Shown piece by piece: positions 1 to 64,000 of a stretch of 64,000 nucleotides of DNA. The translations under genes were made by a program, and so were the position numbers. Location of the stretch: the NCBI GenBank assembly GCA_014773175.1, contig VXCM01001478.1:1-64000 (forward strand), given 5' to 3'. The notes under the pieces are model-generated. The model saw nothing but the letters and a program-made list of their open reading frames with translations, searched no databases and was not told where the DNA came from. Every line of letters begins with the position of its first letter. The stretch's first letter is position 1. The DNA comes from Lucifuga dentata (taxonomy: Eukaryota; Chordata; Actinopteri; Ophidiiformes; Bythitidae).

Positions 1-355
1 TGTGCTTTTTTCTTTATAAAGCTAAACTGGTCGCTTAAATGTAGCCAGGGATTGTTTTCTTCTCATTCATTGGTTTTCTGGTCCTCTGAGCTTGTTCTCT
101 CCATCGTTAGCATCGTGTCTACGGCTTTATTTTATTGTAGCCTCTGCAGTTCCTCAGCACTTTTTTCCGTCTTTGTCATTTTTTTTTCCCCTTTTCTGTA
201 ACAGGTGTCAATTAAAATGTACCGAAGTACAACACTTGTAATTAAAATTACTCAAGTAAAAGTACTTTTTTAAAAAGTTACTCAAAAAGTACAAGTACAG
301 AAAAAAACAACTTCGTTACAGTAATGAGAGTAAATGTAATTTGTTACTTTCCACC
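1..355. repeat. 3' part of a TIR repeat shared with 23891-24934
   Basis: Bases 1-150 closely match 24625-24775 (shared stretch TAAAGCTAAACTGGTCGCTT). Bases 205-300 match the A/T-rich terminal part of the same element, which contains repeated AAGTAAAAGTAC-like words. The copy is cut by the window edge. The class is probably a non-autonomous hAT-like element, but this is inferred only from its layout. Confidence 0.6.
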
Positions 356-465
356 CCATTATCCCTAATGTGGCTTCACAAGTACAATTTTTAAAGAAAA
401 TACGCTTCCGTTTTTATGGCATTAAAAAAAAAGTATAATCATATTTCTTCTGCCTGTCATTACAG

Positions 466-522
466 CCTTTCCAACTTGGTGTCACTTGAACTCAGAGAGA
501 ATCAGCTGACGTTTTTACCAAA
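466..522 (+). CDS. lrrc1: lrrc1 internal exon (LRR), first in window
   Basis: This is the first visible exon of a LAP-family leucine-rich-repeat protein. Ten consecutive exons here (466-13757) encode the last 376 residues of a protein that follows human LRRC1 (LANO, 524 aa) almost residue for residue; the start and first LRRs lie upstream of the window. LRRC1 is a basolateral polarity scaffold related to Scribble and Erbin. This exon has acceptor CATTACAG and donor GTAAGC. It reads LSNLVSLELRENQLTFLP, an LRR unit with the LxxLxLxxNxL pattern. It begins with the last base of a codon and ends two bases into the next. Confidence 0.93.
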
Positions 523-679
523 GTAAGCATTCAGAATTACACAAACATGTCAGAGCATTATTATACTGAAGAGCGTCTATACTTAGTAACTTTACTCTGT
601 TAACAGAGGTCAACAAGTTACAGAGTTTTTGTTTTGACTGCATTTTCATTTTAATGTCTCTGCCGTCTGTCCTCCACAG

Positions 680-743
680 GTCGCTATCTCAGCTTCACAG
701 ACTTGAAGAACTTGACCTTGGCAATAATGAACTATACAGCTTG
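680..743 (+). CDS. lrrc1: lrrc1 exon (LRR)
   Basis: Acceptor CCTCCACAG and donor GTAGGT. The exon completes the split Lys codon of the previous exon and reads SLSQLHRLEELDLGNNELYSL. Human LRRC1 has RRLEELDLGNNEIYNL at this place. The exon ends on a codon boundary. It is one canonical LRR turn with the conserved asparagine ladder. Confidence 0.93.
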
Positions 744-1300
744 GTAGGTTTTTTCTGATTGTGTGCGGAATAATGAGCAGAATAAACTTTATCTCTCTAT
801 GTTATTACACAGATGGGAGGATGGCTTTTAGATTTTGTTTTAAAGTTATATATTTACATGAGCTCCAACTTGCAGGGTGAATAATTTACTGATAGCTCAT
901 CCCAGGCTACAAAGAAATAGATGTTTATGTCTGCATTTATCTTATCATATTAAAACCTGTTCAACTGTTGTGTGCGCATTGAACTTGATAACATTCATGA
1001 TTGGAGGTTGTCTGAGTTTTTATTGTTTTTAGTTGTAAAATTAATATTCAGTGTTAATATTTGATACGGTTCTAATATTTGACATGGTTAATATTTAATA
1101 TTTGATACGATTCTAAGATGATGTTTTCATACTGTTATGAAACAAATAATTGTGTTTATGAATATCATTTGTTGCTGTTTGCTTCATCCTCAAATGTTGA
1201 TGTATGACGTTGTGTATTAGAATATATCATTTTAAATCTTAAAATTAGTTGTGATGCAAAAAGAATTCACATATTTGTATTTTCCCATTGTTGTCGTTAA

Positions 1301-1441
<141 letters not shown>

Positions 1442-1640
1442 TAATCATGAAATTAATTTCATTTATTGGACGTTATCATTTGTCATTATCTCTATTAATA
1501 ACAGAATGCTGCCACTGTTGCAGACAGTGCTTAATTTTTATCAGGTTTAACATCATATTTATTGGTGTTTTTGTATGCCTTGTTCAAATATTGCTACTTT
1601 ATTACATTAAAATTGGATAAACAGTAAGAAACAGTAAATA

Positions 1641-2465
1641 CACTACAGGACAGAAGTTTGAAGACACTCCCAGATTAAAAAGAAATCATCAATACACTGT
1701 TTTACAATTTATTGCACAGGAAAGGACAAAAGATATAAAATCAATGTAACTAATTAGTTTTCTAGAAGAATTTGTCAACATCAAAGCACTTTGAAGTCAT
1801 TTCAGACTCAGACTTTGGTTTTGTCAAAGTAACCTCCTCTGTCTAAGTCATAATTCTCTAAACCTTTTGCTTCTCTTTTGAATAGATGTAATTAAATGGA
1901 TGTAATTGATATAATTTTGATGAATGTTTTGGATCGTTGTCCTGTTGAAGAATGATATTTTGACCAATAATTTGTAAACTGGATGGAATCGCTAGTCTTT
2001 GAAGGATGGAATAATTCTCTTTCTTCATAATTTCCTTAACTTGGACCAAGTCTCCAGATCTCTCTCCCCCCAAACCCNCCCCCCCCCCCCCCATGTTTTA
2101 CATGCAGAGCAGCAGCATGAGCAGACTGTGTAGCAAGTTAATCCAACATGATGTGGGAGAAGGCAGACAGCAGCTATTGAATAGAATGTTTAAACACATC
2201 AGCAGGGAGTTGGAACACAACAGGAGTGTCAATGCACTAATACAGACTGATGTCTTCATTAAACATCATTTCTGTAGCCAGAGTGGCTACATGATGTGCT
2301 ACTGTTGACAAATTCTTCTTGAAAACTAATTAGTTACATTTATTTTACATATTTTTTTTTAAATTTAATTTATTTCCTCTGCAATAAATTATAAAACAAA
2401 CAGTGGGAACAGTGATGATTTTAAAAAAAAATCTGGGGGTGGCCTCAAAAGTCTGGCCTGTAGTG
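1641..2465 (-). mobile_element. Tc1/mariner-like transposon relic
   Basis: The terminal inverted repeats are CACTACAGGACAGAAGTTT (1641) and AAAAGTCTGGCCTGTAGTG (to 2465). Minus-strand 1858-2094 encodes a transposase fragment with VKEIMKKENYSILQR and ILQQDNDPKHSSK. The latter is the conserved DNDPKH catalytic-core segment of Tc1 transposases. The rest of the transposase is missing or frameshifted, so the element is dead. A poly-C tract holding a single N (2078) interrupts it. It lies in the lrrc1 intron between 1435 and 2779. Confidence 0.85.
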
Positions 2466-2730
2466 TAGTTAAAATATCTCTGACAACAAAATCCACCACA
2501 GATTCAACAATTCCTCCCTTTCACAACTTGCTAGGGCTTCAGGATTATTCCTAAGACTCATGTTAAATGTGCGAGTGTGATGCAGTGATTGATTTGAATA
2601 TTACAATATAAATGCCATGTAAACATTTGTCAGACTTAATTCTTAATTAATTCTTGCTTGGCCTAATTTTTACACTTGTAGAATCCTGTGTCGTTGCTTT
2701 CCAAGGTTGTATTTGAAATCATGAGGTTGA

Positions 2731-2991
<261 letters not shown>

Positions 2992-3059
2992 TAGGGGAAG
3001 AAACGATTACTCTAGTCCTTTCCAGAGCTTCAGGAATAATGTACAGACATACTTAGCTC

Positions 3060-3905
3060 AAGACTTAACTTGTCGATACGGGCAATTATTGTCACGCAAC
3101 CACATTCCGTCATTCATAAACGCCTGTTACTAGCATATTTTATTGTTTTTCTCAAAAAAGGCATTACTACAGTAATGCAGTACAGTACAGAAAGACATTA
3201 CTACAGTATTCTACAGTATTTCCTTATTTGTCGGAGAATCGCTTCTCCGACAAATAAGAAAGCGCGGAGGAGTGATTCATAAAACATGCTGCGCCAGATT
3301 CATAGAAGGTCGTGCATGATTTACTGCATCGCTATGTGCAGATGTCATGACGCAACCATGTTTCCTCATTCCTAAACGCCTGTTACCGACATATTTTATT
3401 GTTTGCCTTGAAAGAGGCGTTACGAGGCTTTACAGTACTTCCTCATTTACATGTTAGGGTAGCCATTCATAAAACAAACCAACACACAAAAAATTAAGAC
3501 GTGTTTCATTCCGGTGGTAAATTTGAGCGATATGAAATCTGGGCGACATTTAAAACTGTATTTACCTCACGTTAGTCATCAATAACTTTGATAGATAAAC
3601 TCACTCAGCTGATCAGTCAGTTTTTAAATGGTGAGTTTTTATCCGATAACACACACATTCTGTTCTGCTGCTCTCTGCACATTTGTCCCTCCCCCTCCCC
3701 CCGCACACTACAGAGGTTAATATACGCGTTTACCTGTAAGTCTTAAAATGTGGAGCTCTAAAGCAGAATTGATGTTTCCTTTGCTGGTTTAACATGTCAG
3801 TGTTGCTTTAAAACCAGATGAATCAGGATAAATGGTGGTTAAATATGAAGCAGCTCATTAACACGATGATCTTCATTAGCTTTTACCTGAGACACCTTAC
3901 GACAA
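3060..3905. repeat. degenerate MITE-like repeat, family B
   Basis: Segments such as CCGTCATTCATAAACGCCTG, AAATTAAGACGTGTTTCATT and GCTGCTTCAT-type words recur at 7059-7745, 9352-9675, 11953-12650 and about 50910-51420. The better-preserved copies begin near GGTGGAATTCAT and end near ATGAATTCCACT, which suggests inverted ends. A strong hairpin lies inside this copy (3223-3258). The limits are approximate. Confidence 0.5.
3223..3258. repeat. perfect 16-bp inverted repeat (hairpin)
   Basis: CTTATTTGTCGGAGAA is followed by a 4-base loop TCGC and then TTCTCCGACAAATAAG, its exact reverse complement. Confidence 0.9.
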
Positions 3906-3912
3906 CGCTACC

Positions 3913-4478
3913 TTAAAGGACCATACCGGCCATTTTCCACGTTTGAGCCTAATATATTAATTTTTCATACACAATTACTGACAATCATTTCTCAAAGGAT
4001 ACTACTGGCACGGCGAATAAAAAAAAAAAAAATCCTACCTTCCAGACCTCCATTGGTTTCTGTTCATTCTGGTACGCTATTAAAATCAACTTGTTGATAC
4101 TTGAAACGTTCTTGGGATAGGTAATCCATCATCACCAACAAGACGTATATTTAGGATTTTTTTTTTAGAAGTTATGTAATTTTAGCGTTTAAGCACAATA
4201 AAAAGCGTGGAGTGAATGTATGCCTCCACCGGGGAATATAGTCCCAAAAGAAGACCTGCGTTTATGGAAAAATTTAAACGGCTGGGACTTCATAAGCCTG
4301 TGTAACTATTAGCAGGCGAAACATTGATGTTTAAGGTGGGTGTATCGCATGAATATTTGATTTTGAAAGATTAAAAGATGTTGCAAAATATCAATGGGAA
4401 ATGATTGTCAGTAACATAACCTATGAAAATTGAATATATTAGGCTCAAACATGCACAATCACCAGTATGGTCCTTTAA
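3913..4478. mobile_element. TTAA-flanked MITE, copy 1
   Basis: The left end is TTAAAGGACCATACCGGCCA and the right end is CAGTATGGTCCTTTAA. The TIRs extend about 50 bp (GTTTGAGCCTAATATATT mirrored by AATATATTAGGCTCAAAC). The same element is at 8696-9351, 12945-13568 and 28824-29405. There is no transposase gene. A TTAA at both borders of all four copies fits a piggyBac-type target duplication, but TTAA could be part of the TIR. Confidence 0.8.
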
Positions 4479-4571
4479 TGTGACACCAATGCACCAAACA
4501 ATGTAAATGGAGCTTTATAAATTACCTTCATTTACCACAGCGCTTATTAGTGTTACACTGTGCAGTTACCG

Positions 4572-4702
4572 TGATGTTTTAAATTTTTTTTTTTGTGTGT
4601 GTGTGAATCCGACCCACAGTTACCACATTTTGCTATNTGATGTTTTAAATTTTTTTTTTTGTGTGTGTGTGAATCCGACCCACAGTTACCACATTTTGCT
4701 AT
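4572..4702. other. assembly artefact: 65-bp duplication around a single N
   Basis: Bases 4572-4636 are repeated exactly at 4638-4702 with one N (4637) between them. The pattern recurs across the window and is best explained by unmerged overlapping contig ends. Confidence 0.85.
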
Positions 4703-4997
4703 ATGAGCTTTACTTACCCTCTGTACCTTCTCATCTTTATAGTTTTGGCGATAATACCTGATAGTACATAGGTCTGGTTCTACCTTTTTATTGGAAAATG
4801 TTGGACTGGTTTGAGCTCGTACTTTATTTAGGTTAGACAAACTTAAAGTGTTTAACTTTGTGTCTGTAAACTTTGACAGTCTAATTTGTCGAAGAGTATT
4901 TCTGTTGAGTAATTCTCATGATTTGGAAAATATTGATACCATTGTCCTGGATTTTCAATTTAAAAAAAAATCGCATAGTGCCCAAAGCAAACTTTAA

Positions 4998-5465
<468 letters not shown>

Positions 5466-5646
5466 TAAAAATTTGATGGTAAAAAAAAAAAAAAATCCTA
5501 AAATTTGACATTTTATCCAGGATTTAATGTGTAAATTTGCGTGAAATACATCATTTATCACATATAAATATACCCGGATCAAAAACAATGAGAGTAATTT
5601 CTCATCACGAGGTCTACAAACACATATGACTTGTACACATAACATA

Positions 5647-5830
5647 CACTACAGGCCAGATGTTTGAGGCCACCCCCAGATTTTAAAGAAATCATCAAAC
5701 ACTGTTTTACAATTTAGTGCACAGGAAATGACAGAAATATATCAAATAAATGTAAGTAATTAGTTTTCAAGAAGAACTGGTCAACAAGAGCACATTATGT
5801 AGCCACTATAGCCACAGAAATGATTTTTAA
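5647..5830. mobile_element. terminal fragment of the Tc1-like family
   Basis: CACTACAGGCCAGATGTTTG and the following A/T-rich stretch match the ends of the element at 1641-2465. The inner part (AGCACATTATGTAGCCACTA) is the reverse complement of its 3' half. No transposase remains. Confidence 0.65.
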
Positions 5831-5924
5831 TGAAGACATGCCCAGTCTGTATTTGTCTATGTATATGCAGTGAAAAATTAAACAGATATATGCATTGATC
5901 AAGAAATTTCCTTGAAGAAGTTTT

Positions 5925-6045
5925 GCAATATTAGATTGTCTGCATGGAGGCACTTTGCTGAAAATGTGGAGGCTTCTGTCAGCCACTCAGATTCATCATC
6001 TCACATCTGGTGACGTGTATCTATGGCACATCTGCACAATGTGTA
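5925..6045. repeat. diverged repeat shared with 49655-49777
   Basis: Both segments contain TCTGCATG.AGGCACTTTG.TGAAAAT and end GCACATCTGCACAA, with many differences between. One copy sits in an lrrc1 intron and the other in an mlip intron. Confidence 0.5.
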
Positions 6046-6411
6046 TTAATATGTTTTATTCCCAACATGCAACATGCTTGTTGGGAATGTTTATTCCCCC
6101 CCCCCGATTACGTGCACCCCTGCACAGAGGACACATACATGCACTCTGTCCTTTCTTGTGTGTTTGTTAATCAGGTAATGAGCTGTGTGAGCAATGCTGC
6201 CTTTTGGTTCCAGAGTGCTGATGTGTACAGTGAATGATTTTGTTATCCGTGGTTTCCTGACTTTATGGATAATTTGACCACTCGAGCGTTCAGTGAAAAA
6301 GTTGCTGAGCATGATAATGTAACAAACAAGATAAGCAAAGACCTTAGTGCCTGTGAGTTTAGAGGCTACTGACTTATGAAAAAAAAAATCAAGACTGTGA
6401 TGCTCTTTTGA

Positions 6412-6552
<141 letters not shown>

Positions 6553-7058
6553 TAATATTACTTCATTTTCTTAAAATTTGTTGGGTGGTGGAGAAAAAGC
6601 AACTGGAAATGTCAAAACCAAACTTGTAATGCAGCAAAGTTCTGGCTTTATATTAAGTGAGCTTGCTGCACTTTTACATTCTAAATATTATTAAAATCTT
6701 CTGGTTTGAAATAAAGATTTAGGAGCTTTTGGAAATAGCATCATATTCATCTTATTTGACTCAGCAGTCTCACTCTGAGCTCTCTGATCATATGCTTTCA
6801 CACAGTGCAGAAGAAAAAGTAAAATTCCCCTAAAGGTTTTTAAATTAAGATTAAAATAAAATAAATAAATTATATAAATAAATTAAACTATATAAAATAA
6901 AATAAAAATGAGGATAAGGCAACAAGAGCAAAATTAAGAATAAAAAAACTTAAGTATAGCATGTCTGCTGTTTAGACTGTTTGGCTTAACACAATTTTTT
7001 CTCAGTTTATATCAGTTTATATCATTTGAATGAAGTGTGTATTTGTGTTTCAGAGACA

Positions 7059-7745
7059 TTGGGTGGAATTCATTTAAAAAAAAAAAAATCATGCTAACTA
7101 CACGGCGTCACGCTAAATAAGCACTGCGACAGTTGCAGCTCATTCATAAATTGTTCCTGGCGTTAATCAGTGCATCACTGTCCCATAACTGACTCGTCCT
7201 TGTAAGGCGTGTCTCAGGTAAAAGCCTTCAGGTTTATGAGTTATACTTTGTACTGCTTCATCTGGTGCCAAAGAGAAATTGACATGTTAAATGTACAATA
7301 TCAGAACTAAGTACACCCCTGTTTATTAGGAAGAAAAGCAGAGTTTTTACTTTCTGTAGGTAATGTCTAGGTTGGAGCCATTTGGATGTGTTGAGCCTTT
7401 ATTGTAGCACATTTAACAATAACTGAAATTGGGAAAACACTTAACAGAATTTTTATTATCTAATCTTCTACATAACGTAGTTTCACAAGTAAGTACGCCC
7501 CTTACCAAAAATGTTACTACAAAGCAAACTTTGCTCTAGGGCTCTGCAATTTAAGAAATGGACGCTAAAATAAGATATCAATAAATCTACACTCCAGCAG
7601 TCCGGCATATGTGTGTAGATGCAGAGTGCAGCAGGTCAGGCTTGAGGAAGAAGTGCAATGCCAGGAGAACGTGTGGGAGATCACCAGTGTGTTTTATGAA
7701 TGGCTTCCCCAACACGGAAAGTGCAACCTTCTAAACACTCAAAGC
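7059..7745. repeat. family-B MITE-like repeat
   Basis: It starts GGGTGGAATTCATTT and contains CTAACTACACGGCGTCACGC and GCTAAATAAGCACTG, motifs that recur at 11953-12650 and 50910-51420. Ends are approximate. Confidence 0.55.
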
Positions 7746-8695
7746 TTTTAAATCATTAAGCCCAATAAAATGCAGATAGAAATCATTTTTGTGAAGATTA
7801 TCTTCATCATATCAGAGACAAACATAAAACGGATTCTGTTCACAAAAACATTTCCTCCTCAGTTCTGAACCCACCTGGTTGTGTAACTGCTGGTGATGTA
7901 CGTGGATTGTTATGTGACTGTCAGCATTTAGAGGAAATGTCAGCTTATCTGTTCTCACTACAGTTTATAGTGAACAACAGTTACACTTTTGCTGTTTGTT
8001 TAGAGTAAATGCTGAAAGGAGTGCAGACACAAAAGATTACAGGCTGGATTTTAAACCCATAGTTTCACAAACACGTTATGCACCAATTGTTTACTACAAC
8101 CTTTAATTTGATAGAAACCATGTCACAGTAATTGAATTGCTGGTAATTCAGACTGTAATTGTCTTTATTTGATGGTCTTGTGTACCACTGTACACTTAAT
8201 CCAACTAACTACCTGAGTGTAAGGTTATCAGTGGCCATTAAACTTTAATTAGCTGTTAGTTACCAGGCCCTTACTTGGTTTGCTTTCAGTACTCAGGTGT
8301 TTTCAGCTCCTTTGTGTTTGTGTGTCTTTTCTGAACCCTTGTCCATTTTAAGTGAAGACATGCTGGGTTAAAGCTTCATCTGAAAGGGCTCTTTAGACAT
8401 TGAACAATGCCCTTGTGTCTTAATGATGCAAAGACTGCAGTGTTTGGAGAAAAATAACAGCCCACTCGGTCTAGACAATGAATTGATGTCACTGTTTCTT
8501 GAAACAGAAACATTACATGACGTCGCTCACAATCACAGTGTAACTGGTCCAACTATTGAGCTGTGCTTTGGTGAGACACTTGACCATTGGTCCAGTTTCT
8601 TGGGTTCTATTAATTGTTGATTACTTGATCACAACACCTTTTCCAGAGCAGGATTTTGTCTGTTGTGCATCATGCTAAATAAGTGGTGTGATAAT

Positions 8696-9351
8696 TTAAA
8701 GGACCATACCGGCCATTTTGCATGTTTGAGCCTAATATATTCAATTTTCATACACATAATGTTACTGACAATCATTTCCCAAAGCATGCTACTGGAACAG
8801 TGAATTAAAAATGTTTTTCCTACCTTCCAGACCGCCCTTGGTTTCAGTTCATTCTGCTATTAAAATCAACTTGTTGATACTTGAAACATTCTTGGGATAG
8901 GTAATCCATCATCGCGAACAAGACGTGTATTCAGGGTTTTTGTTTTTTTTCAGTTACGTAATTTTAGTGTTTAAGCGCAATAAAAAGCGCAGAGTGAATG
9001 TATGCCTCCACCAGGGAATATAGTTNTAATTTTAGTGTTTAAGCGCAATAAAAAGCGCAGAGTGAATGTATGCCTCCACCAGGGAATATAGTTCCAAACG
9101 AAGACCTGTGTTTATGGAAGAATTTAAACGATACGTGACTTCGTAAGGCTGTGTAACTATTAGCAGGAGAAGCATGGATTTTTAAGGTGGATGTATCGCT
9201 TGAATATTTTATTTTGAAAGATTAAGAGATTTTGCAAAATAGCAGGAAAGCTGAAATATTTATCCTTTGGGAAATGATTGTCAGTAACGTAACATGTATG
9301 AAAATTGAATATTAGGCTCAAACATGCAAAATGGGTGTTATAGTCCTTTAA
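8696..9351. mobile_element. TTAA-flanked MITE, copy 2
   Basis: Left border TTAAAGGACCATACCGGCCA, right border AGTCCTTTAA. The same interior as copy 1 includes GAATGTATGCCTCCACCAGG. An N at 9026 is flanked by two copies of about 67 bp, so the true element is probably about 590 bp. Confidence 0.8.
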
Positions 9352-10029
9352 GCTCATTCATACAGCTTCCTTTACAGTAATTAGCGTATCGTTGTCTGAT
9401 TATTGAGATGCTGTTGTAAGCGATAAACACAGGTCACAGGTAAAAGCCAATGAAGGCCAGTGTGCTAGAGACACACTTTATACTGCTTCCTGTATTGTCA
9501 AAGCAAATCAGCAAAGGAAAGCTACATTTTCTGCTTATTACTCCACAGAAAGCTGCAACAGTGTCCATACAGGAGTCTGAGTCCCCCGTGCGAACGCCAT
9601 TTATGAATGAGGGAACCTGGTTGCCCATGTCGACACATTAAATCTGGCGCTGTGTTTTATGAATTCCACTCAAAATTTGTCATTTTTGTTGCTATTATAC
9701 AAATTCATATTGATGCAAAGAAAAAAAAAAACACTTTTATAAAACTCAGGATTAGCAAGCTTCTTTTACCATGATGAATTTCTGCATCATTTCTTGTATC
9801 CTGCTCATGTCTTTGCCTGAGCAGAGTAATACAAATAGATTACAATCTGCACTTTAGCTGCCCATCGAGTCCGTGCTTTTGACGGGCCACTGGCCTAATT
9901 GTGCCTAATTTTAGTTCCTTTTCCACATCTCATTGACTTTTAGTTGCTCTGCCACTGAGATCACCAACTCCAAAGCAAAGTACCAAAATGCTGCCGGCAG
10001 ATTTACTGCCTGTACTGTGTTAGATGTGA

Positions 10030-10452
<423 letters not shown>

Positions 10453-10456
10453 TAAA

Positions 10457-10501
10457 NNNNNNNNNNNNNNNNNNNNNNNNNNNNNNNNNNNNNNNNNNNN
10501 N
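10457..10501. other. sequence gap (45 N)
   Basis: A run of 45 N's flanked by poly-A on the left and poly-T on the right, inside the lrrc1 intron 10433-12690. Confidence 0.99.
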
Positions 10502-12690
10502 TTTTTTTTTTTTTTGATAGAAATCAATACTTTTACACCCTAAGGTTGGCATTGAATTGATTTGAATGTATAGTATAGCCAATACAAAACTGTAAAGAAT
10601 TTATAATTATTCACATCAAAACAATGATGTTTGAACAATACTGTAGATGTAGTGACAATTTAGAAATGTTCATGTGAAGCTGGGAGGGGCATTTGCACAT
10701 GTAAAGTCCCAGTAGCTGCACAGAAACATTTCTAAATCGTCACTATATATACATATGCATATATTAGGGCTGGGAAAATTAACGCGTTTTGCAATTGATG
10801 TACACGGTTTAACGCATTAAAAAAAAATTAATGCTATTAACACATCTGTCTTTTTCAAGATTTTACTTTTCACCTTCACTTTTTTTCCCCACTTCCTGTG
10901 GCTAATGTTATATGCTCACGTTAATTATGGAGAAGGAGAAAGATAAGAAAATTCTGCTTTAAAAAGTTAGCAGATGGCTCTTGTTGAAACCACAGAAACT
11001 CAGTTGCTCACCAGTGTGTTTTACTCAGATGTGGCTTTATTAATCAAAAACAGAAACAACAGAAAGCACTTCACAGCCTTTTAGCCTCACTTCAGCTTTA
11101 CTGCGTTGCTCTCTGTGGCTGCACGATACATTTAAGCTATAGATACAGATGTATCTCATCTTTCTATGTATATGCATACAAAATACTTGAGTGTCTCTAA
11201 TTTCCTAGCATGAAAGCTTTTTTCTAAAATGACTTAATCCTAAGACTGTGTACTTGAGTAATATTCCTCATCAGTCTAAAAAGGTTAAATACTCTGGTTT
11301 TGGTCACATTATCACACCAGAACAGTTTCTTCTGTGCCCTCGATCTTCCACTGTAGCTGCTGTCCTTTTCCTTGAGACCCTACGTGGTCATGTTTTTTCC
11401 AGAAACACGTGGATCAGAGAGCTAAAGAGGCTTAGCAATGGCTAGCGTGCTACTATTAAAAAGCATGCCTGCTGGGTATGGAGATGAAGAAGGCTGGCTG
11501 TACCTCTGCCTCATTCAACACCTTACTGTAATTTTTTTCTGCTACAGTCACTAAAGTCTTAGTGATGCACTGTAAAATGATTATTTCATCCTCAACACTG
11601 TTTTTACATTTGAAAAGAAAAAAGAAATGACACACTTTTACATTAATGTTTATGTCGCTCTTTTGAAGAGATGCATGTGAAAGATGAGTGCAGGTCAGGC
11701 GAGTGAGGCTGGAGCTGAGGTGGGGGAGGGAGTTTGTGCTGCAATAAGCCTGTGGCTAAGCTGGGATTGAAACTGTGATCATGCAGTTTTAGGATCTCCC
11801 TTATGAACACTGGCTTATGCAACACTTTCATTTCTTGGCAGATTGTAGAAAAGCAATCATACCAACTTAAACCTGCTACCAGCTTGCATGCTGTAACTGT
11901 ATTTGACTGTTTTTATGAGTGCACAATTTTAATAAAAATCAGTTGATACAAATTGGGGAGGATTCATTCAAAAATCAGGTTAACTACACAGTGTAAATAA
12001 GCACTGTGATGACTAAAGCTCATTCATAAAGCTCCTCATACATTAATCAGCAAACCGGTGTCACATTGAGGTAGTGTTGTCGTAAAGTGTCTCGCAGGTA
12101 AAAGCAAATGAAGATCAGTGTGTTAATGAGCTGCTTCATATTTACGAGCCACAATTTATCCTGATTCGTCTGGTTTTAAAGCCACAGTTAAATCAGCAAA
12201 GGAAACAAATTCTACTTGAGAGCTCCACACTTTCAGAAACTGACACTAAGATAACCAGTGCATTAACCTCTGTAGCATGTGAGCACTGTGTGAGGCTCAG
12301 AACGTGTCTGAGATCAGATTAAAACTCACCATTTAAACAAACTGACTGATCAGCTGAGTGTTTTTATCTATCAAATTTATTGATCACTAATATGTGAGGC
12401 AAATACAGTTTCAAACGTCGCCCAGATTTCATACCACGAAATTTACCACCAGACTGAAACACGTCTTAATTTTTGCATACTGCGTGTTTTATGAAAGGCT
12501 TTCCCGACATGTAAATAAGGAAATACTGTAGTAATGCCTCTAAAAGATACTGGTAACAGACATTTCTGAATGAGGGAACTTGGTAGTGAGATGATATTTG
12601 CCCTTATTGACACGTTAAGTCTTGCGCTAAGCTTCATGAATCTCACTCATTGTGTCTTGTGTCTTTTAATGTCATTTAAAAACTCCCCAG
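10502..12690. other. lrrc1 intron: repeats, no exon seen
   Basis: About 10765-10850 carries the GGGCTGGGAAAATTAACGCG / AACGCATTAA motif that is frequent in fish interspersed repeats. About 11953-12650 is a family-B repeat (GGTTAACTACACAGTGTAAA near its start, GCTTCATGAATCTCACTC near its end). The rest shows no coding signature. Confidence 0.55.
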
Positions 12691-12833
12691 GCTCTGATAA
12701 TCTTGCCCGCTGTGGAGCTCTGGAGAGTCTGGTGAACGACATGGAAGATGATACTTGGGACAGCAAAGCTATGAACAGGATCAGTACCATTCACTTCCTG
12801 GAGGAGGATGATGACGATGAGGATGATGACAAG
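12691..12833 (+). CDS. lrrc1: lrrc1 exon (post-LRR acidic region)
   Basis: Acceptor AACTCCCCAG and donor GTGAGA. It completes a Gly codon and reads SDNLARCGALESLVNDMEDD, ending in an acidic run LEEDDDDEDDDK. Human LRRC1 has [20 protein letters not shown] followed by an acidic stretch. The exon ends in phase 0. Because of that phase it could splice either to 13599 (short form) or to the PDZ-region exons at 19279; only the first is supported by family knowledge. Confidence 0.94.
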
Positions 12834-12944
12834 GTGAGAGCAGGGATCTTGAAGGCTTACAGTGGCATGCAGTTAGAGAAAGAAAAGAAAAACCTCTTCA
12901 GACACATGTTCATAACCATCTGCACTGCTGCACATGTAATCCAT

Positions 12945-13568
12945 TTAAAGGACCATACCTTCCATTTTGCATGTTTGAGCCTAATATATACAATTTTCAT
13001 ACACATAACATTACTGAAAATCATTTCCCAAAGCATACTACTGGAACGGTGAATTAAAAATGTTTTTCCTACCTTCCAGACTGCCATTGGTTTCAGTTCA
13101 TTCTGGTACGCTATTAAAATCAACTTGTTGATACTTGAAATTTTCTTGGGATAGGTAATCCATCATCACCAACAAGACGTGTATTCAGGTGTTTTTAGAA
13201 GTTACATAATTTTAGCATTTAAGTGGAATAAAGAGTGTGGAGTGAATGTATGCCTCCACCGGGGAATATAGTCCCAAAAGAAGGCCTGCGTTCATCAGAA
13301 AATTTAAATGACCATGACTTCATAAGACTGCATAACTATTAGCAGGCGAAACATGGATTTTTAAGGTGGGTGTATCATTTGAGTATTTGATTTTGAAAGA
13401 TGAAGAGATTTTGCAAAATATCAGGAAAGCTGAAATATGTAACATGTATGAAAATTGAATATATTAGGCTCAAACATGCAAAATGACCGGTATGGTCCTT
13501 TAANTAACATGTATGAAAATTGAATATATTAGGCTCAAACATGCAAAATGACCGGTATGGTCCTTTAA
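12945..13568. mobile_element. TTAA-flanked MITE, copy 3, filling an lrrc1 intron
   Basis: Left border TTAAAGGACCATACCTTCCA, right border CCGGTATGGTCCTTTAA. It occupies most of the 765-bp intron 12834-13598 and ends 30 bp before the last lrrc1 coding exon. An N at 13504 separates two copies of the right end, so about 63 bp is probably an assembly duplicate. Confidence 0.8.
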
Positions 13569-13757
<189 letters not shown>

Positions 13758-14231
13758 CTTTTACCTCAGAAATGTTTTTACCTCCTGTGTCCTCCTACAC
13801 GAGCCCTCGGCCTTTTGTTTCTCTGACCTGCTCACCCCCGTGTGCCCCCCCACCCCTCCGGTTAAACCCTGGACAGCACAGAAATGTGTTTGACCCGATG
13901 TGCCTTTCTCTTTTTAAATACTGTCTACAATCACCTGCACAAAGTTGCTCCTTTTAAAAGATATTTTAAAATTTGTAAAAATGTGTTACTTTTTTAATTG
14001 TCTCTTTTCAAAAAATATACATTAGATAGTTGCACTATGATAAGTCTTTATAATATGGTCAAAACCTACTCAAATATATTATATATTTGTTCTATAACTT
14101 TTTTAAACACTGGGTGAACACTTTATACATTTTGGGCAAATGAAATAAGTTTTTGACCTACTGATTAAGAATTATTGTATAGTCATTTGTGAATATTGAT
14201 ACTTTTATACTTTTTTGGCAGCTCAGATGTA

Positions 14232-14237
14232 AATAAA
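14232..14237 (+). promoter_or_regulatory. polyadenylation signal AATAAA
   Basis: Canonical hexamer 475 bp after the lrrc1 stop codon. Confidence 0.6.
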
Positions 14238-14810
14238 ATGTATAGGGATTTCTTAATCATTTGCAGATTTTATAACATTTTTCTTGAACTTGGTACTTTT
14301 TCCTTTTTAAGAATTAAAGCAATGAACAAATTGCAGTCATTAATATCTTCATCATAGCTAACTGTAGACTCATTTTGATCATAAATAAGTTCTGTCACTT
14401 AATTAGTTTTGAACTGAATTGGTAATCCACGACCAGTCAGTTATCTGCGGTATCATTGCGTGAATACCACATGGTTTTCTTATTTATATCTACAGCGCTT
14501 CACTGTTGTTCAGATTAAACAGTTTCATTTTAATCTCTTCTCTTTAAATAGTACTGTATAGAATAATAATTGGGGTTTTTTTGGTGAGAATGAGGTCCAT
14601 GCCACAGGGATGGCATCCTTTAAAAATGCAGTTCTCTACTTTCTCAATGCGTATTCTTTTATATGGTACATTATAAAATGTTTTTGTTTTTAATTTGATT
14701 ACAATAATTGGTTCAGTGTTGATTTTTGGTTTTACTTATTTCCTAATGAAACTGCACAAAAACATTTCTCTAAAGGCAAAGAGAGATTTGAATGACTTAA
14801 CCACTGATCC

Positions 14811-14816
14811 AATAAA
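14811..14816 (+). promoter_or_regulatory. distal polyadenylation signal AATAAA
   Basis: Canonical hexamer, followed by the T/G-rich stretch TTTGTTCTGCTTTTC at about 14840 that could serve as a downstream element. Confidence 0.55.
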
Positions 14817-14840
14817 ATGGATGCAACTCTAAATCAAATG

Positions 14841-15740
14841 TTTGTTCTGCTTTTCATGATGTGTGTCAGACATGCAGAAATCCCAACCCTAAAGGAATTT
14901 AAAGAACTGACTCTGGAGAGGATGCAGACTTGCTGCTTTCTGGTTTAAGGTTTCATCTCAACCTGTGTTGAGCTACAGACTGTGCATACGTACACACACA
15001 CACACACGTAAGCTTACACTCAAAAACTGCTTTGAAAATTGCACTCTTATGCCGCAGTAGTTATTTCAAGAAAGTCTTTCTAGTCTTTCTGTAAGTTAAA
15101 CTATAATTTCCTTACCCCTGCATTGCTTGTTTTGTCTGTTCAGCAGTGCATGATGTTATTGTAATGCTCCACCAGCACGTTTTACTTCGTTCACTCTGCA
15201 CGTGCTGCATGTTGTCTTGTCGCCATGCATGCTTCAGTACATTGTAATACGGATGTAGAGGTTCCTTTGTCTTGGTCACATCTGAGGCTCAGGCCTGTTT
15301 TTCTTTAGCATAAATCTGAGAGAAAGGAGGACACATAACTCAAACAAAGCTTCAGAGCTGGAGCTAAAGGTTAATTTGGCTACATTTTTCACTTCAGGAA
15401 CTTTGGTTGAATAAACAGTATTTTGACATTGTAGTAATGATTAATTTGATGCCCTCTGGTGTACAACAAAAGTGTGTATTGTAAATAGCACAAGCAGGAT
15501 TTCATCAATTTAACATGTTATTGTCAGCTGTTTTCTGGGAAGCATGAGGCTTCTCTGAGCATAATCTTTTTTTTTTTTTTTTTTANTTTTTTTTTTTTTT
15601 TTTTTAATTCTTATTCCAAATTTATTTCCTGCTTTGGCACTTGACTTTATCTTTTTGAAAACTTTTAATTCCCATGTGTATTATAAAATGTCACAACTAG
15701 CTTCAGTTAGGAGTGCTGTAAATAGTGCAACTAAGGAAAG
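14841..15740. other. intergenic/intronic, nothing recognised
   Basis: A short CA repeat lies at 14993-15007. A poly-T run with a single N (15586) lies at about 15568-15605. No exon-like sequence was seen. Confidence 0.5.
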
Positions 15741-17044
15741 ACCGAGTGACAACCTGGACTGAGAGCTGACAGGAGGGAATACACCCAACTGGGGTCGTCA
15801 TGGACAAGCAATCCATGATGGTAACACCCTAATATGCGAGGTTGCACCCATTGATATGTAAATGCAGTAGAATACCCAGGTGTCAGAGCAGGGGTAGAAG
15901 ATGACTCACATTAAGGACCCCCAGTTAATGACGCTGGAACAGACTTGATTATGAGCACTTCAGTGGAAGCCATGGGAGTCAGAGTGAAAACAGGTGCAGA
16001 TATACCCACAGTCACATCCAGTAAGGGCCTCAGCATATACCAAGGGAAGAAAAGATGCTGAGAGGAGGTGACAAGGGATCCTGCATTGATAGGTACTTCC
16101 TAAGAAGTCAGTCAGGTGAAGTCCATGTGACAGAGGGAGCCAAAGTTCAAAGGACATCAGCATCCCAGTGGCTGGGGATGCTGGGGAGCAAGTACCACTC
16201 AGGATGTCAGGATAGTGATGAGCTTAGGCAGCCCAGGAAATAGAGGAGCAGTGGACGGATACCCAGAATGCCCTGTGCCCCAGGGCAATGTTTAACAGAC
16301 CTGATAAGGATACTGAAGAGAGTAAAGGAACAGTTGAGAAAATGCTAGACAAGATAGGAGATCTGATCTATGAAAACAGGAGGGAAATATTTGGGGTCTG
16401 TAAATGCAGGAAGAAAGTAGCAGTCCAAACTGAAGTCTAAGCACCAACAGGAAATTGATAGGCTCATCTGAGAAAGAATGCAGCTTAGAAGGCAATGGCA
16501 GAAGGCCACAGATAACAAACCGCAAAGTGACATGTCTCAATAGTTATCTCTGAGAAAGGCAGAAAGGCTTAGGAAAAGCAGAAGCAAGATGGAAAGAGCT
16601 AGAGCATCTTTTTACAAGGACCCTTACAAGTTTGTGAAGATGTTATTTTGCAAGGAGGAGAGTGATATTCAGACAGGGACAAGGGGAGAGTTAGAATCAC
16701 ACTCAGAGAGGATGCTTACAGATAGGGACAGATACAGGAAGTTAGGAATGTCACCAGATATCCACCAAAGTACTCCTGATGTGTTGAGGCTCTTGTGGAA
16801 CCAGTTCAAGGTAGCATAGAGCAAACAACTTATCCCTAGATCATGGTATAAAGCAGGAGGAATATTTATTTCTAAGGAGAATAATTCATTTCTGATAGGT
16901 CAGTTTAGGCCAATTTACCTTCTAAATGTTGAAGGTAAGATTTTCCTTTAGTGTGGTAGATCAGAGACTGAGCAGTTACCTAGAGAAGAACAGACTAGAC
17001 TGTTAGATCTATGTTAGCATCTATGGATGCTTGGAACCATGCAA
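15741..17044 (+). mobile_element. degraded LINE reverse-transcriptase relic, left half
   Basis: Plus-strand frames give RARASFYKDPYKFVKMLF (16589-16819 open frame), which resembles the region before the RT of fish non-LTR elements. About 16893-16945 gives IGQFRPIYLLNVEGKIF, the RT motif usually written FRPISLLNVEGKIF. Frameshifts and stops are many. The same element resumes at 18416 after an inserted antisense LINE. Confidence 0.7.
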
Positions 17045-18415
17045 ATATGATTTCATTTCATTTCAATTCAATTCTTTATTGCCATGTCAACACAAAGTTG
17101 ATAGGAATTTGTCTCGATGCGCTCACAACATNAATTCAATTCTTTATTGCCATGTCAACACAAAGTTGATAGGAATTTGTCTCGATGCGCTCACAACATA
17201 CAGACAATAAACAACGATCACTGATACACATATATATCTGATAAATCTAAAAAGTGAGTCCTAAGTCTCATTAAAAATGCTAATTAACAGCTAAAAAGTG
17301 CAACATCAGATCAGAGCTAAACTACATAAAATTGTCATAACAATTACAAAGNAGCTAAAAAGTGCAACATCAGATCAGAGCTAAACTACATAAAATTGTC
17401 ATAACAATTACAAAGAACAATTAAAAACGAGGTCTTTAGAATCATTTAAAAGATGAATTGCAGATGTGTATGTGCTATTCCTGAATCTGGTCGTCTTTGA
17501 GGGAAGAGATTTCAGCCTTTTTCCCGAAAGAAGAAATTTAAACAGAGAGTTAGCAGGATGCGAAGGGTCTTTTAAGATTTTTAAGCCCAGTTTTTTGAGG
17601 CGTGACTTGTGGATTTCTTTGAGAGCAGGAAGTTTGATGCCAATGATACTTGAGGCTGTGCGCACAATTTTCTCTAACTGTTTTGCTTCCTGGGTTGTGA
17701 TGTTGTTGAACCACACTGTTATTGAGAATAGATTCTATCACAGATCTATAGAACAAAAGCAAACCTCTTGAAACTTTAAACTTTTTCAGCTGTCTGAGGA
17801 AGAACAGTCATTGGTGGGCTTTCTCTATGATAGCTGTCGTGTTGTCTGTCCACTTCAGGGAGGAAGAGATGGTGGTACCTAAAAACTTAAAACTGACCAN
17901 CTGTCGTGTTGTCTGTCCACTTCAGGGAGGAAGAGATGGTGGTACCTAAAAACTTAAAACTGACCATCTGTTCCACCTCCTGGCCATTGATTGCCAAGGG
18001 TTCAATATCTATGGAGCTCTTTCTGAAATCAATAATCATTTCTCTCGTTTTAGAAACATTCAAATGCAGATTGTTGTTAAGATACTAGCTAGTCATCAGG
18101 GTGAGGACTAGCTAGCCTCCCTATAAGCAGTTTCATTGTTGTTAGAGATAAGGCCTACAAGTGTTGGGTCATCTGTAAATTTAAATGTTTTAACTGAGCT
18201 GTGCTGGGAGGTGAAATGATTAGTGTACAGGGAGTATAACAGTGGGGACAACACGCAACCTTGTGGAGCACCTGTGCTGATGGTAAGGGATCTAGAGAAG
18301 TTGTTGTAAATTTTAACCACTTGTTTCCGGTTCTGGAGAAAATTGAGGATCCAGAGAACAAGTGAGTGGGTGACTCCCAGGTCTCTACCAATCTTCTCCC
18401 AGATTTCTACCAAAT
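17045..18415 (-). mobile_element. antisense LINE fragment inserted in another LINE
   Basis: Minus-strand 18108-18413 encodes an RT fragment with STGAPQGCVLSPLLYSLYTN and FKFTDDPTLVGLI, the latter the F-x-D-D catalytic box with Thr for the usual Ala. Minus-strand 17408-17716 encodes the RT C-terminal part with KIVRTASSIIGIKLPAL and LPSKTTRFRNSTYTSAIHLL. The 3' end is near 17045. Three single-N joins (17132, 17352, 17899), each with duplicated flanks, lie inside. ATTTCA at both borders may be the target duplication. Confidence 0.8.
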
Positions 18416-18660
18416 TTCAACCACAAAGAAAGATAGAAGAAACCTACCTTCCATACATGTAGTATTCTTATACTTGACTAATGCATTTAGTTCTGTACTG
18501 CATAGTCTACTCTGGGAAGTGCTGGTGTACTTCAGAGTTCCTGATTTAATCAAAGGGTTGCTTACTTGGGAAGAGTAGGGTTCACAGACAATCGTAGGTG
18601 CAGAAGATCAAAAGGTAAGGAGAGGAAATGGTGTTTCCTGTTACTCAGTCCAGCAGTTTT
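18416..18660 (+). mobile_element. degraded LINE relic, right half
   Basis: The plus-strand frame gives STTKKDRRNLPSIHVVFLYL then TNAFSSVLHSLLWEVLVYFR. This is the RT segment expected a little after the motif at 16893-16945 (family form VVFLDLANAFGSVPHSLLW). The first catalytic Asp of that motif reads Tyr here. Confidence 0.7.
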
Positions 18661-19278
18661 ATGACTGCACAGCCTGATATGCACTGCTGGACCTGGGGAG
18701 AGATAAAGTCACCATTTAATATCAGCCTCTGGGCTTCCATTGGAGTGCTCACCCAAGTTGCTGCATGTACCACACGTGTATTGTCATTCATCTGAAAAGG
18801 ACAGGCTTTTCAGGCAAATGAGTTAGAAGTGTGGTTTGAAGTAAGCAATCATATATGCCACTGATCCATTATTTTCACCAAAGTTATTACATTTCATCAA
18901 TAGCCCCTATCTTCTGACTATCTCCAGGAGTGTAGAAATGGTCATGCTAACCCGTTTCTCAAGGCTATTCACCCAAACTGGCCCATTCCTGCCCTCTGCT
19001 GGGTGGAAAACAAGGAATGTCTGCAAGGAAGCCTCACACTGCCCCCGGCCAGTAACGGTGTGTGTGGCTGCTGCTTCACTGAAGAGAAGACAGTAGAAGA
19101 ACCTAAGCAACCTGAGGAGGTCTGTTTTCCAGTTTAGCTTTCTTGCATAGATCAAGCAATTTTTCCCCATTTGGGGAAGCACACGTTTATGGTGATATAC
19201 ATTAACAGCTGTTTTTGCAGACGTGCAGTTGCGTATTTCACAGACTAAAAAGGCAGTGAAGGCATTTCTTATCTCCAG

Positions 19279-19515
19279 GATGGAGCTGCAGATCAGCTGC
19301 CAGAGAAGAATGCCTTGCAACAGTGGTTTTGTCATCAGAGAGGTGAAATTCAAAAGGGAAGAAATTTTCAACAGCGCCAAGATGCAGAGTCCAGTCTGCA
19401 TGGGGACCCTGTTCACAACATCAAGATCATCTCTATCACAGGGCAACTCAAGCCATCTTTGGTCACAGAAACGATACTTCCTCAGGAATCAGTCATCTCT
19501 GAAGTGCCATTAAGA
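19279..19515 (+). CDS. putative linker exon upstream of the PDZ exons
   Basis: Acceptor TTATCTCCAG and donor GTAACT. The 79 open phase-0 codons begin DGAADQLPEKNALQQWFCHQ and end SVISEVPLR. I do not recognise the sequence. It is a candidate exon because it is open throughout, is bounded by splice sites, has the same phase as all later PDZ exons and lies just before them. Scribble has a long poorly conserved linker between its LRR and PDZ regions. A chance open frame remains possible. Confidence 0.4.
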
Positions 19516-19690
19516 GTAACTGCATGCTGCATCTATCTTTCATCAAAATTTCTCTGACATATACTATACTACACTGCAGCAGAAACCCATATGTAACATG
19601 ACAAATAGTTAAGGTTTGCTAATCTGTTTTTTGTATGTTAGCTCTTGAGTGACTTTTTATTGATACTGAAGTATTTCCTCTTAGTTACAG

Positions 19691-19774
19691 ATCAGAGTCT
19701 CAGGCTAGCGGGACGGTTTGGGTATAAGCATTGCTGGAGGGAAAGGCTCTCTTCCCTACATAGACCATGATGAG
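19691..19774 (+). pseudogene. PDZ domain exon 1 (GLGISIAGG) with in-frame TAG
   Basis: The exon begins a Scribble-type PDZ domain. With acceptor TTAGTTACAG and donor GTAGGT it reads IRVSG, stop, RDGLGISIAGGKGSLPYIDHDE. Human SCRIB PDZ1 has LTILRQTGGLGISIAGGKGS, so the carboxylate-binding loop GLGI and strand B are intact and the stop falls on the column of Gln in SCRIB. The TAG is at 19706-19708. Either CAG mutated to TAG, or a second acceptor ending in that same TAG is used, starting the exon at CGG (19709) in the same frame. It joins in phase 0 to the next exon. Confidence 0.75.
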
Positions 19775-19990
19775 GTAGGTGCAAGTGCAGAAGAGCCAGA
19801 ATTGCTCATCTTGCTTCCCTTTGCTCATATGAACATCTGAATGAAGTTAAAGTGGTAGAAATCAGCTGAGGTACAGTATTAGCTGTACAGTATCAGCTGA
19901 GGTACACAATTGTCACCTGTACTTTCCCCTACTCCTTTTAGTCCATACATATCCTATATGCATGTTAAAACTTTGTATATTTCCTTTAAG

Positions 19991-20068
19991 GGCATTTTTA
20001 TTTCACGAGTAAGTGAAGGGGGGCCCTCAGAAACGGCAGGAATCCATGTTGGAGACAGATTGCTGGAG
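19991..20068 (+). CDS. PDZ domain exon 2 (GIFISRV)
   Basis: Acceptor TTCCTTTAAG and donor GTAGGA. The 26 phase-0 codons begin GIFISRVSEGGPSETAGIHV and end GDRLLE. SCRIB PDZ1 has GIFISRV-EGGPAARAGVRV-GDKLLE. It forms strands C-D of the PDZ fold. The near-identity to SCRIB rather than to ERBIN or LRRC7 PDZ domains places it with the Scribble/LRRC1 branch. No LRR exons intervene between lrrc1 and this exon. Confidence 0.85.
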
Positions 20069-20394
20069 GTAGGACAATTTTATCTGTGGTTATTATCTCT
20101 GGTATTGTGATTAAATCCCCTATTCGACTGACTTTCTCTATATAATAAAACCCCTCATATTATTGTGGACATGGACATCAGTGCTGCTATTAAATCAACA
20201 CTGAAGTTCCTCTTGTGACCAAAGGAGGGTGTCATAAGACAAGCAGAGAACATTCAGTTTGAACTACCTACTATGACAAAGCCAGTACAAAACTACATTC
20301 CTGATAAAACACAAATTCACACACATTAGCTGGGTTGAGCTAAGAATTAAAACTCCTGTCTGTCAAAATACACAGGTCATGTTCAGAGAATCTA

Positions 20395-22321
20395 AGGCTG
20401 GATTTACACGACCACGCACATGCGACCTGATTCCTATCTTTTGCTTGCATGTGACACCTATCGGATACGCTTCCTGAAGATGTAAATGGGAAAAAGACAC
20501 ATGGAATCGGATAATCTCAGATCTGTTTTGGGCCACTTGCATATGTGGAAATAAATCAGATACATATTGGATAAGATAAAATAATCCTTTATTAATCCCA
20601 CAGCAGGGAAATTGCAGTGTTACAGCAGCAAAGGCAATAGTGCAAGGATAAAAAACAACAGGCAAGATAGTGCAAAGCAAAAACAGGCAAGTCAACAAGC
20701 ATCAATAGGTAAGTAAAAATAAGTGAATAAAACAAAATATAAATCCACAGGCTGAATGTGCTGAATTCACATTATTGCACATAGGAAATGTTGATATTGC
20801 ACAGTTAAGTAAACATTACAGTATACATGATATTGCAGATGGGTGAATTATCAGTTTTGGTATGTGCATACTACTGGGAGCAGTGCTGATTGTAAAGCCT
20901 GACAGCTGCAGGGAGGAAGATGGTATCTCTCCTTCACACACTACGGTGAAGCAGCCTGTCGCTGAAGGAGTTGCCCAGTGCTGTCAAAATGTCTTGCATG
21001 GGGTGGGACGTGTTGTCCATCAGGAATGATAGCTTAGCCTTTGTTCTCCTTTCTCCCACCACCTCCAGCAGATCGAGGGGGCACATCCTAGGACAGAGCT
21101 GGCCTTCTTAACCAGTTTGTCAAGTCTCTTCCTGTCAGCAGTCAAAATGCTGCTCCCCCAGTAGACCACACTATAGAAGATGGCTGATGCCACAGAGTCA
21201 AAGCAGGTCCTCAGGAGTGTCCCCTGCACTCCAAAAGACCTGAGTCTCCTCAGCAGATACAGTCTGCGCTGTCCTTTTATGTAAAGTGTATTTGTGTTGT
21301 CCATCCAGTCCAGTTTATTGTTCAGGTGAACACCCAGGTATTTGTAAGATTTCACCATTTCAATGTCCATTCCCTGGATGTTCACTGGTGCAGGGGGAGA
21401 GCGCGGAAATCCACCACCAGCTCTTTGGTTTTCCCTGCATTGATCTGGAGGTGGTTCCGCTGCTGCCACCAACTGACAAAACCCTGGATCAGTTCTCTGT
21501 ATTCCTTGTTGTCCCCGCCTGTGATGATGCTGATGATTGTGGAGTCATCAGAGAACTTTTGTAGATGGCTGAGTTGTGTGTGAAGTCAGCAGTGTAGAGG
21601 GTAAAGAGAAAGGGAGCCAGAACTGTTCCTGCGGGGCTTCTGTGCTTCAGACAACCATGTGGGCCTCACAACCTCGTATCCTCACATACTGTGGTCAGTT
21701 GGTGAGGTAGTCCAGAATCCATGCCGTCAGGTGGTGGACTACCCTGTGAACTCCAACTTGTCCCTCAGAAGTGTGGGCTGTATGGTGTTGAAGACACTGG
21801 AAAAATCAAAAAAACATGGTTGTCACAGTGCTTCCAGGATATCCACCAATATGACTGCTGTCTAAATACATAGATCAGAATTTCCTTCCCATTCCATCTC
21901 TGATGTAACATTCCACCTTGTCCGCATATGGATGATGTAAGTGATCATTAAGCTTTGTGTAAACAGAAATGGAGGACATACTATATATATCAGACATACT
22001 GATGTGTGTTTGTCAAATACACGTGTTAGTGTGTGATAACAGGCTTCTGTTACAGCAGCAAAAGCCCAACTCCAACCGCTTCTCCTCTATGATCGCCCAA
22101 CGAAAATACATGTCCAGATGGGAGAGATAAACGCTCAAACCACATATCACGTTTCTCTATTTTGTTTACATTCGTCTCAGAAATGTGTGCATGTGCAACT
22201 GCAAGTATCAGATATGAGCTGCTTAAAAAAAGAAAATGTACAGTAAATATATTGAAAAAAAAATCAGATATAGGCAAAAGGTCAGAATTGAGCATCAAGA
22301 CTTGTAGTGTAAATCCAGCCT
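20395..22321. mobile_element. TIR element split by a LINE insertion
   Basis: AGGCTGGATTTACAC at 20395 and GTGTAAATCCAGCCT ending at 22321 are perfect 15-bp inverted repeats. About 1.3 kb of antisense LINE (20569-21850) lies between them. The element sits in the intron between PDZ exons 2 and 3. Confidence 0.65.
20569..21850 (-). mobile_element. antisense LINE 3' fragment (L2/Maui-like)
   Basis: Minus-strand 21020-21472 encodes the RT C-terminal part: KSYKYLGVHLNNKLDW, GQRRLYLLRRLRSFGV, YWGSSILTADRKRLDKLV and KKASSVLGC. These are standard words of a very common fish non-LTR family. The 3' end is the TAAAATAATCCTTTATTAAT stretch near 20577 with a GATAA-rich tail. The element is 5'-truncated and interrupted by stops. 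Confidence 0.85.
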
Positions 22322-22324
22322 ATG

Positions 22325-22325
<1 letters not shown>

Positions 22326-22357
<32 letters not shown>

Positions 22358-22391
22358 ACTTGCTTCAGTTTCCCACCTGNTCCAGCCTATG

Positions 22392-22424
<33 letters not shown>
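22326..22424. repeat. GT microsatellite, duplicated by an assembly join
   Basis: Two (GT)n blocks with identical flanks stand on both sides of a single N (22380). This is probably one real microsatellite. Confidence 0.8.
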
Positions 22425-22490
22425 ACTTGCTTCAGTTTCCCACCTGTGACTTTTCCCCCTGAAAGTAAAATGTGACCATGGTCCATCCAG

Positions 22491-22751
22491 GTCAACGGCC
22501 TCAGCTTGCAGGGGGCGACCCACCAGGAGGCAGTGAGTGCCCTCAGGAATGCTGGGAGTTGCATTAAGATGAAAGTACTTAGAGAGATGTCAGAGGTCTG
22601 CGTCCCCAATAACCAGAGTCCTCAGGACATGATGAGGGGACAACAGTGCAGCCAGGCGAGTGGAGAACAAAGCAGACAGCAGAGGACGGAGAGCTCAGCA
22701 GTCTCTTTATCCAAGAACACTGAGGCAGTTGTCTGTAATGGTAATGGAATT
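22491..22751 (+). CDS. PDZ domain exon 3 and following linker
   Basis: Acceptor GTCCATCCAG and donor GTGAGT. The 87 phase-0 codons begin VNGLSLQGATHQEAVSALRN and continue AGSCIKMKVLREMSE, completing the PDZ fold. SCRIB PDZ1 has VNGVALQGAEHHEAVEALRG. The His of GATHQEAV is at the first position of helix B, the signature of a class I PDZ domain (ligand S/T-x-hydrophobic). A Gln/Ser-rich linker with no recognised motif follows, ending VVCNGNGI. Confidence 0.85.
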
Positions 22752-22869
22752 GTGAGTTACTCCAATCACACTCGGAGAGAACAAGTATTGTATTCCAACA
22801 TTGTTAGTTTTATTTGGATTATATATTAAAAACAACTGTCAAGGTTTTCTTTATGTTTATGTGTTTTAG

Positions 22870-22929
22870 TCTGAGGAGCAGAGCGAGGCCTTGATGAAAA
22901 ATGATGAGGCCGGGAGAATTACCATGACT
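22870..22929 (+). CDS. putative short exon after the PDZ
   Basis: Acceptor GTGTTTTAG and donor GTGAGC. The 20 phase-0 codons read SEEQSEALMKNDEAGRITMT. The sequence is not recognised. Support is open frame, splice sites and matching phase. Confidence 0.55.
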
Positions 22930-23138
22930 GTGAGCAGATTTTTTTTTAACTTAGATTATTATCTCATAATGATATAGATGCAAAGCAATCAAATTATCTC
23001 AAATCAAATTACCTATATCATAAATAATTAAAACGTGTGTTTGACAGCTGCCTTTCTGTTCTTCAGTATAGATACATCATACAGACTAATTTCTTCCCCT
23101 TCCCATTCCTGATCTCCTCCTGGACATTCCTCTGTCAG

Positions 23139-23291
23139 ATTCCGCAGATCATCCTCACTCATCCCTCCATTTCAGATGAAGATGTGGAGCTCTTGACTTC
23201 ATCCCCCAGCAGAGAGCTGTCACATGACCGTGACATTCCTGACAGACACGTCCACTCTGATTGCTTCGACAGTGCTTTCCACCCAGCTTGA
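23139..23291 (+). CDS. putative terminal exon of the PDZ unit
   Basis: Acceptor CCTCTGTCAG, stop TGA at 23289-23291. Fifty codons begin IPQIILTHPSISDEDVELLT and end DCFDSAFHPA. No second PDZ domain follows, whereas Scribble has four. An AATAAA signal lies 213 bp after the stop, consistent with a real gene end. The six candidate exons 19279-23291 total 290 codons. Confidence 0.6.
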   Translation: MPQIILTHPSISDEDVELLTSSPSRELSHDRDIPDRHVHSDCFDSAFHPA

Positions 23292-23503
23292 CTAACCACA
23301 GAACAGTGTATCAAGCTTTTTTGTCCTGAAGCATGTTAAGTGCTGTTGATGTATGAGAAACTGTCAGAATGTGTTCTTTTATTCTGTCACGGCAGAGCTT
23401 GTTCAGTCAGATGTAATTGCGGGTAATAGTATGAAAAGCATTTGTAAGAATGAACAACTTTAACAATCGAGGCTTCATTTTTATTACAAAGACACTATGA
23501 GAG

Positions 23504-23509
23504 AATAAA
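23504..23509 (+). promoter_or_regulatory. polyadenylation signal AATAAA of the PDZ unit
   Basis: Hexamer in GAGAATAAAGCC, 213 bp after the stop codon of the putative terminal exon. Confidence 0.55.
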
Positions 23510-23890
23510 GCCTCATTAGACTGCTCTAAATGTCAAAATAGAACGCTGAACAGTCATAAAGAATGTCTTGCTGTATTAAACAGAATCTCGGCCCATGAAG
23601 CCCTCAAACTTTTTATAGTCTGTACCAAGATAAAATGGCACATGGCTGAGCAGAGTCAACAGAAGGACAAACTAAACCCCCCCCCCCNCCCCCCCCCCCC
23701 GGAGCGAGCTACATTTAGATGCTTTAAAGAAACTCATGATTATACGCTTTGCAGAAATTTTCTGGAAATAAGCTTTTGCTAGAATCAGACATTATGAAAT
23801 TGAAGGAACTTTGGTTATTCATTTTGCTTCAGAGCACAAATATGTAATATACCTTTGTATTCAATTTCCATTTAACACATTCTGACACTT

Positions 23891-24934
23891 AGGGGTGAAA
23901 AGAGTAATAAAATATTTTATTCAAGTAAAAATACTGTTACTTTGATGACATTTTATTCAAATAAAACTACTTGTGTAAAAATTTAGTTAAATAAAAGTAA
24001 AAAAGTATTTTGTTCCAAATGTACTCTGAGTAAAAAGTACTGAATTACATTATTACAAAAAAAAAAAAAATCCAAAAATACAAACATTTGAAACAATTTT
24101 GCTTCAATGCTCTCCAAGTAAAGACTTAAAATTGACTTTGCTATGTTTTTAAAACGTGTTATCCAATTGAGCATTCAATATTAATTGATACAACTCTACA
24201 GTTGGCAGGAAAAAAGAACTGCAGTCAATTTAACAATTATAATATTTGACAAACGAGACAAACAGTTAATAAAAATTCCACACTGAAACTGCCCGTCCTA
24301 AACATGCTAACGCTAAGGTCAATTAACACATGCTAATGCTAAGGTCAGTTAACACATGCTAATACTTAGGTGAATTAACTTAGTAGCTACTCTTAATCAA
24401 CATTAATGTGTTTATTTTTCAGTAACTAGCAAAACTGCAGCCCAGAAACAAGTGAAAGAATATTATTTTGGACATAAATGTCAGCAAAGTGAGTGACTAG
24501 TATGAATAGTTAACAGGATAAAGTTAGCTAACTTATCTCTGCATGCAGGTTTGATGCTAAGTTCTGATTAGCCATTAACTCCATTTTTCAGCAAGCAAAG
24601 TTTGCACTGCATGCTGTAGCTGTGTGCTTTTCTTCTTTATAAAGCTAAACTGGTCGCTTAAATATGGCCAAGGATCGTTTTCTTCTAGTTCGTTGGTTTT
24701 CTGGTCCTCTGAGCTCGTTCTCTCCATCTTTAGCATCATGTCTATAGTTTTATTTTATTGCAGTTTCTCCGCGCTTTTTTACATCTGACTTTTTTTTTTT
24801 TTTTAAACTCTGATGTCAATTAAAATGTACCAAAGTACAACACTTGGCACTAAAATGATTTAAGTAAAAGTAAAGCTACTTAAACAAAAAAAGTTACTCA
24901 AAAAAGTACAAGTACAGAAAACAAAGGACACCCC
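23891..24934. mobile_element. non-autonomous TIR element (hAT-like layout)
   Basis: The left end is AGGGGTGAAAAGAGTAATAA and the right end GGACACCCCT. Both ends are rich in AAGTAAAAGTAC-like words. Partial copies are at 1-355 and 48666-48860. No transposase was found. A three-copy tandem array (TTAACACATGCTAATGCTAA core) lies at 24303-24380. Confidence 0.65.
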
Positions 24935-25129
24935 TGCTGACATCCACCTGTCTTATTGGTGCATCCATTTTCTCAAGCATTCTCAGTAAAAGCATTGTTT
25001 AGTGTTTCAGCTGTATGAGAAAACTTGATGATGTATTAAATAAAGTAAAACTTCAATTGGTTTGGTGTGGTTGGGTTTGACTTTGCCTACTGCATGTGCA
25101 TGCGTGCATATATACACAACATGCACAAC

Positions 25130-25472
25130 AACCACCCCCATGTTTTACATGGGGGTTGCAGAGCAATAGCATGACCAGACTGTGTAGCAAGTTAATCCTA
25201 AATGATATGGGAGAAGGCAGACAGCAGCTATTGAATAGAATGTTAAAACACATCAGCAGGAATGCTGCACTAATACAGACTGATGCCTTCATTATTAATC
25301 ATTTCTGTAGCCATAATAGCTGCAACATGTGCTACTGGTGACTAGTTATATTTATTTTTTATATTTTTTCATTTCCTGTGCAGGAAATTGTAAAACAGTG
25401 TATTGATGATTTTTTTTTTTTTTTTTTTTTTAAATCTGGGGATAGCCTCAAACTTCTGGCCTGTAGTGTACA
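25130..25472. mobile_element. Tc1-like family 3' half
   Basis: It matches 2093-2465 (AGACTGTGTAGCAAGTTAATCC, shown here up to AGACTGTGTAGCAAGTTAAT, and GGAGAAGGCAGACAGCAGCT) and ends with the terminal repeat CTTCTGGCCTGTAGTG. Confidence 0.7.
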
Positions 25473-25797
25473 TGCTCGCCTTGCATGCACAACTTCCTCT
25501 CTGCAACCTCAGATAAATGGTTCCAAAGTGGCATTCATATTCATAAAGTATGTCATAACTCAGCTCAAGGGCCATGACAAATAAACAGGATGGATGCGCA
25601 ATACCAGAAAAATAATGAAATTTATTTTAAATTAAAGACATTAACATCAAAAGATGAAAAAGTATGAGGTATAGATGTCGGTGACATCAGTAATGTGAGT
25701 GTGTGCATGAGTGAATGATGTGGTGTGGGATGTTGTTAAGGTGCAGGAAAGCAAGCCAAAACTCCAAACAAAAAGCAAAAGGAGGCTAGCATGTGTA

Positions 25798-25800
<3 letters not shown>

Positions 25801-25834
<34 letters not shown>
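25801..25834. repeat. (GA)n microsatellite
   Basis: About 17 GA units. Confidence 0.95.
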
Positions 25835-25837
<3 letters not shown>

Positions 25838-27400
25838 TGTTGACTGCAGAACCTTTTGTGAGCCAGGGAGCACTGGGCCCAGGTGCTGCACACCAACTAG
25901 TCAGCCTTTCAATCAGGGACCTTGAGCAGAACACTTAATTAGCATCCACTCATCCACTCTCAAGACGAAGCAGGGGCTGTCACAACTAATTATTTATCAT
26001 TTTATAGAAATTTCACTTCACTCTGGAACCATTTATCTGAGGCTGCAGAGAGCAATTTGTTAGCAGTTACATTTACATTTAACCATGTATTTGATAGTTT
26101 TTCCTTCTTTATCCATGTGGAGATTTTTTAATGATACAGATGTTTAATTTGTTTGATAAAATCCTGATAGTAGTTGGTGAAATCAAACTCACTATAATCA
26201 AGAGTACAATCATAGTATCAGTAAATGCCAGAAATCAAAAGAAAAAAAAAAGGATTTCTGCTTTTTCTCCACACATACAAGATAGTAATCAAGCAGAACA
26301 TAATTATATACCAGTCCTAATTGGTATATAATTCTAAAGGAGTTTACTTTGTATTATTTACTGAAATAGTCAAATGCATTTATATTTACATGCTTGGCTT
26401 GATGCTTTTATCCAGAGACCACTGAATGCAAACGTCAAATACTGTAAGCTTGATGCTGTCAAATGGACAAAAAAAATCCTGTAATGGGGAGTGTGAGAGC
26501 ACAGTGACTAGAGGTAAAAGGAGAAATAATTGGTGTTTCTTTGTGTGTTTTTCTCTGTGAGCTGCTGCCACACAAGGGGAGGGTGGAGACGATGGAAACA
26601 GACAAGAGCAGCTGTGACAGGAATGGAGAATGTAGTGTACTTAAAGGATTAGCATCCACTCTGCTTTCACTCACTGGTAAGGGGGAAAGGAGAAGTGGAT
26701 GTACTGGCAAACAAGCAAGTAAATAACTGAATTTGGATCCTGATGAGTCATTACTGGAAACCTGCTGGGACGTCTGTGTCCCATCAGTCTGCCGGATCTG
26801 GACTTAGATTTTAAAGCAAAATTAATATCTTATGTTAAAAGAATAAACATGCTTAAAATAGCATTCATTAACACTCAATCCTGGCAGAGCATTTTCCTGT
26901 ACTGATTAACATAAACCTTTTAATCTCAGGTCCAACGCTGCATTTACAGAAAACTGCAGGTTTAGAGTTCAGCTTGCAGTATGATGAAAAGTATATTATG
27001 AATGCTCATGAGATATCGCTATTTAATCTTTCATTCTGAGATTTTCTCGTATCAGAATGATGTAATTTCACAAATGAGACACAAATGCTTCACTCTGAAT
27101 CATTTATTGGTCATGCAGCCACTGATTTTTCCATCAATACAATCATCTAAAGCCATCTCAAGCCATAAATGAAGCTAATAAGCAACAATGTTTTCCATTA
27201 CTGTATGTATATCATGTATGAAAGATCGATGGAGTGATGGAGCAATCACTGATTCATGGTGACAGAATGAGAGAGAGAATTCATTTTAAAATAAAAAAAA
27301 AGGAATTAATCCACTTTCAGGAACAAATGACCGTGTTGCCTGTAGCTCACGGTGTAAATACTGCTACTGGTGCCCAGCAGGCTGACTGCTGCCTGTAAGC
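25835..27400. other. intergenic region before mlip
   Basis: No exon or clear repeat was recognised here. It may contain upstream regulatory sequence of mlip; nothing in it is strong enough to name. Confidence 0.4.
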
Positions 27401-27429
27401 GTGTGAGCTATTTGTGGCTATTATGTGTC

Positions 27430-27437
27430 TATAAAAG
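27430..27437 (+). promoter_or_regulatory. mlip: TATA box, putative mlip promoter
   Basis: TATAAAAG, 165 bp upstream of the proposed mlip start codon. Transcription would begin near 27460, giving a 5' UTR of about 140 bp. The A/T-rich TTAAAATAAAA (about 27290) upstream resembles a MEF2 half-consensus, but I would not call it. Confidence 0.5.
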
Positions 27438-27601
27438 GCAGTCTGCATGGCTATGCACGTACCAACACTAATACACTTTGAACTACATAAGAGCGCTTTG
27501 AAAAGTCGGCATCTTGCTTACCGTATCAAGCCTAATCAACCTTTAAATCTTACATTTTCCAAAGCCTGGACATAAGCGATGGGGAGGAATTTGAAGCAGA
27601 T

Positions 27602-27649
27602 ATGGAAAGCATGAATAAACATCTGGGAAAGGTAAGAGGGTTTGGAAAG
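27602..27649 (+). CDS. mlip: mlip exon 1 with two in-frame donors
   Basis: ATG at 27602 has a good context (G at -3 and +4) and is the first in-frame ATG after an in-frame TAA at 27533. It reads MESMNKHLGK up to a donor at 27632 (GTAAGA), or MESMNKHLGKVRGFGK up to a second donor at 27650 (GTAAGT), 18 bp later. Joined in phase 0 to the 38549 exon it gives NKHLGK then VSVGVPSKPCSFTFVP. Human MLIP has NKNLEEKLTVSAGGSEAKPL then IFTFVP, so the layout agrees. Confidence 0.65.
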
Positions 27650-28823
27650 GTAAGTGATATTTTCTCTTTGAAATATGTGCCACAAAAAAAAAAAAAAAAA
27701 AAAAAAAAGAGCTGAAATAATAGGATTGGCCTGCTTAGTTACAAAGAATTGAGACTGAACTTGTTTGAGGTCAAATATTAATTCTACAGAAAGATAAAGC
27801 TGGTTTCAGCATTCTATCAACAACATTCTCCAGTAACACAGCACACAATGTGTACTCAGACACAGCTATTTGATAATTATCCTATTATTTCCCGTCGCAC
27901 ATACGTGAATACCAAACTGCCTAAATGTGCATGAACCTGCGCACACTTTAATGTACAACAGTCTGAATTAAAGTAGTTCTTATGTCAGTAAATCAGAATC
28001 AAACTTTCCATTGTTAAATATGTTTAGAGAAGTGGTATAAAAGCATCCCATGAATGATGCTGTTATGATACAGTTTAATTGTATTCATCATACAAAATTT
28101 CCTCTTATTTATCACGCAAAAACTCATAAACAAGCATGTAAACTGTAATTACGAACTGTAGTCCTCTCAAAAAATAAAAATTCATCAAATCAGGCTGCTA
28201 TTTTTCCTGAAGATGTTTGAAAATTACAGGCAGTGAACTGAATATTTTGTCATTATTTTCATCTCATGATAACTGAATATGCACAATAGCTATTGGAGCA
28301 GCTAACAGCGATATTTACACTAATCTAAAGGAAGGGGCCTGTTTGTCTGTGATTAAACTATTTAGTGCCACGCCTGACTATTTATGCTTTTTTCTGGCTG
28401 CATCGTGGCGTGTGAGGGCAGACTCCATGATGTCAGATTACTGCAGCTGTTATTTTGAAAATAAATACGGCTGCAGTTTGTACAGACAAACAGGTTCATT
28501 ATTCATTCAGCATGAATGAGAAAAGCTGCTTCAACTTATTTTAAAGTAAATAACAGACGTGGAAAGGAAGAAAGACAATTTACTTAAGTATACATTTGAG
28601 TTACTAGTACCTATTCCACTACATTTCAAATGGACATCTATATTTTATTCTATCTGATGGTTTGTAGTTTCTATTATTTTGCAGATTTACATTTTATAAG
28701 ATTAGATAAAGTGATAAAATATCACTCATTTGATCTTTCTTCTTCCTTTCTGCACATATCATAAACGTTCATCACAGGTGCTAACATTAATGGTTGACCT
28801 CTATTCATTCAATATATATTTCC

Positions 28824-29405
28824 TTAAAGGACCATACCACCCCCATTTTGCATGTTTGAGCCTAACATATTCAATTTTCATAAACATAACGTTACTGACA
28901 ATAATTGCATATTACTGGAATGGTGAATTAAAAATATTTTCCTACAGTTCATTCATTTCACTTCATTCTGGTACACCATTAAAATCAACTTGTTGATACT
29001 TGAAACGTTCTTGGGATAGGTAATCCATCATCACCAACAAGATGTATATTCAGGTTTTTTTTTCCAAAGTTATACAATTTTAACGGTTATGCGCAATAAA
29101 AAGCGTGGAGTGAATGTATGTCTCCACCAGGGAATATAGTCCCAAAAGAAGACCTGTGTTTATGGAAAAATTTAAAGGACAGTGACTTCATAAGGCTGTG
29201 TAACTATTAGCAGGAGAAACATGGATTTTTAAGGTGGGTGTAACACTTGAATATTTGATTTTGAAAGATTAAGAGATTTTACGAAATATCAGGAAAGCTG
29301 AAATATGGTTTTATCCTTTGGGGAAATGATTGTCAGTAACATAACATGTATGAAAATTGAATATGTTAGACTCAAACATGCAAAATGGCCAATATGGTCC
29401 TTTAA
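28824..29405. mobile_element. TTAA-flanked MITE, copy 4
   Basis: Left border TTAAAGGACCATACCACCCC, right border CCAATATGGTCCTTTAA. The interior is as in copies 1-3. Confidence 0.8.
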
Positions 29406-29857
29406 GACATTTTTCACTTTGTGGCGACTGGCTATTTAAACGTGACTGTTGTTGTGCTGTAAGAGGTGATGCCGTGCGGCTGGTATTTGGTCTTTGCTGT
29501 GAGCTCACACACACATACACACACTGGCATGCCACAGTGTGTGTGTGAGCTCACACTCAATAAGGTGACATGTAGTGTTTTGCAGAGCAGAAACTTGATC
29601 TGCGAGAACAGCGTGACTTTGGCAACACTCAGCAAATAAAACATTCAAGAGGGCTCTTAGGAGCAAGCTCTTTAACCTTTCATAGTGTATTCTTACTCTG
29701 CTGTGACTAAAGAGGACACAAACAAGCCAGATACACAACAACACTCAACCCACAAAGCAGTTTATAAGATATAATGTGTTTTTTTTTTTTTTTAAANTTT
29801 TTTTTTTTTTTTTAACATATGGCCTGTGCTATTTTTATCTACAGATCTTTAGATACT

Positions 29858-31135
29858 AGGGGTGTAGCATCGATCCGCTTAAGGTAGCGATTCAACTGCA
29901 TTGATCCAATACATTAAAAATAGATTATTCGATTATTTTGCACAAAATTAAACATTAAATAATTCTCCTTGAAGAGCATTCCTCTTTAAAATATACCAGT
30001 ATTTACGCGTTGCTCCCGCATGGTGTGCTGCAGCTTCTTCAGTGTAAACGAAGTGATGAGCTGCTGATGAATTCTACACACCAGCTATTTTCTAAAGACA
30101 TGAACAGAAAAAATGCTGGAAAATACCCAAATCTCTGCTGCTGGATGCAGACGGTTTGATGATTTCCCCCATGCTGAAGTTCAGCTAAAGTTGCTGAAGT
30201 TTAGCTAAATGTGCTGAAGTTTAGCTAAATGCGCTAAAATGTAGCTAAACACGCTGAGGTTTAGCTAAATACGCTGAAGTAAACGTGCTGAAGTTTAGCT
30301 AACATGCTGAAGTTTTGCTAAATGCACTGAAGTCGCGTAAACATGCTAAAATGCAGCTAAATGTGCTGAAGTTTAAACGCACTGAAGTTTATCTAAATAT
30401 GCTAAAGTGTAAAACGCACTGAAGTTTAGCTAAATGTGCTAAAGTGTAGGTAAACATGCTGAGGTTTAACTAAATGCACTGAAGTTTAGCTAAACACGCT
30501 GAAGTTTAGCTAAACATGCTGAAGTTTTGCTAAATGCGCTGAAGTTACGTAAACACACTAAAATATAGCTAAACTCGCTGAAGTTTAGCTAAATGTGCTA
30601 AAGTGTAGCTAAATGCGCCAAAGTTTAGCTAAAGGCACTAAAGTGTAGCTAAATGCACTGAAGTTGCTTGCTGAAGTTTAGGGTAAATGCGTGGAAGTTT
30701 AGCTAAACACACTGAAGTTTAGCTAAATGTGCTAAAGTGTAGCTAAATGTGCTTGAGTTTAACTAAACATGCTGAAGTTAAACTGAACAGAGTGTGTTCA
30801 GTCAGAGACATTCTGCACATTTACGTTTACGCTGTACTCCCATTATTTGTCTGTATTACTATTCAGGCAATAATACCTTTAAATGATGGAATTAATAGGA
30901 TTTCACAGTTCACAGAATATACTTAATCGTAATTGTTGTATGAGGGAGAGTCCACCAGGTGACATAACACATGTTCAGTAAATACAAAAGAAAAAAAATA
31001 AATCAAAATCATAATAATCAATGCTAAATAACTGATTCGAATCGTGTGAAAATTAAAGACTTCCGGAGGCACTGAATCGTTTCCAAAATAATCGTAATCA
31101 AATCGTCATGGAGACAAAGATTTACACCCCTATTG
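29858..31135. mobile_element. TIR element carrying a minisatellite
   Basis: Ends AGGGGTGTAGCATCGATCCG (left) and AAGATTTACACCCCT (right) are imperfect inverted repeats. ATTGATCC/ATCGTAATC words near the ends are typical of fish hAT-type MITEs. The middle half is the tandem array at 30172-30785. Confidence 0.55.
30172..30785. repeat. 20-bp minisatellite, about 30 units
   Basis: The unit is close to GTGCTGAAGTTTAGCTAAAT, with point variants (GCGCTAAAATGTAGCTAAAC and others) and occasional shortened units. Confidence 0.9.
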
Positions 31136-31829
31136 GATACACTTTGTCTTTGGGCTGTAAGAAGGAAAATGTTTGACATTTATGAGTAAACTGTCACCCA
31201 GCACTTCTGATATTATGGTTTCAATCTGGCTAAATGTTTTAAATGTATTTTTGTCTGTGATAGCGTAAACAAAATGATCCCAGAGGAACGGAACATTCAG
31301 AGATGTCATTATTTTAATCTTGAGTAATTTTGACTTGACACCTCATCATCATTTCCTCTGCTAAGGAGGCTATTTTTTCACCTGCAGCTGTTGGTTGATG
31401 TGTTTGGTTTGTTTGTCAGCAGGATTATTCAAAACGTTATGGACAGATTTTGATGAGATTTGGTGGCATTCTGTGACATGGTCCAGGGAAGACCTCCTGG
31501 ATCCAGGAGCAGATCTAGGAATTTTTCAAATTATTTCTTTACATTCTTTAAAACTTAATATGTCAATATTTTTTTCTTCTTCTAAAGCAGAGGGTAACAT
31601 ACCAATCTGATTTTCAAAAAAAAAAAAAAAAAAAAAAAGGATATTTAAGATATTTATTTCATGATAAATATGTGCAATATGACTAAAATGTATGCTTGGA
31701 CAAGGCACATTAATGGAATTGCTGTCCAGTAAAAGCAGACTGCAACATGTAGCTGAGATGATGCTCGTGCAAACACTTTTAATGTATCTTTAATAGTTGC
31801 GTAGTTAAATACAGAAAAATATATGTTTA

Positions 31830-31960
31830 TTTTACTCACTTCTTTTCTATTTTTCTTTTGGTTTACGTTTGGCTTCAAGGGGGCTGGAACGCCTGAAGGT
31901 CGGAAGTTGGAATTCTCAACTGGGAAATTCCAACACGTCACTTTGACTAAAACGAAGCAA
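31830..31960. repeat. fragment related to the MITE at 45177-45734
   Basis: It shares the GGTCGGAAGTTGGAATT and GGGAAATTCCAAC type sequence with the ends of that element. Confidence 0.5.
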
Positions 31961-32519
31961 TAGACTAGATGTTGGCAGAGCGTCTTTGAAGAATACTGTT
32001 GTTCCATACTGTAGAGTTGAGCTTTAAATAAGCCGCTTAGCGAGACAAGACACAAAGTCACTGCTTCCCTATTTTTCACTCCACTGTTTGGTGTTTGTTG
32101 CAGGTATAACTAGCGAATGTTCCAGCTAGATATGACTGAGCCTGTGTCATTTGCCTGCTTGTTTTTTTGGGTTTTTTTTTTTGNGTTCCAGCTAGATATG
32201 ACTGAGCCTGTGTCATTTGCCTGCTTGTTTTTTTGGGTTTTTTTTTTTGTTTTGCTGTTGGAGATTTGACCTCTTAAACAGAACCATTTCCAAACAACAG
32301 AGGGGAATCTTTCTGTTTATGAAATAATTCCTCTGTGGTTGATCCACTACATTCATCCATGCTTGTTTTGTTTCTTTGCCTCCTGCATGCATCACGTCAT
32401 CACATAATCATCAATATCCTGATATGACAAAAAAAAAAAAAAAAAAANAAAAAAAAAAAAAAAAAAATTGTGGAAAAAAATACACTGCTGTATCGCTATA
32501 TTGATGCTGGTCTCCTGGT

Positions 32520-32880
32520 CATTCCTTCAGTTAATAAAAAAATCAGTTGGCTTCAGAGCATTTTCCTGTTGTTCCCCTTATCTCTGGAATGGCCTCCCAC
32601 TACATGTTAAAGAAGCAGTTGAAATTTTTAAATTAAGATTGAAAACCCACCTGTATTCATTACATTACAGCCTGAACATTATCTTTCAAACATCCTTTTA
32701 AACTTTGATCTTTTTAATGTCGTTGTTTTACTGTAAATGTTCTAATGTTGGGGCTTTATTGTTTTATTGTTTCATGTTTTGTTTTGTCCCATGTTTCTTT
32801 TAATTGTAAAGTGTATCCAGACCATGATGCATGGTGATTTTGCATTTTAAATAAAAATTGATTGATTGATCGTGAACAAT
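32520..32880 (+). mobile_element. LINE 3' end (RT C-terminus and tail)
   Basis: The plus frame reads FRAFSCCSPYLWNGLPLHVK followed by FKLRLKTHLYSL, the usual C-terminal words of fish L2/Rex-type RTs (family form FSVAAPxLWNSLPLxIR). It ends in an ATTGATTGATTG tail. Confidence 0.8.
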
Positions 32881-35800
32881 ATGATATGGACCCAGCCCTA
32901 GTGTCTAGATTAACAAGTAGTTTATGCATGATCCATTTTTAATAGACTTTCAACTTTCACACAGAGTGACGCAATATTAACCACTAAACTGCTTTTCACT
33001 CATTTTTATTCCTGTTTGTCTTTGTTTTTCTCTCTTCCTCATGGTGATCCTCCTCTTTGTCAGACTTAAACTTCTAGATATAAATCAAACAAAGAGGACT
33101 GGTGGTGGCTCATGCACACACACGTTCACATATACATAAGCATATGATCTGTCTGTTGCAAGATTAAATTGTGTATATACTCAGTGGTGTGTGCCAGTCT
33201 TGTGCACACCAGAACTATATATATATATATGGACTGGTGAAAAAGAAAAAAAGAAAAAAGAAAAAATACACTTTCAAATATTTGCTACAATAACCTGTGT
33301 TTATTAATGAAGGAAATTTTGCAATTTGCAGATGACCTGACAGTAAAATGGAGAGAAGCATGATTAGTGAGCAGGTAATTATGATGAGTTTGTACTCTGA
33401 TTAGTGCAGTATGAATAATTAAGAAATTGAGACTAAATTTTAGTGAAAATTATGAAAACAGTTGAAGCCCTTGACAATACAACACAGCGGCCAAACACAC
33501 TTATCGAGAGTGTTTTGATGTTTTGGATTTGGAAAGATAGTTGCTGCTTGAAGTACTTTACAATTATTCACAGTCTGATTTATTGAGGTAATAATCACAA
33601 CCCTGCTGCTTTACGGCACAACTGAAACACTTTTTTCACAGCACTAAGTAGCTTCATGAGTGTGTGTATTTTAGGCATGAATAGTCCCTGTGAGAAAGGA
33701 AACCATTAGCCATGAAGTGTTGGTGCTGTGGTGTACTCACTGGGCTGTAAAGTGGCTTGTGTGATTAAAAGCTGGATCAGACAGTACAGAGGTGTTACAT
33801 TATGAACCTGGAGATGTTTGATATAGCCTGACAGGACACTGAGTCCTTCCTAAACCCTAATTATCTAGTCAATCTCAAAACCATTAAATTGATGATTTTG
33901 GATAGTGGGTGGAATGATTCATAGCATGAAAGTCATATAGCCATGCTTGCTAGCAAGCACCAGGACTTAGTCATTTGGGGGCGCTAGGGACACCCATGTA
34001 CTGGCCTGTTTTCCTAATTGGATATATTGTTGGTATTCAAAGCCAAATTTGTGATCTAGATAGGGTCTTTTTTTTTTTTTTTTTTTNTTTTTTTTTTTTT
34101 TTTTTTAAATGCAGGAAGTTACTAACAGTACACAGCTAAATCTGATTTATTAATATTCTCTGATGGTGTTTCACATTGGAGGATTACAGGATCCTTTATT
34201 TTTACTTTAGACAGTGGATTTTTGAGCTAAATTTACATACATAAGACTTTATGGCAAAATCTGCGTTTCCTGTGATGATCTTCTCATTTGTTGGGAAAAA
34301 TTCTTGGGTTTTGAGCCAAATTTATATGGAGTTAACAGTATATGCTAGAATAAAAGGCTGATGTGTACCTATTACATCAAAACAAATAATATTTTGATAT
34401 TTATAGCTACTGGGGGCCCTCTTGCTTTATAGTAAAGTCTGCCCCTGGCAGGCACATGTGGCTGTGATGCTCATCAGGGAAAACACAAAAAAATAAATGT
34501 GGATTGATGAAATCTTTATATATTGTCACAATGAACTGTTCATGTGTTAACATACTGTTAGCAGACTAAGCTTAAAATGTTATGTTTAACATGTTAAAAT
34601 GATAACATGCCAAACTTGTCAACTTGCATGTTAGTATATAACATATAGTATAATATATAACTAACATTTAGCATGTATTGTAACATGTTAATTCTTGCAT
34701 ATTAGCATGTTAACTGTCTAATCAAGAAATGCACATGCTCATGTTTCAGACTCAAAATCTTTAATCAAAGTGAGACCACACCAGAGGGGTTCATTTCATA
34801 GGAAAGACATTTTCAATATATACAGAAAGCGCTTTACTTATGATGTTTTTTTTTTTTTTTTAANTTTTTTTTTTTTTTTTAAGACAGCTGTGTTGTTTTT
34901 TTGCTTTTTCTTTTATTTTATTTTTGTATCACTTTCCTCATATACAACAACATAATAAACACACAGTCTAAACACACAAAATCAACACAACAAGCTAAAA
35001 GAAAAAAGGGGGAAAAAGAGGTTGCCAATTTTACAAAATTAAATAATTTAGAACACTATACATTTTCAATGGTAGTGACTATGAACAGAGCTAGTTGTGC
35101 TTACACTTCTGGACTCTTTTTAGTCGAGGAATGAGTCCCAGATGTCTGAGAACTTCTTAGGAGAGTTAGTCCTCATGAACCTGAGTCTTTCTGTTTGTAC
35201 GACTGAAACTATTTCCGCCAGCCATTTATGGAAGTAGGGTGGAGAAGGAATAGAGCTGTTAAACTGTCAGACTTCCACTGATGGCAATAGAAAAGGAATT
35301 ATTGATAGCATAATACCTGAAATTGAATAAATAAATCTTAAAAATTGGCTGTATCAGCTCTTAATGACAAGGCAATCAACTTCTCAATTAGTTTTGTTCC
35401 ATTACATAACTCATTTTGTTTGAAGACTGAGCTGCTTTACTCATTAAGCTGCTTAAATGTTACAGATGGATATTTGGGGAATTCTGGCTGTTTGCTGCTT
35501 TTGATCATCTTCAGAGATGTGAGTTCAGATTAGAATCAGATCAGATCAGAGCAATCCAGATCAGATTACATCAGACCAAATCTGACCAGATCCAGTTAGA
35601 TCAGACCAGAATCAGTGTCTTCAACATATCTCTGCTGACAGGACATGTGCAATAGTGAACACATTTTCGCCATTTCCATTTGTGTATTAATCAGAATGCA
35701 TACACACTGCTGCCAGTAAAGCTTTGTAAGAAGTGCACGGTCCACCGTGTTTGGGACTGTAGAGACTGACTATGCTTTGCACAGAAATCTACAGTATATA

Positions 35801-36916
35801 AAATTTAAATACTTTCACTTGTTGGCATTGAAACTTTTGTACTTTGACAAGGACCATCACACGACAATAACCATTTTCCCATTAATGTCTATAATCAGCT
35901 TTGCTTATAAATTTTTATAACTTCTGAGCTGTTTATCCCATATAACATCTTATACTGCCCCAATTTGAGTGAATGAATGGGAAAAGTGTATTTGTAGTTG
36001 GTGAGGTTAAAGCTACTGTTAAAGCGACGCAAGACATTTTAAACGATTCTGCAGCTCCGTCCTCTTTCAGTTCTGTTCTTTTGTTACACAACTCAAATGT
36101 TACCTGCAGTAGTAACATGATTCATTTACCACAGAAACACTCAAATATTAATCTGTAAACCGTCTTAAATACGTACATCATACATACAGTTCATGCCCTG
36201 TTTAGCTTTTACTAGCTGGAGGTTTGAGCTACTGTTAAAGTACCATAATAGTGGAAGTTCATTACTATCGTCCCACACCAGTTTATCATTGTTTTACCTG
36301 CAGGAAACATGATTAAGAAGTTTATGAGGAGAGCAGAACTGTAGGAAAAGCAGACGACAAAAAATGTCCCTACCAATGTTAAAACCAAATCTACACGCTT
36401 GGTCTGCAGGCTCAGCGTTCAAGTTCACCACTACTATCCAACGTTTAATTCTCACTGACATTTGTTGTTAATGTTTGCTATCTCTGGGCTTTGAGATCAA
36501 ATTTCTCTGAGGATCAAACACATTATATTTGGTTTCATGCTGTGCGCACATCTGACATTTCAGTTGAAGTAGAGGACACGCAAAAATGGTCATTATCAGC
36601 CAATCAGATGTGCCACACAAAATTTAAACTGAGACAGAAATGAGGAGGCTGTAGTGAAAACATTTCGCAGTGATCTCTTAGATCTCTCAGTTGTGTTGCA
36701 GAATGGAAATTACAACAAATGTAGTGTGATTTTAACAGTTGTGCAAGCTGAAATTTTGACCAGCTGCTGCTACATGAAACTTCAAGACACCATGACTTAT
36801 CTGTAACCAATTCCATGGAAATCCGTATGGTATTTCAGATAATTCACATATGGATTGATGGACAGAGCCACACTTTTAGCTCAAGGGTTCTAAACTGTGT
36901 GTGCGTTTGTGTGTGT

Positions 36917-37696
36917 GTCAAGTGAAGTTTATTTGTATAGCCCAGTATCACATGCAATGGTTCAAAGGGTTTTACAGACCTGCATAATTAGTGGTTCCTG
37001 ACCCAGCCCAAGGTCTCTAAGACGACGAGGAAAAACTCCCCAAAAACCTTATTATAAAAGGAAAATTGAAGAAACCTCGGGAGAGGATATTCAAAGAGAT
37101 TCCCTCTCCTCAAACGACCAGGTGATGCAATAGGAGCCGCAGGTGTAGAAACAGGTAAATTACAAAGATCAAAAATAAGGGGGGGAGGCGGCATCCACAT
37201 ATCCAAAAAGAGAGAGAAGTGCATTAGGAAGATGTGTGTGGGGAACGACAATTAGCAAAAGTCATGTGAGAATGGAAAAGGCCTGACAGATACACTCACA
37301 CTGCTGACCTAGCATGGACATCGGCTGAGCTAACGCTAACTAAACCTAGCATAGACGTAGGCTGAGCTAAGGCTAACTAAACCTAGTGTAGACGTAGGCT
37401 GGCTTTTCACTATCCCACAGCACAACCTACCTTCTACTGGATGGAGGATCACGCTCATTCAAAATATGATGAAAATAGGTGGATTCTGAGTTAGGATTTA
37501 AAAATTTCAATTGAGTCAGCCTCTTTTAGAGCTGCAGGGAGTTTATTCCAAAGAAGAGGGAAGAGGAGTGTGGTCGGAGAATGCTCTGTGGATAACCAGC
37601 AGGTCTGCCTCCTGGGATCTCAAACGATGTGGAGGAACATATGGGGGAATGAGTGTAATGGGGCCAGACCATGCAGTATTTTATAAGTCAGTGTAT

Positions 37697-37730
<34 letters not shown>
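36917..37730. repeat. common teleost interspersed repeat
   Basis: GTTTATTTGTATAGCCCAGT at one end, and GAGGAAAAACTCCCCAAAAA plus GAAACCTCGGGAGAGGATAT inside, are words of a very abundant fish repeat. I cannot assign its class. A (GT)n tract closes it at about 37700. Confidence 0.6.
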
Positions 37731-37731
<1 letters not shown>

Positions 37732-38548
37732 GGATCATTGGTCGAAGTGCTTACCACGATTCTGTGGGGCTAAATCCTACCAGGAGCATGTACCAATAGC
37801 CTCATTTACCTTATGAAGGCACAGGGGAAGGCAGAGGGAAGAAGCAAGCAAGTGCTATGATGAACATGTAGAGTGATGGAGAAGGGATAACATAAAATGA
37901 CAATGTTTATTTGAATTTATAAAATGCATTTTTGAAAAGGTAAGATGTAAGAAAGCTCAGCCCATCACTCTCCCCTAATGTAGATATCTGGTGCACTTCC
38001 TCCATCATTTTTGTTTGTGCATGTTTTTGCCTTCATGTCTGTTTTGCAGCTGTTTCTTGATGTGACGAGCAGTTCTCTTAATCTTTCTTCAACTCTTGTG
38101 CACTTTGGTATTTGCAGAAATTTCCAATTTGAGCTGCATTTTGATATTTGGTCAGTTGTGGATTTGGCTCACATTTCCCTGAATGTTTGTTTTTTCTGTC
38201 TTTTTCTGTATGTTTTAGCCCAAAAAGTGTTTTAGCAGTACACAAATATTGTAGAAAAAAAAAAAGTCTGTTAAAATTCAATTAAAATTTCCTGTAGATC
38301 AAAGATATTAAAAACCACTAAAAGCCTTATATGTTTTAAACTTATCAACAGTAACTATAACCTAAGTAAGATACTCCAAAATAGAAAGAACTGAACAGTT
38401 TGAAACAGATTAATAAATTCTGGAGGGCTTGACTTCATTCCTTAAAGTAATTTCTGGAAAAGAGCTCCTATTCTCCTGATTAATCAAACGAAACTCCCAT
38501 ACATTTTTTAATACCCCTGCTGATTGCACATGTCTTTATATTTTACAG

Positions 38549-38674
38549 GTTTCGGTAGGAGTGCCATCTAAGCCTTGTAGTTTTACGTTTGTGCCACTGG
38601 TGCAGAAATTACCGATCAAAAGCATTTTTACTGCAGTGGAGACATCTGCAGCACTGACAGAGAAACCAAATAAG
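38549..38674 (+). CDS. mlip: mlip exon (FTFVP motif)
   Basis: Acceptor TATTTTACAG and donor GTAGAG. The 42 phase-0 codons begin VSVGVPSKPCSFTFVPLVQK and continue LPIKSIFTAVETSAALTEKP. Human MLIP has SEAKPLIFTFVPTVRRLPTH in the same place. MLIP (CIP) is a vertebrate-specific protein that binds lamin A/C and Isl1 in heart and muscle nuclei. All following exons to 52914 share the same phase, and together they define a gene on the plus strand directly after lrrc1, as in human. Confidence 0.88.
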
Positions 38675-39319
38675 GTAGAGTACACACCTTTATGATATGA
38701 AAAGTGACATCAATGCAATCTGCTTTTCATTTTTCACAACACAGTTACTGCTGCTTTTATTTCAAACAATTCATCAAAATTGTGGTGACTTCACAGATGA
38801 TCTTAATTTAGCTCTCTTTTTTTTTTTTTTTTTTTNTTTTTTTTTTTTTTTTTTTTAAATCATCTTATAGTGTTTGTGTTCTTGCTTTAGACTGGACAGA
38901 TGAACAAGAATTTCAAGATCACTCACACAGTCAGAATGACAATAAATACAACCCAGTGTTCCTGTCTGCTTCTCCACAAATCAAAATGTCCATGTCCAGT
39001 TTGTTGCAGTGTTTCAGAGCTGTTACATGGTTCCTTTTGATCTTGCAACAACAATAATTTATACATCTACCACCACTGCGATTTTGCTAACTGTAACATC
39101 AGTTAGGAGTTTAATGGCAGCTGCATTCAGTTACTCGCCTATCTCCCCTGTAAGGTCTGTAACCACGAGATATTATATGATCAGAAGGCTTCATGGAAAA
39201 AATATCAAGTGTCAGCTTCAACATTTTATTAAACGTTTTCAACTAAAGTGCTTTTCTTAGTTACAAGTATATTTTCAAACATGAACTTGATAACCTAAAC
39301 ATTTATCTTAAAAATAAAN

Positions 39320-39960
39320 TAGTTACAAGTATATTTTCAAACATGAACTTGATAACCTAAACATTTATCTTAAAAATAAAGTTCTTTTCAGTTCTCTAAA
39401 GAACTTTTTTTTTTCCTGTAAATTCTCATAAAAAGTTAATGTGCACACCTTTGGTAAAGCTGAGGTATAAAACAGAAGAAATGAGGATAAAAATAAAAGT
39501 TCTGTTTAACGTTGCCACTTTTTATGACGGCCACAGACTGAACAGATCAAACACACGGGTCTTGTAGCGTTGCTGCTGGAAGAATGAAAGCATATTTATA
39601 TGTCCACTCATCCTTCAACTCTCGCTTTTCATGGTCAACTTTTCTGATCTTTGAGCCATTTGTCACTTCGTTGTGCATTTGACTGCTAGCGCACCCGCTC
39701 AGCTAATTTTCAGGGCACGGTGAGTCTTAACATGGTTAGATTACACAAGAGGCTTTGGCCAGAGGACCCATAGATCCCCCCGTTGAGCTGTCCACACTGT
39801 GCTTGCTAAAAATTCCCCAAACCTTAAAATATAAGTTAATATTAGTATCACAAGAAATGCTCAACGATCTGGATAAAAGCCTCTCTGGGTCCACATTTGG
39901 ACCGGAGTTCGCTAGTTGGTGACCACTGGTCTTGTGTTTGCCAGACTTTGTATTTTTGCC
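39320..39960 (-). mobile_element. hAT-type transposase relic
   Basis: Minus-strand translation near 39530-39690 gives KVDHEKRELKDEWTYKYAFI followed by LPAATLQDPCV, close to the N-terminus of ZBED-type hAT transposases (family form EEWTEKYAFILP). Stops and shifts follow. Limits are approximate. An N at 39319 lies between two copies of about 60 bp (assembly). Confidence 0.55.
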
Positions 39961-40238
39961 ATGGCACACTTTCTGTATTCAGTAAAATCACAAGGCACAC
40001 CAATCTCCCACTGATCACAAGAACATTTTGTCATCTCACATCCATATTCTGTAATCATATAGCCTTCAAACACAGCATCTGACAGGCACACCTGCACAGC
40101 TCTGAACCAGCTTAAAGTCACTTTTTGAGATGCTGCTCTGAAAAACCCTGAGTTTAATTGTTTTCTGTTCTGAGCCATCACAGTATGATAATCAGTGTCA
40201 TCATATATTGTTTCAGATGCTGAAATTACTTTTGACAC
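39919..40238 (-). CDS. unidentified Cys-rich open frame on the minus strand
   Basis: The open frame encodes YHTVMAQNRKQLNSGFFRAA, then a Cys-rich part ending MTKCSCDQWEIGVPCDFTEY. On its strand an acceptor-like AAGTAATTTCAG precedes it (exon start near 40225). The composition looks protein-like rather than random, but I do not recognise the family. It lies inside an mlip intron next to a hAT relic, so it may belong to a transposon or to a retained exon of an antisense gene. Confidence 0.3.
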
Positions 40239-41039
40239 TGCTTTTAATTTTGATTAAAAATATAACTGCTTTTGACAGTGAATAATTACAGTATAATCAT
40301 AAGATGCCACATATGTCAATTATAGCTCCAGGTGAAAAATGTCATTAGGCAGGCATTCAGTTGTTTGATGGCCACTAATCTACTGCAAGTTAAAGGAAAG
40401 AGGGGACTTTTTGCACATATGCTGTCATATTTATTGGATCATAATTAACATAAATGTGAATGTTGCTCAGTAATTATGTATGTCCTGAGAGCTACATTTT
40501 TAACCCAGATTTCATGTCATATATACTGTACAGCATACGTCTTAGCTGTGAACCCATAAAAATACGATAAATTATAACTGCTAGCAAAACCATATTTTTA
40601 CTTTATGCACTTGTTATCCAGAAAACATATTCAGTAAACACTCAGTATTGAGTAGCTACGCACATATAAAAACTTACCAGTTGGTTTTTAGTTCATACCA
40701 CATTGTAAAATCACATCGTAGTAAGCTAGCTTCATTTACTCACCGGCGATTTCTTCAGAAAAACAAAACAAAACAAAACACAAACCCCAATCCCGGAACT
40801 CTCAAGTAATGATAAACACTTTAAGTTTATATTTTACCAACTCTGGCTTTGAATAACGTTAGTTTGCAACTTTTACACTTAATTTGTTTCCTCTCTGAAA
40901 TTTCGCCATGTTGTCGACTTCGTCTCCGCTTGCCGCCCTTACTCTTCCTCTACTGTAGCAACTAGTTGCTTCCCAGTTAACAGGCGCCCTCTGGTGGATG
41001 AATCTATGCAATAAATGTAACCAAACTGATTGTTAAATT

Positions 41040-41121
41040 TATGGGGGGGGGACAAGCACACACACACACACATATATATACTGTATATATACAGTATGTA
41101 TATATATATATATATATATGT
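41040..41121. repeat. compound (CA)n/(TA)n microsatellite
   Basis: A G8 run, then (CA)n and (TA)n with CTGTATATATACAG palindromes. Confidence 0.9.
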
Positions 41122-41906
41122 ATATATAACAGCTCCCAATAATATTACTGATAAAGCTTCAAGAAGTTTTTTTCATTGTAGTGAAGAAATACATTTTTAT
41201 CATTTTTATTTGTGCTTTGTTGTGACACAGTGGATTCAGCTTCAACTTATTAGAGATGCTAAAACTCAAAACTAAAAATTTATATGTTCATAAACAAGAG
41301 AAATGATACAAAACAATGTACAGTCTTTATCATATTGAGCTTTTGGTTGAATTTGTTGAGAAATGTTGATCTGAGTTGGGGTTGAAAGTTTTTGAGGCTT
41401 TAGTATGTACTTGTGGTTACTGGAATTAATTTTTTTTTTAATTTTTTGAAAATTTTTTTCAGCTGATGTCTCCTGTGGATTTTTTATACAGTATATGGGA
41501 CAACTAAATATTATAAACCCATTTCAAATAACAATGTTGGAAATAACACCATCACAAACTACAACCTTAAAAAGACCATTACTTTTGTTATGAGTTAAAA
41601 ATATCTAGTTTTAATTTGGTGAACGCTGTTATATCTCATTACCATTCTACACAGCACGTTGTGTTTTTATAAAACAGAGACAGAGGTCAGATATTGTGTA
41701 ATTATTCCCAAGAGGGATGTACCAAACTAATCCCACCACAACATGTGTATGTACATGTGAATATATGTGTGTGGCATGCAGCATGGGTGCCCACCCAGAG
41801 CTGGAAGTTACACTCAGGGGTTTGCTGAAGTTCACCTCAGGTCTACTCGAGTTTCACTTGCTCAGTTCCTTTTTTTTTTTACATTTGCTTCATTTTCTTT
41901 TGCCAG

Positions 41907-42044
41907 AATGTAGCTGCATCCCAGAAGAAGACAACTGAGGACACCATGTCTGATGGAGAGACTTTAAAAGCAGAAGTCGTCCATATCAAAGACTTGGTGG
42001 AGGGAGCAGCAGGAAACGTAATCCAACCCGAGAGAAATCTTCAA
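41907..42044 (+). CDS. mlip: mlip exon
   Basis: Acceptor TTTTGCCAG and donor GTGAGT. The 46 phase-0 codons begin NVAASQKKTTEDTMSDGETL and continue KAEVVHIKDLVEGAAGNVIQ. Human MLIP has DLFKAEYVLIVDSEGEDEAA at about this position, which gives weak but ordered similarity. Confidence 0.75.
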
Positions 42045-42517
42045 GTGAGTACAACAGTGTGATCAGCAGTGTGTAATAATATGTCTGTAAATCTAAAATA
42101 TCTAGTTATCAATAAGATCAATAATAAAGCATCATCAGGAAATACTTTCGAAAATGATGTGAGCATAGTGGAGGCAGAGAGTAATGACCTTTCAAATCTC
42201 TGAATTTCAATCTAATACTGAGTAGATATGAAAATAGACCAAGATGATTTCTGCTCAGTAGATCCTTGTCTTATACTCTACTGAAAAATACAGTGGATTT
42301 AGTTTCATCTCTACATTTAAAAATCCAGACACTTCATTCATCAAAGTGCTTTTATTCTGCTCTGCATAAATTAGGTGTGACAGACTAAACGTATTATTTA
42401 TCAACACTTTCTGAGTTTTAGGTGAAAGTGCATTTTCAGTAATCGTTGAGGTGTGAATTGTGGATAAAGCACAGCCTCGGAAGTCCTTTAATTAAAGAAT
42501 CTTTTCTTTTTTTTCAG

Positions 42518-44161
42518 CTGACATCTCCTGTGGATCACATGAGCCTCATGCAGACGTCTCCCTTGGTCAATGTTCAGGCTGAAAATACACCCAAACGTTT
42601 TGCTGCTGCCTCGATGGAAACAGCTGAGGGTAAACACAGGGGCATTTCCCCTCAGCTGTGTTACGATACCTCTGATGGTGCTGAGGTTAGCTCAGATTTC
42701 TTTACAAATAAAGCGTCTGCATTACAAGAGAGAACGAGTCCAACAAACTCGTACACAGACTTATTTCCTACCCCAGCTTCATCTAGAGAGTCAATTCTCT
42801 CAGAGGGTTGGGAAAAAGAGAAGGCCTGCTCCTCTATGCATCCTTCTACTGTGGCATCCCCTGTTTCTTTCAGCCGCACAGTTTCGCCCTGCTCCTCTGT
42901 CCACTCCGGAATCTTCTCCCCCGCTGTTGTTCAGGTCAAAAGGCATTGTCTTGCTCCTGGCTCTAGTCTGGTTCAAATGCCTCAAACCTGTTTCTCATCC
43001 TGTGAGAGCCTGTCCTCCTCTATATGTCCTCAGTCTTCACCTTCCCGGCACCGGCCCCCTCTTACCCGACTGTCCCTTCTTACAGCCATCCTGAGAAAAG
43101 GCCGTCTTCCCATTCTGTCCCCTGCTCTACAGAGGCCTTACTCCCCCTGCTGGCCTGTCAATTCAGTCAGCCTGTCCTCCTGCAATGCATGCTCAGCAGC
43201 CTTCAGTGTGGCCTCCATTCCTCTGGAGATTTTCTCCAGGTCCCCCTCTTCAGCTACAGAGAGTCAAGATCAGAGTCGTTTTCACTGGGAGCCTGATAGA
43301 TGCATGACTGCCCCTCCACCTCTGGAGTTACAGCAACCCAACACACCTCAAACTCCAGTAAAAACGGTCTCAGAGGAAGTTCTCTTCAACAGTGGGCCCA
43401 AACGGCAGAGAGTCATTTCACCTCCTCCTCAAAGCTGCTCTGAACCCATGAAGAGTTCCACGCTGCCGCAGAGTCAGCTGCAACTGTGTCACTCACCAGC
43501 ATCAAAATCTGGTTCTGCTGCTCCAGCTAGCCACCAACAAATATCAGCTTCTGCAACTTCCAAAACACTGCAACACACTTCTATCTGCAGGTCTGAGCAA
43601 CAGTCTCCTGAGAGTCAGGACAACAATACCCTGAAGTACCTCAAGGGCCATTCAGTAGAAAACACCCTTAAAAAATGCATCCCCCCACCCCCCACACTTG
43701 TTACCAAGCAAGAAACCTGTGTGCCCCAGCAACAGAGCCACCAATCAAATTCATCTCTGTCAAACCTTCGCTCGCTTTCTCAGCAACTAAGAGCTCTGCC
43801 GTCACTGCCCTGCTCATCCAGTGACACAGTTTCTGACAAAGAAAATTCATTTCATCCGTTGTTACAAAGCACAGATGGAAGATGTAAGTCAGAGAGGCGC
43901 TGCCCTGTTTCCAAAAGTGAGAAGACACCAGCTCATAAAGTTCATTGTCTTTCACCTTCCTGCTACACACCCATTGTTTTGCCTGGATGGCCATCACCCT
44001 CCAGCTTCCCCACTCCAGACCGCTTCACGCTTACGCCCTCTCCTGCTCCACCAATCAGAGACCTCACTCCGTCCCCCTCTCTCTCCTTGCGGTCTACGCC
44101 CTTTCCAAGGCCGGAGAGTGGAATATCAGACTGCAGTGACAGGGAGGGTAAAAAAAGAAAG
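42518..44161 (+). CDS. mlip: mlip large Ser/Pro-rich exon
   Basis: Acceptor TTTTTTTCAG, 548 phase-0 codons, donor GTAGCC at 44162. The product is disordered-looking and rich in Ser, Pro, Thr and Gln, with many SP/TP sites (for example PTPASSRESILSEGWE, FTLTPSPAP and LRSTPFPRPESGISDCSD). It ends in a basic cluster GKKRK that could be a nuclear localisation signal. Long MLIP isoforms of heart and muscle include a comparable large exon. If the weak donor is not used, the frame continues 36 codons to a TGA at 44270. Confidence 0.85.
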
Positions 44162-44306
44162 GTAGCCACTCTGCTTGCCAGCCACATGACACACGCGTGT
44201 TTAAACCGAGGACATTATTTCATGTTTTCTGAAAGCCACCCTGTGCAGCTAAAACAGATTCCACTGGCTTGATATCTGGATATCAGGTGGTGTCCTCTGT
44301 GTGGAG

Positions 44307-44316
44307 CTATTTTTAG
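44307..44316. promoter_or_regulatory. consensus MEF2 site
   Basis: CTATTTTTAG is a perfect match to the MEF2 consensus, 145 bp after the large mlip exon. MEF2 drives muscle genes; use of this site is inference. Confidence 0.35.
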
Positions 44317-45176
44317 CTTTCTGTTGGTTTCTGGTTCTGCTTTTCTCTGTTACAGCCTTCACTGATGTTGTAGTGACTTCAGTGGATACAGATAGTAAGG
44401 ATTTAATGAATGAAATGAAGCTGAAATGTCACATGTTGAAACAAGAGGAGGCATCCTTCCCCCCTTCCTCATCATCATCACCATCAGTTGGTGTTTGAAG
44501 CTTTTTTTTTTTTTTTTTTTTNTTTTTTTTTTTTTTTTTTTTAAATCAAACTCTGGTTTAGTCTGGTTTGGTTGACTTGGATACTAAAATCTTAAAAATT
44601 CAATAAGATAACAGATCTATTAATTTAGTGAAGGAGTCGACAAGTAGTGGTGAAGGAGCCAAATTTACCCTTGACTAAAAATCTTTAGCCCACTGAAAAA
44701 AAATCTGATATTTCCTCTTTTTTTTTGTGATTACATCAAAATTTGACAAATTTTGTCATAAATTTCCAGTATACGTAATAAAGTACATATGAGGGCTATG
44801 TTAATCCAAAAGAAAATTAAGCTTTCATCTTCTGATAATAATTATGGAGAAAAGAGGCATATAAACTGGGCCAGGCTTTTTATAAAGTCATGCGACTGAC
44901 AGAACGCAATGCCAGAAAAAAGTGTAATAAGGTTTAAAATAGAACCACATAATTTAAACAACAATCTCTTTAATTAAAAATATGACTTTATAGCATTAGT
45001 CCGTCAGTTTAGGAGAACGGTGAAAAAATTTGAACTTTCAATTTTATGATAATTTTATGCATTGGCAATAAAGAACATAAACACATACTAAATATTGTCC
45101 AAATGAGAGCTATGGGACTTAAGCTGCAGTGGATATCAGGTGAGACAGGTGAAGGTTTGATATGCAGGCAGGGCTC

Positions 45177-45734
45177 ATGCTGCGTTCCAGTTACAGTGGG
45201 AATTGGAATTTCCGACTTCCGATCTCAAACTTTTCCAGCCAAATATAAACAAAAAAGCTTGGCTGAACACCAATAAATACTGTCAGATTAAATAAATTTA
45301 GTAATAAATGCTAACTAAAAGTTAGATTACAGGTTGGATTGTGTTATATCACCCACTGTGATATTAATCACTGTGGATATGAAACATTTGTGCAGAGCAG
45401 TAAATGTTCTGAAATTATTTACACATACATATCAATGGCAAACAGTTATTATACACTATAGATAGTTAACTTGGTGATATACAGTATTTTGACCTTTTTA
45501 TTTCAATGTCACATGAAAAAATATTTTATTAGGCTGTTAGCTGATCATTTACATTCACAAAGCTCACTTCCACTGGCACTGCCATGTTGAGTGGCATCAT
45601 ACTCGTGAAGTCGGGTTGGATAATTTTGGCCTGAGTTTCTCAGTCGAAGCTCCAACTTCAAATGCCATTCCAATGCATTTTTCCAAGTAGGCGGTCGGAA
45701 AAATCCAAGTTCTGAGGTAACTGGAATGCAGTAT
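45177..45734. mobile_element. MITE with CTGCGTTCCAGTTAC ends
   Basis: Left end ATGCTGCGTTCCAGTTACAG, right end GTAACTGGAATGCAGTAT, inverted with one mismatch in the core. The TTCCGACTTCC type sequence is repeated inward. Confidence 0.7.
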
Positions 45735-46017
45735 AAGTCCTCAGTTACGTGAAACTTGCTTTTACATTCATGGTAGATTAACTATGACGCACAGGTTTTT
45801 CTTGATTAGAGCATTGTTACACATACAGTATAATCATATTGACTTCTTTTGAGCACACACACACACACACACTGTGTATATTGACTTGACTGAAATTCTA
45901 CCAAATCCATTCTGAGTGTGAGTTATGATGATTATGATTATTATGAGTGATGGTAGAATTTCCACAGTCGTGTTAAGATCATTTTCAGTCTCAGTGAGTT
46001 TCGTTGCAGCAGCTACG

Positions 46018-47328
46018 TACAGAGCCGTGAAAAACTCCACATGGGTGATAGAGAATAATTGCCCCCTGAATTTAATAACTGTTGTGCCACTTTTAGCAGC
46101 AATAACTGCAACTGAATGCTATTGATAACTGGAGATAAAGTCTTTCTCATTTGCTGTGGAGGAATGTTGGCAAACTCTTCTTTGCAAAATTGCTTTAATT
46201 CATTCATACTGGAGGGTATTCAAGCATGAACTGGCTGTTTAAGGTCCTCCTACAGCATTTCAAAGAGGTTCAATTCAGGACTTTAGGATTAGGCTGCTCC
46301 AAAACCTTCTTCTTTTTTTTTTTTTTTTTTTTGGAGCCATTCAGAGGTGGACTTACTCTTGCGCTTCAGATCGTTGTCTTGCTGCATAATCCAGTTGCGC
46401 TTGAGTTTCAGAGCACGAACTGATGAGCAGATATTCTCCTTCAGGTTTTTCTGGTAGAGAGCAGAATTCATGGTTCCGTCAATTATGGAAAGTTGCTCAG
46501 GCGCTGAATACTCAATCCCATCATGCTACCACCTCCATGTTTGACTATTGCTATGACGATCTTATTGCGGATGCTGAGGGTCATCAGGTGTTTTTTGGTA
46601 AATATAAGACAAGTCTTTATGTTCCTCTTGCGGTTAGTCGTGGTTTTCACCTCGCAGCTCTCCATGGGTTCCATTTTAGCCCCGACTCTTTCTAATGGTG
46701 GTATCATGAATGCTGACTTTATCGCCTGCAGCTCCTTAGATGTTCCTCTGGGTTCCTTTGTGACTTCCTTGATGAGTTATTGATGCTCTTGGAGAATTTT
46801 GGTTGGCCGGCCTCCACATTCACCACTGTTCCAAGTTTTCTTAATTTGGAGATAACGACTCTCACTGTGGTTTGCTGGAGTCCCAGAGCCTTAGACATGA
46901 GTTTGTAACCCTTTAAAGGCGGATATATTTCAATAACTTTCTCATTTTTCTGGATGTTCTTTTGATATGAACATATTGTGGAGACCTTTTAGCTCCTTCA
47001 CATTGCTGGAAAGCTTCTATTTAAGTGATGTTTAGATTCAACAGGCTGCAGGAATCAAACCTGTGTGCCTAGTCGAGTTGAACCAATTATCTTTTAGATC
47101 TCGTTACTTGGTATTGACTAAGGGGGCAAGGGCAATTAATTTTTCCACATGGGTGATACAGGTGTAGCATAGCTTTTTTCCTTCTATAAATTCTGTATTT
47201 TGTATTTACTCAGGCTGTCTTTGTCTTATATTAAATTTTGTTTGAAGATCTAACACAATTAAGTGTGACAAATATGCAAAAATAGAAGAAATCAGGAAGG
47301 AGGCAAATACTTTTTTCACTGCACTGTA
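46018..47328. mobile_element. DNA transposon relic with TACAGnGC ends
   Basis: TACAGAGCCGTGAAAAACT at the left and TTTTTTCACTGCACTGTA at the right are inverted. The interior has CATGCTACCACCTCCATGTT and GTTCAATTCAGGACTTTAGG, words of an abundant fish DNA element with no intact open frame. Flanking TA may be the target duplication. Confidence 0.6.
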
Positions 47329-47763
47329 TATTTGCTGGGCTACTGCTCTAACTAGTGAAGAATTCAAACATCAACAAAAGTTTATAAGAATTTGATTTAT
47401 TCTTAAATAAACCATAATATATTTGAACTAAAATATTCAAAGTATATAGGCCTGTCTCCTCCAGACCTTTAAAACTGTGTTGGTTCCTAGAGGAACCATG
47501 CTGATACAGCTGACTTGTCGACCCTGATTTGGTGCAAACAGGAAATAAATGTGGAACACAATCATTCTACGTTCTAGTTTATCACTATGATGAGTCAAAC
47601 CAGAAGGTTAAGGGATTGTTCTGCAACAAGTGAAACAAAACCTTTGTCACATTTTTACAGACAAATCTCTACTAACTCAGTATTTTAAAAAATGCAGAAA
47701 TTTGAATGGTTAGTATAATTCATGTAATATTTATATTATCTATTCTATCTTTATAAATTCTAG

Positions 47764-47835
47764 CTACACAAGATTAAGTTAAGCTACAAATCACTTGCTG
47801 CAATTCCCACAAACACCCTTCTGCTGGACCAGCAG
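47764..47835 (+). CDS. mlip: mlip exon (AAIPTNTLLL)
   Basis: Acceptor AAATTCTAG and donor GTGAGT. The 24 phase-0 codons begin LHKIKLSYKSLAAIPTNTLL and end LDQQ. Human MLIP has SSYKAFAAIPTNTLLLEQK, an unmistakable match that anchors the gene identity. Confidence 0.95.
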
Positions 47836-48216
47836 GTGAGTCCATTTATTTCATTCTAAACCTGCTCGTTTGTAACTATGAAGCCTGAATAAGTTACTTT
47901 CTGTTTTGGTAAATGTAGATTTTATCTGTTTTAATGTCGTACTTGTATTTTGTAACAAACCTCTACATTTATATTTAAAGAATGACTTCTCCATCATATT
48001 TAAAAAGAAACATTTTGTTGATCAAGCATCAGGATTTACAGAACTTTTTTCTTTTTATTTGCAACTGCTAAAGGTTGCAATAATTTTAGGAGGACTTACA
48101 AGCTTCAGAAAATGACCATGAGTGCAAAATTCATCTATAAGAGAGCCTTGTTTATTGCTATAATCTCAGAATGAGCGACAGTCTTGGCAGCTGAAAGCTT
48201 TTTTCCACATCCACAG

Positions 48217-48285
48217 ACAATCGATGACCAGGTAGAGAGAAGAGAGACAGATGATCCGTGTGACACACTGGACACTCATGCTGAG
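48217..48285 (+). CDS. mlip: mlip small exon
   Basis: Acceptor ATCCACAG and donor GTATCA. The 23 phase-0 codons begin TIDDQVERRETDDPCDTLDT. This corresponds in order to the variable stretch between the AAIPTNT and PAQLRQ segments of human MLIP. Support is splice sites, phase and position. Confidence 0.65.
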
Positions 48286-48364
48286 GTATCAGCTGACAGA
48301 TTGCTGCTGCTTTTCCTGCACATGTCACACAGCATCATCATGTCCATGTTATCTGTCTCTGCAG

Positions 48365-48448
48365 ATGTGCTCCCCTGCACAGCTGCGGCAAAAGTCAGAG
48401 GAGCTTTATGCAGTTATTGATGAGATATTGGCAGATTCCCTTCCAGCT
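48365..48448 (+). CDS. mlip: mlip exon (PAQLRQ)
   Basis: Acceptor GTCTCTGCAG and donor GTGAGT. The 28 phase-0 codons begin MCSPAQLRQKSEELYAVIDE and end ILADSLPA. Human MLIP has FPAQLRQQTEELCATIDKVL, so the identification is firm. Confidence 0.95.
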
Positions 48449-48543
48449 GTGAGTTCAAATAACTACGTCACTATAATAGAAACAAATGTTGAAACATAAT
48501 TTAAACATAATGTAATGTTTTTTTTTCCCCTGTCTTTTATAAG

Positions 48544-48603
48544 TGCCAAACATCACGATTGCCGCAGCCCTCCAGAGCATCGACTAGCACTGAGGGTGCT
48601 CAG
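48544..48603 (+). CDS. mlip: mlip exon (Ser-rich)
   Basis: Acceptor TCTTTTATAAG and donor GTGAAC. It reads CQTSRLPQPSRASTSTEGAQ in phase 0. It corresponds to the Ser-rich SDSPSRSPKTLLGS part of human MLIP. Confidence 0.8.
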
Positions 48604-48665
48604 GTGAACTATGTTCTGAACTGAATAATGTTAACAACATGTGAAGAGATGTTACTCTTCATCAA

Positions 48666-48860
48666 GGGTGTAAAGAGTAATAAAATATTTTACTCAAGTA
48701 AAAGTGCTGTTACTTTGACGAATTTTACTCAAGATAAATGTAAAAGTACTTGTGTAAAAATTTACTTAAATAAAAGTAAAAAGTGTTTTGTTTCAAATGT
48801 ACTCTGAATAAAAATTACTGAGTTACATTGTTACCAAAAAATGCGAAAATACATACATTT
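48666..48860. repeat. 5' fragment of the TIR element of 23891-24934
   Basis: GGGTGTAAAGAGTAATAAAA and repeated AAGTAAAAGT words match the left end of that element. Confidence 0.6.
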
Positions 48861-49784
48861 GATTGATAACTATCAATAAAGTTGGCAGGTGTATTGATGC
48901 ACATTAAATGTATGTTTAAACATGACGCCTAAATTAATTCACGGCTGCCTATACGCGTAAATTATCTCATGTGATAGCAACCTCTAAATGTTATCATATA
49001 CTCTTCAAATTTTTTCTGATTTTTTTTTTTTTTTTTTTTCATTAGTAGGAACAAAAGTACAGGGTGCCCCATTGTGAATCACATTTTCAAAAATAAGGAC
49101 CACCCTAACACTGGTGGGAGTTGAATGTTTCTGGTTAAAAGTAGTAGTACATAGATGCAAATAATGTGACATATATTATTAAGATCCACCTGTTGATATA
49201 CATCATAGGAACCACTTGTCTGGATTTTTTAAACAAAATTAATGTCTTACCTTTCAAGAAATAAGTGAAATTACCAACAAGTGCTGTATCGTTCAGTGTT
49301 AAAGAATTTCTGTATCCTGCTTCTGATCCATCTGCCTAAAAATTTAATCAAGTCTTCTTTGACCCAAGTCCCACCATCAACAGAATGTCTGAAAAATAAC
49401 AAACATAACCTCCTTGGTTAGAAAATGACAAATGCTGTTAATAAATGACTGATATTTTTAAGTGTCGGTGTAAAATTGAGTTGGTGTACAAAATGAGATG
49501 AAAGAAAATGACATGTATGTAATTAATGTAAGACAATTAAAAAGTAATAACAACAATAATAATAATGCAAAACTATTACAGTTCCCTGCTGCACATATTA
49601 TTTGCAAAAATGGCAGAAAAAAATGAATCAAAAGCTTCACTTTTTTAGATGCACAGTTTTGGCAATATGAGATGATCTGCATGAAGGCACTTTGTTGAAA
49701 ATATGAAGACTTTTACCAGCCAATCAAATTCAGTTTGTCATAGCTGACAATGATTTACAGCACATCTGCACAAACAGTTAAGTG

Positions 49785-49817
<33 letters not shown>

Positions 49818-50090
49818 GTGCTCCATATTATCTTGCAGCTCACCTTCCTCAGACTGCAGCAGGAGGAGTTGACGGCTGGCCAGTGCAGATTAGGATTGAC
49901 ATTTTCAGTTCATTTATCTGTAAAATAAAAAAAATTAAGTGCGCGCTAAATTACCTGGAGGTGTTGGAAAACTGTTTTGTTTCACTGAACCACAAAGTAT
50001 GAGTAAGATGAAACTGAATTCTGATGGTGCATCATGTGCGCCAGAGAGGAAAAGATCTTTTTATTATTCATCAAAGGAGAAGAGGTGTGC

Positions 50091-50134
<44 letters not shown>

Positions 50135-50274
50135 ATATTTGGATGTGCGCACTGTCATTTATGAGTGTAATGTGAATTAAGAGGTTTGATGAAGCACAAC
50201 AAAGAGGAAAAACTGTGAACTGAGTTATGAAAAAAGAAAGATACAATACAAGAACTTAGCAAACTGCTATAATC

Positions 50275-50314
<40 letters not shown>

Positions 50315-50541
50315 GTCAGTCAATCAGTCAATCCAGTGCTATAATGGAAAATCTGATAAAATAAATGTAGCTAGTTTATCTTTACGTGGTGAGTTTTTCC
50401 AGGAAGTCATTCGTTTTTGTTATGGAAAGGTTCACATATTTTGAATAGTGGATGAATAATTTTTCCACGATGTATTTCAGTTTTCCCAGCAGATGAATTT
50501 CATCTTTACTTTGTTTCAGCAGTTATTTTTTTTTGTTTCAG
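48861..50541. other. mlip: mlip intron, microsatellites
   Basis: It holds poly-T at 49020-49039 and 49788-49813, a (GT)n tract at 50096-50132 and a (CAAT)n tract at about 50274-50330. No exon was recognised. Confidence 0.6.
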
Positions 50542-50589
50542 AGACACAGCACATCATGTCATAGATCCCTGGGACGTGAAACAAAATAT
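50542..50589 (+). CDS. mlip: mlip exon (GRETKY)
   Basis: Acceptor TTTGTTTCAG and donor GTGAGT. The 16 phase-0 codons read RHSTSCHRSLGRETKY. Human MLIP has LPRAAGRETKY at this exon end. Confidence 0.93.
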
Positions 50590-50717
50590 GTGAGTAAAGC
50601 CAAATTATTTTCTGTCTTGAATTCAAGCTCCAATAAGATTTTTTTTTTGTTTTTGTGGACACAAGTGATAGAACAGAGATTTCTTCAAAAAAAAAAAAAA
50701 AAAAANAAAAAAATACT

Positions 50718-50816
50718 AACCTTACCTGTCTGACCTCTCTGACCTGTCTGACTTCTCTAACCTGTCCTCTCTGTCCTCTCTGACCTGTCTGACCTCTCTG
50801 ACCTCTCTCTGTGGCC
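50718..50816. repeat. 10-bp pyrimidine-rich minisatellite
   Basis: Repeats of CTGTCTGACC and CTCTCTGACC, about nine units, immediately after a poly-A run with an N (50706). Confidence 0.85.
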
Positions 50817-51544
50817 ACTAAAAAGTCTCATTTCAGGAAGTGAACACAAAGTCTGATGTGCAGTTTCATGTGTTTTAAACATTCTAGGGGTAATTTATAA
50901 AAAAAAAAAAAAATNAAAAAAAAAAAAAAAATCACGTTAACTACACAGCGTCATGTAACTACACAGTGCCATGCTAAATAAGCACTGTGATAACTGAAGC
51001 TCATTCAAAAATCTTCTCTTATGGTAATTTCCCTGTTACCAGAAGGCTGTTGTGTGTCTCGGGTAAAAGCAATGAAGATCGGACTGTTACTGCTTCATAT
51101 TTAAGAGCCAGGCTTTGTGCTGCTTTCTCTGGTGACAAAACAAAATTGTCAAGTTAATTGGCAAAGAAAGTCTTAATTCTCTGCTTTAGAGTGCCACATT
51201 TTAAGAGACTGACACCAAAATAAGAGAGATTAAGAGATACAGCAATCCAAACACTGGGAGTCCACCGGGTGGGCTGGGGATAATGTGTGTGTTTGTGTGT
51301 TGTGTGTGAGAGAGATGCAGAGCGCAGAATTTCATGCTGAAGATGCTCAATGCTACTAGAATGTGTGCAAAATCAGATCAAAACTCCATTGACTGATCAA
51401 TTGGGCGGGGCTTAAATATCAGATTTATATTAGATTTAATATCAGATTTAACAAAGATCATGTTCTTCTGACAGAAAAGGCGCATTTTGTCAGATAAAAA
51501 AGTCGCTGTTAAATGGTTTAGTTTAATCATTACAACAGATGTGA

Positions 51545-51551
51545 TTAAACT

Positions 51552-51583
<32 letters not shown>
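51545..51583. repeat. poly-T tract
   Basis: About 33 T's in an mlip intron. A family-B repeat precedes it at about 50910-51420. Confidence 0.8.
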
Positions 51584-51584
<1 letters not shown>

Positions 51585-51789
51585 GTCCTGGTAAAAAAAT
51601 AATCTGAAACTGAAAACAACAAACACATGCACTGAGCGTGTGTTTGTATTATAAAACATCATGCTTACTGCACAGACTAGCCACTGGACATTTTGTGCAG
51701 TAACAAACATTATTTCCTACATTTTCACTTTGGTTGTCTTTATTGTCCACTTGAAGGTGACTGCATGCTTTCTATGCATGCTTCTTCCA

Positions 51790-51831
51790 CATTTTTTCCC
51801 TCAAAGGCTTTCTCCTTTGAGGGAAAAAATG
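51790..51831. repeat. perfect 18-bp inverted repeat (hairpin)
   Basis: CATTTTTTCCCTCAAAGG, 6-base loop CTTTCT, then CCTTTGAGGGAAAAAATG. It ends 55 bp before the next mlip exon. Confidence 0.92.
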
Positions 51832-51886
51832 TTTAACATGTTCAATATTCCAAATATTTTCTCAGGCATCTTTATGCAGCTTACAG

Positions 51887-51928
51887 ACGCCTGCCTGTGG
51901 TGACAGAACGCTTACAGATGTCAACAAG
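51887..51928 (+). CDS. mlip: mlip small exon
   Basis: Acceptor GCTTACAG and donor GTAAAC. It reads TPACGDRTLTDVNK in phase 0, corresponding to SSPTSTVSESQLTK in human MLIP, just before PGVIRP. The acceptor is weak, so this may be a regulated cassette. Confidence 0.7.
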
Positions 51929-52788
51929 GTAAACATTCCATTTCATCCTGCTACTACAGTTTCTATTACACTGATCTGTGTTCATGGAGCCAAATCTCTT
52001 AAACTGGGGCCATGCTACGTGATTTTAGAGGCAGATTGGTAACGATTACAGATCGGGCAGTGTCTGGTCAGGGCAGGTGAAGGCAGTCGTGCTGCTGAGT
52101 TGTAGCTGTGATCAATCCAAATCTGTCTGAAGCCATTCCAAGTCAACTAATGATTCAGTCAGTGTTTGAATTTATCAGATCAAATCTTTTGACAGTTGAC
52201 AAGTATATGCAGGTGAAAGACTCAAATCTCAATGGTAGTTTTCAACAGCCAATGAAAACATCAGCTGGCGACATGACAGAGGAAGGAAGAAGAGAAACAG
52301 GAAGTTAATGTTGACATGACATGCATATTAAATGTCCTCACCTTCAGCTCCCTGCAGGGAATACAGCCCACGTTGCCCAAATCCCTTCTCCATCCACGGC
52401 TTACACCACTTCCTACTTTTGTCCACTTTTTTCTTTTTTTCTGAGGAAATTGATGCTCAGACAACAGCTGCAAGCTACAGCATCCATGTTTGTTTTGGTG
52501 TAATGGTATCATGGGAAACGTTGGTCTGACGAGTGCTATAACCTGCGACCGTCTGTTCTCAGTCTGTATATTTGTTTTCGTCCAAGACACCTGTCGTTCT
52601 GTGTGCGGACACGGGAGACTGAAAATCGTTTTGCGTCGTCTAAGATTAAGTCATTAAATGTCAGTCTTTTTGTGCGTCTTTTTGTAATCATTCATGATTG
52701 AAACAAATCATGTAGCGTGACCCCAGCTTTAGAAAGCAAGACATCGCAGTGAATTCTTTCTGCTGTCACACTGAATTCACCTGTGCAG

Positions 52789-52914
52789 ACGAGGCCTGGG
52801 GTTATCCGACCCATGACTGCTATTCCAAGACTGACAGTGGAAGAAGCAGAAGAATTTCCTCTGAAACCCTCCAGGCAGTATTTCACCGAGCAGACTGTAA
52901 GAGGAAACAGAAAG
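52789..52914 (+). CDS. mlip: mlip exon (PGVIRP)
   Basis: Acceptor CACCTGTGCAG and donor GTAAGA. The 42 phase-0 codons begin TRPGVIRPMTAIPRLTVEEA and continue EEFPLKPSRQYFTEQTVRGN. Human MLIP has KPGVIRPVPVKSRILLKKEE then EVYEPNPFSKYLEDN. The match is firm. Confidence 0.94.
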
Positions 52915-53714
52915 GTAAGACAGAAACAGGAATCTCTGTTTACTTATTTTTATTTATTTTTTTTCTTTCCGTCTGCATATATAGTTGTGGTACATGCCAT
53001 GATTGGCATGAACCGTTTTGTACATATAAGCAGTTTGATGTTGCATCAGACAGATTACAGTGTGTGTATGTGAGTGTGTGTGAGTCTGTGACCTTCACCG
53101 ACCCTCCTTAACTAACCTATCACGTTTTATTTTAAATTAATAATCAATTTCCATCAAAGAGGGCTAAATACACCTCAACAAAAACAAAGACGAACAGATA
53201 AAAACAAACAGAGATGGTAAACAATCTGATGGTTTAGTTTGTGAAGCACCAAAGAGGCTAGTCCATGCACCAAATCCAGATCACCAGAGTCCTGATCCCC
53301 CTGAGAACACCCAGCACTAAGTGGTGGTNATGCACCAAATCCAGATCACCAGAGTCCTGATCCCCCTGAGAACACCCAGCACTAAGTGGTGGTGAAGGCC
53401 TCAAACACTGGTCCAGCAACTCCAGAGACCCAGATCACTACTGAAGATCGGGTCGCAATTAGAGGTGGTGTATTGGGCTGGGACCTAAATACAGAACCTC
53501 ACCATAGCATGGGGACTTCTCCAAGCCTGAGAGAAGCCACATGGCTGGGCGGCACACCCTAGATGGAAAGACATCCAGGGCACATTTTGGGCGCAGAGCC
53601 CCAGGGGAACAGAGGAGAACCAGGACAAACGGACAAGCCCAAGAGCCAGAGAGGGCACCCATGTGTACTGACCAACAGACCACAGACGGACAGAGAAGCT
53701 GTCTTTATAGACAG

Positions 53715-53917
53715 ATGTTAACAGCTGATACTGGTAAAATATGAGACAATATCATTAGTGTGACTGACCTGAGCTATGAGGCGGCTGAGCTGGATGCAAA
53801 TTATTCTCTGATCGTGGTTCATTTGTCTGGAGATGTGACTGCAAATGTTTCACCCCTGCTGATTAAAGGTCAAGGTCAGTGATCACACGCACATCCGAGG
53901 ACCAAATGATACTGTCA
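53715..53917. repeat. direct repeat, left copy (matches 57135-57331)
   Basis: ATGTTAACAGCTGATACTGG and about 200 following bases recur 3.4 kb downstream with scattered indels. In the left copy bases 53748-53873 are open for 42 codons, beginning NIISVTDLSYEAAELDANYS. Confidence 0.75.
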
Positions 53918-54432
53918 AGGCAGTTATTTTCTCCATCGATATGTATTCTATTCGTAAGTTTGACCAATGATTCATACTTAAAGACTGTTTAGATTTCCAG
54001 TTTAATACGATGGTCTTCTTGATGATGACTAGAGCAACGTATAAGGATTTAGTTTGCACAGCTGGTAATGTGATCTGGGATAAATCTCCAAATAAATAGA
54101 GGCTGAGAGAGGAATCCTGCAAACCAAGATGGAGGACAGTTTTTCTATTACCATAACCCGTAACCGCTGTACAGGTGAACAGAGCCATAAAGCATGGAGA
54201 TAGGTGTCCAAAGTGTTGAGAGTACATTGTGAACAGATGTCTGAGTCAGGAAGGCCCATTTTGTGCATCTTGTATTGTGTGATGTGTGTTCTCTGTGGAG
54301 GATTTTGTATTGAATCAATTGAAGGTTTGTGTTTTTTGTTGCTGAAAATATATTTTTACAGACCAGGGCCCACAGGTCAGGGTCAGGGGTGAGAGCCAGG
54401 TCTGTTTCCCATTTTGCAGTGGGTAGATTTTT

Positions 54433-56360
54433 ATTTTATGTAACCTTTATTTAACCAGGGAAAACCTCTTGAGATTAAAAATCTCTTTTCCAAGAGTGTC
54501 CTGGCCAAGACAGGCAGTAACATAAGTTACAGACAAACAACATAGAACAAAAATACTTACACAAGTATGTAACATAAAAGTAAATAATACAAAACATAAA
54601 TGAATTTACTAAAAGAAAACCTAAAACTACAACACTGACAAATACTATTAAACCATAAGAAAAACAAGAAAACAGGGGCCATTATAAACATTGAAAGATC
54701 AGCTAAAATACACCCTGACAATGGCATGTAGATGATGATATATAAAATTCCTGCAACAGGAATGGCCTAGAGGAACCAATGAGTGTAGCTTCAAACCTTT
54801 CTGCAGAAGATTCCACATATATGGAGCTGCAAACATAAAGACTCTTTTGCCAAACTCCGTGCGTACCCTTGTTGACCGTACCCTTGGTATGGTCAACAAG
54901 AACAGATTCTGTGAATGGAGAGCATAGCTATTTTTAATTTTTTGCTTAATGTACACACATAAATATGCTGGAAGTAGCCCAAGAATAGCTTTTTAAATAA
55001 AAAAAAGCCAATGAAAAAGTCTACGAAAATTTAAAGAGAGTCACTTAACCTGAGCATACAAGGTGCAGTTGCTGCATCTCCATCCAACTTATTTGCATAT
55101 TTAATGTGCATTTCTAATTATTCAATTGAAGGAAATGCAAATTAATGCACGTTTCCATCAACTACATTATGCAAATTATCACAGAGGGTGATTTAATTCT
55201 ACATAAATCCACAGCAAAACACCCAGCATGCAGAGTTTAAATGAAACCCTTGGTGTGGGACGAATATTTCTTACAGCCTGTAAGCAGCTATAGATGCCTT
55301 ATTAATGCAGCCAACAGACGCTTGAGAGCTCCTTACCACAGCAATCTACACATAACTCACCACATGTGCTGAGTACTGTGGGCTGGGTGAAACCTATCTG
55401 TGTGGGTAAAACAATCGTTTATGTGATGTGTCAAGTTATTTGTGAAAAACTAATACATTTTTCAGATGTAATGAATAACGGAATCCATCATTCTGCAGGC
55501 GCTTGTTGACGACCACCTGCTCTTCTGAGGTGTGTGTGTGTATGTGTGTGTGTTGTGTGTGTGTGCGTGTGCGCTGCCTGGTGAGCGCACACACACACAC
55601 TGCATCCTCATCAAATGTGAATAAACTGTTTCCATCCACTTTATTTGCATTTCATCTTATGCGAATAATCAGTTGATCCACCTCTGCCAAGTGCATACAT
55701 TTTTAATGCACATTTTGGAGTTAATGCAAATTAATGGTGTTTCCATCCAGGCTTTCTAATGTACATATTCATTATTCGCATAAAGATAGTTGGATGGAAA
55801 CGCACCTAGTGATGAGTAAGAGCTTACAGTTGGTAATGAATCTCAATGCTCCATGATACTCTGAGTCCATAGCATGCAAACACTGAGATGGTGCATTCAT
55901 GTATAATACATCCTCATAATCAAGCACAGATAATCAAGAATATACCAGTCTTTTTTGGGCCAAGAAAGAAAAGCAGTTCCTATTCCTAAAATAAAAACCC
56001 AGCTTCAGTTTTAGCCTTTTCGCAAGCAACTTTTCACAAGTAAGTGGCTTAAAAGAAAGACATTCATCTAACACAATGCCCAGGTATTTATAAGATGAAA
56101 CACACTCTACTGTATGTTCTTCATCTGATGTGTGACAATAGTTGGAGATTTAAAAGCCTCTCCTTGGGTTTTGTGAATAACATGCACTTTGTTTTATCAA
56201 CATTCAAGACAAGCTTTAGATTGGACAGGAATTGTTGAACAGAATTGAAAGCTAGCTGAAGCTGGGAAAGGGCCTGAGTCTGAGTAGAAGCAGAGCAATA
56301 AATAACTGTGTCATCAGCATACCGACGAACACTTGCATCACATACATCAAAGAAGATAGA
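54433..56360 (-). mobile_element. antisense LINE fragment inside the L1 relic
   Basis: The 3' end has ACCTTTATTTAACCAGGGAA and CTTGAGATTAAAAATCTCTT, typical of a fish LINE family. Minus-strand 54699-54956 reads RVRSTRVRTEFGKRVFMFAA then PYMWNLL, the RT C-terminus. More upstream RT-region sequence is at 55810-56360. Confidence 0.7.
55063..55809. mobile_element. MITE with TCCATCCAACT ends, inserted in the LINE
   Basis: Left end AGGTGCAGTTGCTGCATCTC then CATCCAACT, right end AGTTGGATGGAAACGCACCT, imperfectly inverted. LINE sequence continues on both sides. A (TG)n/(CA)n inverted tract lies at 55531-55600. Confidence 0.65.
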
Positions 56361-57134
56361 TAGATAGATGATATCCTCTGTGCTGGAGATTAATTTGTAT
56401 AACTTGGATATGTTTTGGGTTGAAGTTGAGAAGGACGTTATCTGTGTAATTAAGCCAAAGCCTCAAGTGTGGTGTAGGTTATTTATTTATTTATTTTTAT
56501 TGCCTTTTGTTTGCATACTGAATTAAGTTTCCCCTTATAATCCCAAATTTCTTTTCAGGTTTTAGAATGAGATAAATGTATTATCTTGGAAGAGATTATA
56601 AAGATGTGTAATTCCTCTTAGTTCCCACTTGCTAAAGTGAAGAGTTGATTTGTTGATTTGAAAGTCTGGGTTGTTCCTGATTGGCATGTGGGAGCAAGGT
56701 TTCATTTGTCGTTTAGTAATTTCAAGAACTTTCCACCTGGCTGTCAGAGTTTAACATTTTAGGGTTTTTGTTTTTGAAGCAGTTATGTTTGATAGTTTTG
56801 TCTATGAAGGGTAGATCACTAATTTGATATTATTGCATTCACTTTGTTCCAGTTCAGTCCATGAGCTGTGAGTTGAGTTGGAATGGATCCATTTAATGAG
56901 ATATTGTAGCTGATTTGCTAAATAGTATTGTGGAAAGTTGGGTGCATCAGTGTCTCCATGAGTTTTATTTTTTTGAAAAGTGGATAGGGAGATTTTATTT
57001 TATTTTATTTTTATTTTTTCCAATAGAAGAGGGATATGGTGGAATTCAGTGACCGGAACCATTTAGTTGTGGGTTTAATTGGGATCACTGAAAAAAAAAG
57101 GTAATTAAGCTGAAGTAAAATTTTCATCTTGACA

Positions 57135-57331
57135 ATGTTAACAGCTGATACTGGTAAAATACAAGACAATATCATTAGTGTGAACTGAGCTGTAGGCGGC
57201 TGAGCTGGATGCAAATTATTCTCTGATTGTAGTTCTTTTGTATGGAGATGTGACTGTGAAATGTTTCATCTCTGCTTATTAAAGGTCAAGGTTGGTGATC
57301 ACACATCCAAGGAACAAATGAGACTGTCAAC
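57135..57331. repeat. direct repeat, right copy (matches 53715-53917)
   Basis: Same sequence as the left copy with indels; the open frame of the left copy is interrupted here. Confidence 0.75.
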
Positions 57332-57693
57332 ACATAAACCTGAACCCAGCCTGTGATTACATCATCTTAGCAATCCTCCACATCAATGTTCTTGACATGT
57401 TTGACACTGTTTTCACGCTGAAAGGCACGCCGCCTTCAGAAATGCAGCAGCACAATTTTTAAACCAGCTCTAGCTTTTAGCCTCTTTCAGCACTCTCTTT
57501 GCTGTGATGCTGAACATAATTATATACAGACTGACAGTGATATCAGCAGCACTCTGCTTTTTACCTCAGCACAGCCATGCTTGTTTCTTTCTTTGCTGGT
57601 TTCATTCAGCCTTCATCAGATGTCTCATTCATTACAATTAACATTATGCAGCAATTATTTATTAGTACCACATATTGTTTAAATTTAAGGGGT

Positions 57694-57694
<1 letters not shown>

Positions 57695-57734
<40 letters not shown>
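57695..57734. repeat. (AAT)n microsatellite
   Basis: About 13 units of TAA. Confidence 0.95.
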
Positions 57735-57735
<1 letters not shown>

Positions 57736-57941
57736 GTGTTGACTTAAGTTCTAGTGCTTTGACTCTTGCCCTTCAGGACACCCTGTAGAGCAGTCATCCT
57801 CAAAGTCTGGACTCCAGTCCAGATCCGGACCGAACCACAACTGTTTCCAGACTCTGACCAAATTATACTTTTCATATGTATTATTTGTATTAACTGCAAG
57901 ACATTGCTGTAATGCAACAAGTCAAAATTCTCCACTTACCA

Positions 57942-58001
57942 TAGGGTTAGGGTTAGAAAGAGAGAGAGAACCCTAACCCTAACCCTAGGGTTAGGGTTAG
58001 G
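57942..58001. repeat. interstitial telomeric repeats in opposed orientation
   Basis: TAGGGTTAGGGTTAG is followed by an AG-rich spacer, then CCCTAACCCTAACCCTAGGG and TTAGGGTTAGG. There are short blocks of (TTAGGG)n in both orientations. Confidence 0.92.
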
Positions 58002-59377
58002 TGAAACTGAATGTCCGACTGCTCCACTGTCTGTGTGAGAATGTCTACTCTGCTTTGGTTTGGTCCAATCACATTCAGCATCCCATCATCTCCATGACAA
58101 CGATGGGTTGACACAGAGCTGGGCTCATTGACAGTTGATAGTTATGTTACATTACAGTTTTTCTACTGCCTGCAGACATTCAACATTTCACATTACATCC
58201 TTTTTCTAAAATAAAATGTTAATGAAAATCATCGTAGTACATCACATACACCCACAATGACACACAGTAACAATAAGAAAGTATCTTTGATTTAGTAGTG
58301 TTGCTTTGAGTTAATGTAAGCATCAAAAATTTCTTTAAACTCGTGACATATGTCTGAGATGATTGAAACATTGATTTATATTACGATAATGTTGGTTAAT
58401 TGTAAAATGTACAACTACTTGTTGCTTTAATAACACGTGTTGGGCTGTAACTTTCCTCCAAGTGTCATTCTTTTCAGTTTGAGAATTACTCTGCATTTTT
58501 TTAGGTTCTCTTTGGAATGCACACTGTTTTAAGCTAAATGTCCACATAAATGTCTCAGACAGCATCTTCATTGTCTAGATTCCAGACATGTTTAATCACA
58601 ACAGGTGAAAAGTGGTTCATTACGTCTGCCGCTGAGTCTCTTCTATTTCCCTGATAGAATGAAACTGCATGAATAATAAATAGTCTATTTAACATAGAAA
58701 TAACCATTTATAGATAATAGTGACTTGATGGGGTGCTTCTAATAGCAAAAATTAACTTTAGAACAGGAAACACATACACTGCTGGAGTGTTCAATGTGTC
58801 TAAGTCTAAGAATGAATATGCAGCTTTTAGGTTTTTGAGCAAACCTGAGGTGTTTTAGTTTGCATTGTGAGATGTAAAGGCATAATCATATGAAGTAATT
58901 AAAATTAAGTTAGTCTCATCAGTTACATTAGTAGTTACAGTAAGTTGCAGCACTTAGTTTGACCTTAACAGAACAACAAACAAAAGAAAACTATTTTTTT
59001 TATTCCTCACTGCCCCTTTTGTTTCATAAAGGATAGTTTGATTAGCTTGCTCTCATTTCCATCATTCCATCACAGAATTTTAGTAACACAAACATATTTG
59101 CTTCACTGAGTCATCTGCACAACCTTCACCGCTCTGCCACTGAACAACATATGATCCATGTCTGTCATATGACGTGTGACGACCCGTCTGTTTTCTCCTG
59201 TTATTAAATCTGATCTCATTGTAGGAGACCTGAGTGAGTCATCATTAGGTAACTGACTGCAGCTGAGAGTTGGGAGGGGCTGAGCCAGGCCTGTTACAGA
59301 AAAATGAAGATTTATATCTTCTTCTAAATTCTTCTGTGTTTTCATCCAGATTCTTTAACACTGTGCACACTATGCAC

Positions 59378-59410
<33 letters not shown>

Positions 59411-60840
59411 CTCATCACTCAGACTATCTATAAAACAAATCTTGTAAGAAAATGGAATTAAGTTCAGGCGAGCAAGTCATGACTTGACTTTTTATTGGGC
59501 AGTTTGCCACTGTGATTTTACACGAGATCATGTTTAATAGAAGGTGAGATTTCTGAAGAAACTGTGGGGTGACTGCATGCAGAATCCACCGCTTGAAACA
59601 ATCGTTCAAAAACAACTGAAACTTGCTTGAAAAAGTGTGGAAGAAGCAGCAGCTGAAGAAGTTTGAATTGTAGTACAAGAAGAGATATAAGTGAGCTGAA
59701 AGAGGAGAAGATGTGAAGACATTTTGAATGCACAGCATTCAGTTTAATGGAGAAATTTTGAATAAAAATTGAAAAAATGTGCTGAATATTTGAAAAGTAT
59801 GAAAGATATGAAAATTCCCCCTTAAGGTACACATCAAGGTGAACACTATGAAGTTGATTTGGAGGTTGCTGTTCCTGTTACACTTGGTTTAATAAATTAG
59901 ACAGTTCATTTAGAATCATGTCATGATAAGTCATGCTTGACACAAGTGAAACTAGCTAACCTACTGAACATCGGCAGACTTAACTTTTCCGCCTTGCCTC
60001 CGTGGGGTGGGGATGGGTGTAGTTGGGGGGTGGAGTCTTCAGTTGGCATGTTTGATTGACAGGTGCACAGCACACATCAAGTAACAAATTGGCACACATC
60101 GAATAATGAATTGGCAGGCATCGAATAATGAAAGCACACCTCAAGTAATGAAATCACGACACCTAATGGCAAAAAATAGACGTACATCTTACAGTAAAAT
60201 AAAATAAACCACGCTATGTTTAATTTATGTTGAGTTTTTATGATTGACCTGCTCTTTTGTTATTTGGTGATTGGCTTTTTATTATTCAACCTCTGATTCA
60301 TTGTTTGATGGCNGACCTGCTCTTTTGTTATTTGGTGATTGGCTTTTTATTATTCAACCTCTGATTCATTGTTTGATGGCTGGCTTTTCATTTTTTGATG
60401 TATTTATAATGGTTGGCTTTTCCTTTTTGACCTGTGCATTTGTTGGTTAGTGGTTGGCTTTTCATTATTTGAGCTCTATTCATTACTTCATATTAAGCTT
60501 TTCATTATTTATTATGAATATTCATTGTTTGATGTTTGTCCTTTTATTGCATTTAAATGTTTCAGAGCAGGAAAGATGTAGACAAATGGCACAAAATAAG
60601 GAACCATTCCTTGTGAAGAAAAAGGTTTTGACGCTGATTATCGAGATGCTGATTCACATGGGACTAAGAAAGAAAGAAAGAAAGAAAGAAAATATGATGC
60701 AATGTGTCATTCTATCCTAATGAATATTAAGTGAGTTGCATTATCAGTCCTCGATGTGTTTCACTCTGAAATGGTTCAACAGTAGACTTGAATTCTATTG
60801 AATTCACTTTTTGTTTTAGTACAAATAAAGCAAATACAGA
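58002..60840. other. probable mlip intron, no exon seen
   Basis: Poly-T lies at 59381-59409. At 60240-60545 there are irregular repeats of GGTTGGCTTTTCATTATTTG-like units, with one single-N duplicate (60313). At 60665-60690 there is (GAAA)n. No recognisable coding sequence. Confidence 0.5.
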
Positions 60841-61046
60841 GCAGAGGATGGATTCACCCAAACCAAAAGAAAATAATGAATTCAAAGTACGATTAGGAGC
60901 CTTCAGAGAGAATGACTCTGAAGCAATTTCACGATAAACTCAGACTGAGAAATGAAAGAATCACGAGAATGAGAGATCCTGATAGATTTTCCTGTGGACT
61001 TCCTCTGCAGACAAGCTTTGATCAAACTGGTTTTTTTATATTTCAG

Positions 61047-61280
61047 GTGAAAAATATGACTGCTGCAGAGATGAAAAAGGATTTTAATACAACTTCCAAA
61101 GGTCAGACCTTTAGGGTGAGGAGGAGCCCTGATCACGCATCTGCTGTCTCAGTGGATGACCTGTGGATTACCGAGTCTGAAGACCAAGTGACTCATCCTG
61201 TCAAAGATGGATCCTGGAAAAATACTTCATCTTTCAGCTCCACTGAGGGGCAGAGTCAAGCTTTTGAGACTCGTATCTAA
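61047..61280 (+). CDS. putative terminal exon, probably mlip
   Basis: Acceptor TTATATTTCAG, 77 phase-0 codons and stop TAA at 61278-61280. It begins VKNMTAAEMKKDFNTTSKGQ and continues TFRVRRSPDHASAVSVDDLW. It has no clear match to the human MLIP C-terminus I remember, but the strand, phase 0 and lack of any other gene in between suggest it is the fish mlip 3' end. Two polyadenylation signals follow. It could also end a separate short gene. Confidence 0.45.
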   Translation: MKNMTAAEMKKDFNTTSKGQTFRVRRSPDHASAVSVDDLWITESEDQVTHPVKDGSWKNTSSFSSTEGQSQAFETRI

Positions 61281-61397
61281 AACAGGAACAGAGATTTACT
61301 GTTCATAACATAAAATAAATCAGTGGGTGTGTATCAGCAAGTCAATCAACAGGTCACACACTGTTTATTATGCCTACTGACATGATTAATGTGTGCA

Positions 61398-61403
61398 AAT
61401 AAA
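61398..61403 (+). promoter_or_regulatory. polyadenylation signal AATAAA
   Basis: Hexamer in GCAAATAAAGTT, 118 bp after the stop at 61280. Another AATAAA is at 61314-61319. Confidence 0.5.
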
Positions 61404-63923
61404 GTTAAACTTTAAAGCAGAGACGGTGGTTCAGATAAAAAAAAAAAAAAATTTGTTTGGCCCAAATTAATTATTTTTTCAGTTGTATCTATATTTTGAT
61501 ATATAAAAGAAAGAGGGAAAAAGTTCTATTTAATTATTTCTTTAGTTGCTGCTAAACTGACAAATATGAAAACAAATATGTGACTGGTAAGCATAACAAT
61601 AAGAAATAATTTTGTAATATTTCTACTTTCTATTACAACTATTTGGCATATAATAAATTTTCCTGCCTTTTTTTCCTCCACATGCATAGATTTCTTTATC
61701 ATTAAAAAAAGAGCAATGACATGAATGAGTGCTGGTTAGACACATCCTGCACAGTTATGTTAGAACAGCTGGTTGTACCTGAATGTGAGCTGTCAGAGGG
61801 AATAAAGGAAATGTGCTACAGACGGAACATTTGATCACACTTCACTTGTGATCCTTCAGCTGACTAGAAATCACAAGAGGCCAACTCAACCTGAAATAGT
61901 GCAGGTTTCATCATCACTCCTACTGTAGTTAAAAACAAAGTGGATCTGAAAATAAACTGAGATTTGGTGCCCCCCCCCCCCCANCCCCCCCCCCCCCAAA
62001 AAAGATAAAGATAAAGATAAGATAAGATAAAGATAGTTTATCAAACTTCATCCTCAGAAGGTTATTTATAATTGGGATGCAAATCTCGGCAGATAACCAC
62101 CTGCCAAAAAATGCATCCCCACTGTAAATGCCTTCATGAAGATGAAGGGATGAAATAACATTAAAAACTCACATTTGTGGCTATTTTGATGTGACAGGAT
62201 GATTTGGTACATAGCCTGCTCAGGGCTGGGAAAGGAGGAGATGCAGTTTTTTGGCACAACACTGGAAAAGGTTTCTTGTGTGCACGACAAACTATCTCAT
62301 GCACACCAGATACTAGAATTTTGTTCTTTCTTTCTAGCAATTTTTTTTTCTCATGTCTCTTTAGGGGCTCCGTAGAAGAGGGAAAAAATGGGAAAAAAAG
62401 GGGGGAAAAGAAAAAAAAGGAAAAAAGAACAAAAAAGGAAAAAAGAAAAAAGAAAAAAAAGAAGGAGAAAAAAGTAAAGAAACTGAGTGTCAATCAGAGG
62501 TGGAATCATACCGTGAATGAAACTGTAATGGCAACAGTGACAGCAGATGTTCATTTTTATTTAAACCTTCAATTAAACACTTTAAAAGCTTTAACCTTGT
62601 CTTTGGTCATTGACTTCATGTTCAACATTAGGAAAGCTCTTTAGGTGCTAAAGGCCACAGGATGATTGCTGGCCCATTCACACTCACAAAGAGGAAAAGT
62701 GATTCCCGCTCCTCCAGGTTGTGGGTGAGTGACAGTCCAACCAGCTGCCCTCTGAAAACATTACACCCCCAAAATATGCAGGGGGGGGATTACAAAGGCC
62801 GAGCCCTCACTCTCACCTAGAAACGCCATCAAAATGGAAACTGAGATGTTAGAATAATGTTTGAAGCTCAGTACAAACAAATGCAAACCAGATCCACAGA
62901 TATATGTGTAAAATATTAAAAAAAAAAAACAACAAAAAAAAAAACAAAAAACAAAACACCTGCAAAGTGTCTGGGAAAGGTGAAATGCGTGCCCTGGGCT
63001 GGAGCTGGAATAACGTCACCCACTTTGCCTAGGATGGAAAAGGATGGTGGAAAGGTGTGGATGTCCTCTGCTCCTCTGAGGGGCTACAGTGAGTAAGCGA
63101 AGGAAGACAGAATGGAGGACATCTGATATGTGCGTCTCTTCTTAGTTTAACTGTGAACCAGGATGTACAAAAAAAAAAAAAAAAAAAAAGAGAATTTAAG
63201 CCTATGTGCAGCCGTGAATCAATTTAGGCTTTGTGTTTAAACATACATTTAATGTGCATTATTGTACTTGCCAACTTGATTGATAGCCAGTTACTTACTT
63301 AGTGGCAACTGGGCATGTTTCCCATAATGCAACACATCATTTGTCAGCATTTTGAAAACAAGTAACAGAAAACGTGCAGATTGCTAAATTAGTATTTGAT
63401 TTTGTTTCTCAGGTATAATTGTATTATTGCTATTGTTGGAGAAACTGAGTGACTGTAGCTGTCAGTGTTGATTGAGTAGGTCATTTATACATTTTCTTGT
63501 GCCTAATTACTAATTGCTATCAAGATAAATCAATAAATAAATAATAAATATCAATAACTGCTAAGTCATTTAATTACAATTGCACAACTTGTCACTTAAT
63601 AATTTTCACACATAGTAGATGCTTATTAATGTAATTAGTGATAATAAAAACTCAACAGTTTTAATCTACAGTATGTTTTGCAGGAAATGGCTACTGCTCA
63701 ATTTTCAAAACCTAACTAGAAAAGAAATAGAAATATGGCTGATTGGGTAGATTTCAGATACATTCAGTGCAACAATACTGCCATCTAAGAAGTTATGTTA
63801 CTGTTCTTTCACTACAAAGAAGCTGCAAACCAAACAGTTCACAATACTTCACAAATGTGGACAAAGGCTAGCATTCCGAAGGCTTAAGAAACACGTTGTT
63901 GACAGTGCAGAGTGTTTGTTCAG
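61404..63923. other. intergenic, low-complexity tracts
   Basis: A poly-C tract with an N (61984), a GATAA-type repeat at 62004-62037, a purine-rich tract at 62372-62476, and A-rich runs at 62920-62960 and 63171-63189. No gene was recognised. Confidence 0.5.
62372..62476. repeat. polypurine tract (GA/AAAG-rich)
   Basis: About 105 bases almost entirely A and G on the plus strand, with a single C. The open frames through it are low-complexity Lys or Phe strings. Confidence 0.9.
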
Positions 63924-64000
63924 AAATATGAGAAGCTGAAGGAAAACAAGGAGGATAAAGCAAAATGTGCTGAGGCTGTAATGAATAAAAAGCTGAGTGG
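63924..64000 (+). CDS. very tentative partial exon at the window edge
   Basis: AGTGTTTGTTCAG could be an acceptor. The following 77 bases read KYEKLKENKEDKAKCAEAVM then NKKLSG, open to the window end. The Lys-rich sequence is not recognised and may be part of a repeat. Confidence 0.2.

Follow-up and report, generated by a model that had tools for sequence, protein, structure and literature searches.

PDZ-tail exons behind lrrc1 in Lucifuga dentata as a probable alternative 3′ end of the gene

In the window, a stretch of 64,000 nucleotides from the fish Lucifuga dentata, a PDZ domain is encoded at the lrrc1 locus: its exons lie directly downstream of lrrc1, and fish gene models join such exons to lrrc1. 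Judging from sequence comparison, we consider that these PDZ-tail exons probably form an alternative 3′ end of lrrc1, in the manner of a composite terminal exon. Scribble, Erbin and LANO (LRRC1) are regarded as redundant polarity scaffolds, of which LANO acts with no PDZ domain. LANO has been described as the sole LAP member lacking a PDZ (PMC12731447). The long-form models represent the same gene, with the LRRs and the ATPHPGELK...LDSNKNE end in common, whereas LANO is defined without a PDZ domain and these models have one. Should a PDZ form of LRRC1 exist in fish, studies of LAP redundancy in zebrafish or other fish must include it, and the loss of the PDZ in LANO would come down to splicing, open to dating and to test.

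Two endings of lrrc1 in the window

The lrrc1 gene occupies ten coding exons on the plus strand (466..13757; exons 466-522, 680-743, 1361-1435, 2779-2923, 5026-5144, 6442-6525, 10063-10178, 10263-10432, 12691-12833 and 13599-13757), with AG/GT borders and an open frame of 376 residues. The gene is partial here: matches to P0123, a Lates model, begin at residue 149, and the part corresponding to its first ~148 residues lies outside the window. Its translation is 70-90% identical to 26 teleost lrrc1 models, and Pfam LRR families find LRRs both on it and on P0123. Exon 12691-12833 ends in phase 0, as the original prediction had stated.

When the final coding exon of the short form, LANO (13599..13757, plus strand), is read through to its stop (13755-13757), the C-terminus is -TTSV, which we take to be a class-I PDZ ligand. 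Inside this exon, the bases AATGAG/GTCAAC form a putative phase-0 5′ splice site at 13718..13719 (strand unassigned). Its GT is present in the window and the same donor is used in gene models of other species; on these two grounds we place the start of the proposed long form here. The segment 13719..13757 (plus strand), the C-terminus unique to the short form with its -TTSV ligand, would be intron in the long form.

The remaining long-form exons also lie on the plus strand. Exon 0 (18928..19119; ECRNGHANP...QPEE; borders ctccag/GAG and gtctgt) was located by tblastn of fused models, P0121 matching at 18874-19119 and P0123 at 18907-19518. Exon A (19279..19515) encodes a linker, exon B (19685..19774; 90 bases, phase 0 at either end) the start of the PDZ domain with its carboxylate-binding loop, exon C (19991..20068) further PDZ sequence, and exon D (22491..22751) the end of the domain with the invariant alpha-B1 His, followed by linker. 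Exon E (22870..22929) is a linker whose last residues are ITMT. Exon F (23139..23291) encodes the C-terminal tail, IPQIILTHPSISDED...DSAFHPA, and ends in a TGA stop (23289-23291), with AATAAA behind it at 23504..23509. All six exons from A to F are in phase 0 with AG/GT borders, and A, C, D and F are each matched by tblastn. The fused models match the window exons in order by tblastn, the sole exception being the short exon E, which has no match of its own. The window domain scores 68.3 bits against Pfam PDZ (cut-off 23.2). Since the best relative of the PDZ-tail translation matches over 100% of its length (68% identity, E 7e-114), chance is excluded. The original prediction had correctly placed the PDZ exons on the lrrc1 strand, in phase 0 and beyond the lrrc1 stop, and had recognized the terminal stop with AATAAA; it overlooked exon 0, the internal donor and the in-frame TAG described below.

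Rfam and tRNA scans of the window gave no Rfam match at gathering scores and no tRNA. MLIP, presumed from human synteny to be a candidate downstream neighbor of lrrc1 (ORF 42443-44272), was dropped, as Pfam gave no support.

In composite terminal exons and intronic polyadenylation isoforms, a 5′ splice site within a coding exon sets a short versus a long C-terminus. The proposed layout of lrrc1 is the same, with a PDZ ligand as one alternative and a PDZ domain as the other. In our working model, which we regard as the most likely one, the internal, non-consensus 5′ splice site of the last LANO coding exon would switch transcripts between two LRR scaffolds. Read-through would yield the known LANO ending in -TTSV, and splicing to exon 0 would remove this ligand and add the linker, one PDZ domain resembling SCRIB PDZ1 and a disordered tail containing the block IPRIILTHPSTSDED. 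One scaffold would thus carry a PDZ ligand and the other a PDZ receptor, with a groove like that of SCRIB PDZ1.

Fused and stand-alone models among the relatives

The window PDZ-tail translation has 155 relatives at E<=1e-3, in a search restricted to proteins of stand-alone size and therefore uninformative on the ratio of stand-alone to fused models; among the 120 relatives listed (of 155), 118 are ray-finned fish by name. In a second search, 17 fish LRR+PDZ proteins rank first (P0121-P0137), the name LRRC1 being carried by 14, and SCRIB proteins come after them. The lrrc1 LRRs run on into PDZ-tail sequence in 27 fetched models from 24 species, all of them annotation products, and the PDZ core is present in 25 of the 27. 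The exact switch after ...LDSNKN[E/K] occurs in 18 of the 27 (15 of the 24 species), a set that includes a wombat as well as carp relatives, catfish, bonefish and percomorphs; the other nine use other junctions. The junctions originally proposed, from 12833 to 19279 or 19691, are unseen in the models of fetched relatives, 18 of the 27 leaving instead inside the last lrrc1 exon, at the position corresponding to 13718/13719 here.

The exons might alternatively belong to a small independent gene behind lrrc1, driven by a promoter of its own and left by the splitting of an ancestral LRR+PDZ gene, in which case the fused models would be read-through or annotation errors. We consider this unlikely. 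An identical in-frame junction in 18 of 27 fused models across distant species, including the wombat, argues against it, even though a search with a length range admitting both kinds returned 66 stand-alone proteins among 87 matches and 21 with LRRs. Zebrafish P0083 and Lates japonicus P0007 also speak for a separate gene, having no LRRs, yet both are named lrrc1 isoforms. Also against a separate gene, the stand-alone models in the alignment lack a family-wide start peptide: their first 12 residues differ except in a few closely related pairs (including P0008/P0015, P0106/P0108 and P0003/P0007), whose common start is what a separate gene would predict. The start column of the alignment is uninformative: the aligner places a lone M in column 0, and 24 of the 35 rows start there. 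Counting against an alternative end of lrrc1, the 66 stand-alone matches may reflect a scarcity of bridging reads.

Among the three options of the original prediction (a long isoform, a small gene or a remnant), the long isoform is now the best. Contrary to the idea that the PDZ tail is special to this fish, equivalent exons are encoded in many fish, which favors an old origin. Because a stand-alone model of the electric ray retains both PDZ and tail, the two date back at least to early jawed vertebrates. The joining to lrrc1 itself is seen in teleost models and, for the tail only, in the wombat LRRC1 model, a single predicted cluster of two sequences in which the PDZ is absent.

Our literature search found no published description of the long form, in line with the original statement that none was known; databases, however, already annotate it, for example as 'leucine-rich repeat-containing protein 1 isoform X1' (P0121 and P0123). 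More than 100 database proteins with scattered names can be gathered into one family with one likely origin. The names include 'protein scribble homolog', 'inaD-like', 'erbin', 'disks large', 'PTPN13' and 'splicing factor 4'.

A more far-reaching reading, which we find unlikely, is that the C-terminal ligand characteristic of LANO is a translated intron, 36 coding bases past an ancestral donor. Vertebrate lrrc1 would then give, from a single transcript, a -TTSV ligand form and a SCRIB-type PDZ receptor form able to bind each other, coupling LRR scaffolds in a splice-dependent manner. The long form would also carry a calcineurin-docking tail that survived the loss of the PDZ in marsupials and, perhaps, here. 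If so, 'LANO without PDZ' would be a late, lineage-specific end state.

Kinship of the PDZ domain and the tail

The PDZ domain is most like SCRIB PDZ1, as originally predicted. Among single-domain solved structures, the best matches are human SCRIB entries at about 108 bits (107-109), which we take to be PDZ1; Drosophila lap4 (79 bits), further human SCRIB entries (68) and other single domains (<=60) follow. Mean identity of the LRRC1 PDZ rows is 58% to SCRIB PDZ1, 43% to PDZ2, 40% to PDZ3, 41% to PDZ4 and 33% to ERBIN, and 55 of 79 residues of the window core are identical to human SCRIB PDZ1. Among 12 ligand-groove positions checked, 11 are the same in the window as in SCRIB PDZ1 and are conserved in no fewer than 33 of the 36 rows; the sole difference is at position 749 (T to L).

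In the PDZ tree, which was built without LRRC7, the LRRC1 domain falls outside the SCRIB-PDZ1 clade (three fish SCRIB included, support 94/88). The LRRC1-PDZ clade has moderate support (82/71), its separation from PDZ3, PDZ4 and ERBIN has support 96/90, and the ERBIN PDZ groups with SCRIB PDZ3/PDZ4. Constrained trees uniting LRRC1 with PDZ1 or with PDZ2 fit equally (AU p 0.57 and 0.58); PDZ1 and PDZ2 are united in the best tree, at 54/0. A tree proof that the LRRC1 PDZ is sister to SCRIB PDZ1 accordingly failed.

Each LRRC1-type row scanned has one PDZ, whereas SCRIB (LAP4) has four. In tblastn, the regions of three SCRIB proteins downstream of PDZ1 match only the single-PDZ exons, and no further SCRIB PDZ2-4 is found in the window. 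ERBIN and LRRC7 (Densin-180) combine an LRR domain with a single PDZ. The proposed LRRC1 long form would have the same layout as these, whereas the ERBIN PDZ is placed with SCRIB PDZ3/PDZ4 and has the low mean identity given above. A scrib-like LRR+PDZ ancestor of lrrc1, as originally proposed, fits these data. That the region is a retrocopy or recent duplicate of scrib is scarcely credible, despite SCRIB PDZ1 being the best single-domain solved match: the PDZ exons are separated by introns with phase-0 borders, so the region is not a retrocopy, and the position outside the SCRIB-PDZ1 clade means that it is not a recent scrib copy but favors an old origin. In addition, the tail pattern PRIILT or PSTSDED occurs in 0 of 95 fetched proteins longer than 1000 residues, mostly SCRIB.

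The tail gives only weak alignments with SCRIB. One query reached E 3e-4 and still contained the last PDZ residues; against five SCRIB proteins, the best E was 0.004 for P0001 and 0.043 for P0100, with no hit for P0108. Homology of the tail to SCRIB was not accepted, in view of these weak alignments and the pattern's absence from the 95 proteins. In the AlphaFold model of P0123, the LRRs and PDZ are confident, and the linker and tail have pLDDT under 50. Within the conserved tail block lies a PxIxIT-like short motif, PQIILT (23142..23159, plus strand), and the PxIxIT pattern is present in 138 of 138 fetched proteins picked by the neighboring [HRC]PS[TI]SD block, rows that are mostly near-identical. 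PxIxIT motifs dock calcineurin. By pattern, PQIILT is a candidate calcineurin-docking motif in a predicted disordered region; the motif has been retained since early jawed vertebrates.

The in-frame TAG in exon B

In the frame yielding GLGISIAGG, exon B contains an in-frame TAG (19706..19708, plus strand) where most relatives have Q, and its frame is not open in the Lucifuga dentata window. The continuous PDZ originally read from exons at 19691, 19991 and 22491 is real as a set of PDZ-coding exons, but the TAG interrupts it, also within the first of those exons as then drawn. Unless erroneous, this TAG probably means that the long form in this genome is either degraded by nonsense-mediated decay or produced with exon B skipped.

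We give slightly less than an even chance to the tail being a dead remnant in this species, with the TAG fixed and no useful product. Besides the TAG, the window deviates at 8 of 86 conserved columns, third highest of 36 rows, and its terminal branch in the tree is 0.095 as against 0.032-0.036 for P0001, P0122, P0123 and P0019 (0.13 for Takifugu P0134). However, the 1068 coding bases of the PDZ-tail contain one stop and no frameshift. The stop count is not decisive as a test of constraint: in neutral simulations with the TAG codon omitted and 20-68 amino-acid changes, the mean was 1.15-3.66 stops, and 68% to 11% of runs had at most one. Stop-free rows are also equally divergent, P0012 deviating at 8/89 and, in a second comparison, P0029 at 15/116 and P0027 at 14/117 against 13/105 for the window. 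Without exon B the transcript would stay in frame, and reedfish P0244 is annotated with this exon skipped; in croaker P0133, exon B is missing together with the end of exon A. Relaxed selection in the window is suggestive only.

An intact gene is possible, though doubtful, the TAG then reflecting a sequencing or assembly error or a minor allele. The TAG is the sole lesion in the reading frame, and the assembly is visibly faulty, 11 of 23 single-N joints being flanked by 61-67-base duplications. Faulty joints, however, do not produce single-base changes, and the stretch 17900-22380 is free of N, hence none falls in exon B. The window is also elsewhere among the more diverged rows.

PDZ-encoding exons downstream of lrrc1

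The 3′ part of lrrc1 in the window comprises ten coding exons with an open frame of 376 aa. Downstream lie seven exons on the lrrc1 strand, all in phase 0: exon 0 (18928‒19119), A (19279‒19515), B (19685‒19774), C (19991‒20068), D (22491‒22751), E (22870‒22929), and F (23139‒23291), followed by AATAAA at 23504. Exons B‒D encode a PDZ domain (Pfam 68.3 bits; cut-off 23.2). Minus-strand open frames resembling reverse transcriptase were seen by eye at 17408‒17734, 18108‒18416, and 21020‒21544, inside the proposed long-form introns.

A protein search with the translated exons A‒F, the stop codon given as X, returned 155 proteins at E ≤ 1e-3, the best being a Thunnus protein (68% identity over 100%, E = 7e-114). 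While the originally predicted exons are real, their interpretation was half right, and the feature is not local to this fish: 118 of the 120 matches listed carry ray-finned fish names, among them gar, bowfin, sturgeon, paddlefish, eel, salmon, and zebrafish. The remaining two are a Ciona protein with four PDZs (P0091) and a nameless one (P0117). The matches carry arbitrary database names (scribble homolog, inaD-like, erbin, PTPN13, splicing factor 4). When the window was aligned with 35 of the listed proteins, the PDZ and the block IPRIILTHPSTSDED stood out as conserved. These comparisons argue for a conserved feature rather than a local relic.

The paddlefish tail without the PDZ gave 87 matches at E ≤ 10, one of them nameless (P0246) and two named from outside ray-finned fish. 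One of these two, from the electric ray Narcine bancroftii (P0247), carries PDZ and tail in a stand-alone model and shares 41% identity with bowfin over 236 columns; the other is a wombat "LRRC1" (P0250). Since the tail and PDZ searches reach only proteins inside set length ranges, the missing matches in other tetrapods are no evidence of loss.

Fusion to lrrc1 in gene models and the proposed splice junction

With lrrc1 plus the tail as query, 17 fish LRR+PDZ proteins rank first, 14 of them named LRRC1. Among 253 fetched proteins, 27 (24 species) hold the SNKN end of lrrc1 and continue past it; the PDZ core and the tail block are each present in 25 of these. Eighteen (15 species) depart from lrrc1 precisely at the end of SNKN[E/K]. 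Of these, 17 continue into sequence of exon 0 or exon A, in some cases with a few residues added, and the bonefish protein P0242 crosses an unrecognised stretch first. The other nine read on into VN..., joining later or otherwise. Exon B is skipped in the model of the reedfish Erpetoichthys (P0244); that of Larimichthys (P0133) lacks both exon B and the end of exon A, and in that of Perca (P0129) exon B is followed by 22 extra residues.

In the window, the equivalent exit is AATGAG|GTCAACAAC at 13718|13719, a proposed donor deviating from the 5′ splice site consensus GTRAGT. The short-form-only piece opens with the codon GTC, which contains the GT of the donor, and thus the final 12 short-form residues, -TTSV among them, would be intronic in the long form. 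Only the tail search had a length range open to both fused and stand-alone proteins; it yielded 21 matches with LRRs and 66 stand-alone. A family-wide start peptide was absent among 35 aligned stand-alone models, start peptides being shared only by close relatives, in pairs. Since the aligner sets a lone M in column 0, where 24 of these 35 rows start, nothing was drawn from the start columns. We conclude that lrrc1 of fishes probably has a PDZ-bearing 3′ end, a feature larger than the window.

The wombat model shows the same junction as fish and keeps a fish-type linker and the IPRIILTHPSTSDED tail, with similarity split between one stretch of 59 residues (54%, E = 3e-13) and another of 190 (27%, E = 7e-13). 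Pfam found no PDZ in this model, the PDZ exons being either lost or merely unannotated.

The PDZ-bearing end is already annotated, and its description was not found in the literature searchable here: among the papers listed, neither a title nor the start of an abstract dealt with an LRRC1 carrying a PDZ, most subscription journals lying outside coverage. LANO is described in PMC12731447 as the only LAP member without a PDZ. Santoni et al. 2002, reportedly a LAP phylogeny, may discuss PDZ loss in LANO. The accessible parts of PMC8569552 and PMC9729800 contain nothing on a PDZ in LRRC1, and LANO 1‒524 was used in PMC10333293.

Origin and predicted binding of the PDZ

Among solved structures of single domains, human SCRIB entries (2w4f and others, 107‒109 bits), presumably PDZ1 from their residue numbering, come closest, followed by Drosophila lap4 (79 bits) and further human SCRIB entries (68 bits). 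The best whole-chain match, PSD-95 (130.6 bits), sums three PDZs of 40‒46 bits each. Mean identity of the LRRC1 PDZ is 58% to PDZ1 (207 pairs) versus 43% to PDZ2 (115 pairs). By similarity, the originally predicted resemblance to SCRIB PDZ1 is upheld, and PDZ1 is favoured over PDZ2.

In a PDZ tree of 48 rows and only 88 columns, LRRC1-PDZ (23 rows, support 82/71), SCRIB-PDZ1 (9 rows, Ciona and three fish among them, 94/88), and PDZ2 (100/100) each form one group, jointly separate from PDZ3, PDZ4, and ERBIN (96/90). Trees that pair LRRC1 with PDZ1 and trees that pair it with PDZ2 fit equally well (AU p = 0.57 and 0.58). The window PDZ belongs to a group of nine with one cod-like fish and spiny-rayed fish (97/87). 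A recent copy of fish scrib, a case named at the outset (as a retrocopy) as refuting, should nest within SCRIB-PDZ1, and the window PDZ falls outside that group. This placement fits LRRC1 and SCRIB as old paralogues. The tail was not found in SCRIB: its pattern occurred in none of 95 proteins longer than 1000 aa, most of them SCRIB, and alignment gave weak similarity only.

In the structures of PMC10333293, which pair SCRIB PDZ1 with C-terminal peptides, the domain contacts peptide through L738, G739, I740, S741, I742, G744, S748, T749, S761, R762, H793, and R801, one C-terminal ligand ends T-S-V (numbered 2841‒2843), and the ligand TMIGD1 is termed class I. Eleven of these 12 positions are identical in the window and kept in 33‒36 of 36 rows; the exception is 749, L in the window and T in SCRIB PDZ1. 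Because of this shared groove, the long form is expected to bind C-termini such as -TTSV, the short form's own end, and we infer that the long and short isoforms may bind each other. The T-S-V ligand we take to be APC, and the LANO C-terminus is presumably the part contacting MAGUK proteins. LANO is reported to interact with MAGUK proteins (PMC12731447).

The tail motif P-x-I-x-[LV]-T matches PxIxIT, the calcineurin-docking pattern. It is present in 138 of 138 proteins picked by the adjacent block; beyond L/V, differences fall on the residues marked x (R, Q, W; I, V, T). Since most rows are near-identical, this census speaks for conservation rather than calcineurin binding. AlphaFold prediction of the Lates fused protein (P0123; 34 rows) gave confident LRRs and PDZ block means of 61‒91, with the tail predicted as unstructured (mean pLDDT 59; residues 747‒888 under 50).

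State of the PDZ in Lucifuga dentata

The original prediction of one continuous PDZ overlooked an in-frame TAG at 19706‒19708, which interrupts exon B in the PDZ frame. It occupies the position of a Q kept in most rows (H, L, or R in single rows); elsewhere in the 1068 coding bases no frameshift occurs. The window deviates at 8 of 86 columns conserved at ≥90%, third of 36 rows after paddlefish (11/92) and sturgeon (9/91). In a comparison with 19 other rows, most of them spiny-rayed fish, it deviates at 13 of 105, and two rows without a stop deviate at 15 of 116 and 14 of 117. Tail identity to ten fused proteins is 50‒63% at LRR identity of 84‒90%, low yet inside the range of the 45 control pairs among them (49‒82% at 83‒95%). 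Because divergence is within range and a single stop is unremarkable under neutral simulation, we claim only that the PDZ of the window copy is untranslatable as assembled. Exon B is 90 bases long, and its skipping, which preserves the frame and is annotated in the reedfish model, would bypass the TAG and retain the tail, giving a product resembling the wombat model, with tail kept and PDZ absent. The PDZ-bearing end is probably disabled or bypassed in Lucifuga dentata.

Eleven of 23 single-N joints (4637, 9026, 13504, 17132, 17352, 17900, 22380, 32184, 39319, 53329, and 60313) are flanked by direct duplications of 61‒67 bases; these seem to be contig ends overlapping by about one k-mer, joined by one N and not merged. 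A Ser/Pro-rich open frame of 609 aa at 42443‒44272, without a significant Pfam family, could be mlip, as we assume from human synteny. A dispersed element bounded by inverted ends, about 61 bases long and beginning TTTAAAGGACCATAC, has two paired copies (3912‒4479 and 12944‒13569) and two single ends (8695‒8755 and 29346‒29406), and is probably a TTAA-type non-autonomous DNA transposon, the class being a guess. A second repeat family with inverted ends CACTACAGGCCAGAAGTTTG has one paired copy (1641‒2465) and two single ends (5647‒5673 and 25442‒25468).
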